DNA of 64,000 nt from Chloroflexales bacterium ZM16-3 (GTDB lineage Bacteria > Chloroflexota > Chloroflexia > Chloroflexales > Chloroflexaceae): the NCBI GenBank assembly GCA_004138175.2, contig RYFE02000005.1, positions 1 to 64,000 on the forward strand, given 5' to 3'. The notes under the pieces were generated by a model. The model was not told where the DNA came from. It worked only from the letters and a program-made list of their open reading frames with translations, and made no database searches. Below are positions 1-64,000 of the stretch, in pieces. Within the stretch, counting starts at the first letter, position 1. Each line of letters begins with the position of its first letter. Both the position numbers and the translations under genes were made by a program.

Positions 1-75
1 CTCCCGACTCCCGACTCCCGACTCCCGACTCCCGACTCCCAACTCCCGACTCCCGACTCCCGACCCCTGACTCCT
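1..75. repeat. Heptamer tandem repeat (ctcccga)n
   Basis: About ten units of a 7-bp repeat, ctcccga (gggagtc on the other strand), fill the left edge and end in degenerate copies. The tract lies inside the partial trmD reading frame on the minus strand and is open in that frame. The same unit recurs near 9126, 42600, 54091 and 56134. Neither strand of a pure (gggagtc)n tract contains a stop codon in any frame. Confidence 0.9.
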
Positions 76-304
76 CCGCCAGCACAGCCCGAATACACGC
101 CCCGAGCGGCGCAGCCTTCATCACCATGCCAGCCCCGCCGCCGTAGGGCGCGTCGTCGGCCGTGTGGTGGCGGTCGGTCGCCCAGTCGCGGATATTATGC
201 AGGCCAACCTGAAGATGGCCGGCCTGCTGGGCCCGCTTGAGGATGCTCTCGCCGAGCGGCCCGGCGAACATGCCGGGGAAGAGGGTGAGGATGTCGAAGC
301 GCAT
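1..304 (-). CDS. trmD: tRNA (guanine-N1)-methyltransferase TrmD, N-terminal part, runs off the window
   Basis: TrmD methylates G37 of tRNAs using S-adenosylmethionine and is a knotted SPOUT enzyme. The minus strand from the ATG at 304 begins [13 protein letters not shown] and continues through [25 protein letters not shown] and [14 protein letters not shown], the strongly conserved TrmD N-terminus. After about residue 77 the frame enters the gggagtc heptamer tract and reads as repeated G-V-G-S-R-E-S up to the window edge. No stop is met, so the repeat is either an in-frame insertion in a loop or the start of a disruption; the rest lies outside the window. The start is supported by family alignment; no clear Shine-Dalgarno is seen because an (actcaac) repeat lies immediately upstream. 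Confidence 0.88.
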
Positions 305-308
305 GTTG

Positions 309-370
309 CAATGTTGAATGCTGAGAGTTGAGTGTTGAGTGTTGATCTCAACACTCAACACTCAACACTC
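309..370. repeat. Inverted heptamer repeat (gttgagt)n / (actcaac)n
   Basis: An (agtgttg) tract at 331-345 faces its reverse complement at 348-362 with a 2-nt loop, giving a near-perfect hairpin. It lies between the stop of the alpha/beta hydrolase and the start of trmD. The hydrolase stop codon (362-364) is itself made of repeat sequence. The same family recurs at 61661-61699. Confidence 0.85.
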
Positions 371-1270
371 GCCCGATAGGTGCTGGCTAAAGAAGGCGTT
401 CACCCTGGCGCAGTAGCCGGCGCGGTCGGCGAAGTAGGCCCCGCAGTGCTCAACGCCATCGACCACAGCGAGCTGCTTGGGCTGGCCAGCTGCGGCGAAG
501 AGCCGGTGGGCCTGCTCGACGGGCACAGTGGTGTCGCCCGCGCCGTGGGCGATCAGGATGGGGCGCGGGGAGATCGCGCCGATGGCATCGATCGGGCGGG
601 CGCGGGTGAAGCGGTAGCCGTGGCGGCGGGCCAGCACCTCATCGGCGGCGCGCACCAGGGGCGCGGGCGGGATGCCCAGGGTGCGGCGCACCCCGTAGGC
701 CACCACATCGGACACGGCGGTGAAGGAGCTGTCGGCCACCAGCGCGGCGATAGCTGGCTCGCGGGCCGCCGCCATAATCGCCACAGCCGCGCCCATCGAG
801 AAGCCGACCACGCCCACCCGCGCGCCCGCCACCCGCTCGCGGGCGTAGGCCACCGCAGCCAGCAGGTCGTCCACCTCGCGGCTCACCAGCGAGTGCGGCC
901 AGGGGTCCGAGTCACCACGGCCACGGTAGTCAAAGAGCAGCACGTTGAAGCCTGCTCGCCAGGCGCTCGTCCCAATGCCGAGCAGGTCGTCCTTACTGCC
1001 GCTGTGGCCGTGGGAGCCGATCACCACCCCGCACGAGTCGGGGCGCGGCAGCCACCAGCCCGTCAGGGCCAGGCCATCGGCGCTGCGCAGGCTGATCGTC
1101 TCATAGGGCACGCCAAGCTCCCAGGGCGTAAAGATGTAGCTGTCGCTATAGTGGCGCGGCCGGTGCGGGCTGACGCGGGTGGTGACGTACCAGGCCGCCC
1201 CGAAGACGCCGCCAGCCAGGCCGAGGGCGGCGCTAGACAGCAGGGGGATCATGCTCGCTTGTCGGGTCAT
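362..1270 (-). CDS. Alpha/beta hydrolase, membrane-anchored
   Basis: A 302-residue alpha/beta-hydrolase fold enzyme, probably an esterase or peptidase of the dienelactone-hydrolase/BEM46-like group; the substrate is unknown. The nucleophile elbow G-F-S-M-G lies near residue 158, an HGAGDTTVP segment carries the likely catalytic Asp, and VEHCG carries the likely His. An oxyanion-type SHGHSG motif is near residue 88. A hydrophobic segment at roughly residues 8-28 looks like a signal anchor. I chose the ATG at 1270, preceded by GAGG, over a GTG at 1276. The last two residues and the stop fall inside the gttgagt repeat, so the C-terminus may have been altered by it. Confidence 0.85.
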   Translation of the reverse strand: MTRQASMIPLLSSAALGLAGGVFGAAWYVTTRVSPHRPRHYSDSYIFTPWELGVPYETISLRSADGLALTGWWLPRPDSCGVVIGSHGHSGSKDDLLGIGTSAWRAGFNVLLFDYRGRGDSDPWPHSLVSREVDDLLAAVAYARERVAGARVGVVGFSMGAAVAIMAAAREPAIAALVADSSFTAVSDVVAYGVRRTLGIPPAPLVRAADEVLARRHGYRFTRARPIDAIGAISPRPILIAHGAGDTTVPVEQAHRLFAAAGQPKQLAVVDGVEHCGAYFADRAGYCARVNAFFSQHLSGEC

Positions 1271-1286
1271 AGACACCTCAAACTAA

Positions 1287-1511
1287 GAGGGGCTGGGACG
1301 GGCCGCGCCCTCCCAATCCCCTCTCGTATTGTACATCAGGTTTGGGCGGCGGCCCTACTACTGCTGCTGCAACGTCGCTGGCGGCTGAAGCCGCGTCACA
1401 GGGGCCTGCGGCCAGCCGCCCGCCTGCGCGGGCGGTTCCGGCGTCGGCGCAGGCCGACGCCCTGCGCAACGCGCCCCGTCGGCGCGACTTCAGTCGCCAG
1501 CCGGGGGGGGC
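1287..1511. repeat. GC-rich palindromic block flanked by near-direct repeats
   Basis: This gap between the hydrolase start and the transglutaminase stop contains nested hairpins: imperfect arms at 1287-1323, ccgcccgc/gcgggcgg near 1418-1435, ggcgtcgg/ccgacgcc near 1439-1460, and the pair ggcggctgaagccgc / gcgacttcagtcgc. The sequence at 1351-1370 matches 1508-1527 at 18 of 20 positions. The second copy is the end of the transglutaminase gene, so the block looks inserted with duplication of that end. No convincing gene was seen. Confidence 0.6.
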
Positions 1512-2465
1512 CTACTGCTGCTGCTGCTGCTGCTGCTGCTGGGCCTCAAGCTCAATCTCCGCAGGGGTGGGCGCGGCGACAGCGGGCAGCACCCCCTCGT
1601 CGGAGATAGGCGCCTCGGTGGGCATCACCTTCACCCCGACATCCAGGGTGCTCTCGGCGCGCCCACGGAAGACGCCCTTTGTGGGCGGGACATCGGCGTA
1701 GTCGCGGCCGACCGCAACGCGGATATGGCGTTCGCGGGCGATCAGGTTATTCGTCGGGTCGAAGCCGACCCAGCCGAGGCCAGGGAGGAGCGCCTCGACC
1801 CAGGCGTGAGTCGCATCCTGCTCCGAGCGATCATGATCCTCGACGCGGTGGTAGAGGTAGCCGCTGACATAGCGGCAGGGGATGCCGAGCGGCCGCACCA
1901 GGGCGATCATAATATGCGCGAAGTCCTGGCAGACCCCCTTGCGCTTGGCGAGGGCCTCGTCGATCAGCGAGTCGACGGTGGTTGTCTGCGGGGCATAGGC
2001 GAAGGTGCGGTACATGCGCCCGGTGATCTCGTGCAGCAGCGAGAGCGGGTCGCCACGGCGGCGCACGTCGAGCTGATCTTTCAGGGCGTCAAGCAGCGGC
2101 GAGGGGTGAGCGAAATGGCTGGGGGCCAGAAAATCCCAGACATCCTGCTCAGCCACCAGATCGTCGAGCAGATACCACGCCTCAGGGCTCAGGCTGCGCG
2201 GCAGGCGGGGCGGAGCGGTGAAGACCACAATCGCCTCAGCGGTAATGGTGAGCTGGCGGTGCTGGGCGGGGACATCGAAGTGATGCACCGTGTTGCCGTA
2301 GCAGTCCTGGTAGCTGCTGACCGTGGAGTTAGGGCTAGTGCCAAGATGAAACTTCAGGCAGCGCTGGAAGCCCTCGCTGAGCGGGCGCATCCGGGCCTCG
2401 GCGAAGCTCTCGCTCACCGGGGCGCTGTAGCGGAAGCGGGTTTTGTGGAGGATGGAGTAATACAT
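1512..2465 (-). CDS. Transglutaminase-like cysteine protease with poly-Gln tail
   Basis: A 317-residue protein with the bacterial transglutaminase N-terminal beta domain (from YSILHKTRFRYSAPV) followed by a transglutaminase-like core. The catalytic triad is visible: Cys179 in KGVCQDF, His220 in THAWVE and Asp236 in GFDPTN. Proteins of this family next to alpha-E and circularly permuted ATP-grasp genes are thought to act in a peptide or amide-ligation system. The alpha-E gene ends 55 bp upstream, so the three are probably co-transcribed. The C-terminus is nine glutamines from a (ctg)9 microsatellite at 1515-1541, directly before the stop; this is not part of the fold and its length may vary. 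No clear Shine-Dalgarno precedes the ATG. Confidence 0.9.
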   Translation of the reverse strand: MYYSILHKTRFRYSAPVSESFAEARMRPLSEGFQRCLKFHLGTSPNSTVSSYQDCYGNTVHHFDVPAQHRQLTITAEAIVVFTAPPRLPRSLSPEAWYLLDDLVAEQDVWDFLAPSHFAHPSPLLDALKDQLDVRRRGDPLSLLHEITGRMYRTFAYAPQTTTVDSLIDEALAKRKGVCQDFAHIMIALVRPLGIPCRYVSGYLYHRVEDHDRSEQDATHAWVEALLPGLGWVGFDPTNNLIARERHIRVAVGRDYADVPPTKGVFRGRAESTLDVGVKVMPTEAPISDEGVLPAVAAPTPAEIELEAQQQQQQQQQ

Positions 2466-2480
2466 GTGAAGGAGAGAGGT

Positions 2481-2505
2481 TTGGGGAGGGCTGCGCCCTC
2501 CCCAA
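2481..2505. other. GC-rich hairpin between alpha-E and transglutaminase genes
   Basis: Arms ttggggagggc and gccctccccaa with a 3-nt loop occupy most of the 55-bp gap. There is no T-tract, so it may be an RNA-processing or attenuation hairpin rather than a terminator. Confidence 0.55.
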
Positions 2506-2519
2506 GACCCTCCTGACTC

Positions 2520-3482
2520 TCACGAAGTGAGCGCGGTGTCCACCGAGTAGGAAACGTATGCCTGGTAGATCGCGCCGTGGATGGCGGCGCACTGGCGCTG
2601 GATGTTCTCCAGGTAGGTGTGCATATTCTCGGCGATAATCTCATCGACCTGGCCATAGTCGAGCGAGGCGCGCAGGCGACCGGCGAGGCGCTCGGCGCGG
2701 CCAGCGCTGCGCGTGCCTGTGGCCTGGGAGATCGCCTGCATCGAGCGCTGGATGCGGTCGGCGGCGAAGCGCACCGAGCGCGGGCCGTCAGCGTTCAGCA
2801 GCAGGAACTCGGCCACAGACTCGGGCTTGATGTCGGCAGTATACACCTTGCAGTACGCCTCAAACGCAGTGCAGCACTTCAGCAGACCGACCCAGTCGAT
2901 ATAGTCGAGGGCCAGGGGCGCATCGGCGGGCGCCTCCAGGAAGGGCCGGAAGTGCTGGTCGACCAGGGCGGCGGTGCCGCCGGCGCGCTCCAGGTGGCGG
3001 CCCACCTGGATGAACTGCCAGCCCTCGCCGTGGGTCATCGTCGCGTCGGTGATGCCCTGGAAGAGGTGCGCGCCCTCCTTCACCTCCTGGTAGAACTCCA
3101 GCGGGTCGCCGTGCCAGATCGCATCGATGCTGCTACCCTTCACCTTGAGGTAGAGCCGGTTGAGCTGCTCCCACATCTCCGAGCTGATCTGCTCGCGCAC
3201 CTGGCGGGCGTTCTCGCGGGCGGACGCGATGCAGGAGGCGATCGAGGCGTCGTTAGACATCTCGAAGGTCAGCATGCGGGCGATGGCGTAGGCGTCGCCC
3301 GAGCCGCTGGGCGGCGGGTAGGCGTGCAGCGAGGCCAGCAGGCGCTCCCAGCGAATCCCGGTCGACTGGGGCGTCTGGTCGAGCATAAGATCGAGCCCTA
3401 CGGCGATCAGGCGCGCTGTGTGCTCGGCCCGCTCCAGGTAGCGGCTCATCCAGTATAGGCTGTCGGCGACACGAGAGAGCAT
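2520..3482 (-). CDS. Alpha-E domain protein (COG2307 type)
   Basis: A 320-residue, almost wholly helical protein beginning MLSRVADSLYWMSRYLERAE, the hallmark N-terminus of alpha-E proteins. It has no known catalytic motif; in genomes it pairs with circularly permuted ATP-grasp proteins and transglutaminases, exactly as here. I chose the ATG at 3482, with AGGGTGGA just upstream, over the GTG at 3491, because the family starts at this Met. It follows the ATP-grasp gene after a perfect 48-bp palindrome and precedes the transglutaminase gene. Confidence 0.88.
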   Translation of the reverse strand: MLSRVADSLYWMSRYLERAEHTARLIAVGLDLMLDQTPQSTGIRWERLLASLHAYPPPSGSGDAYAIARMLTFEMSNDASIASCIASARENARQVREQISSEMWEQLNRLYLKVKGSSIDAIWHGDPLEFYQEVKEGAHLFQGITDATMTHGEGWQFIQVGRHLERAGGTAALVDQHFRPFLEAPADAPLALDYIDWVGLLKCCTAFEAYCKVYTADIKPESVAEFLLLNADGPRSVRFAADRIQRSMQAISQATGTRSAGRAERLAGRLRASLDYGQVDEIIAENMHTYLENIQRQCAAIHGAIYQAYVSYSVDTALTS

Positions 3483-3494
3483 GTATTCCACCCT

Positions 3495-3542
3495 GTAGGG
3501 GCAGGTAGGGACGCAGCGCGCTGCGTCCCTACCTGCCCCTAC
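3495..3542. repeat. Perfect 48-bp palindrome over an operon junction
   Basis: Two 24-bp arms (gtaggggcaggtagggacgc and onward) are exact reverse complements with no loop. The palindrome contains the stop codon of the ATP-grasp gene (3539-3541) and ends 4 bp before the GTG at 3491. Its inner part (gtagggacgcagcg and complement) recurs at 49330-49357. It may be a REP-like element or an attenuator. Confidence 0.85.
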
Positions 3543-5008
3543 TCAAATAAAACCCACGTATCCTTGCTGCCCCCGCCCTGCGAGGAGTTGACCACCAGCG
3601 AGCCACGGCGCAGGGCCACGCGGGTGAGGCCGCCGGGCACGATCGTCACCTGCTCGCCGTTGAGGACGTAGGGCCGCAGGTCGATATGGCGCGGCTCGAC
3701 CTGCTCGTCGATAAAGCAGGGCGCCCGCGAGAGGCTGAGCGTCGGCTGGGCGATGTAGTTGCGCGGGTTGTCCAAGATCAGCGAGCGGAAGGTCTCGCGC
3801 TGCTCGCGGGTGCTGTGCGGGCCGATCAGCATGCCGTAGCCGCCCGACTCACCGACGGCCTTGACCACCAGCTCGTCCAGGTGCTCCAGCACATAGGCCC
3901 GGTCGTCTGCCTTGTCGCACAGGTAGGTCTCGACATTCTGGAGCACCGGCTCCTCGCCCAGGTAGTAGCGGATGATCGCCGGGACGTAGGCGTAGACGGC
4001 CTTATCGTCGGCGACGCCGGTGCCGACGGCGTTGGCCAGGGCCACGTTGCCGGAGCGGTAGGCGTTGAGCAGGCCGGGCACGCCCAGGATCGAGTCGGGC
4101 CGGAAGGCCAGCGGGTCGATAAAGTCGTCGTCCACCCGCCGGTAGATCACGTCCACCCGCCGCAGCCCGGCCGTCGTCCGCATATAGACGATGTTATCGT
4201 GGCAGAGCAGGTCGCGCCCCTCGACCAGCTCAATGCCCATCTGGCGGGCCAGGAAGGTGTGCTCGAAGTAGGCCGAGTTGAAGACGCCCGGCGTGAGCAG
4301 CACGATCGTCGGCTCGGGGCGGTGGGGCGGGGCCAGGCCGCGCAGCGTGGTGAGCAGCGTCTTGCCGTAGTGGTCGATCGGGCGCACGCCGATGTTGGCG
4401 AAGAGCCGGGGGAAGGCCCGTTTCATCACCGCGCGGTTGGTGAGCATATAGCTCACCCCGCTCGGCACGCGCAGGTTATCCTCTAGCACGGCGAAGCTGC
4501 CGTCCGGCACGCGCACCAGGTCGGTGCCAACAACAGTGATATAGGTGTCGCGCGGGACGCTGACGTTGCGCATCTCGCGGCGGTAGTGCTGGCATGTGAG
4601 GACCAGATCGCGCGGGATGACGCCGTCCTTAAAAATCTTCCCCTCGTGGTAGATGTCGTGCAGGAAGTGGTTCAGCGCGGTGATGCGCTGGGCCAGCCCG
4701 CGCTCGACAGGCGCCCACTCGCCAGCGGTGATGATCCGTGGCAGCAGGTCGTAGGGGAAGATCCGCTCCGTGCTCGAGTCCTCGCCATAGACGGTGAAGG
4801 TGATGCCCTGGTTGAGGAAGGCGGCGTCGGCGTAGCGCTGGCGCTGCATCAACTGGGCAAGGTTCAGCTCATTCAGCCGCTCGTAGAGGGCGCGATAGTG
4901 CTCGCGCACATGGCCAAGCGGGGTGAACATCTCGTCATATGCCGTGTCGAGCTGGTAGCTGGTGAAGGGCGGTCGCCCAATATCGGTTGCGCTGCGCTCA
5001 TGAGGCAT
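3539..5008 (-). CDS. Circularly permuted ATP-grasp protein (COG2308 type)
   Basis: A 489-residue member of the circularly permuted ATP-grasp family, predicted to form an amide/peptide bond with ATP; its substrate is not known. Diagnostic segments include [17 protein letters not shown], the central [13 protein letters not shown]-like region ([14 protein letters not shown]), [15 protein letters not shown] and the C-terminal [21 protein letters not shown]. It is the first gene of the three-gene cluster with alpha-E and transglutaminase. A good promoter lies about 100 bp upstream. Length matches the family. Confidence 0.92.
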
Positions 5009-5109
5009 CGTGCGTCAAGTCCTAATCTACGAAGAGAGATCATTCGCAGAGAGGCGGCAGGGCATCGTTGCCGTTGCGTCTTCACTTGGGGTTCTCTGGG
5101 TTAAAGAAC

Positions 5110-5138
5110 ATGATACCGGCTTGCGGGAATTTCGTCAA
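5110..5138 (-). promoter_or_regulatory. Predicted sigma70-type promoter for the ATP-grasp cluster
   Basis: On the minus strand TTGACG (5138-5133), a 17-bp spacer and TATCAT (5115-5110) precede the ATP-grasp ATG by about 100 bp. The match and spacing are close to consensus; activity is inferred. The rest of the 151-bp gap shows nothing else clear. Confidence 0.55.
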
Positions 5139-5159
5139 ATAACGATCACCGCCCGTAGG

Positions 5160-6425
5160 TCAGCTGTCGCCCTGCGCCGCAACCCACGCCATCGACATCT
5201 CGACCAGGCGGTCGAGGGCGCGCACCGACATCTCGATATGCTCCTCCAGGCTGTCCTCGATCCGGTTGTGCGAGATTCCGCGCAGGCTCTGGACAAAGAT
5301 CATCACCGTGGGCAGACCGGCGCGGGCCATCTCGGATGCGTCGTGGAGCGGGCCGCTCGGCATGCGGTGGCAGACCCCGCAGGTCTCCACAATCGCCGCC
5401 TCGGCCATGTCGATCAGCTCGGGGTGGAAGCGCACCGGGTCGATCCGGTAGATCCGCTCCCAGGACACATCGAGCCGCTCCTGGTGGGCGAACTGCCAGC
5501 TAGCCCGCTGGGCCATGGTTAGCAGACTCGCCAGCTTCTCGCCGTCCAGATGGCGCTGGTCGATCATCTGCTCGGCCGTCTCCACCACCGAGGTGGCGAT
5601 GCCGGGCCAACAGATCACCCCGCCCGACGTGCAGACAGCCCCGTCGCCCACCTCACAGGCGATGTCGCGCATGGCGAGGGCCAGCCGGGCCGCGCCGGCC
5701 AGGGCGTCCCGGCGCACATCCATAGGCGTGGAGCCCGAGTGGGCCGCCTGGCCGCGCCAGGTGACCCGGTGGCGCTCGACGCCGCAGGTGCCCAGCACCG
5801 CGCCGAGCGGCAGGCCCATGCGCTCCAGCACCGGCCCCTGCTCAATATGCAGCTCCAGGTAGGCGGCGGCGTTGCGCAGCTGGCGGCTGGCATTCTGCAT
5901 CGTGCCAAGCTCAACGCCGTAGGCGGCCAGCGCCTCGGGCAGCGCGACTCCGTCGCGGTCGCGCAGCCCCGCCAGCTCGGCGGGCTTCAGGGTGCCCGAT
6001 GCGGCGCTGGAGCCGAGCAGGCTGCGGCCAAAGCGGCCCTCCTCATCGGCCCAGTCCACCAGACGCACGGTGACAGGCGGGGTGCCCTGGGCGGCGACGC
6101 GGCGCAGCACCTCAAGCCCGGCGAGCAGATCCAGGCTGCCGTCCAGCCAGCCGCCGTCCGGCACCGAGTCGATATGCCCGCCGATCAGCAGCTCGCGCTC
6201 GGACGCGCCGCGCAGCGTGGCCCACTGGTTGCCAGCCTCGTCCGTCTCCACCTCCACCGGCAGCTCGGCCAGCCGCTCGCGCATCCATGCCCGCGCCCGC
6301 GACCATGTCTCGGTCCATGCCACGCGCTGGGCGCCGTCGGTGTCTCCGGTCAGCTCGCGCAGCTCCCGCAGATCGGCCAGGGTGCGCGCGGGGCAGAGGG
6401 GGTGATCACCTGTCTCCATCGACAT
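5160..6425 (-). CDS. M20-family Zn-dependent amidohydrolase (N-carbamoyl-amino-acid hydrolase / allantoate amidohydrolase)
   Basis: A 421-residue metal-dependent hydrolase that cleaves N-carbamoyl amino acids, allantoate or ureido compounds. Metal ligands are visible in order: GGHIDSVPDGGWLDGSLD (His, Asp), DWADEEGRFGRSLLGSSA (Glu-Glu), ELHIEQGPVLE (His) and SLRGISHNRIEDS (C-terminal His). The dimerization/lid region with RHRVTWRGQAAHSGSTPMD lies between them. This order is typical of AllC/HyuC proteins; the sequence does not decide between substrates. Start is 6425 or the second Met at 6419, which has better spacing from GGGAGG. It is divergent from the ferredoxin operon. Confidence 0.88.
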   Translation of the reverse strand: MSMETGDHPLCPARTLADLRELRELTGDTDGAQRVAWTETWSRARAWMRERLAELPVEVETDEAGNQWATLRGASERELLIGGHIDSVPDGGWLDGSLDLLAGLEVLRRVAAQGTPPVTVRLVDWADEEGRFGRSLLGSSAASGTLKPAELAGLRDRDGVALPEALAAYGVELGTMQNASRQLRNAAAYLELHIEQGPVLERMGLPLGAVLGTCGVERHRVTWRGQAAHSGSTPMDVRRDALAGAARLALAMRDIACEVGDGAVCTSGGVICWPGIATSVVETAEQMIDQRHLDGEKLASLLTMAQRASWQFAHQERLDVSWERIYRIDPVRFHPELIDMAEAAIVETCGVCHRMPSGPLHDASEMARAGLPTVMIFVQSLRGISHNRIEDSLEEHIEMSVRALDRLVEMSMAWVAAQGDS

Positions 6426-6455
6426 TACCTCCCACTAACGTGAACATCGGCGGGT

Positions 6456-6479
6456 AGGGGCGCGTCGCGACGCGCCCCT
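6456..6479. repeat. Palindrome aggggcgcgtcg/cgacgcgcccct
   Basis: A perfect 24-bp palindrome in the 231-bp divergent gap between the amidohydrolase and the ferredoxin. A looser copy is at 39884-39905. It belongs with the GTAGGG...CCCTAC palindromes elsewhere in the window. The remaining gap is more AT-rich and includes a possible -10, TATACT, at 6632-6637. Confidence 0.7.
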
Positions 6480-6656
6480 CCTAATTGTACGCGAGCAGCG
6501 GGCGGCTAAAAGGGCGATGTAATTGCTGTTTCATCTCGTGAAGTTGTTGAACAGCTACCGGACAGGCGACATTTCTAACTAAATTCTAAGCCTCATAGAC
6601 TAGGATCGTCTTGGTGCGAACTTCATTTGCCTATACTATGTGGAGCAATATATTTT

Positions 6657-6947
6657 ATGGCACTGACTCGTCGCTCGATTCACTTCGACCTCACCCGTGC
6701 AGATGTGCTGGCTAGCGGGCATGTGCAGCCCGATCCATCGCTCTGCGTGCAGTGTGGCATCTGCTCATATAACTGTCCGCTCGGCCTGGATGTGCGGGAC
6801 TACGCCTGGCGCGGCGCGCCGATCTTCGACGGCCAATGCCTGACCTGCGGGCAATGTGTCGCCCGCTGCCCACGGGGCGTCTTGGCCTTCGCCCGCACTG
6901 GCATGGCGCAGCAGGTTGTGCCCCTACGGCCTAACCCAAAGGATTAA
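6657..6947 (+). CDS. 2[4Fe-4S] ferredoxin-like protein
   Basis: A 96-residue small iron-sulfur protein. Two 4Fe-4S motifs are seen: CVQCGICSYNCP and CLTCGQCVARCP, each CxxCxxCxxxCP, predicted to bind one cluster each. I chose the ATG at 6657 with GGAG at 6642-6645 over an upstream in-frame TTG at 6627. The next gene's ATG is 2 bp after its stop, so the pair is tightly coupled. It probably carries electrons to or from the FAD oxidoreductase that follows. The N-terminal 30 residues carry no signal peptide, so it should be cytoplasmic or membrane-peripheral. Confidence 0.87.
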   Translation: MALTRRSIHFDLTRADVLASGHVQPDPSLCVQCGICSYNCPLGLDVRDYAWRGAPIFDGQCLTCGQCVARCPRGVLAFARTGMAQQVVPLRPNPKD

Positions 6948-6948
6948 T

Positions 6949-8271
6949 ATGGCTGCAGACTATGTCATTGTTGGCTCGGGAGTGGCAGGTATCGCCGCCG
7001 CCGAGGCGCTACGTGCGCGCGCGCCGGGCGCGAGCATTACCATCGTCACCGAGGATGCTGACGGTTTTTACTCACGCCCCGGGCTGGCCTACTATCTCAG
7101 CGGGACTATCCCGGAGAAGCAGCTCTTCCTGCGTTCGCAGGCCGATTTGCGCAACCTTGGCCTGCGCTGGGTGCAGGCCCGCGCCACCCAGATCGATGTG
7201 GTTGGGCACCGCCTTGTCCTCGCCGATGGGCGCAACCTGACCTATGATAAACTGCTGATCGCTACGGGTGCCCGCGCTGCCGCGCCCGACTGCCCCGGTG
7301 GCGACCTCGACGGGGTGTTCACCCTGGACACGCTGGGCGATGCCAAGCGGCTGGTGCGCAAGGCCAACAACAGTGATCAGGCCGTGGTGGTGGGCGGCGG
7401 CATCACCGCCCTGGAGCTTGCCGAGGGGCTACACGCCCGTGGCGTCAACGTCCACTACCTGCTACGCGGCGCGCGCTACTGGTCCAATGTCCTCGACGCT
7501 GAGGAGTCGCATCTGGTAGAAGATCACCTGCGCAGCGACGGCGTGGAGCTGCACTACCACGCGCGGGTGCGCCAGGCGCTGGGCAAGAAGGGCAAGCTGA
7601 TCGCTGTGGAGACCGACTCCGGCGAGCAGATCTCCTGCCAGATCCTGGCCGTCGCCATCGGCACGCGGCCACACCTCGACCTGGCCCGCGCCGCCGGGAT
7701 CAAGGTAGATCGCGGCATCCTGACCGACGCCTACCTGCGCACGAGCGCACCCGACATCCTGGCCGCAGGAGATGTCGCCCAGGTCTACGATGAGCGCAGC
7801 GGCATTGCCAGCCTCGACACGCTCTGGCCGACGGCGCGCGCCCACGGAGAGGCCGCAGCAGCCACCATGAGCGGCGCGCCTGCGCCATATCAGCGCACGG
7901 CAGCGATGAACGTCACCCTCATCGCCAACATCCCGACGACGATTATCGGTGCCCTCGGCAGCGGCAGCGATGAGGATCTGGTGGCGATCGCCCGTGGCGA
8001 CAGCGAGAGCTGGCGCGGGGCAAAGCCAGCCTGGGTCATTGTTGAGCAGCACGAGGTGAACCGGGTGCGGCTGATGCTCGGCGAGCGCACGATCTCTGGG
8101 GCGCTGGTGATGGGAGACCAGACGCTCTCGCGGCCGCTCCATCGGCTGATCGCCGCCGAGGCCGACATCAGCCCCATCCGTGACGCGCTGCTGGCCGACC
8201 AACACGCAATGCCGCAGCTCATAGCCGCATTCGCAGATGAGTGGGAGCGCAGCCATGCCCATAACGCATAA
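6949..8271 (+). CDS. FAD-dependent pyridine-nucleotide oxidoreductase
   Basis: A 440-residue two-dinucleotide-binding-domain flavoprotein of the pyridine nucleotide-disulfide oxidoreductase superfamily, similar in plan to rubredoxin/ferredoxin reductases. The FAD site GSGVAGIAAAEALRA is near residue 8, the NAD(P) site VVGGGITALELAEGL near residue 146, and the second FAD motif TSAPDILAAGDVAQ near residue 265. No redox-active CxxxxC disulfide is seen. The ATG at 6949 is preceded by AAAGG. It overlaps the start of the downstream membrane protein, so all four genes likely form one electron-transfer operon. Confidence 0.88.
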   Translation: MAADYVIVGSGVAGIAAAEALRARAPGASITIVTEDADGFYSRPGLAYYLSGTIPEKQLFLRSQADLRNLGLRWVQARATQIDVVGHRLVLADGRNLTYDKLLIATGARAAAPDCPGGDLDGVFTLDTLGDAKRLVRKANNSDQAVVVGGGITALELAEGLHARGVNVHYLLRGARYWSNVLDAEESHLVEDHLRSDGVELHYHARVRQALGKKGKLIAVETDSGEQISCQILAVAIGTRPHLDLARAAGIKVDRGILTDAYLRTSAPDILAAGDVAQVYDERSGIASLDTLWPTARAHGEAAAATMSGAPAPYQRTAAMNVTLIANIPTTIIGALGSGSDEDLVAIARGDSESWRGAKPAWVIVEQHEVNRVRLMLGERTISGALVMGDQTLSRPLHRLIAAEADISPIRDALLADQHAMPQLIAAFADEWERSHAHNA

Positions 8272-9115
8272 TCTGCCAGCGACGCAGGTCGCCCAGCCGC
8301 GACGACATACCACCTACGAGATCGAGATCTCTCTCGTGGCAGTCGGCGCTATCACCGGGCTATACCTGTGGGCCTCTCGCGATGGCACCCCCGTCTCCAG
8401 CGGGCTCTTCGGCCACAGCCTGGGCGTGATCGGCTTCCTGCTGATGCTCTCGACCGAGACGCTCTACTCGCTGCGCAAGCGCGCGCGCGGACGGACCTAC
8501 GGGCGGATGAGTACCTGGCTCCAGTGGCACATCGTCACCGGGATCGTCGGCTCGTATATGGTGCTGCTGCACACCGCCTGGCAGTTCAACGGCCTGGCCG
8601 GCGTAGTGACGCTGCTGACGGTGGTGGTGGTGGGCAGTGGCATTGTTGGCCGCTACCTGTACACGGCCATCCCGCGCACGGTGGAGGGGGCCGAGCTGAC
8701 TCTGGGCGACCTTGAGGAGCAGCTGGCGGCGGGGGCCGCCCGCCTAGAGATCCTCGCCCGCCCGCGCGCTGCGCCGGGCGAGCAGGCAGCCCGGCTGCGG
8801 CTCCCGCCCCTGACCGCCGCGCCCGGCGGCGCGATCGCCAGCGTGATCGTGCGCCCGCTGATCAGCTGGCGTGACCGGGCTGCCCTGCACCGCGCCCTTG
8901 ACGATCTGGGCAGCCAGGACCAGGCCACCAGCGATGAGCTGCGTCGGCTGATCGGCGAGCGCCACCGCCTGCTGCGCCAGATCGAGCGACTGGCCATAGC
9001 CCGCCGCCTGCTCGCCCTCTGGCACACCGTCCACATCCCGCTCGGCGTCGCCCTGTTCATCCTCTCCTTCGTGCATATTGGTGCCGCGATCTATTACGCG
9101 ATGCTCTTGCATTAA
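8255..9115 (+). CDS. Membrane cytochrome b-like protein
   Basis: A 286-residue membrane protein with about five hydrophobic segments: ISLVAVGAITGLYLW, FGHSLGVIGFLLML, WHIVTGIVGSYMVLL, GVVTLLTVVVVGSGIVG, and a C-terminal VALFILSFVHIGAAIYYAM. Conserved-looking histidines lie in or beside helices (HSLG, WHIV, LLHTAW, WHTVHIPLG, FVHIG), the pattern of bis-His haem b ligation. A cytoplasmic helical insert of about 110 residues separates helices 4 and 5. I prefer ATG 8255 (GGGAG at 8243-8247) over 8237; either overlaps the oxidoreductase stop. By context it would link the flavoprotein to the multihaem cytochrome across the membrane; family identity is inferred. Confidence 0.72.
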   Translation: MPITHNLPATQVAQPRRHTTYEIEISLVAVGAITGLYLWASRDGTPVSSGLFGHSLGVIGFLLMLSTETLYSLRKRARGRTYGRMSTWLQWHIVTGIVGSYMVLLHTAWQFNGLAGVVTLLTVVVVGSGIVGRYLYTAIPRTVEGAELTLGDLEEQLAAGAARLEILARPRAAPGEQAARLRLPPLTAAPGGAIASVIVRPLISWRDRAALHRALDDLGSQDQATSDELRRLIGERHRLLRQIERLAIARRLLALWHTVHIPLGVALFILSFVHIGAAIYYAMLLH

Positions 9116-9125
9116 GACAAGGTTT

Positions 9126-9160
9126 CGGGAGTCAAGATTCGGGAGTCAGGGGTCGGTGCC
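9126..9160. repeat. Degenerate cgggagt heptamer copies
   Basis: Two cgggagtca-type units and a ggggtcgg remnant sit in the 113-bp gap before the multihaem cytochrome, related to the gggagtc family at the window start. Confidence 0.6.
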
Positions 9161-9228
9161 GCCGCATCAGTAAGCCATGCACGACACCTGACGGTAAAGC
9201 TCTCTGAAGCCTTGTCTAAGGAACGACT

Positions 9229-10464
9229 ATGAGCCGCCTCGGCTGCCTCACACCATTCGGCATCGGCGCCGGCATTATCGCCGTGCTCGCCGTGATCGTC
9301 GCCGCCCTCCTTGGCGGCGGGTCGATGTTCAGCCCCGGCCCCCTAAACTCCCAGACGCGCGTGGGCGTCACGCTGGGTGGGGTCGCCTCACACGCCGCCA
9401 TCGGTGGCAACTGCGCCGCGTGCCACACCGCCCCCTGGGATTCGCAGGGCATGGCCGGGGCCTGCCTCACCTGCCACACCGACATCCAGGCCCAGCTCGC
9501 CAGCCCGAGCACGCTCCACGGCGCGCTGCCCGACGGCGCTTCCTGCCTGGGATGCCACACCGAGCATAAGGGGGAGGCCGCCAACCTCACAAACACCGAT
9601 CTGACCAACAGCTTCCCCCACGAGCAGCTCGGCTTCTCGCTCGCGGCCCACAAGCGCATGTCCGACGGGAGCGACTTCACCTGCGCCGACTGTCACACCG
9701 CGCTAGATCAGACCCCGCGCCCCATAAATGCCTACTCCTTCGACCAGGCGACCTGCGTGAGCTGCCATGTGGGCTACCAGCTCGGCTTTATCCGCCAGCA
9801 CCAGGCCGACTTTGGCGACAACTGTCTGAGCTGTCACGACGGGGCCGACCGCTACAGTGGGTTTGACCACGCCGCACTAAGCTTCCCGCTGGAGGGCAAG
9901 CACATCGAAGTGAGCTGCCAGCTCTGCCACGCTCGCGCCCGCGCCCCGGCCGACTTTAAGATCGCCGACAGCACCTGCCTAGCCTGCCACAAGGACAGCG
10001 ACATCCACCAGGGAGCCTATGGCACCGACTGCGCCAGCTGCCACACGCCCGCCGGATGGGATCAGGTCACCTTTGACCATGCCAAGACGGCATTCCCGCT
10101 GACTGGGGCGCACATCGAGGCGACCTGCGCCAGTTGCCACAGCGCCCACGTCTACAAGGGCACGCCCACCAGCTGCGTGTCGTGCCATGCCGAGCCGCAG
10201 GAGCACCTCGGCCAGTTTGGCACCGACTGCGCCACCTGCCACGTGACCAGCGCCTGGGAGAATGTGATCTTCACCCACACCTTCCCGCTCAACCACGGCG
10301 GTCGCGGGCAGATCGCCTGCGCCACATGCCATACCAACCCGCCGCCGCAGCAGTACAGCACCTACACCTGCTACGAGTGTCACTCTCAGTCGAGCGTGGC
10401 ATCGGAGCACCGCAAGATCGCCGACTACACCGACTGTATGCGCTGCCACGCCGACGGACGGTAG
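9229..10464 (+). CDS. Membrane-anchored 15-haem c-type cytochrome
   Basis: A 411-residue protein with one N-terminal membrane anchor (about residues 11-30, GIGAGIIAVLAVIVAALLGG) and an exported domain with fifteen CxxCH motifs: CAACH, CLTCH, CLGCH, CADCH, CVSCH, CLSCH, CQLCH, CLACH, CASCH, CASCH, CVSCH, CATCH, CATCH, CYECH and CMRCH. Many are in a repeating FDHA..FPL.G.H...C..CH pattern with extra histidines that can serve as distal ligands. It should be a periplasmic-side or surface electron conduit. AAGGA precedes the ATG. It ends the four-gene redox operon and is followed by a good terminator. Confidence 0.93.
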   Translation: MSRLGCLTPFGIGAGIIAVLAVIVAALLGGGSMFSPGPLNSQTRVGVTLGGVASHAAIGGNCAACHTAPWDSQGMAGACLTCHTDIQAQLASPSTLHGALPDGASCLGCHTEHKGEAANLTNTDLTNSFPHEQLGFSLAAHKRMSDGSDFTCADCHTALDQTPRPINAYSFDQATCVSCHVGYQLGFIRQHQADFGDNCLSCHDGADRYSGFDHAALSFPLEGKHIEVSCQLCHARARAPADFKIADSTCLACHKDSDIHQGAYGTDCASCHTPAGWDQVTFDHAKTAFPLTGAHIEATCASCHSAHVYKGTPTSCVSCHAEPQEHLGQFGTDCATCHVTSAWENVIFTHTFPLNHGGRGQIACATCHTNPPPQQYSTYTCYECHSQSSVASEHRKIADYTDCMRCHADGR

Positions 10465-10492
10465 TGATTAATATCTGGCGCAGGGGTATAAG

Positions 10493-10520
10493 GAAGCCTC
10501 GTCGGAAACGACGAGGCTTC
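10493..10520 (+). terminator. Rho-independent-like terminator after the cytochrome operon
   Basis: Twelve-bp arms gaagcctcgtcg / cgacgaggcttc close a GAAA tetraloop, followed by ttgctgctgg. The T-tract is short. Confidence 0.75.
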
Positions 10521-10537
10521 TTGCTGCTGGTGGCAGT

Positions 10538-10662
10538 CTATAGTGGCTCAAGTTGTCAAGACGTGGATTGGTAGTGGTAATAGTTTATGGCTATAGTGGC
10601 AACTGCCTATAGTGATAAGATAAACGTTGTTTCTGCATAGGCTGTTTGCTTATGCAAGCAAA
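10538..10662. promoter_or_regulatory. Repeated CTATAGTG motifs and a palindrome upstream of the HTH gene
   Basis: CTATAGTG occurs three times, at 10538, 10591 and 10607, and a palindrome tttgctt-atgc-aagcaaa lies at 10645-10662. These sit 90-215 bp before the HTH gene, in a locally AT-richer stretch, and could be operators. No clear promoter pair was identified. Confidence 0.35.
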
Positions 10663-10751
10663 GCTAGTAGCTGGTGTGAAAGAACTACGGGTAATGCTAG
10701 TCCGAATAGCGTAAGCGACATTTTTCTGATACCCACCCATGGAGCGTAGCT

Positions 10752-10991
10752 ATGAGCGTACACCCTGCTCAGCCACCTATCCTTACCGTTGCAGAGGTAG
10801 CGCAGTACCTCCGCGTGAGTGAGACCACTATCTGGCGCTGGTGTAGTAGCGGCAAGCTCCCCGCATTTCGTATCGGCAGAAGCTGGCGGGTGCGGCAAAG
10901 CGATCTAGAGGTGCTGATCAAAGGGCAGCCTTGGGCAGATCCCACGACGGGTTCGGCCCCAGAGGAAACGCACCCTGATTTGCTGCGTTAA
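10752..10991 (+). CDS. Excisionase-family (MerR-like) helix-turn-helix protein
   Basis: A 79-residue DNA-binding protein with the helix-turn-helix domain of the excisionase family: TVAEVAQYLRVSETTIWRW, then GKLPAFRIGRSWRVRQSDLE. The W-R-V-R and K-L-P-A-F-R-I-G positions are typical. Such proteins are found both on mobile elements and as chromosomal regulators; no integrase is beside it here. It is followed by the secreted glycosidase gene in the same orientation after 93 bp and could regulate it. Confidence 0.85.
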   Translation: MSVHPAQPPILTVAEVAQYLRVSETTIWRWCSSGKLPAFRIGRSWRVRQSDLEVLIKGQPWADPTTGSAPEETHPDLLR

Positions 10992-11084
10992 CCGTCTGTG
11001 ACTGGTGCAGCGTCGGATAGCGCCCGAACATGTAGGTTCAGATTGACCTAAGATATGAGTGTCTGAAACTTGGAGGCCATCACT

Positions 11085-13490
11085 ATGCATCGTCTGCTCC
11101 GCGCGACTATCGGGTTGGCACTACTCATCACTTTGGCACTATCGCATCAGAGTGTCCGATCTGCCCCTAGCTATGCACCTGGTGAATCGGCGTTTGGCGT
11201 CAATAGCCATATTGCCTCGCGCTATGGGGTCTATGAGACTCTAAGCGCACCGCTAGAGGTCGTCAGCCAGAGTTCAACGGGGTGGGTGCGCGAGGACTTT
11301 CAGATCTCTCGGGTGGAGCCGCAGCGGGGCCAGTTCGACTGGAATTGGTCTGACCAAGTGATCTCGGACTATGCTCGGCGCGGGATCAATGTGCTTGGTA
11401 TCCTCAATGGCCCTACGCCGGCATGGGCTGCAGCTGGGGGCAATGGCGGCGATTTTTTTCCGCCTGACCCCCAGGCATTCGCTGAGTTTGCCAGCGCGGT
11501 CGTCACGCGCTATAAGGATCGCATTCACTACTGGCAGGTCTGGAATGAGCCTGATAATGGGATCTACTGGCGGCCTCAGCCTAACCCTGCCGCGTACGCT
11601 ACGCTTCTGAAGACGGTTTCCAGTGCGATCAAGGCGGCCGACCCGAGCGCACAGGTGCTATCTGCCGGGGTTGTCTCACCTGAGCCTGCCACGAGCTTTC
11701 TCCAGACCATGGCCGATAATGGCGCATGGAACTCCTTCGATATTATCGCAATCCACCCGTATACAGATCCGCGCAGCCCCGAGGATGGCCAGATCGGATC
11801 TGCCGGTGTTGGCCAGGTTAAGGCGCTGGCCGCCCGGCTGGGCCAGAAGCCGATCTGGGCCACTGAGTATGGCTGGTCTACTGGAACCGCCGACCGTGGC
11901 GGCGCCAATCAGGTGAGCGAGGATACTCAGGCTAACTACCTGGTGCGCGGCGCGGCTATGCTGCGGGCGGCAGGTGTTGATCGGGTCTTCTGGTATAACC
12001 TGAAAGACAACCATCCTGGCGATGGCCTGGGCCTGCTACGCTACGGCACCGGCAACACCGACTATGGACAGCCAAAGCCCTCCTTCCTGGCCTTCAGAAC
12101 ACTCAATCAGCAGCTTGTCGGGACAACCCCTGGCGGGATGCTTGAACTGGGTCAGCGGTCGACGATTACTGACTTTGAGAGCTTTGGGTCTTGGAGGCGT
12201 GGGAACGAGCCAAATGGCACCTTTACTCAGAGCAGCGCACAGGTGCATAGCGGCAGGTTCTCCGGCCAGCTCAGCTACAACTTCCCGAGCGCAGGGAACG
12301 ACTATGTGGTCTTCTCGCCCGCCGCGCAGCCGACCATTAGCGGTAGCCCCTCGCAGCTTGGCATCTGGGTCTACGGCGATGGTAGCGGCCACGCGCTGAA
12401 GGTCTGGCTGCGCGACAATGAGGGCGAGACGCTCCAGTTCCGCCTGGGCTTTGTTGGGGCTGCCGGCTGGCAGTTCTTGTCGACGCCTATCAACGGCGCG
12501 GTGGAGCCTTATAATCGGGTCAGCGGAGGAGGGAACCTACGCCTTGACCTGCCAGCCCGCCTGGTGTCGATCGTGCTAGACGACGAGCCTGATAGCAAGA
12601 CTGGCTCTGGCACGATCTATCTCGATGATCTGAGCGCAGTGACCGGCCCCGAGGCATATGGCGCGCGCTTTGTGCAGGGCGGGAGCGTTGTCGATGTGAT
12701 CTGGGCCCCGCAGGTTACTGAGATCAACCTGCCGACCAGCTCGGCGCAGGGGACGCGTGTCGAGATCTGGGGTGAGACGAAAACGGAGGTTGCCAACAAC
12801 GGATACTTCACCTTCGGCGTTGGCCCGAACCCGATCTTCCTGCGCCATGTGCCGGGTCAGGGACAGACTTCGACACCTCCTACTACTCCAACCACCCCGA
12901 CCGCACCCCCGACTAACTCGCGCTGTTTCCCCGAGACCGGCTTCTGCATCGCCGGGGCTATTCGCGACTACTGGGAGCAGAATGGTGGCCTGCCGGTCTT
13001 TGGCTATCCAATCGCCGCGCAGGGTGAGGAGATGATCGAGGGCCGCCCATTCCAGGTTCAGTGGTTTGAGCGTAACCGGCTAGAGATCCACCCCGAGAAC
13101 CAGCCACCTTATAATGTACTCCTGGGACGTCTGGGCGCGGATCGCCTGAGCCAGCAGGGGCAAGACTGGACGCTCTTCCCCAAGGGGACGCAGCAAGCCG
13201 GCTGCCGCTTCTTCCCGGAGACTGGGCATTCCGTCTGTGGCGAGATCTTGGCCGCCTGGCGGGCGAACGGGCTTGAGCTGGATGGCCGATCCGGCAAGAC
13301 CGAGGGCGAAAACCTGGCCCTGTTTGGGCTACCGCTGAGCGAGCCTCAGGTCGAGACCCTGAGCGATGGCCGACAATACACGGTGCAGTGGTTCGAGCGG
13401 GCACGATTCGAGTTGCACCCGGAGAATGCACCGCCCTATAATGTTCTACTCGGCCTGCTTGGGCGCGAGACGCGTGACGGGATGAAGTAG
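11085..13490 (+). CDS. Secreted glycoside hydrolase (TIM barrel) with two C-terminal repeats
   Basis: An 801-residue exported protein. A signal peptide covers about residues 1-29. The catalytic domain resembles GH39/GH5-like clan A enzymes: W-N-E-P-D holds the likely acid/base Glu and ATEYGWS the likely nucleophile Glu. A beta-rich carbohydrate-binding-like region (about 360-530) follows, with FSGQLSYNF and GTIYLDDLSA. After a Pro/Thr linker come two copies of an approximately 80-residue unit: CFPETG..., a GLPVFGYPI-type segment present in the first copy, VQWFER.R.E.HPEN and PYNVLLG.LG. I start at the ATG 11085 with GGAGG at 11072-11076. The target glycan cannot be named. Confidence 0.85.
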   Translation: MHRLLRATIGLALLITLALSHQSVRSAPSYAPGESAFGVNSHIASRYGVYETLSAPLEVVSQSSTGWVREDFQISRVEPQRGQFDWNWSDQVISDYARRGINVLGILNGPTPAWAAAGGNGGDFFPPDPQAFAEFASAVVTRYKDRIHYWQVWNEPDNGIYWRPQPNPAAYATLLKTVSSAIKAADPSAQVLSAGVVSPEPATSFLQTMADNGAWNSFDIIAIHPYTDPRSPEDGQIGSAGVGQVKALAARLGQKPIWATEYGWSTGTADRGGANQVSEDTQANYLVRGAAMLRAAGVDRVFWYNLKDNHPGDGLGLLRYGTGNTDYGQPKPSFLAFRTLNQQLVGTTPGGMLELGQRSTITDFESFGSWRRGNEPNGTFTQSSAQVHSGRFSGQLSYNFPSAGNDYVVFSPAAQPTISGSPSQLGIWVYGDGSGHALKVWLRDNEGETLQFRLGFVGAAGWQFLSTPINGAVEPYNRVSGGGNLRLDLPARLVSIVLDDEPDSKTGSGTIYLDDLSAVTGPEAYGARFVQGGSVVDVIWAPQVTEINLPTSSAQGTRVEIWGETKTEVANNGYFTFGVGPNPIFLRHVPGQGQTSTPPTTPTTPTAPPTNSRCFPETGFCIAGAIRDYWEQNGGLPVFGYPIAAQGEEMIEGRPFQVQWFERNRLEIHPENQPPYNVLLGRLGADRLSQQGQDWTLFPKGTQQAGCRFFPETGHSVCGEILAAWRANGLELDGRSGKTEGENLALFGLPLSEPQVETLSDGRQYTVQWFERARFELHPENAPPYNVLLGLLGRETRDGMK

Positions 13491-13498
13491 GCTTGTAT

Positions 13499-13527
13499 GC
13501 CAGGGCCGCCCAAGCGGCGGCCCTGGC
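13499..13527 (+). terminator. Stem-loop after the glycoside hydrolase gene
   Basis: Twelve-bp arms gccagggccgcc / ggcggccctggc with a 5-nt loop, 9 bp after the stop. There is no T-tract, so termination is uncertain. The rest of the 179-bp gap shows nothing clear. Confidence 0.5.
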
Positions 13528-13669
13528 CGCGCCCGCTCTATTAGGGCAGAGCTGTGGCGGGTATGTGCTCCAGGCTCCGGTGCCCGCGCTTGTCTGAGAT
13601 CGCTTCGCTATGGAAAATGCTCTACGTACCACAGCGATGTCGTCTGGGCTGAAGGGGACTTTTAAACGT

Positions 13670-16372
13670 ATGACAACGCAGATCCTAGAGCCGGGGACGG
13701 TCGTCTATGATCGCTACCGCGTGGTGCGACTCATGGGGCAGGGGGGCATGGGTGCGGTCTACGAAGTGGTTGACCAGCGGCTCGGCAATACTCTGGCCCT
13801 CAAGCAGATGACGGTCACTGGCGATCAGATGAAGCACGCCTTTGAGCGTGAGGCCCAACTGCTCGCCGAGTTGCGTCATTCGGCGCTGCCCAAGGTGATC
13901 GATCACTTCAGTATTGCGGAGGGAACCTTTCTGGCGATGGAGTTTATCTCTGGCGATGATCTCGCCACGATGCTCGATGAGCGCCAGAATGAGCCCTTCC
14001 CTGTCGATATCGTGCTTGCCTGGGCAGAACAACTTCTCGACGTACTACACTACCTGCACTCTCGGGCCAAGCCGATCATCCACCGCGATATTAAGCCCCA
14101 GAATCTCAAGCTGACGCCCGAGGGTGCGATTATTTTGCTCGACTTTGGTCTGGCAAAAGGCACATTGCTCCAGCAATCGCAGACCCAAGGGATGCAGAGT
14201 ATTTTTGGCTACACCCCGCAGTATGCGCCACCAGAGCAGATCCAGGGGTCGGGCACCGATCCGCGCAGCGATCTTTACTCATTGGCGGCGACTCTCTACT
14301 GCTTGTTGACGGGTATTCCCCCAGAGGGTGCCCTCGTCCGGCTCGCGAGTACCGCTAGCAGCCAGCGCGACCCGTTGCGCTCGGCCCACGCGGTCAACCC
14401 GCGGGTGCCGGTTGCGTTTAGTGATCTGCTTCAGCAGGCGCTGTCGCTGAGCGCAGCGAGCCGCCCTGCCAGCGCATATGAGATGCGGGCCACCCTTCAG
14501 AACAGCGATCTCCGCACCTCTCGCTTGACCGCTACTACGCGCCCGCAGTGGATCTTGCCCGTAAGTATTGGCGGTGGGGTCGTGCTGCTGGTGGCGGTGG
14601 TAGCGGCGATTGTTTTGGGGATGGGGGCGGGCGCGCCTGCCGCCGCCCCCACGGCGAGTAGCGCTGCCATTGCCCCAGAGTCCACGGTGACAGCGCTGGT
14701 TCGCGCAAGTGACGTGGTGCCGCCCGATGGTGCGTCTGCCACCGCCACCGCAGAGGCGGATGTGGCTCTCGCCAGTGCCACCTCCCAGGCAAAGGCAGCT
14801 ACCGCTAGTGCCGTCGCCGCCGCTCAGGTAGCAGATGACCTCGCGACGGCCAGCGCCGTTGCCCTGGACAAGACCGCCGTGGCAGTGGATATGGAATCCA
14901 CGATGGTCGCGCAGATCACTGCTATCGCTGGTGATAGCGCCCGCCCGGCCAAGCACAGATCAGACGAACTGGGCACCGCGAGCACTAGCTATGACCCCGC
15001 TTTTGAGCCTAAGCTGCTAGAGAGTGGCTATACCAACAATATCGTCACGGTGCAGGGGCACCGAGTCCTTCAGCCCAGTCAGTCCGAGCCGATCCTTCAC
15101 ACCTGGGTGCGTGACTTAGACTACGCCATGAATGGCTACAGCTACGCGCTAGGCAATATGACGCTCTTGCGCGACAACACCCAGCTCTTTCTTGACCATG
15201 TGGAGGATAACGGGATTGTCCCCGATGTGTTTACCGCACGCGGCTATGATTCCAACGGGGCGTGGGACAGCATGCCGAACCTGATCCACGCGACCTATGC
15301 CTATGTTGCGAAGACGGGCGACCGCGCCTTCTACCAGAAGAACCAGCAGAAGTTGCACTGGGTAGGCGATTGGATCGCTAGCCTCGACAGTGATGGCGAT
15401 GGCCTGCCGGATCGTGACGAGTACCCGAACGGCTACTATAATTCGATCACCAATAGTGTCCGCCACACCTATGCCCTTGCGATGTTCTATAGCGCATTTC
15501 GTGAGCTGGCGGAGCTGGATCGCGCGATCAATAGTGACGGCGCGCTCTGGGATCAGCGCGCTGAGAGCCTGCGTAGTGGATTTAACCGCCCCTTTAATAG
15601 TGGTGGCTACTGGGTTGCTGGCCAGGCTTGGCCGGTTGCCTGGCGTGATCCCGGCCAGGAGCCGGTGTCGACGCTGGAGACCTTTGGGGTCTTCGAGGCG
15701 CTGCGCGCTGGCCTGATCGCACCCGGCGATGACCACTACCCAGAGCTGATGCGTGCGCTGCACGAGCGATTGCCCGACCTGATGAAGGGGCAGACCCCGC
15801 TGCGGCTGGCCTTGGATGGCTATGCCAAGGAACTGCTGGTGCCAGCTGCCCGCGAGCAGTGGAAGCTCGATGCGAGCGCCCCGTGGATCGTCGGCCCTGC
15901 CGCGCTCGCCTACACTGCGGCGGGCTACCCAACCGATGCGCAGAGGCTGATAGAAGCCTACAAGCAGGCTGCGGGGCCAGATGCGCCGAAGGTGGTGCAG
16001 CTCGCTGCGGTGAATAGCACCGGGAGTGAGGGGCAGAGCGGAGCTTGGGGTAGCGCCGCCTGGTTCATGGCGATCTATGGCGGACATTATGGCCTAACCA
16101 TGACTCCATCCGCGTTGATTGTGCAGCCTCGCCCCTTTATTTCTATCCCTGCGGATACGGTGCAGAACCTGAGCTACCAGGGGGCGCTCGTGCAGCTATC
16201 GCTAAATTCTGCCGCGAAAATCTATCAGATCAGCGTTGATCGGCCTACCGCTGTTATTCTCCGCCCGATGGGCGACGCGACCCTCCTCCAGGTCGATGAT
16301 GGCCCGGAGCAGTCCGCCGCAACGATGGTGCTTCAGCCAGGTCAATCGTATCTGGTGCGAAGCCTTCCGTGA
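13670..16372 (+). CDS. Ser/Thr protein kinase fused to an extracellular six-hairpin glycosidase-like domain
   Basis: A 900-residue fusion. Residues about 10-265 are a canonical bacterial Ser/Thr kinase: glycine loop MGQGGMGAVYE, LALKQM lysine, IIHRDIKPQN catalytic loop, LLDFGLAKG, YAPPEQ. One membrane helix (about 294-320) follows, then an Ala/Thr-rich stalk, then from about residue 437 an (alpha/alpha)6-type domain with SSYDPAFEPKLLESGY-like opening, TWVRDLDYAMNGYSYALG, DSDGDGLPDRDEYPNGYYNS and GGHYGLTMTPSALIVQP. The outer domain closely parallels the separate lipoprotein encoded at 17766. It may sense or cleave glycans and signal inward. I start at ATG 13670 with AAGGGGA upstream; earlier in-frame starts at 13610 and 13637 add only unstructured residues. 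Family of the glycosidase-like domain is inferred. Confidence 0.82.
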   Translation: MTTQILEPGTVVYDRYRVVRLMGQGGMGAVYEVVDQRLGNTLALKQMTVTGDQMKHAFEREAQLLAELRHSALPKVIDHFSIAEGTFLAMEFISGDDLATMLDERQNEPFPVDIVLAWAEQLLDVLHYLHSRAKPIIHRDIKPQNLKLTPEGAIILLDFGLAKGTLLQQSQTQGMQSIFGYTPQYAPPEQIQGSGTDPRSDLYSLAATLYCLLTGIPPEGALVRLASTASSQRDPLRSAHAVNPRVPVAFSDLLQQALSLSAASRPASAYEMRATLQNSDLRTSRLTATTRPQWILPVSIGGGVVLLVAVVAAIVLGMGAGAPAAAPTASSAAIAPESTVTALVRASDVVPPDGASATATAEADVALASATSQAKAATASAVAAAQVADDLATASAVALDKTAVAVDMESTMVAQITAIAGDSARPAKHRSDELGTASTSYDPAFEPKLLESGYTNNIVTVQGHRVLQPSQSEPILHTWVRDLDYAMNGYSYALGNMTLLRDNTQLFLDHVEDNGIVPDVFTARGYDSNGAWDSMPNLIHATYAYVAKTGDRAFYQKNQQKLHWVGDWIASLDSDGDGLPDRDEYPNGYYNSITNSVRHTYALAMFYSAFRELAELDRAINSDGALWDQRAESLRSGFNRPFNSGGYWVAGQAWPVAWRDPGQEPVSTLETFGVFEALRAGLIAPGDDHYPELMRALHERLPDLMKGQTPLRLALDGYAKELLVPAAREQWKLDASAPWIVGPAALAYTAAGYPTDAQRLIEAYKQAAGPDAPKVVQLAAVNSTGSEGQSGAWGSAAWFMAIYGGHYGLTMTPSALIVQPRPFISIPADTVQNLSYQGALVQLSLNSAAKIYQISVDRPTAVILRPMGDATLLQVDDGPEQSAATMVLQPGQSYLVRSLP

Positions 16373-17769
16373 CAACCCATCCTGTGCCAGATCTTCGCCG
16401 TTCTGCCATCCCCATCGCCCTGACGATTATGCTGGGCCTGGCCCTCGATGTGACCGGCTCGCTGCATGTCTATGGGTTGAGCGCGCTGATGGGCCAGAAG
16501 CTCGCAACGGGTACCAGCCTGCTGCTGTTTGGCATTGCGTTGAGTTGGGTGGCGGTTGCCTCACGAGTGGATCTTGCTCTGCCTCGTGTGACAGGTATGG
16601 GGGGGCTGGGATTTCAGCGCCTCTTGACCTGGCTGCTGCTGCTGGCATGGCTTGCCACGGTGCGCAGCTGGCTGCTCATGGTATCGCCGCATGCATCAGT
16701 GCTGGGGCTATGTATCGCAGGCTGCGGTCTGCTGGCGCTGGCGCTGGCCATACGCTGGCCTCCCCATCCTCTCTGGCTCGTGGGAGGAGCGGCCCTGCTT
16801 GGAAGCATTGTGCGGGTTATGAGCTTTGCCTCTGTGCCGATAGACCCCGCGCATGGCGATATGCTTCCTTTGGTGCAGGGAGCCATCGGACATCTCCTGG
16901 CTGGCCAAAGCCCCTATGCGATGTACGCGATGCCATGGGAGGTGCCGCTTACCTATCTCCCGCTGACATGGCTGGCCTACCTGCCACCCTACCTCCTTGG
17001 GGCAGATCTGCGTATCACGAACCTGGTTGCTGAGCTGAGTGTGGGGCTTGCGTTGGCATGGCTGGCCCATACCACAGGTCAAGTGACAGGTCTGTCCGTG
17101 ACTGGGCTCCTGATCTGGGCATGGCTCTTCTTACAACCGTCAGCCCTGAGCTGGTCGCTGGCAACAACCGCACCTGTTCAGTGGGCGCTGCTGATCGCCC
17201 TGCTGGTGCTCCTCAGCACCGATCATGTCAGGATGTCTGCGATCATGCTTGGGCTCTGCGTGGCGGCAACCCCGCTGGTCAGCGTTATCATCCCTTTTGC
17301 GTTGCTGCGCTGGATGCGGCTGGGTGGCTGGCGGCTGGTGCTACGCTGCGTAGGCATTGCTGCGCTGCTTGGCGTGTCCCTCATTGCCCCATTTCTGATC
17401 TGGGCACCGCAGCTGTTTATCTTCGGGGTCTGGCGCTGGTTCAACGACAATGATCTGTACCCGCGTCTGCGCTGGGACATGGATCAAACCTGGGCACGCA
17501 TGATCGGATTCAGCGGGATGTTCTGGCGGCATAAGCTGGTGGGCCTCTTAAAGCCGATCCAGGCAGTGCTGCTGCTTAGCACTGCCGCCCTCTATCACCG
17601 GGGCGGCAGCACCACGATGGGTATGGCACCCTATGTTACGGCAGCGTTCCTGTTCTTTACCCTGTTCAATCCCGTTCTTTGGCCCTATCTGTATAATCCG
17701 GCCCTTCTGGCAGCCCTGGTTTCAATAACACCTCTCTGGCGGGCACAGACACAAAGGAGCATTGCATGA
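16369..17769 (+). CDS. Polytopic membrane protein, GT-C glycosyltransferase-like
   Basis: A 466-residue integral membrane protein with about 10-12 hydrophobic helices. The region PAHGDMLPLVQGAIGHLLAGQSPYAMY followed by VPLTYLPLTWLAYLP resembles the first long loop of GT-C (GT39/GT87-type) polyprenol-sugar-dependent glycosyltransferases, where an Asp is catalytic. The GTG start overlaps the stop of the kinase-glycosidase gene (GTGA), and its own stop overlaps the next ATG (ATGA), so the three proteins are translationally coupled. A role in building or modifying a surface glycan handled by its neighbours is an inference. Confidence 0.65.
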   Translation: MTTHPVPDLRRSAIPIALTIMLGLALDVTGSLHVYGLSALMGQKLATGTSLLLFGIALSWVAVASRVDLALPRVTGMGGLGFQRLLTWLLLLAWLATVRSWLLMVSPHASVLGLCIAGCGLLALALAIRWPPHPLWLVGGAALLGSIVRVMSFASVPIDPAHGDMLPLVQGAIGHLLAGQSPYAMYAMPWEVPLTYLPLTWLAYLPPYLLGADLRITNLVAELSVGLALAWLAHTTGQVTGLSVTGLLIWAWLFLQPSALSWSLATTAPVQWALLIALLVLLSTDHVRMSAIMLGLCVAATPLVSVIIPFALLRWMRLGGWRLVLRCVGIAALLGVSLIAPFLIWAPQLFIFGVWRWFNDNDLYPRLRWDMDQTWARMIGFSGMFWRHKLVGLLKPIQAVLLLSTAALYHRGGSTTMGMAPYVTAAFLFFTLFNPVLWPYLYNPALLAALVSITPLWRAQTQRSIA

Positions 17770-19484
17770 GACCAACCTTGTGGGCAGCACTGCTGATCTC
17801 TATAAGCCTGATCATTGCGTTGGTCGGCTGCGAGCTAGAGTCCATGGATCGCATGCTTTCTGCCACACCGATTGCTATTGCACCCTCCCAAGCAGTGACT
17901 GAGTCGCTGACTGAACCTGTCTTACCCGCCACGCCTGTTGCTGAAACGTCAACACCGGCTCTTAGTCAGCAGCCAACCGCGAGCCCTACGATCATACTGC
18001 CCTCGCCAACCTTCGCCCTTCTCCCCGTCCGCCCACGAGACTTTCAGAATGCCTCGTCGAGCTACGACCCCGACACCGAGGCGCTGCTGCTGGAAAATGG
18101 CTACCAGGCAAATATCATTAATGTTGAGCCTGGCCGACGCGGACTGCGCGCCAGCCAGCGCAGCTACGCCAACAGCATCTGGACGCGCGATCTCGACTAC
18201 GCAATTAGTGGCTACAGCTATGCGCTGGGGGATATGCGCGTGATGCGGGAGAATATTGAGCTTTTTCTCGCCCGCGTTGCTCCAGACGGGATCGCGCCCG
18301 AGACGATCTATATTCAGGGTAGTCGGCTCGATTATGAGAACCGGCAGGCATGGGATAGCCTACCGAATCTGATCCACGCGATCTATGTCTACAGCGCCAA
18401 GACAGGTGATCGTGACTTTTACCAGGCCCAGCGCGCCACCGTTCTTCTGATTGGGCAGCGTATGGTTGCGATGGATAGTGATGGTGATGGGTTGCCCGAT
18501 GACCAGAACTTCCCCTATGGCTACTATGACTCGCTCTCGAATAGCGTCATGCACACCTATGCGATTGCTAAGTTCTATGCGGCCTACAATGAACTGGCTG
18601 AGCTAGAGCAGATCGCTGGTGGTGACAGTCTCCCCTGGGAGCTGCGTGCGGCGCAGCTGCGCGCAGGGTTCCATCGCGACGTTAGTGAGGGTGGCTACTG
18701 GCTCCCCGGTCAGCTCTGGCCGATTGCCTGGCTACAGAGCGATGGTAGCCCGGTCAATATTTTGGAAACCTACGGGATCTTCTCTGCCTTGAGGAATGGC
18801 CTGATCGGGCCTGTCGATGGAGAGCGCTATCATAGCCTGCTCACCGTGCTCCATGACCGGCTGCCTGAGCTGATTGACACGCCGACACCGATGCGCCTGG
18901 CGCTCGGTGGCTACGAGAAAAGTATGCGTCGGCCTGTCGACCCGCCCGTCCCGATCTGGATGCTTGATGCCAGCGCCCCGTGGGTTGTCGGGCTGGCCGC
19001 ACCAGCCTACGCCGCCGCCGGGTATCGCAATGATGCGCTTACCCTCATGCAGGCGTACACGGCGATGGCCCAGACCACGACCCCCCCCGTGCTGGAATTT
19101 GCCGCAGGCCCAGATGCGCGCTACGGTGCCGGGAATAGCGGCGATGGCGGGCGCACATGGGACAGCGCCGCATGGTTTAGTGCGGTCTATGGTGGGCACT
19201 ATGGCCTGACTATGACCCCAGCGGCGCTGGTTGTTCAGCCCTATCCGTTTTTTGACCTCGCCGCCGACGGCGTTCAAAACCTAAGCTATCAGGGTGCCTA
19301 TGTCCAGATGACCCTTGATGTTGGCAGCATGACCTACCGCATCCTGGCTGATGAGGCAATTCATGTACGGCTGCGCCCCATGGGCGCAGCGGTTCAACTG
19401 CGCCTCAATGGGGGTGATCTTGTGAGCGAGGTATCGCTGGTGCTCCAGCCAGGGCAGGAATATGTGGTCGAGAGCATCTTGTAG
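17766..19484 (+). CDS. Lipoprotein with six-hairpin glycosidase-like domain (paralogue of the kinase ectodomain)
   Basis: A 572-residue predicted lipoprotein: hydrophobic signal then LVGC lipobox with Cys at about residue 21, a Pro/Thr-rich stalk to about residue 95, then the same domain as the upstream kinase ectodomain. Matching landmarks are SSYDPDTEALLLENGY, WTRDLDYAISGYSYALG, DSDGDGLPDDQNFPYGYYDS, LDASAPWVVGLAA, GGHYGLTMTPAALVVQPYP and a C-terminal VLQPGQEYVVESIL. Similarity runs the full length of the domain, so it is a local duplication that either gained or lost the kinase part. The gene ends 3 bp from the convergent lipoprotein gene at 19488. Confidence 0.8.
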   Translation: MRPTLWAALLISISLIIALVGCELESMDRMLSATPIAIAPSQAVTESLTEPVLPATPVAETSTPALSQQPTASPTIILPSPTFALLPVRPRDFQNASSSYDPDTEALLLENGYQANIINVEPGRRGLRASQRSYANSIWTRDLDYAISGYSYALGDMRVMRENIELFLARVAPDGIAPETIYIQGSRLDYENRQAWDSLPNLIHAIYVYSAKTGDRDFYQAQRATVLLIGQRMVAMDSDGDGLPDDQNFPYGYYDSLSNSVMHTYAIAKFYAAYNELAELEQIAGGDSLPWELRAAQLRAGFHRDVSEGGYWLPGQLWPIAWLQSDGSPVNILETYGIFSALRNGLIGPVDGERYHSLLTVLHDRLPELIDTPTPMRLALGGYEKSMRRPVDPPVPIWMLDASAPWVVGLAAPAYAAAGYRNDALTLMQAYTAMAQTTTPPVLEFAAGPDARYGAGNSGDGGRTWDSAAWFSAVYGGHYGLTMTPAALVVQPYPFFDLAADGVQNLSYQGAYVQMTLDVGSMTYRILADEAIHVRLRPMGAAVQLRLNGGDLVSEVSLVLQPGQEYVVESIL

Positions 19485-19487
19485 TGC

Positions 19488-20582
19488 TTACCGCCAGGAT
19501 GCCAGCATGATTGCGCTGCCCTTCGACGGGACGCCTCCCCCGCCAGGGACAACCTGACCATTAGGATAGCGGACAGAGACCGTCACCTCTTGCCCGTCAC
19601 CGATGCCACACGCCCGTGCGTTGCCGCCACCGTCGAAGTTCCCGCCTACGCGCAACCCATCGACCGTAAACGTCCAACCGCTGGTGCTGATCCCGGATAT
19701 TCTGATTGAGATGCAGCTCGGGGTGTCGTTGTAGTTCAGCACGCTAAAGCGTAATTTCTTCGCGGTTGCCGCCGTGGATGTGGTTATGGCATTGATTCGC
19801 GTGGTAATGCGCGAGACGCAGGCGGTGGCTGTGTCAGACTCCTCGATTTCTTTGGCCTGCTTGCAGTAGCCGAGCGCCTTCTCTAGCGGATCTTTGGCGT
19901 TCGCATCCTGCTTCTTCGTCGCCTCGTAGGCCGCCGCCGCCGTTAGCAGTGCATCCCTTTCGAGCGGATTCAGCCCAGGGAAGTCGGGCTGATCGTTACG
20001 AAATGCCGCAAGCTGCGTCACGAGTGTGTCCGCATTACTCTGGCGCGTGGCCAGGTCTCCGTCCGCTTCCGCCAGCTGCTTGAGCGCGGTTAGTTGATCA
20101 TATTGCGCGATGAATGTGGCCGCCGCCTGGCTCTGTGCCAGCGCTGCGGCGTAGGTTGGGACATCGGGACTCGTCAGCGCCAAGCCATTGTTGAGCCGGT
20201 CAATTGCCAGCGAGAACGACGCGGCGAGCTGATCTGAGGGGCCGGTTGCCGCAGTGATGCTCTGTTGCCCCCATGCGAGGTAGGCATCTGCAAGTAAGCT
20301 GCTGGCCTCTGGGTTGTCGAGATTGCCTGCGTAGACCTTGCTAAACAGCGTGATCGCGTACTCAAATCGACCCTCGCTCAGCGCCTGCTTGCCAAGCACA
20401 ACGTCGGGGTTCTCAGTGACGGGCACGCTTGTTGGTGCCGGGGTGCCAGTGGGGGCCGCAGTCGGGTTGATGGTTGGGATAACCAGCGGCGTCACTGTTT
20501 CTGTTGTCGCGGTTGATAGGCCACCACATGCGGTGAGCAGGCTTGTGAGCAGGGTGATTAGCAAGATGATTCGGTTGCGCAT
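19488..20582 (-). CDS. Lipoprotein, last gene of the type VII-like run
   Basis: A 364-residue predicted lipoprotein: MRNRIILLITLLTSLLTACGG gives a signal peptide with lipobox Cys near residue 19, followed by a Thr/Pro-rich linker. Residues about 60-250 are helical and Ala-rich, with TPR-like features (LGKQALSEGRFEYAITLFSKVY). The C-terminal 90 residues look beta-rich (SVLNYNDTPSCISIRISGIS). No known family was recognised. I prefer the ATG at 20582; an upstream ATG at 20597 would overlap the PP2C stop. Position suggests co-transcription with the phosphatase gene. Confidence 0.7.
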   Translation of the reverse strand: MRNRIILLITLLTSLLTACGGLSTATTETVTPLVIPTINPTAAPTGTPAPTSVPVTENPDVVLGKQALSEGRFEYAITLFSKVYAGNLDNPEASSLLADAYLAWGQQSITAATGPSDQLAASFSLAIDRLNNGLALTSPDVPTYAAALAQSQAAATFIAQYDQLTALKQLAEADGDLATRQSNADTLVTQLAAFRNDQPDFPGLNPLERDALLTAAAAYEATKKQDANAKDPLEKALGYCKQAKEIEESDTATACVSRITTRINAITTSTAATAKKLRFSVLNYNDTPSCISIRISGISTSGWTFTVDGLRVGGNFDGGGNARACGIGDGQEVTVSVRYPNGQVVPGGGGVPSKGSAIMLASWR

Positions 20583-20589
20583 CGTATCC

Positions 20590-21939
20590 TCAGTCATCTG
20601 GTTGTTTATGGAGTAGTGCCGGGATCGGTGGTGCCAGGATCGGTGGTGCCAGGATCGGTGGTGCCAGGATCAGTGGTGCCAGGATCGGGCCAGGATCGGT
20701 GATGCCAGGATCGGTGGTGCCAGGATCGGTGGTGCCAGGATCGGTGGTGCCAGGATCGGTGATGCCAGGATCGGTGATGCCAGGATCGGTGGTGCCAGGA
20801 TTTGGTGTAGAGCTTACCGTAGTCGTGGGTGTTGTATTGACAACCTCCCTAGTCTGGGTGCGAGTCGGGCGCTTGGGCGGCACTGGGGTTAGGGTTGAGG
20901 TTGCGGTTGGCGTGGATGTCGGTGTGGATGTCGGTGTGGGTGTTATCGAGGGCGCAATTGTGCTGGTCTGCTCAAGCAGCAGGGCAGGTGTACTGGTAGC
21001 TGGCAGGAGCGTTGAAGTCTTCGGCAGCGGTGTCACCGTCGCATCAAATGCTGGCACTACTTCTTGCGCTAAGGCTGCGCGATAGCGCGCATACACTGCG
21101 CCGCTGCCAATGGCGATGGCAAGGATCGCCAGTAGCGTGGCGATCAGCAATCCCGGTCGGCGGCCTTTTGGTGACGATACAGCATAGCCAATGATGGCCG
21201 CGCTCACATTGTCTTTAGAGCCGGCTGCTATCGCGGCCCGTGCGATGTCTTCGGTTGCCCGCGTTGGCTCCGCGCCACGGGCCAGCTGCGCAAGCTGATC
21301 ATCGCTCAGATGTTTGCAGACACCGTCGGTACAAAGGAGAAGCCGCTCGCCGGGCTGGAGCAGCACATCAATAAAGAGATCGGGGACACTCTCTAGCGCC
21401 AGAGCATCGCCCAGAGCGTAGGTGAGGCGCAGCGCCTGCTTATGCTGATATGCCTCAACTTCATTAGTTCCGCTGCTAATCAGCTGCTCGGCATAGGTGT
21501 GATCACGGGTAATCTGTCTTGCCGGACCTTCGGCTGGAATTCGATAAGCCCGGCTATCCCCGATGCTTGCAATCGTGCCCTCTGCGCGGCCATCGTGCAG
21601 GCGAAGCACCAGCGCCACCAGGGTTGTCCCGCTGACTTTGTAGTCGGGGTTGCCCTGGCGCAGGCTGTTGATCTCACGCGCTACCTGTGCTATCCCATGC
21701 TCAAGCGTGAGCGAATCGCGAGACGGTGCCTCGCTCAGGTACGTGTGCAGGATCGTAACAGCCTGCTCGCTGAAGAGCTTCCCATCGATCCCGCCGCCCA
21801 TCCCATCGGCAACGATCGCAAACAGCCCGTCGTTCGTAAACTCAAGGCCAATCGAGTCCTCATTTCTTTGGCGACCGCCTTGATCTGTGTAGGTGGCACC
21901 AATCAGCGTGCCGGTATCTCGGGAGGAAGTTGTCGTCAT
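20590..21939 (-). CDS. PP2C-family Ser/Thr phosphatase, membrane-anchored, with repetitive tail
   Basis: A 449-residue protein. Residues about 8-240 form a PP2C (PPM) domain with intact metal-binding motifs: QRNEDS, VADGMGGG, LLLCTDGVCKHLSD and GSKDNVSAAII. A membrane helix follows (about 260-280), then a Thr/Pro-rich stalk. The tail consists of seven T/I-TDPG units, then LAPPI units, because an 11-bp unit within a 15-bp tandem repeat changes the frame. The extracytoplasmic tail is therefore low-complexity. It should dephosphorylate targets of the neighbouring kinase; this follows from synteny and family. Its start lies 20 bp after the kinase stop. Confidence 0.92.
   Translation of the reverse strand: MTTTSSRDTGTLIGATYTDQGGRQRNEDSIGLEFTNDGLFAIVADGMGGGIDGKLFSEQAVTILHTYLSEAPSRDSLTLEHGIAQVAREINSLRQGNPDYKVSGTTLVALVLRLHDGRAEGTIASIGDSRAYRIPAEGPARQITRDHTYAEQLISSGTNEVEAYQHKQALRLTYALGDALALESVPDLFIDVLLQPGERLLLCTDGVCKHLSDDQLAQLARGAEPTRATEDIARAAIAAGSKDNVSAAIIGYAVSSPKGRRPGLLIATLLAILAIAIGSGAVYARYRAALAQEVVPAFDATVTPLPKTSTLLPATSTPALLLEQTSTIAPSITPTPTSTPTSTPTATSTLTPVPPKRPTRTQTREVVNTTPTTTVSSTPNPGTTDPGITDPGITDPGTTDPGTTDPGTTDPGITDPGPILAPLILAPPILAPPILAPPIPALLHKQPDD
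20617..20802. repeat. 15-bp minisatellite within the PP2C gene
   Basis: About thirteen units of ccaggatcggtggtg with minor substitutions (tgatg, cagtg). One unit near 20683-20693 is only 11 bp (ccaggatcggg), which switches the frame read in the PP2C gene. Confidence 0.92.
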
Positions 21940-21959
21940 TCAGAATCTCGTGTGGCAAA

Positions 21960-23225
21960 CTACGGTTTCGGCGCGGCCACGGCCGGCGTCGACGTAGGTG
22001 GCGATGTGGTCACAGCGGTTGGGGCCACCGTTAAGCTCGGGAGCGGAGTGACGGTGACACGCACGGGCGTAGGCGTGTTGGTGGGCTGCGGGGCGGGTGT
22101 CCCCCATCCAAACCCCATCGCTCCGACCAAGACGACACATAGCACCACCAAGGTTGCTGCCGCAGTCCCGATCTGACGCATAATGTTGGGCGGACGGGGG
22201 CCGCGCAGCTTGGCGGGCAGATTCCGCTCAGGTACCTCGTCGAGTCGCGCGATCACCTCGGCTGCTGTCGGACGATTCGCTGGGACGGGGTCAATCATCG
22301 CCATCACAAGCGCGCACAGTGGTTCAGATAGATGTGGGGCTTTCTCTTGAAGCTGGGATAGAGGAACAGAGCGCGTCCGATTGAACTCATCGGTGACACG
22401 CCCGGTCGGCACTGCGGCGCGTCCGGCCAGTAGCTCATAGAACATAACCCCCAGGCTGTAGATATCGGGTGGGGTGTCGATCCCTTTAGGGGTTGGGCCT
22501 CCGTGTCGCTCGGGGGGGCGATAGCGCGGCTGCCCCAGCTGCTCACGATTTCGCGTGTACCGAGTTGAGTCAGCAGCTGCGAAATCGACGACCACGCATT
22601 CGGGCATTGTCGGGATCGGCCAGCCCAGCGGTCGACGGAGCAGCACATTGGTTGGCGCAATATCGTGATGGACGATCTCCGCAACCGTATGGAGGTGATG
22701 GAGCGCTTCTGCCACCTGCCGCGCGATCAGCACAGCGACGCCGGTTGGGAGTGCCTCATCGCCATACCGCCGCATCAGATCGCGAACCGAGCCGCCTGCC
22801 TCATAGTTCAGAATGAGGCAGGGGTAATTCTCCTGTAGCCCGCCCTCATCGTCTTTAAATGTATCGAAGCACAGCCCCGGGCGGCGACCGCGCTGCGGTG
22901 ATATGTCGGGCGGGATCTTAAAGAGCTGAATGACTCGCGGGTGAAGAATACCTGGGTTGCTCAGGAAGGTGTGCTCATCACGCAGGTTGTCGATGCTCGC
23001 CGGGTGCGGGATTTTGATCACACACAGGTGATATGCGGCGACCCGCTCTGGAGTCAGGCGCTGCTTGAGCAGACGGGGCATCTGCTCGGCTGGAGGTTGC
23101 CCCTCGCGCCACAGGCGCCCAATATAGACACGGCCCTGACCACCCTCGAAGATCGGCATCAGGATCTCATACTCACGAATGCGGTGTCCCGGCGGCAGCT
23201 TTGGGATGAGGAGTGGTTTGCTCAT
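21960..23225 (-). CDS. Atypical Ser/Thr protein kinase, C-terminal membrane anchor
   Basis: A 421-residue kinase-fold protein: glycine loop FEGGQGRVYIGRL, CVIKIP lysine, catalytic loop VHHDIAPTNVL, metal site VVVDFAAAD, and RPPERHGG in the activation region. Compared with canonical kinases HRD is HHD, the catalytic-loop lysine is Ala (D-I-A-P-T-N), and DFG is DFA. The catalytic Asp and Asn remain, so activity is possible but not certain. A single helix at about residues 350-370 (TLVVLCVVLVGAMGFGWG) and a Thr/Pro-rich tail follow. The ATG overlaps the stop of the upstream VWA-FHA gene. Confidence 0.87.
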   Translation of the reverse strand: MSKPLLIPKLPPGHRIREYEILMPIFEGGQGRVYIGRLWREGQPPAEQMPRLLKQRLTPERVAAYHLCVIKIPHPASIDNLRDEHTFLSNPGILHPRVIQLFKIPPDISPQRGRRPGLCFDTFKDDEGGLQENYPCLILNYEAGGSVRDLMRRYGDEALPTGVAVLIARQVAEALHHLHTVAEIVHHDIAPTNVLLRRPLGWPIPTMPECVVVDFAAADSTRYTRNREQLGQPRYRPPERHGGPTPKGIDTPPDIYSLGVMFYELLAGRAAVPTGRVTDEFNRTRSVPLSQLQEKAPHLSEPLCALVMAMIDPVPANRPTAAEVIARLDEVPERNLPAKLRGPRPPNIMRQIGTAAATLVVLCVVLVGAMGFGWGTPAPQPTNTPTPVRVTVTPLPSLTVAPTAVTTSPPTSTPAVAAPKP

Positions 23226-25171
23226 GATGTGATCTCACAGAATACGCGCAGCTTAACCTCTGAGCTTAGCCAGAATACGTCACCCGACGCGAGCTGTTTG
23301 CGGTCGCCAGGGGCCATTGCCGCCTTCTCTGGGCCAAAAAAGGTGCCTTGGCTCGAATCACCTGCGATCAGGGTTGGCCCGCTGTTCAACAGTTCGATCC
23401 GTGCGTGATCGCGTGAGACTTGCTGATGTCGTAGTGGAATATCGGGCGTGCGCACGGTTGTCACGCGGCCAAGGTCGTAGTTGCGCTGGCTCTGCTTGAG
23501 CTCGATCCGCTGGGCCGTGTCGCCTGCCACCACCTCTACATACCAGCGCGTATGGCGCTCCAGAACTACGGTTCGCCGATCATGAGGGTCAAAGAGGGCT
23601 GTCCGTTCATCATCGGGTACCGCCAGGCGTCCGGTTACATCATCAGGGCTGTATGGTGCAGTTGCCTCATCGTCATTACTCGTGACGCGGGCCGTCATGT
23701 CATCATCGATCACAGGCGCAGGTGCCGCAGTCGGTCTTGGCTGCTGGCGGCGTCGCAACTGCCAGACGGCACCGGCTGCCCCGACCACAAGCACCACCCC
23801 TCCACCGATCATCAGCGGGAGAAACAGTCCGCTGAGACCCTGCGAGCTGGTTACGGCGGCAATCTCTATCTGCTGCGGCTGGCTACGGCTAACTTGATCC
23901 TGGGCATCCTTAACGGCGGCGATAAGCTCGTAGCTGCCCGATGGGAATCGCTGCTGAAATCCTGGGTCATTCGTGTCCAGCACATAGCGGAAGTCTGGCC
24001 CCTCGGTCACTGGGTCGGCGATGGGGAGCCCGTTGAGCAGATACTCGACCTGGGTGATCGGTGCCTGCTGGAAATCGACGCGGGTTGCCATCTGGACCGT
24101 GCCCTGGAACTCAGGGCTAGAGGTGATCAGGCTCACTACGGGCGGCAGCGCTGGGATATCGAGCGAGGCGGTCCCGTTGATAATTCCGACACTCACGGTG
24201 AGATTGGCTGGCCCCGACGCGATTCCCGTTGCGGAGAACCGCAGCGTTGTCATGTTGCTGCGGCGTAGCACGCTCGCGTACTGGTCGAATATCTGACGCT
24301 TGAGATCGGGGGAAGGCAGCTGTCCATCAACAACCACCGGTGTAACAGTGCCAACATCGGCCAGCGATTGAAGCCCCGTCAGCGCGGTCGGGTCACTCGC
24401 AAAGCCGTAGATCAGCAGATGGACGGGATGCCCTTTGGATTCTGCGGCGGCGAGCGCGTTGTGGATGGCGCTCGTATCGAACTCTTTATTGGGATCACCG
24501 GCGGCGAAGACAACAAGTGTGCGCGGCTGCTCCGGCGCAGCCTGATCCAGCCGCGACAGCGCCTGGATGATCGCTTCGTCAAGCGGGTATGGCCCAGCGC
24601 TGGATTCCTCAGTTGGCAACTGCGGATCAAACCGCACTTGAGGATTTGATCGGGTCAGCGTGTTCGCGATCGCTCCGAGGTCATTCGTCAACTCATGGGC
24701 GACCGTCACCGTCTCGGTGAGGATCATCAGCCCCGCGCGTTGATCAGCACTCTGGAGCTGACTCACAAGGTCGCTCACCATCGGCTGCATCAGCTGGAAA
24801 CGTGTTGCGTAGACGGCTCCGCGCTCGCCCATGCGGCTGCTCAGATCTGTCACCAGCATAACGGCACCAGGCACTTGGGTTTGCCGACGCTCAACACCGG
24901 GAACGGTCTTCCCCTCAAAGCTGACTACAAGGTCGGGCTGCGCCTGGGACGGAGACGGTGGAGCCTGTAGGGCGGCGAACTCAATGGTCGTCTCGATGGT
25001 GGGGAACTGTGAGAAATCAGTTCGTACAATGCGCAGTTGAGCGGTTCCCTGGGCCATGGCGCTAACCTGGGGAGATAGCAGTGTGCCGATGAGGATGGCA
25101 ACAAACAGCAGCAGCGCCCGATGGCTAGTGCGATGACGATGGACGTGTTTTGTTAGGGGAAGTTGTGACAT
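23222..25171 (-). CDS. VWA-TM-FHA protein (second copy)
   Basis: A 649-residue exported protein. An N-terminal hydrophobic segment (about 20-40) precedes a von Willebrand A-like domain with MLVTDLSSRMGERG where a MIDAS would be; the D-L-S-S-R variant keeps DxSxR-like oxygen ligands only partly. A membrane helix lies at about 445-468 (FLPLMIGGGVVLVVGAAGA), followed by an acidic, Thr-rich linker and a C-terminal FHA domain with VSRDHARIE and QGTFFG. The FHA part would be cytoplasmic and bind phosphothreonine. I start at ATG 25171, 8 bp after the previous stop with AGGA between; an upstream in-frame extension to 25309 overlaps that gene and looks non-coding. Confidence 0.85.
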   Translation of the reverse strand: MSQLPLTKHVHRHRTSHRALLLFVAILIGTLLSPQVSAMAQGTAQLRIVRTDFSQFPTIETTIEFAALQAPPSPSQAQPDLVVSFEGKTVPGVERRQTQVPGAVMLVTDLSSRMGERGAVYATRFQLMQPMVSDLVSQLQSADQRAGLMILTETVTVAHELTNDLGAIANTLTRSNPQVRFDPQLPTEESSAGPYPLDEAIIQALSRLDQAAPEQPRTLVVFAAGDPNKEFDTSAIHNALAAAESKGHPVHLLIYGFASDPTALTGLQSLADVGTVTPVVVDGQLPSPDLKRQIFDQYASVLRRSNMTTLRFSATGIASGPANLTVSVGIINGTASLDIPALPPVVSLITSSPEFQGTVQMATRVDFQQAPITQVEYLLNGLPIADPVTEGPDFRYVLDTNDPGFQQRFPSGSYELIAAVKDAQDQVSRSQPQQIEIAAVTSSQGLSGLFLPLMIGGGVVLVVGAAGAVWQLRRRQQPRPTAAPAPVIDDDMTARVTSNDDEATAPYSPDDVTGRLAVPDDERTALFDPHDRRTVVLERHTRWYVEVVAGDTAQRIELKQSQRNYDLGRVTTVRTPDIPLRHQQVSRDHARIELLNSGPTLIAGDSSQGTFFGPEKAAMAPGDRKQLASGDVFWLSSEVKLRVFCEITS

Positions 25172-25178
25172 TGGAGTC

Positions 25179-27428
25179 CTATGTCGTCTGTGGGATAATC
25201 TCGATCTCCGTATTCGGCCCGAGGCGAATCCTTGTCGGCCCATCCAGCACCTGTGGGGTTTGTGGTTCGATCTTGCGCTGGTTGATAAAAGTTCCGTGTC
25301 CACTGCCAAGATCGGTCAGGTTGAGCACGCCGTTGTGGAGGTTTAGCTCAATGTGTTTCCGCGACACCTGCTTGTCCCCGATGATCAGCAGATCCCCCGC
25401 GCGACCGATCGTACTTGGGAAGGAGGTCACCAGCTGTTCTGGTGGCAGATTGCCAGCCAGCGTGCGCAGCACCCGCACGCGGGCGCGGCTGACCTGAGCG
25501 GATGTCCGATTCCTTCCGCCTACGGAGGCGTCCTCTGAATCAAACCGCACCGTCAAGCCCTCCTTATCTACGACAGTTGTTGCCTTCTGTGGCGCAGAGG
25601 GGGCTGCGGGTGGAATCGGGGAGGCTGACGTATCGCGGATTGGGCGAGGTGCTGGGAGCGTGGTGGGCTTCGCCTTCTGCTGTTTGTAGTACACATAGGC
25701 GCTCCCTCCAGTAATGATCACGGCCAGAAGGATGAGCGCAATCATTGGCCACCGGTTGGGCCCCGCTGGTGGATTATAGGGGAATTGTCTTTCCGCTTTA
25801 GATGATGTCGCGCCAAGATCGAGGGTGAGCCGTAGCGTGTAATCACCAGCCGCACTATCTAGCAGTGCTTGCGGTAGATCTCGCACAATCTGTCGGTCTT
25901 CAGGCAGGGTAATCGGATCAAACTTCGCGATCTGGTTACCATTATGATCAATGATCTCACCACTAACCAATGGCTTGCTCTGTCCAATCCCCGTGATCTT
26001 CAGGCTCGTCAGCAGTTTGCCGGTATCGTATTTTGGTGTGACTTCAATGATCTCGAAGTTCACATTCGGCTTGTGGGTGATACATCTCTCGACGAGTAAT
26101 TCCGCCGTCTGGCCACTTATCGTCTCAGTTGGCTGCTTGATAGCAGACCCATCTGGCCCCCTCGCCCTGATGTTAAAGCAATATTCCTCACCAGGCGTAA
26201 ACTTATCTGCTGGGATAGAGATGGTCATTGGCAGGAGCGTGTCGAAGGTCTGGGTAATCGGGATCGAGATCGGATCAAGCAGGAGGCCACCGGTGCTCTT
26301 TTCGAGAACACTCACCTCGATCTTGGCGATTGTCTGGGGATTACTGATCTCTATCGGCAGCTGCCAGTGATCATCACTGTCACTATACCGAGGCTCGCGC
26401 ACAACAATGTTCGGCGCCGGGGCATAGTCGCGGCTAGAGCTGAAGGTGAAGGTTCCGGAGAGCATCTGCGCGAGTTTGTCGCTCGAAACCATAACCGTGC
26501 CACGGTTTTCGCCTTTAGCAGCGCTCACCCGTGCGCGAACCACCCACTGCGCATTGATACCGGCCATAATCGTCTTGAACTGCGCATCGATCTGGTTGAC
26601 ATCGCCGAAGGCAGGGAAGCCCATCGTGTTATTGGCCAGCGCTTTCAGGCTCTCCTGATCGACATTTGCGCAGTCAGCCGAATTACAGAGCCCAATGGTG
26701 TGAATAGGCGTGTGGTATTTCAGCGCCTCAGCCTCGACTGCCGCTTGGTCGAATGTGCTACAAGATTGGTTGTCATTGCCCGTCTCGTCACGCCCATCAG
26801 TAAACAGAATCATTGCCCGCCGATCATGCTTCTGGACAACCTGAACCTCCCGATTACCAAGCGCTTGGTAAGCGGCGTTGTAGAGGCATGTCATACCGCC
26901 TGGCTGTGCCTTAATGCCGCCGATCACCTGCTTGACCGTCTCGCGATTATCCTGATTGGCAATCAGTGGGGTGAATTGCTGCCCGAGGTCAACCTTGTTA
27001 AAGGCAAAGACACTGAATGCGGCCCCAGCCGGGGCGTCGTCAACCGACTTTTGGGCCGCCGCCAACACCCGCTCCATCGAGTCGATCATGCTCCCGCTGG
27101 TGTCGATCAGCAGAATCAGCGAGATAGGCGTTTTGGGGGTCTCGACCTTGGCCTGCTGCGGTGCGGTGCTTAGCCCGGTCTGCATCTGGATCTGCGCCGT
27201 TTCATTGATCGACGCAGTATCAGGCGGCACAAAGTGGCCCTGCCGGTCGCGCAGCGTGAAGTAGATATCCACATCCACGCCGTCGGCCTGCTCGGTGGCG
27301 ACCGTATTGATCGTCACGAGCGTCCAGTCGTTGCTCTGGGCGTTGATCTGGGGGGCGGAGGGGAGCAGCAGGCCAACGGCAATCAGGATCAGCATCCAGT
27401 AGGGGCGCATGGCTCTTCTCATGATCAT
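25179..27428 (-). CDS. VWA-TM-FHA protein (first copy)
   Basis: A 749-residue protein with signal peptide (about residues 8-30), a VWA domain with an intact MIDAS (LLIDTSGSMIDS near residue 105; FTDGRDETG further on), a beta-rich region, a membrane helix near residue 560 (MIALILLAVIITGGSAYVYY) and a C-terminal FHA domain (TIGRAGDLLIIGD, VSRKHIELN, GSGHGTFIN). The topology puts the adhesive VWA domain outside and the phosphopeptide-binding FHA inside. Start could be 27428, 27422 or 27410; none has a strong Shine-Dalgarno. Same plan as its downstream neighbour, so a duplicated pair. Confidence 0.88.
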   Translation of the reverse strand: MIMRRAMRPYWMLILIAVGLLLPSAPQINAQSNDWTLVTINTVATEQADGVDVDIYFTLRDRQGHFVPPDTASINETAQIQMQTGLSTAPQQAKVETPKTPISLILLIDTSGSMIDSMERVLAAAQKSVDDAPAGAAFSVFAFNKVDLGQQFTPLIANQDNRETVKQVIGGIKAQPGGMTCLYNAAYQALGNREVQVVQKHDRRAMILFTDGRDETGNDNQSCSTFDQAAVEAEALKYHTPIHTIGLCNSADCANVDQESLKALANNTMGFPAFGDVNQIDAQFKTIMAGINAQWVVRARVSAAKGENRGTVMVSSDKLAQMLSGTFTFSSSRDYAPAPNIVVREPRYSDSDDHWQLPIEISNPQTIAKIEVSVLEKSTGGLLLDPISIPITQTFDTLLPMTISIPADKFTPGEEYCFNIRARGPDGSAIKQPTETISGQTAELLVERCITHKPNVNFEIIEVTPKYDTGKLLTSLKITGIGQSKPLVSGEIIDHNGNQIAKFDPITLPEDRQIVRDLPQALLDSAAGDYTLRLTLDLGATSSKAERQFPYNPPAGPNRWPMIALILLAVIITGGSAYVYYKQQKAKPTTLPAPRPIRDTSASPIPPAAPSAPQKATTVVDKEGLTVRFDSEDASVGGRNRTSAQVSRARVRVLRTLAGNLPPEQLVTSFPSTIGRAGDLLIIGDKQVSRKHIELNLHNGVLNLTDLGSGHGTFINQRKIEPQTPQVLDGPTRIRLGPNTEIEIIPQTT

Positions 27429-27526
27429 CCAGGATGTACGGTGAAAGTAGCGGGCAACTGAGATTGCTTGAACGTGCGGTTGATGTCAATCAGTCATTCC
27501 ATACGGCCACCGTGTACCTCCATCCC

Positions 27527-28156
27527 TCATCCGTTGCGCTGAAGCACATGGAGCTGTATCTGGCTAAACTCCAGCACAATCATATCATTTGGCTGAATCT
27601 GGTGGCGACGGTTGCCGGTCAGCGGGATCTCACCGCCTGCGGTTCGCAGCACAACCGGGTTGTCAGCCAGGCACTCGAATACATATTTCCCGCCCTGGTA
27701 CGTGATCCGGGCGTGTCGCCGCGACACACGCTCGCTGTGCGGTAGTCCATTTAGGTTCACGGCTAGCAGCGCCTCGTCGGGCAGGTTCGAGTCCGAGCGG
27801 CCGATCAGGGCGGGGGACCAGTGAAGGGGAAAGACCTTCCCGCTCTTCGGCTCGCGCAGGTACAGCGGCGCGGGAAGCGCGGTGGCCTGTGGCGGGATCT
27901 GCGGGATACGCTCGGCGAGCACAACCCGTGTCTCGCTCCCTAGCTGCGACCCAATAGGCGTATCGTCAATCAGCGGTGTGCCATTGCCGCGCAATAGATG
28001 GTAGCCGCTTGGGTTAAGGCTCAGGTAAGGCAGGTCATCGCCAAACTCGGCGAGGATGGCGGCGATCAGCTCAACTGGCTTGAGCTTCGGCTGCACTTCC
28101 GCCGCCTCATCACCCTTGTCGAAGATATTGATTGTGAGCCTCTGATAGGCGCTCAT
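27527..28156 (-). CDS. Ubiquitin-like (YukD/EsaB-like) plus FHA protein
   Basis: A 209-residue soluble protein. Residues about 1-85 (LTINIFDKGDEAAEVQPKLK onward to SETRVVLAER) look like a beta-grasp, ubiquitin-like domain of the YukD/EsaB kind: strand, strand, helix, L-x-L-N-P-S-G-Y, then a T-P-I-G-x-x-L turn. Residues about 95-209 are an FHA domain with LIGRSDSNLP, VSRRHARITYQ and a C-terminal L-E-F-S strand. The start overlaps the ATPase stop (ATGA). EsaB in Firmicutes T7SS is a small ubiquitin-like protein and EssC carries FHA domains; here both functions seem fused in one protein. The beta-grasp call is inference by pattern. Confidence 0.75.
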   Translation of the reverse strand: MSAYQRLTINIFDKGDEAAEVQPKLKPVELIAAILAEFGDDLPYLSLNPSGYHLLRGNGTPLIDDTPIGSQLGSETRVVLAERIPQIPPQATALPAPLYLREPKSGKVFPLHWSPALIGRSDSNLPDEALLAVNLNGLPHSERVSRRHARITYQGGKYVFECLADNPVVLRTAGGEIPLTGNRRHQIQPNDMIVLEFSQIQLHVLQRNG

Positions 28157-31100
28157 AGTGTGCTCCCGTCCGTCTCACGGACACAGTCATTGAGAGTACG
28201 GAGAAGGTCTTCTTCATGAAAGCTGGCGATCACACTCTCTGGAAGGCTCGGGTTCAGCTGGCGCAAAATATTCGGTATAAGGGCTATCAGTGCCACTCTG
28301 CTGTTCCACTCGGCCTCGTCTACGCTGCCGATCTGCTCGGCCAGGACGACGTTTGTGGTCACGCCGGACTGATGCAGCTTGGCTTGGGCGGCACGCAACA
28401 CCTCTTGAATTTGGATCACCTTCGGATCTGGGGATGTGCTCGGTAGCTTCACCTCTCGCGGCGGGTGCCTCCCCGCGATCTGGGCCACCCAGGTATCCAT
28501 CGTGTCGGCGATCTGCTGATCCTCGTCCGCGAGCGGGTCGATCAGGTACGGTGTAGCGACCTGCACGAGGTTGGTCTGGCCGGATTTCACGATATAGCCA
28601 CGGCCCAGGGGCAGCTCGCGCCCTTCCAGCCCGGCGGGGATTCGCATGACCTTCAGCGGCCCCAGGGCCGCCGCTGTGCGTAGCCCAAGGCCATAGCCAG
28701 AGGACTGAATGCGCCGTCGCAGATCGCTGACGGAGCTCTCAGCACTGGCGGCAATCACGATATGCAGTCCGTCGCGGCCATAGCGACGCGCCAGGCGAGC
28801 CAGTCGCTTGGCGCGCTGCGAGTTGGTCTCAAGCTCTTCGCTGAACTCATCAAAGTTGTCGATGAGAATAAAGATCTGGTGCGTGCTGGTGGCCAGATTA
28901 GGACACTCGGCATCCAGCCAGTCAATCAGCGCAGCAAACTCATCAGGCTCACTGATGGACTGCACAATATGCGGCAGCTTGCGCATGCTCAGCGCGCCGC
29001 CATAGTCAAAGAATCGGCTCTGGAGATCGATCAGCACCATGCTGATCGCATCTGGCGTATAGTGATCCGCCAAGTTCAGCGCCCAGCTGCGCAGCGTCGT
29101 TGTTTTGCCACTCAGGGGCGGCCCGATGATCGTGAAGTGTGGGCCTGAGCGGCGCAGGTTGATTTTCGCTGGCAGAAGATCTCCGCCGATCCCCAGCGCA
29201 ATCACCGCCGGATCAGCCGCGTCAGGGGCAGCCAATGTCGCGAGGGCAATCTCGCGCTCAAGTGTCTCGATCGGGTGGGCTCGGGTCCCGGCGTCTGGAA
29301 GATCGGCGAAGACAGCGGCCATCCGATCACCGATCACACGCAATTCTGCGGGTTCCGGTCGGATCTGGCGCCCATCAGGCGTGTAAATACCGATGGGCTG
29401 CGCAGCTTGGAGCAGAAGCGGTCGCCCAGCCACGCGGATATACCCGCGGCCGGGGGTGTCATCCAGCTCGACGGCCCCACGCCCAACAATATCCATATAG
29501 CGTTCCGCATTGGTCTGGCGGAAAGTGATCCGCTCGGCGAACAGGCCGTAGAGCCGGCTCATCATACTGCCGGGTGTGTTACCCGTAACGATCAGGCTGA
29601 TGCCAACGCCGAGCGCCCTTCGCGTCAGCGGTATCAGGCTGATCTCGATCAGTGACTCGTAGCTCTCTTGGAGGCTGGCGATATTGTCGATCATTACGAT
29701 GATCGCGGGCAAGGGCTGGGGCTCGCGCTGGTTGTACTCCATAAATGACGCGGCATCAGCCTTGGAGATCTGCTGCTGCCGCGCGTCCGCCTCGCGGCTC
29801 AGGTAGTCGATGAGTCGCCGCAGCCGCTCATCAAACAGCTCTTCGTCGGACGACAGCACCGCGCCCACATGGGGAAATTCCTCCACGCTGCGGAAGCTGT
29901 GGCCCGACATATCGATCACAAAGAGGTGCAGCTCGTCGGGCCGATGTGTTGCGGTTAGCCCGGCGATAATGGTGCGCAGCAGATTGGTCTTTCCGCTACC
30001 GCCATCGCCAAAGATGGCCATGTGTGATCGCCCAAGATCAAGGACAAGCGGGTCCTGGCGCGCGTTCTCTGGGTCGTCTATCAGGCCAACCGTCGCGCGC
30101 AGGGCCGTATCATGCCAGTCTACGCCTGGCCAGAGATCGGCAGTCGCGCCAGTCAGCCAGGCCGAAAGCTCGGGGCGGAGCGTTCGCGTCCCGCGCACCT
30201 CCTGCTTGTCCCAGTCGGGAAGCATCGTCTCAAGGCTAAATACGGTCGGGAGCATGCTCGGCCAGGGGCGTCGCACCGGCGTATCGCCATTGACAGACAT
30301 GGCGACATCAACCGCGTAGCTAAAGAGCTTGGGTGCCTCTGGCTCGGCCACCTGCTGCGCGCGGCCCGGCCAGCGCACCGCCACGTTGTCGGGCAGCGGC
30401 ACACGATCACCGCAGTAGGCCACCTGCACCAGCTCGATCCGCTCGCCACTGCCCTGAAGGAATCCCCGGCCGGGGAGCCCGCTCGGCAGACGGGCGGCAT
30501 CAGGGCGGCGCAGCAGCTCTCGGCTCGTGTCCGCATCCTCAACCCTGAGGCAGAGCCGCAGCTTGATGTTTGCCCGCATCTGGTCGGAGACCCCCTTGGG
30601 GCGCTGCGAAGCAAGGAGCAGATGAACCCCTTGCGCACGACCAACCCGCGTGATGCTCTCAAGCTGGAGCCGGTAGTCGGGGTTGCTGTCGATCATCTCG
30701 GCGTACTCATCAATGATGATCACCAGATGGGGGTATGGCTGGGCATGGTGGAATCCGCGCTTGCGGTAGTCCACAATATCCTTGGTGCCCGTGTCCGCAT
30801 TGAGCTGCTGGCGGCGGCGGATCTCGGCGCTAATTGCGCTGAACATGCGGTGAACCGCGCTGGTGTTCAGGTTGGTCACGATCTCGACACAGTGCGGCAG
30901 AGTCTCGAAGGGCTTAAAGGCACCGCCGCCCTTGTAGTCAACCAGCACAAAGTTCAGGATGGTTGGCGGGTAGACCAGAGCAAGTCCGATGATAAAGGTC
31001 ATCAGCAATTCGGACTTACCCGAGCCGGTGCCGCCGGCGACCATGCCATGCACCCCGTCTTTTTGGGCTTCCAGCGTCAGTTCACGCGGCAGGTTGCCGG

Positions 31101-34100
31101 AGGCAATGCCGAGTGGCACGCTGAGCCATTCGGGGCTGTTCGCCTGCACCTGCCAACTCTGGATGACTGCAGTATGCAGCTGTCCGGCGAAGGTTGTTGT
31201 ATCGGGTGAGATGGCAAAGCGCGTGGCCAGCACCTCACGGTAGAACACCGCTTTGGGCAATGCGCTGAGCCGCATCGGCATGGTGAATCGGAGACCCTGT
31301 TCGCCAATCACCGTGCGCATTCGTGCGCCGATTATGTCGATCTTGGTCTTCTCATCCTGGTCAGATCCGGGTGCCGGGGGCAGTAGCGCCACCTGGAAGG
31401 CCAACGCCTGCCGATCAATCGCCGTCGTTCCACGTCCCGGCAGATCATCGATCAGCTCCACCCGGCTCCCAACGATAGCCGCATAGTCATCGGCGTCAGA
31501 TAGGCGAAGGGCCATGCGCTCGGAGAAGAGCCCATAGAGCTTGCTGGAGATCGTGTTCAGACGATTGGCGGTGATGACGATATGCAGGCCGTAGGTCTTG
31601 CCCTGACGCGCCAGCGTGATGAACTGGTTGAGCGGGTTATCTTCGTCGTCATTCCCTTGGCGCTGGCTGAAGGAGTCGATAAACTCGGCGAGCGTGTCCA
31701 CTACCAGCACAATGGCAGGCAGCGGCTCGTGCGGGAAGCGGGCGTTATACTCATTCAGGTTCTGCGCGCCGATACCGCCGAAGCGCATTTTCCGCTCGTT
31801 GAGCGTCGCCGTCAGCTCACGCCAGAGCAGCTGCACCTGCTCCTCGTAGCCGCCTTCGTCTGGCACAATCACGGTGCCCACATGCGGCAGTGCGGTCAGC
31901 ATCTGGAGGCTGCGCCCGCCAAGATCGAGCAGATGGATGTGCAGCGCCTCGGGCGGATGGGTGGCCGCGAGGCTGAGGACCAGCGTGCGAATGAAGCTCG
32001 TCTTGCCCGTGCCCGAGGCACCGAACAGCACGGCGTGGCCGCGATTCAGGTTTACGGTGAGCGGCAACTGCTGCGCGCCCTGTGGATTATCTACCAGGCC
32101 GACCACCGGCTGGAGCGTGTTGGCACCCCAGATGAGCGTATCCCAGCGCCCACCGTTATACATCCAGGTGGCCAATTCCGGCACCAACACCACCCCGTCA
32201 TCCTTCCGGCGGGCCAGCATCGTCTGCGCTGCGCTCGGCAGGTCGGTGGCGCTGAACGGGTCGAAGGTCAGCGTTGGCGGCAGCGCTGGCGGCCACGGCG
32301 CGGCGGGCCGCTCGGCACCGTTCGCCCGCAGGAGGTTCTCCGTGGTGCGCACCACCACCTCGAAGAAGCGTGGCGGCTCACCGCGCTCGGTCAGCGGCTG
32401 GTTTGGCACCTTCTCGCCGGTGTACGCCACCTGAATCAGCTCGATCTGCTCATTGCCCACCTGGAGGTAGCCGCGCCCAGGCATGCCGCTCGGCAGGAAG
32501 GCTGCGTCGGGGCGACGCAGCATCTCGCGGCTGGTGTCAACACCCTCCACCCGCAGACAGATCCGCAGCTTGATATTCGCGCGCATCTGGTCGGTCACGC
32601 CAACGGGGCGCTGGGCGGCGAGCAAGAGGTTGACACCTAGCGAGCGCCCGATCCGCGTGATCCGATCCAGCTCGTCGCGGAAGTCTGGGCTGTCGCTGAT
32701 CATCTCGGCGTACTCGTCGATAATGATAAACAGGTGCGGGATCGGCCCGCTGTTGGGGCCATTGTTCAGATGGAGCCCTTTGGTGCGGTACTCCACCACA
32801 TCCTTCACCTGATGAAACCCGAGCACCCTGGCGCGACGATCCATCTCTGCGCCGATGGCGGTGAACATGCGGCGCACGGCGGTCTTATTCAGGTTCGTGA
32901 CCAAATCGACCACGTGCGGCAACGTGTGGAATGGCTCAAAGGCACCGCCGCCCTTGTAGTCAACCAGCACAAAGTTGAGCACGGTGGGGTCATAGCGCAT
33001 CGCCAAGCTGACGATCAGCGACATCAGCAGCTCGGACTTCCCGGAGCCGGTGCCGCCCGCGATCATCCCGTGAACGCCGTCCTTCGCCGCCTCCAGGGCC
33101 AGCGTGCGAATCTTATTGCCGGAGGTCACGCCGATCGCTGCGCTGAGCCAATCGGCGCGCTCAGGCTTTATGCTCGCCTCCCAGCCGTCGATGATCAGCC
33201 GGGCCAGCTTACTGCGGATCTCCGCATCGTCGCGTTCGTTCGTGCGGGCGAGGAGCGTGCGCAGGAGCATTGTCTTCGGCAGTGCCTCAATCTCGATCGG
33301 CAGCTGCGCTTTGCGTGTGGCGGGCCATGCCTGCACGGCGGCACGCAGCCGTGAGGTGAACAGCTCGATCACGGCGGCATCGGTGGTAGCAACCTGGATG
33401 CTCAGCGGGATCTGGTCGATCAGGCTATAGCCGCGACCGGGCAGATCGGCCACTTCGGCAACGTGTGAACCGAGCACATCGCGATAGTGGGAGGAGTCTG
33501 TTAAACGCAGGGCAAAGCGCTCGGTGAGGAATCCCGCAAGCTGGTTCGGAACCTGCATCGGTTGGCCGGCGGTGATCACCAGATGGACGCCGTACGGTCG
33601 GCACTGGCGAGCCAACGCAATCAGTCGATCAAGCCCACTCTCGGCGTTCTCTACCTGCCCGCCGAACGTCTCGACAAACTCAGTCAGGTTATCCAGCGCC
33701 AGCACAATTGCTGGCAGCGCCTTATCCGCATACCTGGCATTGTAGGAAAGCAGCGTATCTTCACGGGCATCGCCAAGCACTACCTTGCGCTGCTCGACGA
33801 TATCGCTAATCTCGCGGAGCAGCTGCTCGACGCGCTCACGATAACTGGCCTCAGCCTCATTTGGCGTAATGACGGCACCAACATGGGGGAGCTGGGACAA
33901 GGGCATCAGCGAGCGACCTCCGAGGTCGAGCACATACATGTGTAGCTGATCCGGCGGGTGCGAGGCGGCCAGGCTCGTCACAAGCGTGCGGATAAAGGTC
34001 GTCTTCCCCGAGCCTGGTGCCCCGTAGATCACGGTGTGTCCACGAGCAAGATCGACGGACAAGGGGTACTGACGCGCCGCAGCAGGCGCATCCACGAGAC

Positions 34101-36768
34101 CGACAACAGGCCGAAGCGCATAGTCCTCCCAAAGCAACGGCTGATCCCACCCGCTACCATCGGTCAGCCAGTGTACCATCGGCGGGCTGAGGCTGAGGGA
34201 GGCATCAGGCGCATGCCCGAGGGTGAGCAGCTCTTGGCGGTCGAGGTAGATCGCGGAGGTGATAGGGGCAATGCCTGGCCCACGAGACTCCGTCAGCGGG
34301 TCGGTGAGCGCCAGCTTTGTCGGCAGCGGGCCGGGCCAGGGGGCGCGCTGCGGAACGACGCCGCGCGAATCGGCCAGAGCGCGCAGCGCCTCGATCACCT
34401 CAAGAAACACCGGGCGGGAGGGCAGTTCGGCGGGGGCAATGTTAGACGTAGCATGGCGTCCCCACAGCACCGGCGGCAGGTTCCGCTGACCAGCTGGCAC
34501 ATACAGCTCGCCGGCGTAGGCCACCTGAATCAGCTCGATCTCCTCATTGCCCACCTGAAGGTAGCCGCGCCCTGGGATATTGTTCGGCAGGTACGCGGCC
34601 TCGGTGCGGCGGAGCATCTCGCGGCTCTCACCCTGGCTCTCGACTCGCAGACAGATGCGGTATTTGATATTTGAGCGCATCTGGTCAGTCACACCGCTCG
34701 GGCGCTGGGCGGCCAGCAAGAGATGGACGCCGAGGGAGCGTCCGATCCGGGTAATCTGCTCAAGCTGGCTCTTCGCATCCGCCCGGTCGGCGATCATCTC
34801 GGCAAACTCATCAATGACAATGAAGAGGAACGGGTATGGTATCTGGGTGATGTGGAGGTTGCGTTTACGATACTCGACGATCGTATTCACTTTGGCGCTG
34901 GCATTGAGGCGCTGGCGGCGGTCAAGTTCGGCGCGGATGGAGGTAAACATCCGCGTGACCGCATCGCCGTTCAGGTTGGTCACAATATCGACGCAGTGCG
35001 GCAGGTTGCGAAACGACTCGAAAGCACCACCGCCCTTAAAGTCCACCAGCACAAAATTCAGCGCGGTTGGGCTGTAGCTGGCGGCCATTCCGGCGATCAG
35101 TGCGATCAGCAGCTCGGATTTACCCGAGCCGGTGCTACCGGCAACCAGCCCATGGACACCGTCGCGGTTTGCCGAGAAGTTCAGGGCACGATCTTTATTC
35201 CCAGCCATCCGCCCGATCTTCGCCCGCAGCCATGAGGCGTTGCCCGCCTGCTCGCTCTTACTCCAAGCAGCTTGCGCATCTTTGACAAAGCCCTCGATTG
35301 TCGCATCGCTGCTAGATGTACCGTCATTGCTCCGCATCAGCTCCAGAAACGAGACGCTCTTCGCCAGGCCACTGCCCTCGGTCTGCTGGAGCTTGAGTCC
35401 CGCCATAGCTGTGGCCAACTCGGTCATCTGATTCCCATCGCGGATCGTGTCGGCGTTTCCGAGCAGACGCAGCGAATTTAGCCCAACCTCGGCATAGCGA
35501 AGGACTGTCTGGTCACCAGCCCGCTCAACCTCAATAAGCGCAGTACAGCCGCCGGGTGCCTTGCTTCGCCGAGGGACAAGGAACAGAACCGCTGCGCCAA
35601 GGATCGCCCCCTCCGCAATCAGAATCCCCAGACCGGCATCAGTCAGCGCGATGCTATGGAGTGGGTGTTTCGGATCGTTAGCGGCGGCAAGCAGATCGAT
35701 CACAACCAGCAGTTGTGGCAGAGTCGGGTTCTCACCTGCCTGCTGCTCTGGGTCCTGAAGCCGAATCTTCCGCTGGGCCAGCACTCGTCGTAGACCTTCC
35801 GACCAGCGATCTAACGCGGTCCCTTGCTCCGGGTCAGACGACAGCTCATCTTTCGGATCATCAAGGAATACGATAGCGGTACTATCCTCGCCATTGCTCG
35901 CATGGGGAAGTTGTCGAACCCATGCCCAGTCTGCACGGTGGTCTGCCACGAGGAGGATTCGCATGTCAGAGGGCGCATGGAAGGCGGCGACGTGAGCGAT
36001 CATCGCGCGGGCCAGATCAGTAGCGGGGCCGGGATCTCCCGCAATTGCGAGCGCATGAGAAAAATGAGGTGGGGGCGGGCCCTTCACCTCTTCATCGTCC
36101 TCGGGCTTCGGCGGCGCGGGGCGGAGCATCACCGTCACCGGCATCGCGCTGACAAATTGCGAGTCTGCCGCAAGCTTAAGTGCATCACGTCGCAGCTGGC
36201 TGTTGCCATCAGATTCGGTAAGCGTGTAGACAACGGTTGATGGTAGCGTCGCAACCCCAAGGCGCACCATGCCAAAGTCGGGGTCGCCGACCCGCCGCTC
36301 CCAGAGGCGCACCACATCTGCTGCGGTGCCTGACGGCTTGCGCGCCACGGCCTGTGCGTGCCGCACCAGCGCAGCGGTGCCATCAGGGTCAGGGTAGTTG
36401 TACTGGGCAAAGCGGCGCTGAGCTTCCTGGGCCGCGCGCATATCGCGGTAGAGATCGAGCAGCTGACTGGCGTAGGCATCCCGCTCAGCAGCACGCTCAA
36501 CCTCTTCGCCACGGTAGGTGTAGATCGCAAATGCCGTTGACGCGATCACCGAGAGCGCCATTGGGATGAGCAATAAGGGGCTACGCCCGCTGCCACCAAG
36601 CGACGAGACCAGGATATACCCGATGATCGTCGTCAGCGGGAGCGCCACCTGCACCAGTCGACTCGTTGTGACCGCACGCTGATCTGGTGGCTTGGGGATC
36701 TCAATGCTACCGAACGGGAGGTCGGGCTGTATGCGTGGCGGGCGATCAGAGGCTATCTGGTTACTCAT
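28153..36768 (-). CDS. Giant FtsK/SpoIIIE-type ATPase, EssC/EccC-like, seven P-loop domains
   Basis: A 2,871-residue motor protein, about twice the usual EssC/EccC length. Two membrane helices lie at about 40-58 and 64-84. Walker A motifs are near residues 543 (GSTGSGKSE), 914 (GAPGSGKTT), 1236 (GGTGSGKSE), 1581 (GASGTGKTS), 1909 (GGTGSGKSE), 2252 (GDGGSGKTN) and 2547 (GPPLSGKTT). Domains 1, 3 and 5 are full FtsK-like copies with VDFKGGGAFE or VDYKGGGAF, a VIDEFAEM/IIDEYAEM Walker B, and AAQRP or ASQRP. Domains 2, 4, 6 and 7 lack the catalytic Glu (ALDNLTEF, VVDTLAEF, MIDNIASL, LIDNFDEF). Thus three active/degenerate pairs plus one terminal degenerate domain. It should drive export of the WXG100 proteins upstream. 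The start overlaps the pseudokinase stop (ATGA). Confidence 0.93.
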   Translation of the reverse strand: MSNQIASDRPPRIQPDLPFGSIEIPKPPDQRAVTTSRLVQVALPLTTIIGYILVSSLGGSGRSPLLLIPMALSVIASTAFAIYTYRGEEVERAAERDAYASQLLDLYRDMRAAQEAQRRFAQYNYPDPDGTAALVRHAQAVARKPSGTAADVVRLWERRVGDPDFGMVRLGVATLPSTVVYTLTESDGNSQLRRDALKLAADSQFVSAMPVTVMLRPAPPKPEDDEEVKGPPPPHFSHALAIAGDPGPATDLARAMIAHVAAFHAPSDMRILLVADHRADWAWVRQLPHASNGEDSTAIVFLDDPKDELSSDPEQGTALDRWSEGLRRVLAQRKIRLQDPEQQAGENPTLPQLLVVIDLLAAANDPKHPLHSIALTDAGLGILIAEGAILGAAVLFLVPRRSKAPGGCTALIEVERAGDQTVLRYAEVGLNSLRLLGNADTIRDGNQMTELATAMAGLKLQQTEGSGLAKSVSFLELMRSNDGTSSSDATIEGFVKDAQAAWSKSEQAGNASWLRAKIGRMAGNKDRALNFSANRDGVHGLVAGSTGSGKSELLIALIAGMAASYSPTALNFVLVDFKGGGAFESFRNLPHCVDIVTNLNGDAVTRMFTSIRAELDRRQRLNASAKVNTIVEYRKRNLHITQIPYPFLFIVIDEFAEMIADRADAKSQLEQITRIGRSLGVHLLLAAQRPSGVTDQMRSNIKYRICLRVESQGESREMLRRTEAAYLPNNIPGRGYLQVGNEEIELIQVAYAGELYVPAGQRNLPPVLWGRHATSNIAPAELPSRPVFLEVIEALRALADSRGVVPQRAPWPGPLPTKLALTDPLTESRGPGIAPITSAIYLDRQELLTLGHAPDASLSLSPPMVHWLTDGSGWDQPLLWEDYALRPVVGLVDAPAAARQYPLSVDLARGHTVIYGAPGSGKTTFIRTLVTSLAASHPPDQLHMYVLDLGGRSLMPLSQLPHVGAVITPNEAEASYRERVEQLLREISDIVEQRKVVLGDAREDTLLSYNARYADKALPAIVLALDNLTEFVETFGGQVENAESGLDRLIALARQCRPYGVHLVITAGQPMQVPNQLAGFLTERFALRLTDSSHYRDVLGSHVAEVADLPGRGYSLIDQIPLSIQVATTDAAVIELFTSRLRAAVQAWPATRKAQLPIEIEALPKTMLLRTLLARTNERDDAEIRSKLARLIIDGWEASIKPERADWLSAAIGVTSGNKIRTLALEAAKDGVHGMIAGGTGSGKSELLMSLIVSLAMRYDPTVLNFVLVDYKGGGAFEPFHTLPHVVDLVTNLNKTAVRRMFTAIGAEMDRRARVLGFHQVKDVVEYRTKGLHLNNGPNSGPIPHLFIIIDEYAEMISDSPDFRDELDRITRIGRSLGVNLLLAAQRPVGVTDQMRANIKLRICLRVEGVDTSREMLRRPDAAFLPSGMPGRGYLQVGNEQIELIQVAYTGEKVPNQPLTERGEPPRFFEVVVRTTENLLRANGAERPAAPWPPALPPTLTFDPFSATDLPSAAQTMLARRKDDGVVLVPELATWMYNGGRWDTLIWGANTLQPVVGLVDNPQGAQQLPLTVNLNRGHAVLFGASGTGKTSFIRTLVLSLAATHPPEALHIHLLDLGGRSLQMLTALPHVGTVIVPDEGGYEEQVQLLWRELTATLNERKMRFGGIGAQNLNEYNARFPHEPLPAIVLVVDTLAEFIDSFSQRQGNDDEDNPLNQFITLARQGKTYGLHIVITANRLNTISSKLYGLFSERMALRLSDADDYAAIVGSRVELIDDLPGRGTTAIDRQALAFQVALLPPAPGSDQDEKTKIDIIGARMRTVIGEQGLRFTMPMRLSALPKAVFYREVLATRFAISPDTTTFAGQLHTAVIQSWQVQANSPEWLSVPLGIASGNLPRELTLEAQKDGVHGMVAGGTGSGKSELLMTFIIGLALVYPPTILNFVLVDYKGGGAFKPFETLPHCVEIVTNLNTSAVHRMFSAISAEIRRRQQLNADTGTKDIVDYRKRGFHHAQPYPHLVIIIDEYAEMIDSNPDYRLQLESITRVGRAQGVHLLLASQRPKGVSDQMRANIKLRLCLRVEDADTSRELLRRPDAARLPSGLPGRGFLQGSGERIELVQVAYCGDRVPLPDNVAVRWPGRAQQVAEPEAPKLFSYAVDVAMSVNGDTPVRRPWPSMLPTVFSLETMLPDWDKQEVRGTRTLRPELSAWLTGATADLWPGVDWHDTALRATVGLIDDPENARQDPLVLDLGRSHMAIFGDGGSGKTNLLRTIIAGLTATHRPDELHLFVIDMSGHSFRSVEEFPHVGAVLSSDEELFDERLRRLIDYLSREADARQQQISKADAASFMEYNQREPQPLPAIIVMIDNIASLQESYESLIEISLIPLTRRALGVGISLIVTGNTPGSMMSRLYGLFAERITFRQTNAERYMDIVGRGAVELDDTPGRGYIRVAGRPLLLQAAQPIGIYTPDGRQIRPEPAELRVIGDRMAAVFADLPDAGTRAHPIETLEREIALATLAAPDAADPAVIALGIGGDLLPAKINLRRSGPHFTIIGPPLSGKTTTLRSWALNLADHYTPDAISMVLIDLQSRFFDYGGALSMRKLPHIVQSISEPDEFAALIDWLDAECPNLATSTHQIFILIDNFDEFSEELETNSQRAKRLARLARRYGRDGLHIVIAASAESSVSDLRRRIQSSGYGLGLRTAAALGPLKVMRIPAGLEGRELPLGRGYIVKSGQTNLVQVATPYLIDPLADEDQQIADTMDTWVAQIAGRHPPREVKLPSTSPDPKVIQIQEVLRAAQAKLHQSGVTTNVVLAEQIGSVDEAEWNSRVALIALIPNILRQLNPSLPESVIASFHEEDLLRTLNDCVRETDGSTL

Positions 36769-37901
36769 ACGAAGATTTCACGAACTGACAAGAGTAAGGC
36801 TATCAGGAAGGCAACGAGCAGTACAATTGCCGCAATGCGAAAGATTCGTGCTGGTGGGGGCCAACGGCTCGGGCGGACGACCGGGGTCATGCCAATCTCA
36901 GTTCCCTTGATCTCATCGACGATAGCCCGTGCGTCGATCGGGCGAGCCGACGGGTTGCGGGCGAGCATCTGGAGCGCGAGATTGGCAATCGGCTGGACAT
37001 CCGCGCGCATGAGCGGAGTGACCTGGCCAGCGATGATTCGCTGATAGATCGGCTCTGCGGAGATCTGGTTGCGGGAAAAGGGGGGCGTGCTAGCCAACAG
37101 CTCGTACAACACGAGGCCAAGTCCGTAGACATCCGTCTGTGTACCCGCGCCGACCCCGCCACCTACACGCGTGGGGCTTGCGAGTTCCGGCGCAGTACCA
37201 CCTGGGCGAACCGCGTCCCGGTACCAGTGTTCAACATAGGTGCGGTTATCGGTTGTTTGGCGCAAGGTCGTCGCCAACCCGAGATCCACCAGCGTCACGC
37301 GGGGAACACCCTGATCACCCGCAAAGTGGACAAGCACACTCTCTGGCCCAAGAGCGAGGTGAAGATGCTGTGCGCCATGCACAAGCGCAATCGCAGAAGC
37401 CAGCTCAATAGTGATCCAGCCGATGTGATCGATCCATAGCTGCGGGTGCTTCTTCAGCACATCCTGGAGCGGCTCGCCTGGGATATGAGCAAAGAGGGTA
37501 TAGGTCACGAGCTGGTCGCTAAGCATTGCCCGACCTACAAGGCGCGCCTGTGCATTGGCTCGTGTGTAGGGCGATACGAGCGTGGGGAGGACAGGGCGTT
37601 GGTTTGCGGTGGACTGAAGCTTCTGGAGCAACTCAGCCTCACGAATCAGCCGATGCTCGTTATCTTGGCCGGGGTGGGCCACTTTAAGAAACACCCGCTG
37701 CTGAAGGTGAATGGCCTCATAGATCACGGCGGAGCGCAGCACCACGAGCGGGCGAACGACCTCAACATCGCCGAGGCGGTCTCCATATGCGAGCACCATC
37801 GGTGCACGTTCAGCCTGACAGAACGGCTCCTGACAGAAGAGTGCACAGGATGGAGCAGTGCGATCACAGAGCAAACAGACCCGATCCACAAGATTCTCCA
37901 T
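36765..37901 (-). CDS. Membrane-anchored pseudokinase, EssB/YukC-like in plan
   Basis: A 378-residue kinase-fold protein. The N-terminus has a cysteine cluster (Cys 9, 12, 19, 23, 28) that may bind zinc. The kinase fold keeps the VFLKVAHP lysine and LVDLGLAT (DFG as DLG), but the catalytic loop is HLHLALGPESVL: the HRD aspartate and the following lysine are gone, so phosphotransfer is unlikely. A C-terminal helix at about 352-370 (IFRIAAIVLLVAFLIALLL) anchors it with almost nothing outside. Firmicute EssB/YukC is also a pseudokinase with one membrane helix, and sits beside EssC; position and plan agree here, though sequence homology to EssB cannot be shown by eye. Overlaps the ATPase start. 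Confidence 0.85.
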   Translation of the reverse strand: MENLVDRVCLLCDRTAPSCALFCQEPFCQAERAPMVLAYGDRLGDVEVVRPLVVLRSAVIYEAIHLQQRVFLKVAHPGQDNEHRLIREAELLQKLQSTANQRPVLPTLVSPYTRANAQARLVGRAMLSDQLVTYTLFAHIPGEPLQDVLKKHPQLWIDHIGWITIELASAIALVHGAQHLHLALGPESVLVHFAGDQGVPRVTLVDLGLATTLRQTTDNRTYVEHWYRDAVRPGGTAPELASPTRVGGGVGAGTQTDVYGLGLVLYELLASTPPFSRNQISAEPIYQRIIAGQVTPLMRADVQPIANLALQMLARNPSARPIDARAIVDEIKGTEIGMTPVVRPSRWPPPARIFRIAAIVLLVAFLIALLLSVREIFV

Positions 37902-37958
37902 CTCGCTGCGGAACCAGCTGCGTGGTTTTGTACGCCCGATGCAGAAAGACTCAATCTA

Positions 37959-38018
37959 CACCCACCATATGTTTCGGTTACGGCCGCACGCGCGTTAGCC
38001 TTAAACATATGGTGGGTG
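37959..38018 (-). promoter_or_regulatory. Long stem-loop between WXG100 genes and the pseudokinase gene
   Basis: Perfect 16-bp arms (cacccaccatatgttt at 37959-37974 and its complement at 38003-38018) enclose a 28-nt loop, in the 148-bp gap of an otherwise tightly packed run. There is no T-tract on the minus strand. It may act as an attenuator or stabilise the WXG100 mRNA 3' end. Confidence 0.65.
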
Positions 38019-38049
38019 AAGACAATTCTAGGAAGTACGCAGCAACCGT

Positions 38050-38349
38050 TTAATGAAAACGCGCCGCACCGAGCTCATCGCCGCGCTCAAACGCATCGAC
38101 TGAAGCGGTGAGATCCTGGCTGATCTCGCCACACTTCTCTGCCACATTCTCGATATATGGCTTGACCGTATCGATGAAGTAGGCCACGGCGGCCCCACCG
38201 ACTGCACCAATGAATGCCGTTGCCTTGAGCACGTTGCTCAGCGCAGTGAGCACTTTGACGACCTGCGTCAAGGTCTCACTGATCTGAGAGAACTTTTTTG
38301 AGAAATCCCTGACCACAGGGACATCCATGTAGACGCCATCCACAGCCAT
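38050..38349 (-). CDS. WXG100-size protein with central hydrophobic helix
   Basis: A 99-residue helical protein in the WXG100 array: MAVDGVYMDVPVVRDFSKKF, heptad-like helix SQISETLTQVVKVLTALSNV, then FIGAVGGAAVAYFIDTVKPY, and a charged C-terminal helix. The W-x-G turn is absent; a hydrophobic IGAVGGAAVAYF segment sits where the turn would be. It is therefore a divergent Esx-like protein or a membrane-active relative. GAGGAG precedes the ATG. The last gene of the array before the stem-loop. Confidence 0.65.
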   Translation of the reverse strand: MAVDGVYMDVPVVRDFSKKFSQISETLTQVVKVLTALSNVLKATAFIGAVGGAAVAYFIDTVKPYIENVAEKCGEISQDLTASVDAFERGDELGAARFH

Positions 38350-38409
38350 AAACGCTCCTCTCTTCGATTGACGATACTGGGTAAGATCCGGTGCGTTGGT
38401 GGACTATGC

Positions 38410-38748
38410 CTAGTAGAAGCTAAAGGCGTCGAACAGCCGGGACTTCACCAAGCGCTCAACTTCTTCATCGGCTCGCTCAATCACGTCGCGGGCATACTCT
38501 AGGTTCGTGCAGGTCGTAGAGATATGATTCTGGATGGTGGTGACATTCGGAATCAAAAGGGAAGAGACTTCCTCGACAAACGCGTCAGCGCCTTTGCCTT
38601 GCCAAGCCCCGCCGACAACCTGCTGAATCATCGCCTTCAGCGGGTTCATGGCTGCCTGCTCAACCGTATTCAGCTGATCCGTCAGGCCTTTTAGCACGCT
38701 ATCCAACACTGCCCGCGCCAAGCGGAGCAGAATTTCCGTTACGGACAT
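38410..38748 (-). CDS. WXG100 (ESAT-6-like) protein
   Basis: A 112-residue helical hairpin protein with the hallmark turn GGAWQGKGADAFVEEV (W-Q-G) at about residues 47-62. WXG100 proteins are exported as dimers by type VII systems and serve as substrates and co-export partners. A C-terminal region with DVIERADEEVERLVKSRLF carries a possible YxxxD/E-like export signal variant only loosely. AGAGGAG lies before the ATG. Flanked by two further family-size genes on the same strand. Confidence 0.85.
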   Translation of the reverse strand: MSVTEILLRLARAVLDSVLKGLTDQLNTVEQAAMNPLKAMIQQVVGGAWQGKGADAFVEEVSSLLIPNVTTIQNHISTTCTNLEYARDVIERADEEVERLVKSRLFDAFSFY

Positions 38749-38779
38749 AGTGGCACTCCTCTGCTACTACGCATACCTG

Positions 38780-39082
38780 CTAACTGCCGAACTGGCTACG
38801 AGAGGTGTCATCGGCCTCACGCATGTACTCCACCGCAGCCTTGACATCCTCTTCCAGCTCCTGAAACTTCTCGATCAGCTTGCTCAGCGACGGAGTAAGC
38901 TTGCTGCGGATTGCATCCACAAAAGCAGTGCCACCGCGTCCGAGCAGCGCACCCTCTTCCATCATATTAGCGATGCTCTGCATCTCCTGCACCACATCCT
39001 GTAGATCCTCGCCGCCCTGATGGAATGTCCTGGACATCTGCTCGGCCAGGCCATAGTCTAGTTTGATCTCGTCATGTGCCAT
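38780..39082 (-). CDS. WXG100-like protein, LxG variant
   Basis: A 100-residue protein with WXG100 layout: two amphipathic helices around EGALLGRGGTAFVDAI, where the Trp of WxG is Leu (L-L-G). The C-terminal YMREADDTSRSQFGS resembles the Y-x-x-x-D type VII export signal (Y86-M-R-E-A-D). GGAG precedes the ATG. By size, sequence plan and position it belongs with the proteins encoded on either side. Confidence 0.8.
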   Translation of the reverse strand: MAHDEIKLDYGLAEQMSRTFHQGGEDLQDVVQEMQSIANMMEEGALLGRGGTAFVDAIRSKLTPSLSKLIEKFQELEEDVKAAVEYMREADDTSRSQFGS

Positions 39083-39124
39083 CGTTATCGCTCCAGGTAG
39101 CCCCGGCGAGCGCCGGAATGCAGC

Positions 39125-39424
39125 TTAATTGCGGAACCGAGAGCTCGCCTCTTCTTCGGCGTGCTTCATCTTCTGTACGATCTCGCGCACCGTTCGGCTC
39201 GCCTCTTCGAGTACCTCGTGCAGCCGATGGGCGGCCGGGAGCACTTCACTATTCATCTCTGCGAAGAAGCTATCGGCACCACGACCGAGCCACCCGCCAT
39301 CTTCGAGTGGGCCCATACTGCGCTGAACCTGCTGGAGTGTGTGTCTGGCAGCATGCGATTGATTGGCGAACCGGCTTGCAATTTGCTCGAGCTGATCATA
39401 ATCAGCCCGAATTTCTTCAGCCAC
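39125..39424 (-). CDS. WXG100 (ESAT-6-like) protein, first gene of the run
   Basis: A 99-residue protein with the canonical turn GGWLGRGADSFFAEM (W-L-G) at about residues 43-57 between two helices, and a charged C-terminus HAEEEASSRFRN. The start is a GTG at 39424 with AGGAGG at 39435-39430, 5 nt upstream; an ATG 2 bp upstream is out of frame. It is closest to its neighbour at 38780 in the C-terminal region (E-E-A/DD-T-S-S/R-R-F). The likely first gene of the 20-kb run. Confidence 0.85.
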   Translation of the reverse strand: MAEEIRADYDQLEQIASRFANQSHAARHTLQQVQRSMGPLEDGGWLGRGADSFFAEMNSEVLPAAHRLHEVLEEASRTVREIVQKMKHAEEEASSRFRN

Positions 39425-40085
39425 ATGAACCTCCTATGGATGCTATGGCACTATGAGGAACAGGAAAAAAGTAGTGGAATATCAATATTTGCAAATGAGG
39501 TGAGCTTTCAGATCAACACCTGATGCCTTCCGCAGGCCAATATCCCCAAAGATTCACAGATGGTATTGTTTCAAGCTCTAGGAACGCCGAACCTAGCGAA
39601 AGTTACAAAATAAACACAATCGCAATACCACAAAATTCACCCTGTTACGTTGAGCGGAGCGACCGGAATTCTCCGCTTCGCTCAGCATGACCGGATACCT
39701 CACAGCGTTACTTCTGCGGTATTGCCCGTAATCCTCTTCTTTGTGTAAATATGAACAAATATGACATACATATTACTAATATAATATACTAATCATAGAG
39801 CTGTCAATAGATGGGGGTGAAGATTTTGAAAGCTCGATCAGACCCATGGAAGCATAGTACATAACCCGTGAGAATAGGCGGGCAGGGCGCATCGCGACGC
39901 GCCTTACGATCCGGTTTTCATCGCGGCGGCGTGTGCCCCCGCGCATGAACGTCTTTTGCGATATCGTCAAGAAACTAATCCTCATCTGACGGAGTTTTCC
40001 CATGATGACTAATACCCATATAGCATACATACTATTCTGACATACCGCTCGCCGCGTATCAGCAGGTCTCGTTCAGGTAAACAAG
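39425..40085. other. Intergenic region upstream of the type VII-like run
   Basis: No convincing gene. It is markedly AT-rich near 39480-39620 and 39730-39800, where a promoter for the minus-strand run is expected, but I could not pick a -35/-10 pair with proper spacing (a TTGAAA at 39574-39569 lacks a partner at 17 bp). It contains an inverted-repeat element (39622-39725) and a palindrome agggcgcatcg/cgacgcgcctt near 39884-39905. Confidence 0.6.
39622..39725. repeat. MITE-like inverted-repeat element, copy 1
   Basis: Ends gcaatacc... and ...ggtattgc are complementary. Inside, acgttgagcggagcgaccgg pairs imperfectly with ccgcttcgctcagcatgacc. The left 45 bp closely match the element at 46964-47089. 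It has no coding capacity. Confidence 0.7.
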
Positions 40086-40109
40086 ACGCGCCGCCCTCAG
40101 GCGGCGCGT
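40086..40109 (-). terminator. Rho-independent-like terminator, minus strand
   Basis: Arms acgcgccgcc / ggcggcgcgt with a 4-nt loop; on the minus strand the stem is followed by cttgttt. It lies 27 bp past the stop of the small minus-strand reading frame at 40136, which suggests that frame was once the end of a gene. Confidence 0.65.
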
Positions 40110-40135
40110 GCTGCGTTTGTGAGACTGGGAGGCGA

Positions 40136-40261
40136 CTATGCCTCGACCGCGACCAGCTCCGCCTCGACTCGCTTGCGGTGCCGCGGGCGGCCGCCCTGCG
40201 GCTCCTCAGCACCCGCATCGTCGATCCTGACCGCGCCGGATGGCGAGCCCCATAACAGCAA
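40136..40261 (-). pseudogene. Possible C-terminal gene remnant
   Basis: A 41-codon minus-strand frame ending G-A-E-E-P-Q-G-G-R-P-R-H-R-K-R-V-E-A-E-L then V-A-V-E-A and a TAG at 40138. Composition (Arg/Lys cluster with G-R-P, then acidic Ala/Val) looks like a genuine basic C-terminal tail, and a good terminator follows. The frame has only a TTG start and no room upstream before the plus-strand MBL gene, so it may be a truncated gene. Function not recognised. Confidence 0.3.
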
Positions 40262-40408
40262 GGATTGTGCGATAATACCCTACGCAAAGGGTTTCGCAGC
40301 ACACGTTTACATAGGCACCCCTCAGAAGGGGACGTCGGGCTATCCCCTCTTCGACCTACCCCTTCACCCACCGACCTCTGCCCCATGTCCATGAAAGGAT
40401 GCTCGCCG

Positions 40409-42595
40409 ATGAGTGGCTCCCCTGCCCTAATCAGCCTGTCGAGTCGGGTGCGTGCGCTGCCGAATAATATCTACCTTGTGGAGACGCAGTCCGGCGAGGT
40501 GCTGGTGAACAGCCCGCCCGAGACGCTAAAGTACCTGCTGTCTGCCGGTGTCACGCCTCCGGTGAACGTGCTGCTGCCCCCGGATGCGCCCGCCGAACAG
40601 GAGCTCGGGTCGAGCGGCTTTGTGCGCCGTGGGATCAGCTATGCGAGCGTCGAGTTTATTATTTACTCCAACTTTTTCGTGAAGAATCGCCGCGCCCGCC
40701 TGATCACCGTCACCGAGGATCAGGCCCGCCGCCTGCGGCTGATCCTGGCCGAGACGATCAGCGGGCCGGCGGACGACTCGGCCTACGGACCGTACGGCTG
40801 GGTGCGCCGCGAGTGCGCCGCCGTGAGCTACTACCCGCCCCTCGGCCGCGCGCCGCGCGTCAGTGATATGGCCGATATTGTGAGCCTGGAGGCCGGCGGC
40901 GGCGACCTGGGGGCGACCCAGATCGCCCTGGAGGATGGCGATTTTGTGTTCTATGAGTGCGGGGAGGTGGCGGCGCGGGTGGGCACACAGATTACCCAGG
41001 TGGCGATGCCGCTGACGGTGGCCCCGCCCCGCCCGCTCCACCGCCAGGAGCTGACCCTCCAGTTTATCGGCGGCAGCGACGGCTTCGACCCGGCTGGGAT
41101 CACGACCTGCTTTCTGGCCTACCTGGGCACGAGCGTGCAGACTCAGGCTACGCTCTTTGACGCGGCGGCCTATGTGCTGGTGCGCCTGGGGAACCTGGGC
41201 ATGGCCTCGCACCATGTCTCCGAGGTGGTGATCTCGCACCTGCACGAAGATCATGTGGCCGGGCTGCCAGAGATCATCCTGATGGGCAGCCACCGGGTGC
41301 GCCTGCTCACCTCGGACATTGTGTACGCCAGCCTGCTGCGCATACTGGGGGCGATGCTGGCCCTGCCCGAGGATGAGGCCGCCGCGCTCTTCGACTACTA
41401 CCCGCTTAACCCCGGCACGCCGGTGGAGCTGGAGGGCCGACGATTCGAGGCGATCTACGCGATCCACTCCATCCCGACGATCGCCGTGCGGGTGAATGGG
41501 GTCTGCTACTCGGGCGATATGCGCTACGACGAAGACTGGTTCGGCGAGCTGGAGGCGCGCGGCATTCTGTCGGGGCAGCGGCGCGAGGAGCTGATGCGCT
41601 TCGCAGAGGGGGCCAGCGTGCTGGTGCAGGATGTCGGCGGTGGCCCCATCCACAGCACGCTCACGCCGCGGCTGCTCCAGGCGCTCACCGCAAAGAGCCA
41701 GCACCTGGTGCTGGCGCACACCAGCAAGCACCTGCTGCCCGCCGAGAGCGATGATCTGGCCGGGCGGATCGAGTTCGCCGACAGCGGCCATGTGGTAGCC
41801 CTGGGCGATCTGCTGCCCGACGATGCCCGGATCGAGATCGCCGAGACGATCGCGGCCTGCCCGCTCTTCGCCCGCCTGTCGGTGGCGAAGCGGCTCAGCC
41901 TGGCCATCCAGGTCGAGGTGATAGATTGTCAGGACGGCGAGACTATCATCCGCGAGGGCGATGCCTCGGACGGCCAGGCATACATCGTCCACTCCGGCCT
42001 GGTCGAGATCTGGATCGGCGGGGCGCAGGTGCGGGTGCTCGGGCGCGGCAACAGCATCGGCGAGCGCGGGGCCATCCTGGGCGACACGCGCAGCAGCACG
42101 ATGACCGCACGCGGCCACGTGCAGCTGGTGCGCTTCCCGCCAGAGATGTTCCAGCCGGTGGCCGCGTATCTCGGCCTGGCCGATGCCTTCGCCCGTGCCG
42201 ATTGGCTGGGGAAGGTGCCGGTGCTGCGTGACCTGCCCTGGGCCGGCCTGCTTGATCTGGCGCTAGACTTCTTGCCGCGCCAGGTGGACGCCGACGAGCC
42301 GCTGTTTAGCTACGGCGAACCGGGCTACGAGGGCTACCTGCTGGTCGCTGGCGCGATCAGGTTCAGCGACGCGAGCGGCGGCCTGATTGATATCTTGAGC
42401 GAGCCGGGTCAGTTCTTCGGCGGGCGCTCGGCGCTCTATGGCACGCCGCGCAGCGCCTCGGCTCGCGCAAGCGTCGCCTCGGAGATCTGGGAGCTTTCGG
42501 CTCCGGCCCTCCAGCGGCTCAACCTGCTCTACCCGAACATCCTGCTGCATATGCGGGCGGTCGAGGCCGGGCTCCAGCGCAGCCGGCATCGGTAG
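40409..42595 (+). CDS. Metallo-beta-lactamase-fold protein with two cyclic-nucleotide-binding domains
   Basis: A 728-residue protein. A metallo-beta-lactamase fold (about 230-450) carries VISHLHEDHVAGLPE (HxHxDH), YSGDMRYDEDW and LVLAHTSKH. Two cNMP-binding-like beta-rolls follow: about 480-590 (DGETIIREGDASDGQAYIVHSGLVEIW, then GNSIGERGAILGDTRSS) and about 600-715 (DEPLFSYGEPGYEGYLLVAGAIRF, GQFFGGRSALYGTPRS). The first has the G-E-R-G-A-I-L-G...R-S phosphate-cassette pattern; the second, G-G-R-S-A-L-Y-G...R-S, is weaker. The N-terminal 220 residues are unassigned. ATG 40409 with AAAGGA is chosen over several upstream in-frame starts. It may be a cAMP/c-di-AMP-regulated hydrolase. Confidence 0.82.
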   Translation: MSGSPALISLSSRVRALPNNIYLVETQSGEVLVNSPPETLKYLLSAGVTPPVNVLLPPDAPAEQELGSSGFVRRGISYASVEFIIYSNFFVKNRRARLITVTEDQARRLRLILAETISGPADDSAYGPYGWVRRECAAVSYYPPLGRAPRVSDMADIVSLEAGGGDLGATQIALEDGDFVFYECGEVAARVGTQITQVAMPLTVAPPRPLHRQELTLQFIGGSDGFDPAGITTCFLAYLGTSVQTQATLFDAAAYVLVRLGNLGMASHHVSEVVISHLHEDHVAGLPEIILMGSHRVRLLTSDIVYASLLRILGAMLALPEDEAAALFDYYPLNPGTPVELEGRRFEAIYAIHSIPTIAVRVNGVCYSGDMRYDEDWFGELEARGILSGQRREELMRFAEGASVLVQDVGGGPIHSTLTPRLLQALTAKSQHLVLAHTSKHLLPAESDDLAGRIEFADSGHVVALGDLLPDDARIEIAETIAACPLFARLSVAKRLSLAIQVEVIDCQDGETIIREGDASDGQAYIVHSGLVEIWIGGAQVRVLGRGNSIGERGAILGDTRSSTMTARGHVQLVRFPPEMFQPVAAYLGLADAFARADWLGKVPVLRDLPWAGLLDLALDFLPRQVDADEPLFSYGEPGYEGYLLVAGAIRFSDASGGLIDILSEPGQFFGGRSALYGTPRSASARASVASEIWELSAPALQRLNLLYPNILLHMRAVEAGLQRSRHR

Positions 42596-42599
42596 ATCT

Positions 42600-42700
42600 T
42601 TAGGAGTCGGGAGTTGGGAGTCGGGAGTCGGGGGACAGGGGACAGGAGTCGAGGGCCGGATCACCGACTCCCGACTCCTGTCCCCTGAATCCTGACTTCT
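42600..42700. repeat. Inverted heptamer repeat (gggagtc / gactccc) with ggacagg units
   Basis: Tandem gggagtc and ggacagg units face gactccc and tcctgtcccc units, forming a long imperfect hairpin in the gap between two convergent genes. Confidence 0.85.
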
Positions 42701-42701
42701 G

Positions 42702-43196
42702 TCAAGGCGCATCCTCGGCCCAGAGCATCCCCACCCGCTCGGACGAGAGGACGATCACCCCATTGTCGAAGGGCGCGGCGCTGATCGAGCGCCAGCCCAG
42801 CACCTCTCCCCCCGCGATATCGTAGATGGCGAACGGCCCGCTGCACGCGCCATTAGTGAAGTAGCGCGCCCCCTGCGCGAAGAGCGCCAGGAATCGCCCG
42901 GCTAGCTCCTCGGCCGCAGCCTGCTCGACGATATCGTTTGGGTAGGCTAGCTCGCTCGCGATCAGGTGGGTCAGGATCTTGGTCGCGATGCGCCTTGGCA
43001 CCTCCACCCAGTTCCCTCCCAGCCCGGTGTATCCCGCATCTATGGCAAGCGCGTCCAGCGCATCGGCGGGCTCGCCGGTCGTCTCGCCCAGGCGGCGCAC
43101 GCTTACGAGCAGCGGGTAGCTCTCGGCGCGGGCTGCGTCGAGGTCGTCCATCAACGTCTCGATGGCGCGGTCGGGGTCGGTCTGTAGGATAGGCAT
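42702..43196 (-). CDS. Conserved-looking hypothetical protein
   Basis: A 164-residue soluble protein, not recognised. It begins MPILQTDPDRAIETLMDDL and contains SYPLLVSVRRLGET, GGNWVEVPRRIATKILTHL, a long helix, and a C-terminal beta region (FAIYDIAGGEVLGWRSISAA, VIVLSSERVGMLWAED). The ATG at 43196 has AGGAG directly upstream; longer in-frame versions translate intergenic heptamer repeat and are rejected. No membrane or signal segment is seen. Convergent with the MBL gene and divergent from the antiporter. Confidence 0.72.
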   Translation of the reverse strand: MPILQTDPDRAIETLMDDLDAARAESYPLLVSVRRLGETTGEPADALDALAIDAGYTGLGGNWVEVPRRIATKILTHLIASELAYPNDIVEQAAAEELAGRFLALFAQGARYFTNGACSGPFAIYDIAGGEVLGWRSISAAPFDNGVIVLSSERVGMLWAEDAP

Positions 43197-43207
43197 AGGG
43201 CTCCTTG

Positions 43208-43310
43208 GAATGTTGAATGTTGAATGTTGAATAGCAGCAGGTGTATCCTTTTTCGTGTATAATGATATCTCTGCAATCTGCAATCTACAATCTACAATCT
43301 GCAATTATAC
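43208..43310. repeat. Two heptamer tracts: gttgaat and caatctg/caatcta
   Basis: (gttgaat)3 at about 43210-43233 and (caatctg/caatcta)n at about 43273-43307, in the 129-bp divergent gap between the hypothetical gene and the antiporter gene. Confidence 0.8.
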
Positions 43311-43325
43311 CAGGGGAGCGCGGCG

Positions 43326-44777
43326 ATGATTTCAACAGAGCTAATCCTACTGGGGGTGGCGGCGCTCATGGCGGCCAGCGTGCTGGCCAGCAAAGCATCG
43401 AGCCAGACGGGAATCCCGGCCCTGCTGCTGTTTCTGCTGATCGGAATGCTGGCGGGAGCCGAGGGGCCGGGGCGGATCTACCTGGACAGCCCCAGCCTGG
43501 TGCAGTCGGTCGGGGTGGTGGCGCTGGTGCTGATCCTGTTCTCGGGCGGGCTGGACACGAGCTGGCAGGCGGTGCGGCCGATCCTGTGGCACGGCATGAC
43601 CCTGGCGAACCTCGGGGTGGTGATCAGCGCGGCGGTGATGGGGGCGGTGGTCTGGCTGACCCTGGGCTACTCGCCGCTGGAAGGTCTGCTGCTGGGGGCG
43701 ATCGTCTCATCCACCGACGCGGCGGCGGTATTTACGGTGCTGCGGGCAAATGGGGTGAACCTGAAGGGCAACCTGGAGCCGCTGATCGAGTTCGAGTCGG
43801 GATCGAACGACCCGATGGCGGTCTTTCTGACGGTGGGGCTGACCGGGCTGGTGGTGGGGACACATGGGTCGCTGATCGGGCTGGGGGTAGGCTTTGTCTG
43901 GCAGATGGCCCTGGGCACCGTGGCGGGCTACGGGATGGGCCGCGTCATTACCTGGGTGGTGAACCGCATGCGGCTGAGCCAGGAGGGGCTCTACCCGGTG
44001 CTGACGCTGGCCCTGGTGCTGCTCACCTACAGCCTGACGGCGGTGCTGGGCGGCAACGGCTTTCTGGCGGTCTACCTGGCGGGGATCGTGATGAACGGGC
44101 AGAACTTTGTCCACAAGCGCAGCCTGATGCGCTTCCACGACGGGGTGGCCTGGCTCATGCAGATCGCCATGTTCATCACCCTGGGGCTCCAGGTGCTGCC
44201 CTCGGAGCTGCTGCCGGTGATCGGCACGGGGCTGCTGATGTCGGCGGCGCTGATCTTTGTGGCCCGGCCGGTGAGCGTCTTCCTCTCGCTGGCCTTGATG
44301 CGCATCAGCGTGCGCGAGAAGCTGGTGGTCTCGTGGGTGGGGCTGCGGGGCGCGGTGCCGATCGTGCTGGCCACCTTCCCGCTGCTGGCGGGCGCGCCCC
44401 ACGCCGACGCGATCTTCAATATTGTGTTCTTCATTGTGATCAGCTCGGTGCTGCTCCAGGGCACGACGATCCCGCTGGTGGCGCGCTGGCTGGGGGCGCA
44501 GGCGAGCGGCCAGCACACGTTCCACTACCCCCACGAGTTTACGCCGAATGTCTCGGCGAGCTGTCGGCTGATCGAGCTGACGGTGGGGGCAGGGTCGTCT
44601 GCGCCGGGGCGGACGATCATGGAGCTGGGGCTGCCGCCCGGCACCCTAGTGGTCTCGATCCGTCGCCGGGGCGAGTCGCTCGTGCCGGGAGGCGGCACGC
44701 TGCTCAATGTAGACGACCGGGTGCTGGTGCTGGCCGAGGCGGAGCTGATGGAGACGGTGCGCGCGGCGCTGCTGTGA
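43326..44777 (+). CDS. CPA1-family cation/proton antiporter with C-terminal TrkA-C domain
   Basis: A 483-residue membrane protein, most like NhaP2/CvrA-type K+/H+ or Na+/H+ antiporters. About 12-13 helices span residues 1-390; the helix-5/6 region carries the STDAAAVFTVL and EFESGSNDPMAVFL motifs (ion-binding Asp, Ser-Asn-Asp). A WVGLRGAVPIVLATFPLL segment is the conserved later helix with Arg. The cytoplasmic part (about 400-480) is TrkA-C-like: LIELTVGAGSSAPGRTIMEL, VVSIRRRGE, LNVDDRVLVLAE. It would export K+ or Na+ in exchange for protons under ligand control. Confidence 0.9.
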   Translation: MISTELILLGVAALMAASVLASKASSQTGIPALLLFLLIGMLAGAEGPGRIYLDSPSLVQSVGVVALVLILFSGGLDTSWQAVRPILWHGMTLANLGVVISAAVMGAVVWLTLGYSPLEGLLLGAIVSSTDAAAVFTVLRANGVNLKGNLEPLIEFESGSNDPMAVFLTVGLTGLVVGTHGSLIGLGVGFVWQMALGTVAGYGMGRVITWVVNRMRLSQEGLYPVLTLALVLLTYSLTAVLGGNGFLAVYLAGIVMNGQNFVHKRSLMRFHDGVAWLMQIAMFITLGLQVLPSELLPVIGTGLLMSAALIFVARPVSVFLSLALMRISVREKLVVSWVGLRGAVPIVLATFPLLAGAPHADAIFNIVFFIVISSVLLQGTTIPLVARWLGAQASGQHTFHYPHEFTPNVSASCRLIELTVGAGSSAPGRTIMELGLPPGTLVVSIRRRGESLVPGGGTLLNVDDRVLVLAEAELMETVRAALL

Positions 44778-44878
44778 CCAAGGGTGAGAAAAATCACACA
44801 TAGGCCACGGGGCTGAGAATAATCGCGGTGTTATAATAATCATAGCACGTAGATAGGCTTAAATAGGAGAGAATCGTT

Positions 44879-46900
44879 ATGAGCGAGACGACGGAGACGC
44901 CTGCCGCCCGGGCCGAGCTCGATCAGCTCTGTGCAAATGCGATCCGCGCCCTGGCAATAGATGGCGTTCAGAAGGCGAACAGCGGCCACCCCGGCCTGCC
45001 GCTGGGCATGGCCGACACCGCATACGTCCTCTGGTCGAAGTTTCTGAGCCACAACCCGGCCGACCCGCAGTGGCCGAACCGCGACCGCTTCGTCCTCTCG
45101 GCGGGCCACGGCTCGATGCTGCTCTATGCGCTGCTGCATCTGACCGGCTATGATCTCTCGATCGACGATCTGAAGCAGTTCCGCCAGGTTGGCAGCAAGA
45201 CGCCCGGACACCCGGAGTATCACGACACGCCCGGCGTGGAGATGACGACGGGGCCGCTTGGGCAGGGCGTGGCCACGGCGGTTGGCATGGCCCTCGCCGA
45301 GCGCTGGCTGGCGACTACGCTCAACCGGACGGGGATGAACGTGGTGGATCACCACACCTACGTGCTGTGCGGCGACGGCGACCTGATGGAGGGGATCTCG
45401 CACGAGGCGGCCAGCCTGGCCGGCCACCTCAAGCTCGGCAAGCTGATCTGCCTCTACGACAGCAATAATATCTCGCTGGTTGGCCCGACGAGCCTCTCCT
45501 TCTCGGAGAATATAGCCGAGCGCTTTGACTCCTACGGCTGGCAGGTGCTGACGGTAGACGGCCACAATATGGTCGAGGTTGCCCAGGCGCTGGCCGAGGC
45601 CAAGGACGAGGCCGGGCGTCCGTCGATGATCATCTGCCAGACCCACATCGGCTACGGCAGCCCGAAGCAGGACAGCCACACCGCGCACGGCGAGCCGCTC
45701 GGCGCGGCCAATGTGGCGAAGACGAAGGAGTTCTTTGGCTGGCCGACCGAGCCCGACTTCTACGTGCCCGGCGAGGTGTACGAGCACATGCAGGTTGCGC
45801 TTGAGGTGGGCGGGGCGCGGCAGCGCGAGTGGGAGGCCACTCTGGCGCGCTATAAGGAATCCTACCCCGACATGGGCGCCCTGTGGGACCGTATGATGGC
45901 GAAGGCGCTGCCAGACGACTGGCCGGCGACGCTGCCGGTCTTCCCGGCTGACCCGAAGGCTAAGGGGACGCGCGTGGCCTCGGGCGATGTGCTGAACGCG
46001 ATCGCCGCATCCATCCCCGAGCTGCTGGGCGGCTCGGCCGACCTGCACAGCTCAGATCAGACCTACCTGAAGAGCTACGCATCGATCGCGCCCGACGACT
46101 TCAGCGGGCGCAACGTCCACTATGGCGTGCGCGAGCACGCCATGGGCGCGGCGCTCAACGGCATGGCCCTGCACGGCGGGGTCATCCCCTACGGCGGCAC
46201 CTTCTTCGTCTTCAGCGACTACCTGCGCCCGGCGATCCGCCTGGCCGCGCTGATGAAGATCCAGGTGGTGTATGTCTTCACCCACGACAGCATCGGCGTG
46301 GGCGAGGACGGGCCGACCCACCAGCCGGTGGAGCACCTGGCGGCGCTGCGCTCTATCCCCAACCTGACGGTGTTCCGCGCCGGGGACGCGAACGAGGCGG
46401 CTATGGGCTGGCGGGTGGCCCTGGAGCGGCGCGACGGGCCGACGGCGCTGATCTTCACGCGGCAGAATGTGCCGACCATGGACCGCACGGTGGTGGCCCC
46501 GGCCGAGGACGCGCTGCGCGGCGGCTATGTGCTGCGCGCCGTCGAGAGCCCGCAGGTGGCCCTGATCGGCACCGGCTCGGAGCTGGGCCTGGCCCTGGAG
46601 GCGGCCGACCTGCTGGCCGCGCGCGGCGTGGCCGCCCAGGTGGTGAGCCTGCCCAGCTGGGAGATCTTCGAGGCCCAGGATCAGGCATACCGCGATAGCG
46701 TACTGCCGCCCAGCCTGACCGCGCGCGTGGCGGTGGAGGCCGGCATCTCGATGGGCTGGGATCGCTACGTCGGCCCGAGCGGCGCGATGGTGGGCATCAA
46801 CCACTTCGGCGCATCTGGCCCGGCCCCCGAGCTGTTCAAGAAGTTCGGCTTCACCGCCGAGCATGTGGCCGAGGTGGCGATGCGGGTGATCGGCGGCTAA
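44879..46900 (+). CDS. tkt: Transketolase
   Basis: A 673-residue thiamine-diphosphate enzyme that moves two-carbon units between sugar phosphates in the pentose phosphate and Calvin-type pathways. Signatures: [13 protein letters not shown] near residue 33, the ThDP/Mg motif [13 protein letters not shown] (about 164), [20 protein letters not shown], and in the pyrimidine domain the catalytic-Glu region [22 protein letters not shown], plus [19 protein letters not shown]. Length is standard. AGGAGA lies upstream of the ATG and a TATAAT-like -10 at 44832-44837. Followed by a strong terminator. Confidence 0.97.
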
Positions 46901-46920
46901 ACGAGGGTAGAGCGGACGTG

Positions 46921-46960
46921 AAGAGGGTTGTGGGAGGGCTTACCCTCCCACAACCCTCTT
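46921..46960 (+). terminator. Terminator after transketolase
   Basis: Eighteen-bp perfect arms (aagagggttgtgggaggg and complement) with a 4-nt loop, starting 20 bp after the stop. Confidence 0.75.
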
Positions 46961-46963
46961 ATT

Positions 46964-47089
46964 GCAATACCGCAAAACTCGCCCTGTCACGCTGAGCGAA
47001 GCGAAGCGTCCCGGCGGGCGTTAGGGACACCGGGACGCTTCGCTTCGCTCAGCGTGACATGTATGACAGAGTGACGTTTGCGCTACTGC
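46964..47089. repeat. MITE-like inverted-repeat element, copy 2
   Basis: Starts gcaataccgcaaaactcgcc and ends with an imperfect complement. Core arms tcacgctgagcgaagcgaag and cttcgcttcgctcagcgtga pair perfectly; ccgg stems extend inward. Left part matches 39622-39725. Non-coding; the remainder of the gap (to 47235) is AT-rich and holds the promoter below. Confidence 0.75.
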
Positions 47090-47173
47090 CTCTTATTATT
47101 CTTTGTGAAATCGGTGCATTATTAATGATTCACTACAATGACATATTAGTGAGTCTATTACTGAATAAGTACG

Positions 47174-47202
47174 TAGACATCCTAGGACCTTGCCCCTATA
47201 AT
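47174..47202 (+). promoter_or_regulatory. Strong predicted sigma70-type promoter
   Basis: TAGACA (47174-47179), 17-bp spacer, TATAAT (47197-47202), 34 bp before the ATG of the small gene at 47236. Confidence 0.72.
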
Positions 47203-47235
47203 AGGGCTGTCGGTATTAGCTGAGGAGGTGTTTTT

Positions 47236-47562
47236 ATGGCAGACACACAGAATTCCGGTAACACGGCACCCAAGGGCGAGGATCTGGCCGAGGCGGTTGT
47301 CGCAATGAGCAATAGCATGGCCCGCGTGGGCGTCATGGTCGCAACGCTACCGCTTGCTGTTCTCCCACCCAAAGCTCGCGAAGATGCGACGGCGGTGGCG
47401 AATGACCTTTTCAACTCGGTAGGCAGCCTTCATCTGAGCATCGCCAAGACGGCCATTCGCGGCCTTAGCGCTGTGACGAGCGAGCTGACCAAGGCTGCCC
47501 AGCCGATGCTCGGCGCTGCAAACAAGGCGTTGAACGAGGTCTCCGCATCGGCGAAGCGGTAA
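47236..47562 (+). CDS. Small helical protein, phasin-like composition
   Basis: A 108-residue protein, not recognised with certainty. After an unstructured start (MADTQNSGNTAPKGED) it is a run of Ala-rich amphipathic helices with a hydrophobic centre (VGVMVATLPLAVLPP) and a C-terminal AAQPMLGAANKALNEVSASAK. This resembles phasins or other surface-binding helical proteins, but no specific motif proves it. GAGGAGG precedes the ATG, and a near-consensus promoter drives it, so it may be highly expressed. Followed by a perfect hairpin. Confidence 0.65.
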   Translation: MADTQNSGNTAPKGEDLAEAVVAMSNSMARVGVMVATLPLAVLPPKAREDATAVANDLFNSVGSLHLSIAKTAIRGLSAVTSELTKAAQPMLGAANKALNEVSASAKR

Positions 47563-47621
47563 CGCGAACGCCAGCGAGGGCGCGGTGATCCCGCGCCATC
47601 AACGCACACCTGATGGATACT

Positions 47622-47655
47622 AGCGGCGCGAGGACAGTCCTGTCCTCGCGCCGCT
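47622..47655 (+). terminator. Stem-loop after the small helical protein gene
   Basis: Sixteen-bp perfect arms (agcggcgcgaggacag and complement) with a 2-nt loop, 60 bp past the stop; no T-tract. Confidence 0.6.
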
Positions 47656-47737
47656 GCCGTTAGCGGCCGCGCAGAAATGGTGTATATTCTCGCGATGGGC
47701 GCTGAATGTGCGCCCGTCACAAGAATAGGAGGCTTCT

Positions 47738-48466
47738 GTGCTAACGATCCTGATCGGCGGGCTGGTGGTGCTGGGGGCGGCGCTGCTAGGTGGGATTACC
47801 GGGTTTGGCTTCGCCCTCGTCTGCACGCCGCTGCTGCTGAGCCTGGGGGTGCCCCTGGCGGTGGTGGTGATCTCGAACCTGAGCCTGGCGACGGCCACAC
47901 GGCTCTCGGTGGCCTACCGGCTGCGCGCGCATATCGACCCGCGCAGGGTGGCATGGCTGGTGGCGGCCAGTGTGCCCGGCATCCTGCTGGGCACCTGGGT
48001 GATCGCCTGGGCTGACCCGCATATGATCAAGGTGGCGGCCGGCGTCATGGTGATCATAGCCGTCCTGCTCATCCTGCGCAGCATGTCCCACCCGGCACCG
48101 GCGCGCATCCCCGGCTCCACCGGGCTGGCCGGCTTCCTGGCCGGCTTTCTCGGCGCGACAACCTCGCTCAACGGTATCCCGCCGGTGCTGCTGCTCGCCC
48201 GCGACCGCGTCTCGCCGAAGGGATTCCAGGCCAACCTGGCGCTCTTCTTCATCTCTAGCAACCTGATCACCCTGGCGGTGCTGGCGACGCGCGGCGCGCC
48301 CTTCGCCGAGGCGCTGCTGCCCCGTGGCCTGATCTGGCTGCCTGTGGCCCTGGCCGGAAATCTGATCGGGGTGCGCCTCGGCACGAGCCTGCCCGACCTG
48401 CTCTTCCGCCGGATCGCGCTGGCGGTGGCCTTCGTGGCCGGGGTGCTGGCGATCATCACGGCATAA
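47738..48466 (+). CDS. TauE/SafE-family permease (sulfite exporter type)
   Basis: A 242-residue membrane protein with about eight hydrophobic helices. It shows the two-fold TauE/SafE arrangement: GGITGFGFALVCTPLLLSLG in the first half and GFLAGFLGATTSLNGIPPVLLL in the second. Family members carry sulfite, sulfoacetate or other organic anions; the substrate is not predictable. The start is a GTG with AGGAGG at a good distance. Monocistronic by context. Confidence 0.88.
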   Translation: MLTILIGGLVVLGAALLGGITGFGFALVCTPLLLSLGVPLAVVVISNLSLATATRLSVAYRLRAHIDPRRVAWLVAASVPGILLGTWVIAWADPHMIKVAAGVMVIIAVLLILRSMSHPAPARIPGSTGLAGFLAGFLGATTSLNGIPPVLLLARDRVSPKGFQANLALFFISSNLITLAVLATRGAPFAEALLPRGLIWLPVALAGNLIGVRLGTSLPDLLFRRIALAVAFVAGVLAIITA

Positions 48467-48467
48467 G

Positions 48468-48490
48468 ACAGGGGACAGGGGACAGGCCGA
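48468..48490. repeat. ggacagg heptamer units
   Basis: Three gacaggg units directly follow the permease stop. The same unit occurs within the repeat at 42600-42700. The rest of the 192-bp gap shows nothing clear. Confidence 0.7.
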
Positions 48491-48658
48491 GCGCATCCGC
48501 AAATGATCAGAAATACTCTGGCTATGTAGCACCCTGCATCGCTTGCTGATGCGCTCCAAATGCACCCTACACCCTGTAGCCTCGTCTTATGGTATGATGC
48601 GCACGGGTGGCGTCACAGGCACCATCGCAGAGGCGCGTGAGGAGTGAGGAGCATTTTG

Positions 48659-49333
48659 ATGACCAGCACCATCTACCTGATCCGCCACGGCGAGACGGAC
48701 TGGAACCTGGCGGGGCGCTGGCAGGGCCACGCCGATGTGCCGCTGAATGACCTGGGCCTGCGCCAGGCGCGCCTGCTCGCCCAGCGGCTTCTGTCTGAGC
48801 AGATCCAGTTTGATGCGATCTATAGCAGCGACCTCACCCGCGCCTACCAGACGGCATGGGAGCTTGGTGCGGCCGTGCGCGTTCCGGTGCAGCTCTACCC
48901 GCCCCTCCGCGAGATTGACATCGGCGCCTGGAGCGGCCTGCACTATGATCAGATCCGCGAGCAGTTTCCAATTGAGGCGAAGCTGCTTGAGCAGGGCCAG
49001 GACATCCCCCGTGGCGGCGGCGAGACGCTGTCGGCCCTGCGCAAGCGTGTGGTTGAGGCCGTCGAGGGGATCGTCGCCCACCGCGATGGCGAGACGATCG
49101 CCCTCGTCACTCACGGCGGCTGCATCCGCATGCTTCTGGCCCACGTCGAGAGCTACCACGGCGACGGATTTAAGCGCTTCCCCCATATCGGCAATACCTC
49201 GATCAGCATCCTGCGCTGTAGCAGCGGCGGCTGGGACACCCTCAGCATCAATGATATGCGCCACCTGGAGGAGACTCACGAGGCCGAGCTGGCCTCATCG
49301 CCCCCCGATGACGCCGAGCAGCCGGCGCTGTAG
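48659..49333 (+). CDS. Histidine phosphatase family protein (phosphoglycerate mutase-like)
   Basis: A 224-residue enzyme of the histidine phosphatase superfamily. The catalytic RHGETDWN lies near residue 10, followed by RWQGHADVPLNDLGLRQA, YSSDLTRAYQTA, the acid LREIDIGAWSGL, and LVTHGGCIRM with the second histidine. This pattern fits cobalamin (CobC-type), fructose-bisphosphatase or phosphoglycerate-type phosphatases; the substrate is undecided. ATG 48659 with AGGAG at 48647-48651. Its stop lies inside a 38-bp palindrome. Confidence 0.9.
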   Translation: MTSTIYLIRHGETDWNLAGRWQGHADVPLNDLGLRQARLLAQRLLSEQIQFDAIYSSDLTRAYQTAWELGAAVRVPVQLYPPLREIDIGAWSGLHYDQIREQFPIEAKLLEQGQDIPRGGGETLSALRKRVVEAVEGIVAHRDGETIALVTHGGCIRMLLAHVESYHGDGFKRFPHIGNTSISILRCSSGGWDTLSINDMRHLEETHEAELASSPPDDAEQPAL

Positions 49334-49362
49334 GGACGCAGCGCGCTGCGTCCCTACAGCGC
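49325..49362. repeat. Perfect 38-bp palindrome over a stop codon
   Basis: Arms gcgctgtagggacgcagcg and its complement, no loop. It includes the phosphatase stop (49331-49333) and lies 14 bp before the next GTG start. The core gtagggacgcagcg matches the palindrome at 3495-3542. Confidence 0.85.
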
Positions 49363-49376
49363 GGTGATGGTGCTTT

Positions 49377-50153
49377 GTGGACGACCGCTACCTCGTCGAG
49401 ACGCCTGAGATCGTCGATCTGGCCTACGACGTGGCCGGTCTGGGCTCGCGCTGCCTGGCGGCGGCGGTCGATACCCTGCTGATCATGCTTTTCCTCACTG
49501 GCCTGGGGGCCGCGCTCTTCCTCACCGTCGGGCAGCTTGTGGGCGAATCTGGCGGGAGCCTGGTGCTGGCGGCATGGTCGCTGCTCTCCTTCGCCGCGCT
49601 CTGGGGCTACTACCTGGCCTTCGAGCTTGTCTGGGCTGGGCAGACCCCAGGAAAGCGCCTCCTCGGCCTGCGGGCGGTGCGCGAGGGCGGCAGGCCGATC
49701 ACCGCGAGCGCCTCTGCCGTGCGCAACCTGGTGCGGATCGTCGACTTCCTGCCCTTCGGCTATGGCCTCGGCGCGCTGGTGATGTTCGCCGACCCGCGCT
49801 CTCGCCGCCTCGGCGATCTGGCCGCCGGCACGCTGGTGGTGCGCGTGGGCGTCGCGGTGTCGCTCGACCAGCTGGCTGAGCAGTCCGCGCCGGTGATCAT
49901 CCCGCCGCGCGCCCCCGACGCCCCGCCCACGCCCCTGCTGCCCGACCTCCAGCGCATCGCCGCCGACGACTACGATCTGGCCCAGGACTTCCTACGCCGC
50001 CGGGCGCGGCTCAGCCCCGAGCAGCGCGCGCGCCTCGCCGCGCAGCTCGCCGCCGCCCTGCGCGCCCGCCTCGGCATGCCCGACAGCGGCGAGCCCGAGC
50101 CGTTTATTGAGCACTTTGTGCGCGAGTACCGGGTGTATCGGGCGATGACGTAG
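49377..50153 (+). CDS. RDD-family membrane protein
   Basis: A 258-residue protein whose first 165 residues are an RDD domain: LGSRCLAAAVDTLLIMLFLTG (first helix with R, D), LVLAAWSLLSFAALWGYYLAFEL, GQTPGKRLLGLRAVREGGRPI, and FADPRSRRLGDLAAGTLVVR. Function of RDD proteins is generally unknown; some act as Na+/H+ antiporters or accessory membrane subunits. The C-terminal 80 residues are charged and helical and unassigned. It starts with GTG. The last residues A-M-T-stop are within an inverted repeat shared with the convergent gene. Confidence 0.85.
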   Translation: MDDRYLVETPEIVDLAYDVAGLGSRCLAAAVDTLLIMLFLTGLGAALFLTVGQLVGESGGSLVLAAWSLLSFAALWGYYLAFELVWAGQTPGKRLLGLRAVREGGRPITASASAVRNLVRIVDFLPFGYGLGALVMFADPRSRRLGDLAAGTLVVRVGVAVSLDQLAEQSAPVIIPPRAPDAPPTPLLPDLQRIAADDYDLAQDFLRRRARLSPEQRARLAAQLAAALRARLGMPDSGEPEPFIEHFVREYRVYRAMT

Positions 50154-50189
50154 GGGCACCCCCTTGTGGGTGCCCCTACGTCATCGCCC
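50140..50189. terminator. Bidirectional stem-loop shared by two convergent gene ends
   Basis: Perfect 22-bp arms (gggcgatgacgtaggggcac onward) with a 6-nt loop. The left arm encodes the last codons and stop of the RDD gene; the right arm encodes those of the FAD enzyme gene; both proteins end A-M-T. Confidence 0.8.
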
Positions 50190-51498
50190 TTGCCGCCGCC
50201 GCCTCGCCGCTGAGGATGGCGCCCTCGACGAATGGCCCGCCAAGGTAGTCGCCGGCGAAGGCCAGCCCTGGCGGCCCGTGATCGCCGTCGGCGAGCAGCT
50301 GGAGCCGGTGAAAGTGGCCCACATCGAACTCGGGCAGTGCCTCGGGGCAGCGGTAGAGCCGCTGGAAGACCGCGTGGGGCGTCGGGTCGTAGCGTGGGGC
50401 CAGGCGGCGCAGCTCGGCGAGCATTAGCCCGATCAGTGACTCGTCGTCGCACTGGCGCAGCCCGTCCATCGCCGGGCCAGAGAGGTGCAGTGCCAGGGTG
50501 TCGCGCCCACGCGGCACGGCCGAGGCGCTCTTCACCGCCTGGATGGTGGCCGAGGCAAGGAATGCCGACTCACGGCGGGGGAAGAGCAGCCCATAGAAGT
50601 CGCGCGGGAGCCGCTCGCGCGTGCCGGTGGCCAGCAGCGCGGTGGACGAGTAGCGCACCTCGCGAAACAGGGCCAGCCGCTCATCGCCGAGCCAGGGCAG
50701 TATGCGGGGCACGGCGCTGGCCGTAGTGGCACAGACAACCATATCGGCGCTAAGATCCTGAGCGCCGCCCTCAAGGCGCACCAGGTAGCCCCCGCCGGGC
50801 CGACGCTCTACGGCGCAGACCCGCGCCCCCAGACGCACGTCCATGCCTGCGGCCATAGCGAGGGGCAGCTGGCCGAGCCCCTGGCGCAGGGTGAAGAGCT
50901 GGAGCCCCGCCGGGTGGCTCAGGCCCGCGCGCAGCACCAGCATCAGCAGCGCCCGCGAGGTGCGCTCCGGCGTCCAGTAGAAGATCCCCGAGAGCGGCGG
51001 CTGGAGCACATACTCCAGCAGGTCATCAGAGAGATGGGCGCGGGCGTAGTCGCTCACCGAGGAGTCGTCGATCAGGTGCGCCTTCTGGAAGGCCGCCAGG
51101 TCGAGCAGGGGGCCGTGGCGCACCAGCGAGGCCAGCAGGTAGGAGAGTGCCAGCTTGTGGCGAGGGGCGACCAGGGAGGTGAAGGCTAGGCGGATGTTCG
51201 GCCAGAGCGAGTGGAAGCGCCCATCGCGCAGGATGGCCGAGCTGCTCGGGATGCGCCGCAGGTCGTCGCGCAGGCCAAGCTCATCGATCAGGGCCAGGGT
51301 GCGCGTGTAGAAGCTGGCCAGAAACTCGGCCCCCAGCTCGATCTGGCAGCCCTGCTCGACAAGCGTGCGCACGCGCCCGCCGACCGTCGGGTCGGCCTCT
51401 AGCACTATGACCTGCGCCCCGCTGGCGCGAAGCTGGCGGGCGGCGGCCAGGCCGGCAACTCCCGCGCCGATAACGATAGCTGTTGGGGGCTGGGTCAA
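50176..51498 (-). CDS. FAD-dependent amine oxidase / protoporphyrinogen-oxidase-like protein
   Basis: A 440-residue flavoprotein. The Rossmann motif IVIGAGVAGLAAARQL and EADPTVGGRVRT at the N-terminus, ELGAEFLASFYTRT, and the C-terminal FAD motif LAFAGDYLGGPFVEGAILSGE define the flavin amine oxidase/NAD(P)-binding protoporphyrinogen-oxidase-like superfamily. Substrate unknown. The UbiA-like prenyltransferase lies just upstream on the same strand, so a role in quinone, carotenoid or other isoprenoid metabolism is plausible. Confidence 0.85.
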   Translation of the reverse strand: MTQPPTAIVIGAGVAGLAAARQLRASGAQVIVLEADPTVGGRVRTLVEQGCQIELGAEFLASFYTRTLALIDELGLRDDLRRIPSSSAILRDGRFHSLWPNIRLAFTSLVAPRHKLALSYLLASLVRHGPLLDLAAFQKAHLIDDSSVSDYARAHLSDDLLEYVLQPPLSGIFYWTPERTSRALLMLVLRAGLSHPAGLQLFTLRQGLGQLPLAMAAGMDVRLGARVCAVERRPGGGYLVRLEGGAQDLSADMVVCATTASAVPRILPWLGDERLALFREVRYSSTALLATGTRERLPRDFYGLLFPRRESAFLASATIQAVKSASAVPRGRDTLALHLSGPAMDGLRQCDDESLIGLMLAELRRLAPRYDPTPHAVFQRLYRCPEALPEFDVGHFHRLQLLADGDHGPPGLAFAGDYLGGPFVEGAILSGEAAAARAMT

Positions 51499-51528
51499 CT
51501 CATACCAACTTTTACCAGAGGGGAGGGT

Positions 51529-51551
51529 CGGAGGGGCCTATGGCCCCTCCG
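51529..51551. other. Stem-loop between UbiA-like and FAD enzyme genes
   Basis: Ten-bp arms cggaggggcc / ggcccctccg around tat, in the 91-bp gap between the UbiA-like stop and the FAD enzyme start; no T-tract. Confidence 0.55.
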
Positions 51552-51589
51552 AAACACATCTTCTCGCAACGCAGCCGACGGCGGCGGGG

Positions 51590-52450
51590 TCAACTCATCA
51601 GCAAGATCGGCAGGAGGTTGCTGATCCACATGTAGCGCATAATCTTCAGGGCCAGCGTGATCGTCGCATCGTCGGTGCTGCGGGCCAGCATGACGATCAC
51701 CGCGACGGTGGGCAGCACAGCGCATGGCAGCAGGGCCAGCAGGTAGGATGCCCCTATCAGGCCGGATATCCAGGGCAGCAGGGCCACACCGATGAAGAGC
51801 AGCCCGGCGGCCTGGAAGATCCGCACCGCGCCCCGCACGCCGAAGGCGGTGGCCACCGTGCGCAATCCCGCCCGCCCGTCGCCCCGCCAGTCGGCCGTGG
51901 TCTTCAAGATCTCGTGGCTGAAGTCGAACAGCCACATCAGCCCGGCCACGATCCCGACGAGGGCGGAGATCCCGCCGCCAGCCAGGCCGCCGTAGAGCGG
52001 GATGGAGGCGATCAGGAGAGCCATGCACGCGTTGCCCCAGAGCACCGTGCCCTTCAGCGCGAATGAGTAGATCGTGGCCAGCAGTGTGGTGCAGAGGGCG
52101 AATAGGGCGAGGGCCGGCCCGAGCGATGCCGCCAGCAGCAGGGCCGCCCCCGCTAGGGCGAGGGCCAGCCACAGGGCCGCCTCGCGGGCGATCTTGCCCG
52201 CCGGAATGGGCCGGTGCGGCTTGCTGTAGCCGTCCACCTGGATATCGACATAGTCGTTGATCACGAAGCCATAGGCCACCACCAGCCCCACCACCGCCGC
52301 CGCGCCCCAGCTTCTGAGCGCCAGGGCCGCTGTCGCGCCGCCGGATAGGTAGGTGCCCACCAGTGTGTAGACCGCCGCATACATGCTGTTGGTATAACGA
52401 GTGATCTGGGCCAGGCTTGCAACCCGGTATCGCATAGTGCTGACGACCAC
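51590..52450 (-). CDS. UbiA-family prenyltransferase
   Basis: A 286-residue polytopic membrane enzyme of the UbiA superfamily, which joins a prenyl diphosphate to an aromatic or other acceptor. The first Asp-rich motif is INDYVDIQVDGYSKPHRPIPAG (NDxxD); the second is DFSHEILKTTADWRGD. About eight or nine helices. The acceptor may be a quinone precursor, chlorophyllide or a glycerophosphate; not decided by sequence alone. The GTG at 52450 has GGGAGG at good spacing; an ATG at 52435 is the alternative. The FAD enzyme gene follows. Confidence 0.88.
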   Translation of the reverse strand: MVVSTMRYRVASLAQITRYTNSMYAAVYTLVGTYLSGGATAALALRSWGAAAVVGLVVAYGFVINDYVDIQVDGYSKPHRPIPAGKIAREAALWLALALAGAALLLAASLGPALALFALCTTLLATIYSFALKGTVLWGNACMALLIASIPLYGGLAGGGISALVGIVAGLMWLFDFSHEILKTTADWRGDGRAGLRTVATAFGVRGAVRIFQAAGLLFIGVALLPWISGLIGASYLLALLPCAVLPTVAVIVMLARSTDDATITLALKIMRYMWISNLLPILLMS

Positions 52451-53014
52451 ACAGCCTCCCTCTGCTCCGCGCCGCCGACCTGGCGGTACGCCACATCATA
52501 ACAAGTTTGGGCAGATCCGTACATGGCCGCAGCCAGAGGTTCGGCCTTCAGACCGATGGCCCGACCGCCCTGGGCGTGGTACCCTTTGAAACACGAGTTC
52601 GCTTTCTATCAGAGGTAGGATGACATGACAGACCGGAAGGACCTCGCCCGCGCCGCACCAGGCGGCCGTGCGCCCTCCCGGCCGATGCTCCCCTGAGCCT
52701 CGCCCGACACCGCTCTCAAGCTGTGGGTGCACGCCGATGCCCCGCAGCTTTTTTTATTGCAGATTGTAGATTGTTCAGGGCTCAGACAAGGTTTCAGGAT
52801 GGGCAATTTTACTTTACCGTCTTGTACTGGCCCTCACCCCCCAGCCCCCTCTCCCGCTGCGGCGGGCGAGGGGGAGTATTCCGCACTAGGAAGGGATTTG
52901 CCCCCCTCTCTCCTTGAGGGAGAGGGGCTGGGGGTGAGGGGTGTCCGGCGGCAAACTGTCAAGCTGCTAAGAATCTTGTTTCACCTGCAATCTGCAATCT
53001 AGGAGGTCCCCCAG
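52451..53014. other. Intergenic region rich in inverted repeats
   Basis: No gene is supported. It holds heptamer units ttgcagattgtagattg at about 52756-52774 and ctgcaatctgcaatctagg at about 52986-53003, which are complementary to each other and frame the region. Between them is a long inverted repeat (52831-52940) with arms ccctcaccccccagccccct and complement, itself containing two inner hairpins. The last heptamer runs into the Shine-Dalgarno (AGGAGGTC) of the ABC exporter gene. Confidence 0.7.
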
Positions 53015-54916
53015 GTGGCACAGCGTAGCGAGTTCACCGCCCCGAACGCCTACACCTACGACCAGCGCAGCGTACCGCGCTGGGTCTTCTCGCACATCCG
53101 GCGCTACTGGTACTTCGCATTGAGCTTCTACTTCTTCTTTCTGATCGCCTGGAGCTGCTACGCCGGCACCCAGGTGCTGATCGGCCGCGCCGTCGATGAG
53201 ATCATCAGCCCGAGTGGGCCGAGCGGGCTGATGGTCATCACCCTGATCATCCTGTCTGTCATGGTGGGCGACGGCCTATCGGGGCTGCTCGGCAGCCTCT
53301 CGGCCGAGAATGTGGCCGCCCGCTTCGAGGCCGACGCCCGCCAGGAGTTCTACGAGAACCTGCTCAGCAAGAGCAAGGGCTTCCACGACCGCCAGCGCGC
53401 CGGCGACATTATGGCCCGCGCCACCGATGACACCAGCCAGCTCTCGCATATGATCGCCCCGGGCATAACCCTGGTGTCGGAGACGGTGATGGGCATCGTC
53501 ATCCCGCTCATCTACATCGCCTTTATCCGGCTTGAGCTGCTGCTGGTGCCGCTGTGCTTCGTGGCCGCCTACATCGTCACCGCGAAGACATATGTGCGCA
53601 GGCTCAACCCGGTTGTCCACGACCAGCGCGAGCAGTTTGGCGCGATGAACGCCGGCCTGGAGGAGACGATCTCGGGGATCGAGGTGGTGAAGGCCAGCGC
53701 CCGCGAGGGCTTCGAGCGCGAGAAGTTCCGCCGCAACGCCCGGCTCTTCCGCGACTTCTTCGTGCGCCAGGGCTACATCGAGGCCCGCTACCTGCCGCTC
53801 CTGCTCTACGGCATCGCCCTCGGCCTGAGCTTCCTGCACGCCATGTGGCTCTACCGCCAGGGCAGCATCCAGATCGGCCAGGTGATCGCCGTGGTGGGCC
53901 TGGTGAACGTGCTGCGCTTCCCGACCTTCATCTCGATCTTCGCCTTCTCGCTGATCCAGTCCGGCATCGCCAGCGCCAACCGCATCCTGAAGATCGTCCG
54001 CGCCGAGACCGACCTCGACGAGAACAGCGGCGGGCACGCGGCCCAGATGCGCGGGGAGATCGTGTTTGAGCATGTTGGGTTCTCGTACCAGGAGTCGGGA
54101 GTCGGGAGCCGGGAGTCGGGAGCCAATGTCTCCGCCTCCCAGCCCGGCCCGCTGCCCGGCCCGACTCCCGACTCCCAACCCCCGACTCCTGTACTCGCCG
54201 ACATCTCCTTCCGCATCGCGGCCGGGCAGACGGTGGCGATCGTCGGGCAGACGGGCAGCGGGAAGAGCGCGCTGACCCAGCTGGTGAACCGCACCTATGA
54301 TGTGGGCGACGGGCGGGTGCTGATCGATGGCGTGGACGTGCGCACGTGGAGCCTGGACTCGCTGCGCTCGCAGATCGGCAAGATCGAGCAGGATATCTTC
54401 CTGTTCTCGCGCAGCATCGCCGACAACATCGCCTTCGGCGCGCCGGACGCCAGCCGCGAGCAGGTGATCGTCGCCGCGCAGGCGGCCCAGGCCCACGACT
54501 TCATCAGCACCTTCCCCGACGGCTACGACACCGTGGTGGGAGAGCGCGGCATGACCCTCTCCGGCGGCCAGCGCCAGCGCATCGCCCTGGCCCGCGCCTT
54601 CCTGAGCGACCCGCGCATCCTCATTCTGGACGACAGCACCAGCGCGATCGATAGCGCCACCGAGGACCAGATCCAGCAGGCCATCCGCAAGGCCCAGGAG
54701 GGCCGCACCGTCCTGCTGATCACCCACCGCATCTCGCAGATCCGCTGGGCCGACCTCATCCTCGTCCTGGAGGGCGGGCGCATCACCGCCGCCGGCACCC
54801 ACGAGGAGCTGTTGGTCAGCTCGCCCCACTACCGGCGGATCTTCGCCCGCTACGACGCCGATCTGCCGCCGCTTGAGCCGGCCGCCGCCGAGGATGCGGC
54901 GCTGCGCGCCGCATAA
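53015..54916 (+). CDS. ABC exporter half-transporter, subunit with degenerate Walker B
   Basis: A 633-residue half-transporter: six-helix type I export domain (about 20-330) then nucleotide-binding domain. Walker A GQTGSGKS is near residue 412, signature LSGGQRQRIALARAF, Walker B ILILDDSTSAID and H-loop LLITHR. The catalytic Glu after Walker B is Asp, while the signature is canonical; its neighbour shows the opposite pattern. GTG start with AGGAGG. An inverted heptamer repeat is inserted in frame at 54091-54191, adding about 33 residues ([10 protein letters not shown]...) between the A-loop FSYQ and VLADISF. Confidence 0.93.
   Translation: MAQRSEFTAPNAYTYDQRSVPRWVFSHIRRYWYFALSFYFFFLIAWSCYAGTQVLIGRAVDEIISPSGPSGLMVITLIILSVMVGDGLSGLLGSLSAENVAARFEADARQEFYENLLSKSKGFHDRQRAGDIMARATDDTSQLSHMIAPGITLVSETVMGIVIPLIYIAFIRLELLLVPLCFVAAYIVTAKTYVRRLNPVVHDQREQFGAMNAGLEETISGIEVVKASAREGFEREKFRRNARLFRDFFVRQGYIEARYLPLLLYGIALGLSFLHAMWLYRQGSIQIGQVIAVVGLVNVLRFPTFISIFAFSLIQSGIASANRILKIVRAETDLDENSGGHAAQMRGEIVFEHVGFSYQESGVGSRESGANVSASQPGPLPGPTPDSQPPTPVLADISFRIAAGQTVAIVGQTGSGKSALTQLVNRTYDVGDGRVLIDGVDVRTWSLDSLRSQIGKIEQDIFLFSRSIADNIAFGAPDASREQVIVAAQAAQAHDFISTFPDGYDTVVGERGMTLSGGQRQRIALARAFLSDPRILILDDSTSAIDSATEDQIQQAIRKAQEGRTVLLITHRISQIRWADLILVLEGGRITAAGTHEELLVSSPHYRRIFARYDADLPPLEPAAAEDAALRAA
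54091..54191. repeat. In-frame heptamer inverted repeat inside ABC exporter gene 1
   Basis: Units ggagtcg/gggagcc run one way at 54091-54123 and cccgact/ctcccaa units the other way at about 54160-54191, with a Pro-rich middle. The reading frame is maintained. Confidence 0.88.
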
Positions 54917-54920
54917 TTCG

Positions 54921-55018
54921 CTGGGGCTATGCCCCAGACCCACTTATTGTTGGACTTGGGCGGCGAAGCCGCCCAAGTCCAACAATAAAATATGCGGGGG
55001 CGGCGCAGCCGCCCCCGC
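54921..55018. repeat. Three consecutive hairpins between the ABC exporter genes
   Basis: ctggggc-tat-gccccag at 54921-54937; 21-bp arms (ttattgttggacttgggcgg and onward) at 54944-54988 with a 3-nt loop; gcgggggcggc-gca-gccgcccccgc at 54994-55018. They fill the 129-bp gap and could tune relative expression of the two subunits. Confidence 0.8.
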
Positions 55019-55045
55019 ACCCCCGCCGGGGGAAGGGAGAGACGA

Positions 55046-56977
55046 ATGGGCTTTTTGTTTGACGGCCTCGACGCCGAGGAGTACGACCGCAGCTATAGCG
55101 ACGGCGACCTGGTGCGGCGCATCCTGGGCTACTTCCGACCGCAGGCCCGCAAGATGGGCCTCGCCGCCGCGATGATCGCCTGCGCCGCCCTGCTCGACGC
55201 CGGCATCCCGATCTTCATCGCGCGCAGCATCGACACCCTGCGCGCCGATACCACCATCAGCCGGATCGCCCTGACCGCCCTGGCCCTGGCCGCCCTCGGC
55301 GCGACCTCCTGGGTCTTCAACATGGTGCGGCAGACCCTGGCGGCCCAGGCGGTGGGCGACGTGGTGCTGAAGATGCGCGAGGATGCCTGCGACTCGGTGC
55401 TGCGCCGCGATATGTCCTTCTATGATCAGTACGCCTCCGGCAAGATCGTCAGCCGGGTCACCTCGGACACGGCGGCCTTTAGCCAGGTGATGAACCTCTC
55501 GATGGAGCTGATCAGCCGGCTGCTGCTGGTCTTCGCCCTGGTCGGCTACCTGGCCACGGTCAGCCTCAAGCTGACCGGCATCCTGCTGGCGCTGGCCCCG
55601 CTGATCGTCGGCGCGGCCCTGGCCTTCCGGGCGATCGCCCGGCGCACGATCACCGCCTCGCGGCGCATGAACGCCGAGGTGAGCGGCCACATCCAGGAGA
55701 CGGTCAGCGGCATCGGGGTGGCGAAGACCTTCCGCCAGGAGCCGGCGATCTACGCCGAGTTCGTCCGGGTGAACGGCCAGTCGCTGCGGGTGAACCGGCG
55801 CACGCGCTATGTGTTCAGCAGCATCTTCCCGATCCTGAACATCCTGGCCGGCATCGGCACGGCCGCGCTGGTCTATGTCGGCGGCATGGACGTGCGCGAC
55901 GGCGCGATCACGGCGGGCACATGGTTCCTGTTCATCCAGGGCCTGCAGAGCATCTGGTTCCCGCTCACCAGCATCGCCTCGTTCTGGAGCCAGTTCCAGA
56001 TCGGCCTGGCCGCAGGCGAGCGCGTCTTCGGCCTGATCGACGCCGAGCCGCGCGTGATCCAGACCGATGATGTGAAGCTGCCCGCGCTGCGCGGCGAGAT
56101 CCGCTTTGAGAACATGGACTTCAGCTACAAGGCCGGGAGTCGGGATTTAGGAGTCGGGAGTCGGGGTGATGGGCTAAGCCAAGGGAGCGAGAATCCTTCT
56201 ACGTTTGAAGGTACTCTACTCCAACCTCTGACTCCCGACTCCCGACTCCTGACTCCCGAGTGGGTGCTCAAGGACTTCAGCCTGCACATCCGCGCCGGGG
56301 AGACGCTGGCCCTGGTGGGCCACACCGGCTCGGGCAAGAGCAGCATCGCCAAGCTGGTGGCCCGCTTCTACGAGTTCCAGGGCGGCCGGATCAGCATCGA
56401 CGGCGTGGATATCCGCCGGCTGAACCTGGAAAGCTACCGCTCGCGCCTGGGCATGGTCACCCAGACGCCCTTCCTCTTCGACGGCAGCGTGCGCGAGAAC
56501 ATCCGCTACGGGCGGCCCGACGCGGGCGACGCCGAGGTGCTGGCGGCGGCCCGCCACGTCGGCGGGGACGAGTGGATCGCCGCGCTGCCGCGCGGCCTGG
56601 ACACCCAGGTTGGTGAGCGCGGCTCCGGCCTCTCGATGGGCCAGCGCCAGCTGGTGGCCCTGGCCCGCGTGCTGCTCCAGGACCCGGCGATCATCATCCT
56701 GGACGAGGCCACGGCCAGCGTTGACCCGCTGACCGAGGTGCTCATCCAGGAGGGGCTGGACACGGTGCTGGCGGGGCGCACGGCGATTGTGATCGCCCAC
56801 CGCCTGAGCACGGTGCGCCACGCCAACCGGATCATCGTCCTGCGCAAGGGCGCGATCATCGAGGAGGGCAGCCACGGCGGGCTGCTGGCGGCCGACGGGC
56901 ACTACGCCGAGCTCTACAACACCTACTTCCGCCACCAGAGCCTTGAGTATATCGAGCAGGCCCGCAAGGCGGCGTGA
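55046..56977 (+). CDS. ABC exporter half-transporter, catalytic subunit
   Basis: A 643-residue half-transporter with six membrane helices and a nucleotide-binding domain: Walker A GHTGSGKSS near residue 425, Q-loop MVTQTPFLF, signature LSMGQRQLVALARVL, Walker B IIILDEATASVD and VIAHRLSTV. The catalytic Glu is intact, but the signature GG is MG. Paired with the upstream subunit this gives one consensus and one degenerate ATP site, as in heterodimeric exporters of the BmrCD/TM287-288 type. Substrate unknown. ATG 55046 with GGAAGGGAG. A heptamer repeat element at 56134-56260 adds about 42 residues in frame after FSYKA, at the same fold position as in the partner. Confidence 0.93.
   Translation: MGFLFDGLDAEEYDRSYSDGDLVRRILGYFRPQARKMGLAAAMIACAALLDAGIPIFIARSIDTLRADTTISRIALTALALAALGATSWVFNMVRQTLAAQAVGDVVLKMREDACDSVLRRDMSFYDQYASGKIVSRVTSDTAAFSQVMNLSMELISRLLLVFALVGYLATVSLKLTGILLALAPLIVGAALAFRAIARRTITASRRMNAEVSGHIQETVSGIGVAKTFRQEPAIYAEFVRVNGQSLRVNRRTRYVFSSIFPILNILAGIGTAALVYVGGMDVRDGAITAGTWFLFIQGLQSIWFPLTSIASFWSQFQIGLAAGERVFGLIDAEPRVIQTDDVKLPALRGEIRFENMDFSYKAGSRDLGVGSRGDGLSQGSENPSTFEGTLLQPLTPDSRLLTPEWVLKDFSLHIRAGETLALVGHTGSGKSSIAKLVARFYEFQGGRISIDGVDIRRLNLESYRSRLGMVTQTPFLFDGSVRENIRYGRPDAGDAEVLAAARHVGGDEWIAALPRGLDTQVGERGSGLSMGQRQLVALARVLLQDPAIIILDEATASVDPLTEVLIQEGLDTVLAGRTAIVIAHRLSTVRHANRIIVLRKGAIIEEGSHGGLLAADGHYAELYNTYFRHQSLEYIEQARKAA
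56134..56260. repeat. In-frame heptamer inverted repeat inside ABC exporter gene 2
   Basis: gggagtcgggatttaggagt-type units at the left face gactcccgactcccgactcc-type units at the right with about 60 bp of unrelated sequence between. The reading frame is maintained. Confidence 0.88.
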
Positions 56978-57018
56978 TGGCCTTTATCGCCTGACAACGG
57001 CGGCGGTGTTGGTATTGA

Positions 57019-57990
57019 TCATACCGACACCGCCCGCAGAAACGCCTCGCTAGAGATGTTCCGCCCGCAGAGCAGGGCCACGACCTTGCGGCCGGCCACG
57101 CCATCTACAAGGCCGTGGAGCAGGGCGGCCACTCCCACGGCGGCGCTGCCCTCCACCACAAGGTGGTGCTCATCCAGCAGCCAGCGCATGGCCGCCGCGA
57201 TCTGGGCCTCGCTCACCGCCAGCATCGTGTCCACCACCCGCCGCACAATCGGGAAGGTGATGCTGTTCGGCTCCATGTTGCCCGCCAGCCCGTCGGCGAG
57301 GGTCGGCAGGTCAGGCACCGTCACAATCTGGCCAGCCTGGAGCGAGGCCAGCATGGCGGCCGAGCGCTCGGCCTGGACGCCGATCACCCGCGTGTGCGGG
57401 CCCATGGCCTTGGCCCAGATGCCCACCCCGCTGATCAGGCCGCCGCCGCCAACGCCCACCAGCAGGAGGGGCGGGTCATTGTGCCCGCCCGTGGCATCGG
57501 GCAGTTGCTCGAAGATCTCGGCCCCCAGGGTACCCTGGCCGACAATCACGGCGGGGTGGTTGTAGGGCGAGATAAAGCGCAGCCCCTCGGAGCGGGCTAT
57601 GCGCAGCGCCTCGGCCTCGGCCTCGTCGTAGCCCTGGCCGTGCATGATCAGGCGCACCGGGTAGCGCTGTAGGGCCGCCACCTTGGCTGGCGAGGCGCTG
57701 CGCGGAACCACCAGCGTGACCTTCAGCCCATAGAGGGCCGCCGCGTGGGCCATGCCCAGCGCGTGGTTCCCCGCCGAGCAGGCCACCGCCGGGCTGCGAT
57801 CCTGCGAGGCCAGCAGGGCGTTGGTCGCCCCGCGCAGCTTGAAGCTGCCCGTGACCTGGGCGCACTCTAGCTTGAGGTAGACCTCGGCGCCCGTCAGGGC
57901 CGAGAGCGGCCTGCTGTGCTCCAGCGGGGTGACGGCGGCCACAGCGGCGATACGCCGCCGGGCGGCCACGATGTCGGCGGGCGAGGGCAT
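57019..57990 (-). CDS. Threonine/serine dehydratase (PLP-dependent)
   Basis: A 323-residue fold-type II PLP enzyme that deaminates threonine or serine to a 2-oxo acid, or racemises serine. The PLP lysine is in VTGSFKLRGATNALLA; the asparagine loop is CSAGNHALGMA and the phosphate-binding loop VGVGGGGLISG. There is no ACT regulatory domain, so it resembles catabolic (TdcB-like) or serine racemase-type enzymes. The start ATG shares one base with the aldo-keto reductase stop (TGATG); longer in-frame versions lie over that gene. The two are co-transcribed. Confidence 0.9.
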   Translation of the reverse strand: MPSPADIVAARRRIAAVAAVTPLEHSRPLSALTGAEVYLKLECAQVTGSFKLRGATNALLASQDRSPAVACSAGNHALGMAHAAALYGLKVTLVVPRSASPAKVAALQRYPVRLIMHGQGYDEAEAEALRIARSEGLRFISPYNHPAVIVGQGTLGAEIFEQLPDATGGHNDPPLLLVGVGGGGLISGVGIWAKAMGPHTRVIGVQAERSAAMLASLQAGQIVTVPDLPTLADGLAGNMEPNSITFPIVRRVVDTMLAVSEAQIAAAMRWLLDEHHLVVEGSAAVGVAALLHGLVDGVAGRKVVALLCGRNISSEAFLRAVSV

Positions 57991-58967
57991 CACGCGTGCC
58001 CGCGCACCGTGTGCGGGGTATAGGGCTCCTCCAGGGCCGCGATCTCCTCGGCGGACAGCGAGACCTCCAGGGCGGCGACGGCATCCTCCAGCTGATACAT
58101 CTTGCTGGCCCCGATGATCGGCGCGCTGACCGTCGGCTTGTGCAGCAGCCATGCCAGGGCCACCTGGGCGCTGCTCACCCCGCGCCGGGCGGCGATCTCG
58201 CCCAGCCGCTCCACCACCGCATAGTCGCCCTCGTTATACATCGCGTGCGAGATCGTGTCGGTGCGCCCGCGCACCGTCGCCGGCGCGGTGCCCTTCGGCC
58301 GGTTGCCGGTCAGGAAGCCACGGGCCAGCGGGCTCCACGGGATCATGCCCACCCCCTGATCCGCGCAGAGCGGGATCATCTCACGCTCCTCCTCGCGGTA
58401 GACCAAGTTGTAGTGGTTCTGCATGGTCACGAACTTCGTCCACCCGTGGCGCTCGGCCACGTGCTGGGCCTTGGCGAGCTGCCAGGCCCACATGCTGGAT
58501 GCGCCGATGTAGCGAGCCTTCCCCGCCCGCACCACATCATGCAGCGCCTCCATCGTCTCCTCAATCGGCGTCTCGCTGTCCCAGCGGTGGATCTGGTACA
58601 GATCCACATAGTCGATGCCCAGCCGCTTGAGCGAGCGGTCGATCGAGGCCAGGATATGCTTGCGCGAGAGCCCGCGATCATTCGGCTTGTCGCTCATCGG
58701 CTGGTAGACCTTGGTGGCGATCACGAGGTCATCGCGCTGGGCGAAGTCGCGCAGCGCCTTGCCCGTCACCTCCTCGCTCACGCCGAGCGAGTACATGTCG
58801 GCGGTATCAAAGAAATTGATACCTAGCTCAATCGCCCGGCGGAAGAAGGGCCGACTGGCCTCCTCATCAAGCACCCACTCGCGCCATGTCGGCGTGCCGT
58901 AGGTCATGCAGCCCAGACAGATCCGCGAGACCCTCATGCCCGTGCTGCCCAGTCGGATGTATTCCAT
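57990..58967 (-). CDS. Aldo-keto reductase
   Basis: A 325-residue NADPH-dependent oxidoreductase with the AKR (beta/alpha)8 fold. It begins MEYIRLGSTGMRVSRICLGCM; the catalytic Asp/Tyr segment is NFFDTADMYSLGVSEE, Lys is in LVIATKVYQPMS, and His in DLYQIHRWDSETPIEE. IPWSPLARGFLTG and the C-terminal ASKMYQLEDAVAAL cofactor region fit the group of YajO/AKR11-like proteins. The ATG at 58967 has GGAGG upstream. The physiological substrate is unknown. Confidence 0.92.
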   Translation of the reverse strand: MEYIRLGSTGMRVSRICLGCMTYGTPTWREWVLDEEASRPFFRRAIELGINFFDTADMYSLGVSEEVTGKALRDFAQRDDLVIATKVYQPMSDKPNDRGLSRKHILASIDRSLKRLGIDYVDLYQIHRWDSETPIEETMEALHDVVRAGKARYIGASSMWAWQLAKAQHVAERHGWTKFVTMQNHYNLVYREEEREMIPLCADQGVGMIPWSPLARGFLTGNRPKGTAPATVRGRTDTISHAMYNEGDYAVVERLGEIAARRGVSSAQVALAWLLHKPTVSAPIIGASKMYQLEDAVAALEVSLSAEEIAALEEPYTPHTVRGHA

Positions 58968-59142
58968 AGCGTTGCCCTCCATTGCAGTGAGATGATTCAG
59001 GCCCGCCCCAGGAGGCGTTCGTAGCAACTATATCTCTACGTCGGAGACGGTCGGCTAATTATTTGGTATAGACGAGCGAAGCGCCCTTTGTGGCATGATA
59101 TGGGTATCACATCCAGAATCAGATCACAGAAAACGGTTCGCC

Positions 59143-59458
59143 ATGGCCATTGTAGCATCAATCCCGTATGCCGACATCCCTGCCTTCCCGGATGTCCCGC
59201 CGCTGGTGCTGGCGCTGCTGGGCGACCACCTCCCCCCCGTGCTGGACTGGTTCACGGCCCGCGTCTACGGCCCGATGTTCGCCCGCTGCGCCGACCATCC
59301 GCTGGTGGCGCTGAAGCAGGAGAAGCCCGGTTACGCCCACCCGCAGCACCGCCTATCTGCTGGCCCAACTCAGCCTGCACATCATCGACGTGTGGCAGGA
59401 GGCGGCACCCGCATCACCAAGTGGGCGTCGCTCAGATACACAAAGCGCCACGTCGTAA
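59143..59458 (+). pseudogene. Frameshifted gene fragment, unknown
   Basis: From ATG 59143 the frame reads MAIVASIPYADIPAFPDVPP, VLALLGDHLPPVLDWFTARV, FARCADHPLVALKQ and then loses protein-like composition near 59330. In the +1 frame from about 59345 it regains it (STAYLLAQLSLHIIDVWQEA) and stops at 59456-59458. So there appears to be a frameshift or deletion joining two parts. The family is not recognised with confidence; a transposase N-terminus is one possibility. Confidence 0.4.
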
Positions 59459-59473
59459 CGACGTGGCGCTTTG
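59441..59473 (-). terminator. Perfect stem-loop downstream of tRNA-Lys
   Basis: Sixteen-bp arms caaagcgccacgtcgt and complement around a single base, 10 bp beyond the tRNA 3' end on the minus strand. No T-tract. Confidence 0.6.
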
Positions 59474-59482
59474 TGAGAGAAT

Positions 59483-59557
<75 letters not shown>

Positions 59558-59675
59558 GCTCACGGAGAGTGAGTATACTCGAAACGATCCGCACTGTCAA
59601 CTTGTGCCGACCGGGAGAATTTTGTACAATGTGCTCTAAGCAGATCGCGCCCTGATACCCAGATCCCCCCATCGC

Positions 59676-59750
59676 GCAATTGCAGATTGCAGATTGCAGA
59701 TAGGACGCAGCGCGCGCTGATCTGCAATCTGCAACCTGTAATCGCACAAG
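59676..59750. repeat. Inverted heptamer repeat (gcagatt)n / (aatctgc)n
   Basis: gcagatt x2 plus gcagata at about 59682-59702 faces gatctgcaatctgcaacctg at about 59718-59737 around a gacgcagcgcgcgc loop. Same family as at 43273 and 52756/52986. It lies just before the VanW gene start. Confidence 0.85.
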
Positions 59751-59752
59751 CT

Positions 59753-61660
59753 ATGCCAATAGATGACTACTACCAGGAGTACGGGCCGATCCGTCGGCGT
59801 CGCTCCAATCAGCCTGATGCGCCCGATGACGACGAGTTGCCGCCTGAGCCGCCGCGCCCCCGCCGCCCCCGCCGCCGGCCTACCCGCCGCCGTCACGCAT
59901 GGTGGGTCTGGCTCGTAGCGATCCTTGGGCTGCTCGTCGCTGCGCCGTTTAGCCTGCCCTACACCATCCAGCTCTTCTACGGCGACGCCGCCCTCCCCGG
60001 CGTGAGCGTCCAGGGCCGGCCGATGTCTGGCCTCAGCGGCGATGATATTACCGCCGACCTGCGCAGCCACTATGCTGGCTTCCTCGACCGCCCGCTCACC
60101 CTGGTCTACGCCGACCGCACATGGCAGCCCTCCCTAGCAGACCTCGGCCTCTCGTTTGACACGGCTGATCTGGCCCGGCAGGCGATCGCTGCCGGTCGCC
60201 AGGGCGGCCCGCTCACCCGTCTGCGCGCGCTCTGGCAGATCTACCGGGGCGACTTCGATATCACTCCCAGGCTGGTGGCCGACCAGCGCGTGCTCCAGAG
60301 CTACCTGCTTCAGATCGCCCCGGACGTTGAGCAGCCGCCCCAGGACGCTGCCCTTAGCATCGCCGCCGCGAAGGTTGTCGGCACGCCTAGCACGCCCGGC
60401 GTGCAGCTGCTGGTCGATGCCACCGCTAATGATGTGCTCCTGGCTGCCCAGGCGCTCAGCCCCCAGGATATCGCCATCCGCACCCGCTCCCTGCTGCCGA
60501 TTGTGGGCGATACCGCCCTGGTGCGCGCCCAGGCGCGCGCCGCCGATCTGCTCCAGAGCCCGATTGAGCTGACCCACAACGACCGCAGCTGGGTCTGGCC
60601 GCCTGAGAAGCTCGCCGAGCTGCTGCGCGTCGAGCCCGATGGCGATGGGCTCGCAGTGCGGGTGGACGAGAGTCTGCTCACCCAGTCGGTGGAGGGGCTG
60701 GCCCAGGTGGTGGACACCGGCACCGCCGAGCCGCGCCTGCGCTTCGGCGGCGGCCAGGTGAAGATTATCCAGGAGGGTAAGCCGGGCTGGCGTCTGAGGC
60801 AGGACGAGGCCGCCGCCCAGATCGCCGACCTGCTCCAGAGCAGCTCGCCCACCACCCGCACCCTGGCCCTGCCCGTCGAGCAGCTCACCCCGAAGATCAC
60901 GGAGGCCACCCTGCCGAGCCTCGGGATAAAGGAGCTGGTCGGCGAGGGGCTGAGCAGCTTCTCTGGCTCGGCCCAGTACCGCATCACGAATATTAAGGCT
61001 GGCGCCGCGCGCATGGACGGCGTGCTGATCGCGCCCGGCGAGGAGTTCTCCTTCAACCGCCAGCTCGGCGATGTGGACGAGGCCAACGGCTTTGTCGAGG
61101 GCTATGCGATCATCGGCAACCGCACCCAGCTTGAGTGGGGCGGCGGCGTCTGCCAGGACTCGACGACGGTCTTCCGCGCGGCTTTCTGGGCCGGCCTGCC
61201 GATCACTGAGCGTCACGCCCACGCATTCTATATTAGCTGGTATGATAGATTCGGACTCGGGCCGCAGGGCAACGGCCAGGGTATGGACGCCTCGATCTAC
61301 ACGGGCGTAAATGACCTGAAGTTCGTTAATGACACTGGCAACTGGCTGCTGATGCAGGCCGATGTGGATGAGGTCGGCCAGGTGCTGGCCATCCGGCTCT
61401 ATGGCACGAGGCCAAACCGGGTTGTGCGCCTGGAGGGGCCGACCATCACAAATGAGGTGCGCGCGCCTAGCGACCCGGTCTATATCAATGACCCCAGCCT
61501 GCCCACCGGCACAATCCACCAGAGCGACTCGGCCCGTGGCGGGCGCGATATCACCGTAGATCGGGTGATCACGCAGGGCGGAGATGAGGTGAGCCGCGAC
61601 GCCTTCTTCACGCGGTTTCGGGCCTGGCCAAATATTTTTGTGCGCGGAACGGGGAATTAG
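59753..61660 (+). CDS. VanW-family protein with peptidoglycan-binding-like domains
   Basis: A 635-residue membrane-anchored protein. A disordered Pro/Arg-rich N-terminus is followed by one helix (about 45-65, WWVWLVAILGLLVAAPFSLPY), then two YkuD-associated PG-binding-type regions (GVSVQGRPMSGLSGDDITADL; TWQPSLADLGLSFD), and a VanW domain (about 420-570): YRITNIKAGAARMDGVLIAP, GEEFSFNRQLGDV, GGGVCQDSTTVFRAAFWAGL, ITERHAHAFYISWYD, GMDASIYTGVNDLKFVND. VanW proteins occur in glycopeptide-resistance clusters and cell-envelope loci; the molecular role is not settled. ATG 59753 is chosen; an earlier TTG would translate repeat sequence. Confidence 0.9.
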   Translation: MPIDDYYQEYGPIRRRRSNQPDAPDDDELPPEPPRPRRPRRRPTRRRHAWWVWLVAILGLLVAAPFSLPYTIQLFYGDAALPGVSVQGRPMSGLSGDDITADLRSHYAGFLDRPLTLVYADRTWQPSLADLGLSFDTADLARQAIAAGRQGGPLTRLRALWQIYRGDFDITPRLVADQRVLQSYLLQIAPDVEQPPQDAALSIAAAKVVGTPSTPGVQLLVDATANDVLLAAQALSPQDIAIRTRSLLPIVGDTALVRAQARAADLLQSPIELTHNDRSWVWPPEKLAELLRVEPDGDGLAVRVDESLLTQSVEGLAQVVDTGTAEPRLRFGGGQVKIIQEGKPGWRLRQDEAAAQIADLLQSSSPTTRTLALPVEQLTPKITEATLPSLGIKELVGEGLSSFSGSAQYRITNIKAGAARMDGVLIAPGEEFSFNRQLGDVDEANGFVEGYAIIGNRTQLEWGGGVCQDSTTVFRAAFWAGLPITERHAHAFYISWYDRFGLGPQGNGQGMDASIYTGVNDLKFVNDTGNWLLMQADVDEVGQVLAIRLYGTRPNRVVRLEGPTITNEVRAPSDPVYINDPSLPTGTIHQSDSARGGRDITVDRVITQGGDEVSRDAFFTRFRAWPNIFVRGTGN

Positions 61661-61699
61661 TGTTGAGTGTTGCAACTCAACACTCAACACTCAACACTC
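61661..61699. repeat. Inverted heptamer repeat (gttgagt) / (actcaac)n
   Basis: tgttgagtgttg faces caactcaacactcaacactc; it fills the gap between the VanW stop and the next ATG, whose first A is the last base of a repeat unit. Same family as at 309-370. Confidence 0.85.
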
Positions 61700-64000
61700 A
61701 TGATCACATGTCCCTCCTGCGGCCACAATAACCCGCCAGGCTCGCGCTTCTGCAATGCCTGCGGGGCGCGGGTGGCCCCGGCAGATGATCTGAAGAATGC
61801 GGTGATCGCGGCCACGCCCGGCGCTCAGGCACCGGCGGTTGGCCCGACGATGCCGCTCCCGACGAGCGCTTCAGATCCCGAGGCCGATCTGCTCCAGGGC
61901 GCGCTGATCGGTCGCGGCGGGCGCTATGTGGTCGAGCGGGCGATCGGCAGGGGCGGCTTCGGCCAGGCATATCTGGTGCGCGACCAGCAGCTCGGGCGGT
62001 TCTGCGTGGCGAAGCGCCAGATGCCGAACCCGGCGTGGAGCGCGCGCATCCGCGAGCAGGCGTATAACAACTTCCGCCGCGAGGCCCAGCTGCTTAGCAC
62101 GCTCAACACGCCTGGACACCCGAATATCCCCGAGATCTTCGAGTACCTGCCCGAGCTGCACTGCCTGGTGATGAAGTATGTCGAGGGCCGTGACCTGGGC
62201 TGGGTGCTGGCCGGGCGCGGCGGGAAGCTGCCCCTCGACGAGGGGCTGGCGATCATCCGCGAGGTCTGCTCTGCGCTGGCCTATATGCACAGCCGTAGCC
62301 CCGAGCCGGTGCTCCACCGCGACATTAAGCCCTCGAACATCCTGATCGACAGCGAGGGCCGGGTCTGGGTGATCGACTTCGGGCTCTCGAAGGCCACGCC
62401 GGTGCAGGCAATCGCCGTCGATACCCAGCACACCCAGATGGCTGGCACCTTTGGCTTCACCCCGCCCGAGCAGTGGCGCGGCGAGGCGGTGCCACAGTCC
62501 GATATCTACGCCCTCTGCGCGACCTTGCACATGGCGATCACTGGCTACCAACCGACGATGGTTCGCTCGGATATGGAGGAGTTTATGGCTGGCAGGATGC
62601 TGCCATTCCCTCCCGCCCGCAGCATCGAGCCGGGTGTCCCACCGCTGGTGGAGGCGATTATCACCAAGGGCATGGCCTTCGACCCGGCCAGCCGACCCAC
62701 CTCCGCGCAGCTTCTGGCCGCCCTCGATACGATCCTGAACCCGAATGCCCGCGCCGACCTGCAGGCGCCCGATGGGGCAACTCTGGCCGATGAGGCCGCC
62801 CTGGCCCAGTGGGCCGAGGAGCACTGGAACCAGGCCGCGCCCTGGCTCTACAACAGCCTAGCCGACCAGGTGACGCGGCTGTGGGGGAAGAACCGCCTGG
62901 CTGGCGACATCCGCGAGATCGTCACCCGCAATGCCGCTGACCAGCACGCTGGCCTCGATGATCTGCTGGCCCTGCTCGACCCTGAGGGCTACGGGGCTGT
63001 CGGCCCGCGCCTCACCGCCGACCGCCGGCTGATCGACTTCGGCCAGCTCGGCCCTGAGGATAGCCGTGAGGAGATCCTGCAGCTGAGCAACGGCGGACGA
63101 CGCTACGTGCGCGTGGAGATCCAGGTGCCGCGCTGGGTGGTGCCGAGCGCGCTGAACGCCTCGCTACCGCCTGGCCAGAGCCGACGGCTGCGGCTCTCCG
63201 CCGACATGCGCCGCGCCACCGAGTCTGGCCGCCTGCGCGACGTGGTGCTGATGCGCGACCGCTCGGGGGCCGGGTTCCGCGTTGAGCTTGAGGCCAAGCT
63301 CTCGCGCTGGGGCGCTGTGATGCAGATGATCGGCGGGGCGCGCCGGGCGAACTGGGCGGCCGGCGATGTGCGCCAGCAGCGCCAGATCGGTGCCCACCGT
63401 GGTGGGGTCTGGGCGCTGGACGTTAGCCCCGACGGACGACAGATCGCCTCGGGCGGCTGGGACCAGCGCGTGCGGCTCTGGCGAACCGCCGACGGTGCCG
63501 CCGAGGGTGCCCTCGATGACCACGGCGGCAATGTGCTATCGGTGGCCTACAGCCACGACGGGCGCTTTCTGGCGGCGGCAGGTAACGCCGAGCAGATTAA
63601 GCTCTGGGCCGTGCGCGCCCGCCGCATGGTGCAGGCGATCAGCGGACACCACAGCTATCTGGAGAGCGTCTTCTTCAGCTCCGACGGCCAGCTGATCATC
63701 TCGCACAGCGGCGACGGGCGGATCTCCCTCTGGCGTCTGCGCGATGGCTCGCTCGTCCAGGAGATCCAGCCGAAGGTTGGCGGTCAGACAATCGCCATGC
63801 ACCCCGATGGGCGCAGCGTTGCGATAGGCTGCTCCGACCACGCGGTGCGGCTGTGGGGTATTCACGAGAATACGGTGCTGGGGACGCTCGCCGGCCACAG
63901 CGGCGGGGTGAACTGCGTGGCCTATGGGCGCAGCGGCGGCCTGCTGGCCTCTGGCGACGGCACCGGGGTTGTGCGGCTATGGGATCTTGATACGGGCACC
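61700..64000 (+). CDS. Zinc-ribbon / Ser-Thr kinase / WD40 protein, runs off the window
   Basis: 767 codons are present and the frame is open to the edge. A zinc ribbon CPSCGHNNPPGSRFCNACG starts at residue 4. A canonical Ser/Thr kinase follows (about 75-345): RAIGRGGFGQAYLVRD, VAKRQM, VLHRDIKPSNIL, VIDFGLSKA, FGFTPPEQW. A linker of about 200 residues with an IgFLN-like beta stretch (LIDFGQLGPEDSREEILQLS) leads to WD40 repeats from about residue 565: HRGGVWALDVSPDGRQIASG, HGGNVLSVAYSHDGRFLAA, and further units to the edge, several ending RLW or KLW. WD40 kinases of this type are common in Chloroflexota and cyanobacteria. The start Met directly abuts the repeat and has no Shine-Dalgarno. Confidence 0.92.
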   Translation, partial: MITCPSCGHNNPPGSRFCNACGARVAPADDLKNAVIAATPGAQAPAVGPTMPLPTSASDPEADLLQGALIGRGGRYVVERAIGRGGFGQAYLVRDQQLGRFCVAKRQMPNPAWSARIREQAYNNFRREAQLLSTLNTPGHPNIPEIFEYLPELHCLVMKYVEGRDLGWVLAGRGGKLPLDEGLAIIREVCSALAYMHSRSPEPVLHRDIKPSNILIDSEGRVWVIDFGLSKATPVQAIAVDTQHTQMAGTFGFTPPEQWRGEAVPQSDIYALCATLHMAITGYQPTMVRSDMEEFMAGRMLPFPPARSIEPGVPPLVEAIITKGMAFDPASRPTSAQLLAALDTILNPNARADLQAPDGATLADEAALAQWAEEHWNQAAPWLYNSLADQVTRLWGKNRLAGDIREIVTRNAADQHAGLDDLLALLDPEGYGAVGPRLTADRRLIDFGQLGPEDSREEILQLSNGGRRYVRVEIQVPRWVVPSALNASLPPGQSRRLRLSADMRRATESGRLRDVVLMRDRSGAGFRVELEAKLSRWGAVMQMIGGARRANWAAGDVRQQRQIGAHRGGVWALDVSPDGRQIASGGWDQRVRLWRTADGAAEGALDDHGGNVLSVAYSHDGRFLAAAGNAEQIKLWAVRARRMVQAISGHHSYLESVFFSSDGQLIISHSGDGRISLWRLRDGSLVQEIQPKVGGQTIAMHPDGRSVAIGCSDHAVRLWGIHENTVLGTLAGHSGGVNCVAYGRSGGLLASGDGTGVVRLWDLDTGT

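Follow-up and report, generated by a model that had tools for sequence, protein, structure and literature searches.

A membrane pseudokinase of Chloroflexota type VII secretion clusters, most likely derived from Ser/Thr kinases independently of EssB

Results and discussion

In a stretch of 64,000 nucleotides from Chloroflexales bacterium ZM16-3 (the window), we have characterized a gene for a membrane pseudokinase, here called PSK, which most likely works like EssB of Bacillota but is not an EssB. We put the probability at about 55% that PSK is a structural pseudokinase subunit or adaptor of a Chloroflexota type VII secretion system (T7SS), which binds FHA domains in trans and is derived from Ser/Thr kinases independently of EssB. 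With a defined gene set, this would widen the known T7SS architecture to include Chloroflexota, and would add a second T7SS pseudokinase subunit, one that still resembles its kinase parents. No published description of the Chloroflexota PSK system was found in a literature search; WXG100 sequences are said in that literature to occur in Chloroflexi/Chloroflexota, and nothing further on a T7SS was found there. The features of the gene and its cluster are listed in Table 1.

Table 1. Positions of PSK, its motifs and the neighbouring cluster genes in the window
Feature	Positions	Strand	Evidence
PSK (pseudokinase, 378 aa)	36765..37901	-	ORF; Pfam Pkinase 4.3e-14; family of 32 loci; alignment
PSK four-Cys motif CxxC-x10-CxxxxC, residues 9-28	37818..37877	-	C9, C12, C23, C28 in 29/29
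PSK kinase-fold domain, residues 37-339	36885..37793	-	AlphaFold2 model, Foldseek, VIA-align
PSK K73, VAIK-type lysine, motif VFLK	37683..37685	-	K in 29/29
PSK catalytic loop HLHLALGPESVL, residues 179-190	37332..37367	-	Asp and Asn absent
PSK DLG, metal-binding motif, residues 206-208	37278..37286	-	D206 and G208 in 29/29
PSK C-terminal membrane helix, residues 353-371	36789..36845	-	hydropathy 3.03
EssC-like ATPase, 2871 aa, seven FtsK/SpoIIIE domains	28153..36768	-	TIGR03928, PF01580, Walker A motifs
UbFHA, ubiquitin-like (EsaB/YukD-like) domain and FHA domain	27527..28156	-	PF08817, FHA matches, model
WXG100 paralogue 4, next to PSK	38050..38349	-	profile match
WXG100 paralogue 3	38410..38748	-	profile match
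WXG100 paralogue 2	38780..39082	-	profile match
WXG100 paralogue 1, best WXG100 match	39125..39424	-	TIGR03930 72 bits
VWA1, von Willebrand A domain, membrane helix, C-terminal FHA	25179..27428	-	
VWA2, weak VWA match, membrane helix, C-terminal FHA (listed start is that of the longest ORF, overlapping VWA1)	23222..25309	-	
STK2, cluster Ser/Thr kinase, one membrane helix (352-370)	21960..23225	-	Pfam Pkinase 9.1e-23
PP2C phosphatase with membrane helix	20590..21939	-	NF033484 1.5e-39 (below its cut-off); PF13672
TPR-containing protein, last module gene	19488..20597	-	PF14559 0.001 (below its cut-off)

PSK belongs to type VII secretion clusters

With 32 loci, the Chloroflexota family of PSK orthologues is sharply delimited; the other 48 of the 80 loci returned were set aside as ordinary kinases, with E-values of 2e-13 or weaker, beyond a gap that follows 2e-49. 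PSK adjoins the EssC gene in 30 of the 32 loci and the WXG100-4 gene in 29, and in 27 it lies exactly between WXG100 and EssC-like ATPase genes, in either orientation; it is therefore, by its gene linkage to WXG100 proteins and an EssC/EccC-type ATPase, assigned as a type VII secretion component. It is oriented with EssC at 11 loci and against it at 19, while the remaining two, the near-copies L073 and L074, carry PSK and the WXG100 quartet with no EssC nearby. The overlap with the EssC-like gene that was reported in the initial annotation is present in the window, where the two ORFs share 4 nt (36765-36768), but it is a local feature, because PSK is reversed at 19 of the 30 loci where EssC is close by. 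A general operon of the essB-essC kind was rejected on the same count.

Among 301 Chloroflexota genomes, PSK proper (E<=1e-100) was found in 10, all of which also have WXG100 matches; the other 22 of the 32 genomes with matches were set aside, because these matches, at E 1e-25 to 1e-30, fell mostly in the C-lobe region. PSK is not universal in Chloroflexota T7SS, since 53 of the 63 WXG100-positive genomes in this sample are without it.

The EssC-like ATPase scores 1429.6 bits against TIGR03928 (cut-off 778.4), with PF01580 matched in seven stretches and seven Walker A motifs, and its first membrane helix is at residue 38, leaving no room for N-terminal FHA domains. With its seven FtsK domains it is an unusual partner. 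An FHA domain is instead carried by UbFHA, whose gene lies on the far side of EssC rather than beside PSK in most loci. Its orthologues match the FHA profile in 21/21 cases and the YukD profile PF08817 in 7/21, and hhalign links UbFHA to EsaB in register (P 6e-4). The phosphothreonine (pThr) site signature of the FHA domain is intact, G119, R120, S145 and R146 being present in all 21 sequences and N166 in 20. The UbFHA model has a pLDDT of 95.4 and an FHA fold with Z 11.5-14, and one of its structural matches is the FHA domain of FhaA in a structure that also contains the Rv3910 (MviN) intracellular domain. As for the remaining genes, STK2 keeps the catalytic Asp and Asn (HHDIAPTN), with DFA replacing DFG, and the TPR-containing protein has an N-terminal hydrophobic segment (residues 10-28). 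EssA and EsaA were not detected with PF10661 and TIGR03929 in the genome of the window, the B. subtilis controls being positive for both.

PSK has lost its catalytic residues and keeps other kinase motifs

The kinase-fold ORF proposed in the initial annotation was confirmed, as were its loss of the catalytic-loop Asp and its single C-terminal membrane helix. Conservation was assessed in an alignment (A2) of the window sequence and 28 of the 32 loci, from which the near-copies L053, L054, L067 and L073 were left out; another alignment (A1) held 12 of the 17 class sequences. Pfam PF00069 matches all 29 members at E<=10, with a best value of 1.6e-19, and the window PSK scores above the cut-off. 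At residues 179-190, HRDxKxxN is replaced by HLHLALGPESVL in the window; the position of the HRD Asp is occupied by G in 17 members, A in eight, N in three and C in one, and never by D, and Asn was found at the loop position 188 in none of the 28 members for which residues are listed (28 of the 29 rows). The Gly-rich loop is without any Gly in 27/29 members.

Ten residues, namely C9, C12, C23, C28, K73, E88, H181, D206, G208 and D257, are invariant in the 29 aligned members, and given this invariance the motif set is beyond chance. The VAIK-type lysine and the Asp and Gly of the DLG described at the outset are thus kept throughout the family, but the Ala of VAIK (residue 71) is replaced by a bulky F, L, Y or M in 28 of the 29. 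Likewise, the first 28 residues of the window PSK do hold the five cysteines originally counted (C9, C12, C19, C23 and C28), but C19 is a cysteine in 1/29 members, and for this reason the real motif is one of four cysteines, which appears zinc-ribbon-like and may bind a metal.

These patterns bear on whether PSK could bind ATP, for which the invariant Lys, Glu and Asp argue, and against which the loss of the Gly-loop and the bulky side chain in place of the VAIK Ala argue. They also bear on whether PSK has kept enzymatic activity, either by unusual catalysis or by some other transfer chemistry that uses the kinase fold. The invariance of K73, E88, D206 and G208 would agree with this, but no member has the HRD Asp, no loop Asn was seen, 27/29 members are without the Gly-loop and 28/29 have a bulky residue in place of the adenine-pocket Ala, and we regard continued catalysis as very unlikely.

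PSK is a single kinase-fold domain with a C-terminal membrane helix

The window PSK has one strong hydrophobic stretch, and a C-terminal helix is present in 32/32 orthologues. The tail past the helix has 0-10 residues in 30 of the 32 (seven in the window) and 22 and 30 residues in the other two, and none of the 32 has an extracellular domain after the helix. The AlphaFold2 model of the kinase-fold domain (mean pLDDT 75.5) has PknA/PknB as its best Foldseek matches, and VIA-align gave Z of about 24-26 and rmsd 2.6-3.1 against PknB and CLK chains. The best 50 Foldseek and VIA-align matches listed are kinases, with EssB not among them, an absence that is not in itself evidence of difference. PSK, a single domain plus helix, is also without the linked COG3899 domain by which the CP1 pseudokinases, described as having no membrane region (PMC12599244), are defined.

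PSK resembles EssB in setting and in its single membrane helix, but not in sequence

The EssB-like position and topology proposed for PSK held in part: the gene stands beside the EssC-like ATPase gene in 30/32 loci and the protein has one membrane helix, but this helix is C-terminal and no extracellular domain follows it, whereas EssB has an extracellular C-terminal domain. PSK thus resembles EssB/YukC of T7SSb as a one-helix membrane pseudokinase encoded next to EssC, and by analogy it is probably also an FHA-binding hub. The kinase-like fold of EssB itself is already known from its crystal structures (PMC9600267). EssB is described as having lost all three kinase motifs (LDMR/Ytfvlapd/TRG; PMC12599244), while PSK keeps the Lys, the Glu and the DLG; in addition, the N-terminus of PSK carries the four-Cys motif, and the searches revealed no similarity to EssB in sequence.

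The homology to EssB/YukC suggested in the initial annotation, beyond the shared kinase fold, was not borne out by sequence. The YukC/EssB profile PF10140 matched 0/29 PSK members at E<=10 and nothing in 301 Chloroflexota genomes, while the L. fermentum EssB, used as positive control, gave 1.2e-61. The profile-profile comparison of the PSK family with EssB by hhalign gave a probability of 0.1% and P 0.51, a negative weakened by an EssB alignment of three sequences. The alignment was limited to these because searches in Clostridia (0/196 genomes over the cut-off, with two weak C-terminal matches) and in viral contigs (none found) gave no usable EssB. Against the PDB, the EssB profile found YukC/EssB chains only, plus one Hsc70 at E 1.3, while the best match of the PSK family profile was PknB (3.7e-23). 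By sequence, PSK is closer to active Ser/Thr kinases and gives no EssB signal, which had been set beforehand as the outcome that speaks for convergence. EssB orthology was rejected by these sequence tests (PF10140, hhalign and the EssB-profile search) and is left open by structure.

Could PSK nevertheless be a true, very diverged EssB homologue, from one ancestral T7SS pseudokinase of Bacillota and Chloroflexota, with EssB having later lost all sequence similarity and gained its extracellular domain? The two share system and neighbour, the EssB gene of an L. fermentum plasmid directly precedes and overlaps EssC, both proteins are one-helix pseudokinases in systems with FHA and EsaB-like partners, and the ATPase and EsaB are recognisable across both phyla. 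But there is no sequence signal in any direction, even though EsaB was found with even fewer sequences than the three of the EssB alignment; PSK is without the extracellular domain, the motifs lost are different, EssB occurs in 0/301 Chloroflexota genomes, and PSK is much closer to PknB-type kinases. Common descent with EssB is on this evidence unlikely.

PSK most likely descends from an ordinary Ser/Thr kinase

The nearest relatives of PSK, both in the PDB profile search and in fold matches, are ordinary bacterial Ser/Thr kinases, from one of which it most likely descends, independently of EssB; STK2 of the same cluster is probably among these relatives. The best sequence and fold matches, the PknA/PknB-type kinases, are active with HRD intact, whereas PSK is without the catalytic Asp. 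Kinases of this type are not known to have a four-Cys N-terminus, and PknB has a PASTA extracellular part.

In the tree, 19 PSK and six STK2 sequences form a clade with a zinc-ribbon kinase from one such cluster (support 99/98), within which the best tree places STK2 as sister to PSK (94/76). Long branches are involved and the position is soft: AU tests rejected neither of two alternatives, in which PSK groups with the Chloroflexus-type cluster kinases (p 0.39) or with the zinc-ribbon kinase alone (p 0.61). This tree, the second, had 61 rows and used 19 of the 29 PSK rows; the first had 60 rows, and between the two L072_STK, L123_STK, L127_STK and L120_STK were dropped for a long branch or odd composition and five cluster kinases were added. 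For descent of PSK from STK2, the common clade in the best tree is in agreement, but the AU tests leave other placements open. For the latter reason we limit the claim to an ancestor that was probably a kinase already linked to the T7SS cluster.

Proposed role of PSK

We propose that the kinase-fold domain of PSK faces the cytoplasm, where it would not phosphorylate but serve as a docking surface. By analogy and from the gene order, its partners would be FHA domains supplied in trans, foremost that of UbFHA, and UbFHA would therefore be held beside the membrane base of EssC. An equivalent docking has been described for EssB of Bacillota, which binds FHA domains within EssC: the YukC pseudokinase domain binds the YukB FHA region (PMC9600267), a contact confirmed, as told by a citing paper, by a cryo-EM structure. 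Docking in the PSK system may still be switched by phosphorylation, on PSK or on another subunit, because the pThr signature of the FHA domain is kept and STK2 and PP2C are in the cluster. One point against a pure scaffold, which would have no use for nucleotides or metals, is the invariance of K73, E88 and D206, residues that hint at the binding of either.

The same partners could make PSK a regulator that turns the system on or off in the manner of MviN, either as a substrate phosphorylated by STK2 or as its allosteric partner. A kinase, a phosphatase and three FHA proteins are encoded in the one cluster, the pThr-site residues of UbFHA are conserved, and there is a precedent in MviN, whose pseudokinase is phosphorylated by PknB and bound by FhaA according to PMC12599244. 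However, PSK stands beside EssC and WXG100, about 14 kb away from STK2 in the window, and between DLG and APE only position 236, beside the APE motif, is widely conserved as Thr or Ser (24/29), position 211 being mixed. We consider a regulatory role rather unlikely, and prefer that of a structural adaptor.

A wider and tentative reading, which we find possible though doubtful, is that T7SS have at least twice recruited a protein kinase and made a structural pseudokinase adaptor of it, and that Chloroflexota retain an intermediate, in which PSK coexists with a paralogous kinase bearing catalytic residues, a phosphatase and, on the EsaB-like subunit, a pThr-competent FHA domain. The EssB-FHA contact of Bacillota, which is independent of phosphorylation, would then be a kinase-FHA switch that once depended on phosphorylation and has since become frozen. 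EssB is too diverged to show the route from kinase to secretion subunit; with PSK alongside a related catalytically equipped kinase and FHA domains in trans, this question becomes testable. PSK also raises the questions of whether the docking depends on phosphorylation, and whether pseudokinase-FHA contacts have arisen once or more.

Comparison with other known systems

The closest published parallel of PSK, compared by description only, is TshM of T7SSh (Garrett et al. 2024, PMC11217815). Like PSK, TshM is described there as possibly homologous to kinases, with one C-terminal helix and without an extracellular domain, and the T7SSh ATPase, like the EssC of the PSK system, as being without N-terminal FHA domains; its authors term the kinase homology only potential. 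TshM is reported from some Bacillota, beside Tad pilus genes and with the EspG-like chaperone TshG (PMC11217815). T7SSc, with its TscD, TscE and TscF as described in the same paper (PMC11217815), shares with the PSK cluster a membrane kinase, a vWA protein and a PPM phosphatase, a set that resembles STK2, VWA1/VWA2 and PP2C, together with an ATPase without FHA domains. However, TscD has an intact active site and continues after the helix into a C-terminal region, and T7SSc, unlike the PSK cluster, is described with one WXG100 protein and no separate pseudokinase (PMC11217815). The pseudokinase domain of MviN (Rv3910, ActPs3) of M. tuberculosis recruits the FHA protein FhaA (PMC12599244); MviN differs from PSK in serving the peptidoglycan pathway and in having its own motifs and activation-loop deletions.

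Genomic context of the pseudokinase gene

The pseudokinase (PSK) is encoded by an open reading frame (ORF) of 378 amino acids, which overlaps the EssC-like ORF by 4 nt in a cluster of type VII secretion system (T7SS) genes (Table).

Table. Features of the cluster (in order along the minus strand), of its neighborhood and of related loci (L-numbers denote loci in other genomes)
Feature	Location	Strand	Remark
WXG100, four genes	39424 to 38050	minus	four distinct paralogues, order fixed
PSK	36765-37901	minus	pseudokinase
EssC-like ATPase	28153-36768	minus	seven FtsK/SpoIIIE domains, a Walker A motif in each
UbFHA			EsaB/YukD-like ubiquitin-like domain fused to FHA
VWA1			von Willebrand A, membrane helix, C-terminal FHA
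VWA2			weak von Willebrand A match, membrane helix, C-terminal FHA
STK2	21960-23225		Ser/Thr kinase
PP2C			phosphatase
TPR protein	end 19488		last gene of the cluster
C-terminal-domain protein	17766-19484		by eye, resembles the C-terminal domain alone of the kinase below; two genes further on
Ser/Thr kinase	13610-16372		by eye, HRDIKPQN, then large C-terminal domain
Longer WXG100 ORF	L035 15663-17000		N-terminal WXG100 domain
Longer WXG100 ORF	L058 7427-8425		as above
Longer WXG100 ORF	L075 5942-7270		as above

PSK orthologues were found in 17 of 150 genomes of the class (protein search, E<=1e-20). Scanning the species-genome collection with an alignment of 12 family members returned 80 loci, 32 of which (L048-L079) had E values of at most 2e-49 and identities of 33-45 %, while the next match (E 2e-13) was an ordinary kinase. 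Thirty of the 32 carry titles of Chloroflexota groups, including Herpetosiphon, Chloroflexales, Anaerolineae, Ardenticatenaceae and Thermoflexus. The cluster of L064, titled Melainabacteria, equals that of L067, a Chloroflexi contig, gene by gene with identical coordinates and scores, and its title probably reflects a misassigned bin.

PSK adjoins EssC in 30 of the 32 loci and the fourth WXG100 paralogue in 29, and lies exactly between both in 27; a different WXG100-type ORF adjoins it in L058 and L075, UbFHA intervenes at the usual adjacency in L072, and EssC is not nearby in L073 and L074. As its orientation relative to EssC is the same in 11 loci and opposite in 19, this fixed place despite flipped orientation is strong evidence for a functional linkage. 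All four WXG100 paralogues are present in 30 loci, L058 showing one and L069 being cut by a contig end. In the sample of the phylum, PSK proper (E<=1e-100) occurs in 10 of 301 genomes, all among the 63 with WXG100 matches. Clusters L163-L165 come from the window's family or order and are, by our reading of their kinship, Chloroflexus- and Roseiflexus-like. They contain WXG100, a normal-sized EssC (~1500 aa), an FHA membrane protein, PP2C and a kinase whose HRD is intact, without PSK; Chloroflexota thus have at least two types of T7SS, one of which is marked by PSK.

In L073 and L074, PSK and the WXG100 quartet are flanked on the other side by an 812-867 aa ORF that contains two Walker A motifs. 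The longer WXG100-domain ORFs (~330-450 aa), candidate substrates, lie near or away from clusters, also in Herpetosiphon-like genomes; six genomes of that family have at least 17 WXG100 places each.

Sequence motifs and predicted structure

The features named in the initial annotation, such as the lost catalytic Asp and the single C-terminal membrane helix, were all recovered in the ORF by motif, hydropathy and Pfam checks: PSK is a tail-anchored pseudokinase linked to T7SS genes. An alignment of 29 members (the window and 28 loci) shows no variation at C9, C12, C23, C28, K73, E88, H181, D206, G208 and D257. In place of the HRD Asp it has G, A, N or C; 28 members have F, L, Y or M at residue 71, where VAIK has its Ala, and the Gly-loop lacks Gly in 27. 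In kinases, the Lys-Glu pair anchors the nucleotide and the DxG Asp binds metal. Given the invariant Lys, Glu and Asp, the lost HRD Asp and the bulky residue 71, it appears from these motifs that catalysis has been lost, and that the Lys-Glu pair and the metal-binding Asp have been kept under selection; the adenine pocket has probably become narrower.

The predicted model (12 sequences) has a kinase fold with a mean pLDDT of 75.5 (~50 in the Cys region). PknA and PknB were its top Foldseek matches (E 1e-12). In VIA-align, the four best PknB chains scored Z 24.4-24.8 and CLK kinases 25-26, at rmsd 2.6-3.1 over ~250-280 residues. These matches establish the fold but not a function.

Relationship to EssB

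The initial annotation had also raised possible homology to EssB/YukC, which our sequence searches do not support. PF10140 matches none of the 29 PSK members and none of the 301 Chloroflexota genomes (the B. subtilis control was positive), and profile-profile alignment of PSK with only three EssB sequences (Limosilactobacillus plasmid, Enterococcus sp. and E. faecalis) gave an hhalign probability of 0.1 % (P 0.51). Against the PDB, the EssB profile found YukC/EssB chains and one Hsc70 at E 1.3 and no kinase, whereas the best 60 listed of 2562 sequences matching the PSK profile at E<=10 include PknB at E 3.7e-23. Unlike EssB, PSK has no extracellular domain. As an internal control, UbFHA and only two EsaB sequences aligned with P 6e-4 and 58 columns in register, at an hhalign probability of only 28 %; of the 21 UbFHA members, 7 match PF08817 (YukD), the best at E 1.5e-4, and the EssC-like ATPase passes the EssC cut-off. 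At the profile level, the ATPase and EsaB are thus recognizable between phyla, and EssB is not. Profiles of EssA and EsaA had no match in this genome.

The EssC-like ATPase

The first membrane helix of the EssC-like ATPase is at residue 38; therefore, the N-terminal FHA domains are absent. The arrangement of its domains looks like three copies of the first two ATPase domains followed by the last one. Seven Walker A motifs also occur in 18 complete orthologues from L048-L079. The strict pattern finds 5-6 in another four orthologues of similar length, and L071, L076 and L079 (1418-1551 aa) have only three. Our literature search found no report of such a seven-domain EssC.

Comparison with known systems

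Garrett et al. (2024; PMC11217815) described T7SSc-T7SSj in Bacillota and Actinomycetota; its main text does not contain the word "Chloroflex-". In the parts of that paper considered, TshM of T7SSh has the topology of PSK, T7SSc has an active kinase, TscD, and none of the systems described matches the present gene set. Nor is any of the seven pseudokinase-rich families of PMC12599244 described in Chloroflexota in the portion considered. We would describe the cluster as a T7SS that has a pseudokinase subunit of its own.

Proposed role of the pseudokinase

The FHA domains of the cluster are on UbFHA, VWA1 and VWA2. UbFHA joins in one chain EsaB and FHA, the two things near the pseudokinase in Bacillota; its model (pLDDT 95.4) has an FHA fold at residues ~95-209 (Z 11.5-14), with G119, R120, S145 and R146 conserved in 21/21 members and N166 in 20/21. 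UbFHA thereby keeps the pThr-site residues, unlike the T7SSb FHA domains as described in the relevant part of PMC11217815. According to the sections considered of PMC9600267, the pseudokinase domain of B. subtilis YukC binds to the FHA region of YukB, an interaction that apparently does not involve phosphorylation, and YukC itself binds no ATP; a cryo-EM structure by Oka et al. (2025) is mentioned in those of PMC13037476. The kinase-fold domain of PSK would be cytoplasmic and bind FHA domains. From the conserved pThr site, the FHA domains in trans and the YukC precedent, we propose that PSK docks UbFHA at the base of EssC, and that STK2 and PP2C possibly control this step.

Origin of the pseudokinase

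PSK sequences form a single group (100/99) in a tree of 61 rows, joined (99/98) by six STK2 and the zinc-ribbon kinase of L060, with STK2 as sister (94/76). The L060 kinase, itself part of such a cluster, carries HLDVKPAN, DFG and a CxxC-x10-CxxC N-terminus of its own. In AU tests, the likelihood exceeded that of the free tree when PSK was held with the L060 kinase (p 0.61), and grouping PSK (p 0.39) or STK2 (p 0.35) with the Chloroflexus-like cluster kinases was not rejected. Judged by tree and tests, PSK likely descends from a cluster-linked kinase. STK2 of the window and of L043, L045, L046 and L066 keeps HxD and Asn with D[FL]A replacing DFG; that of L047 has DLG.
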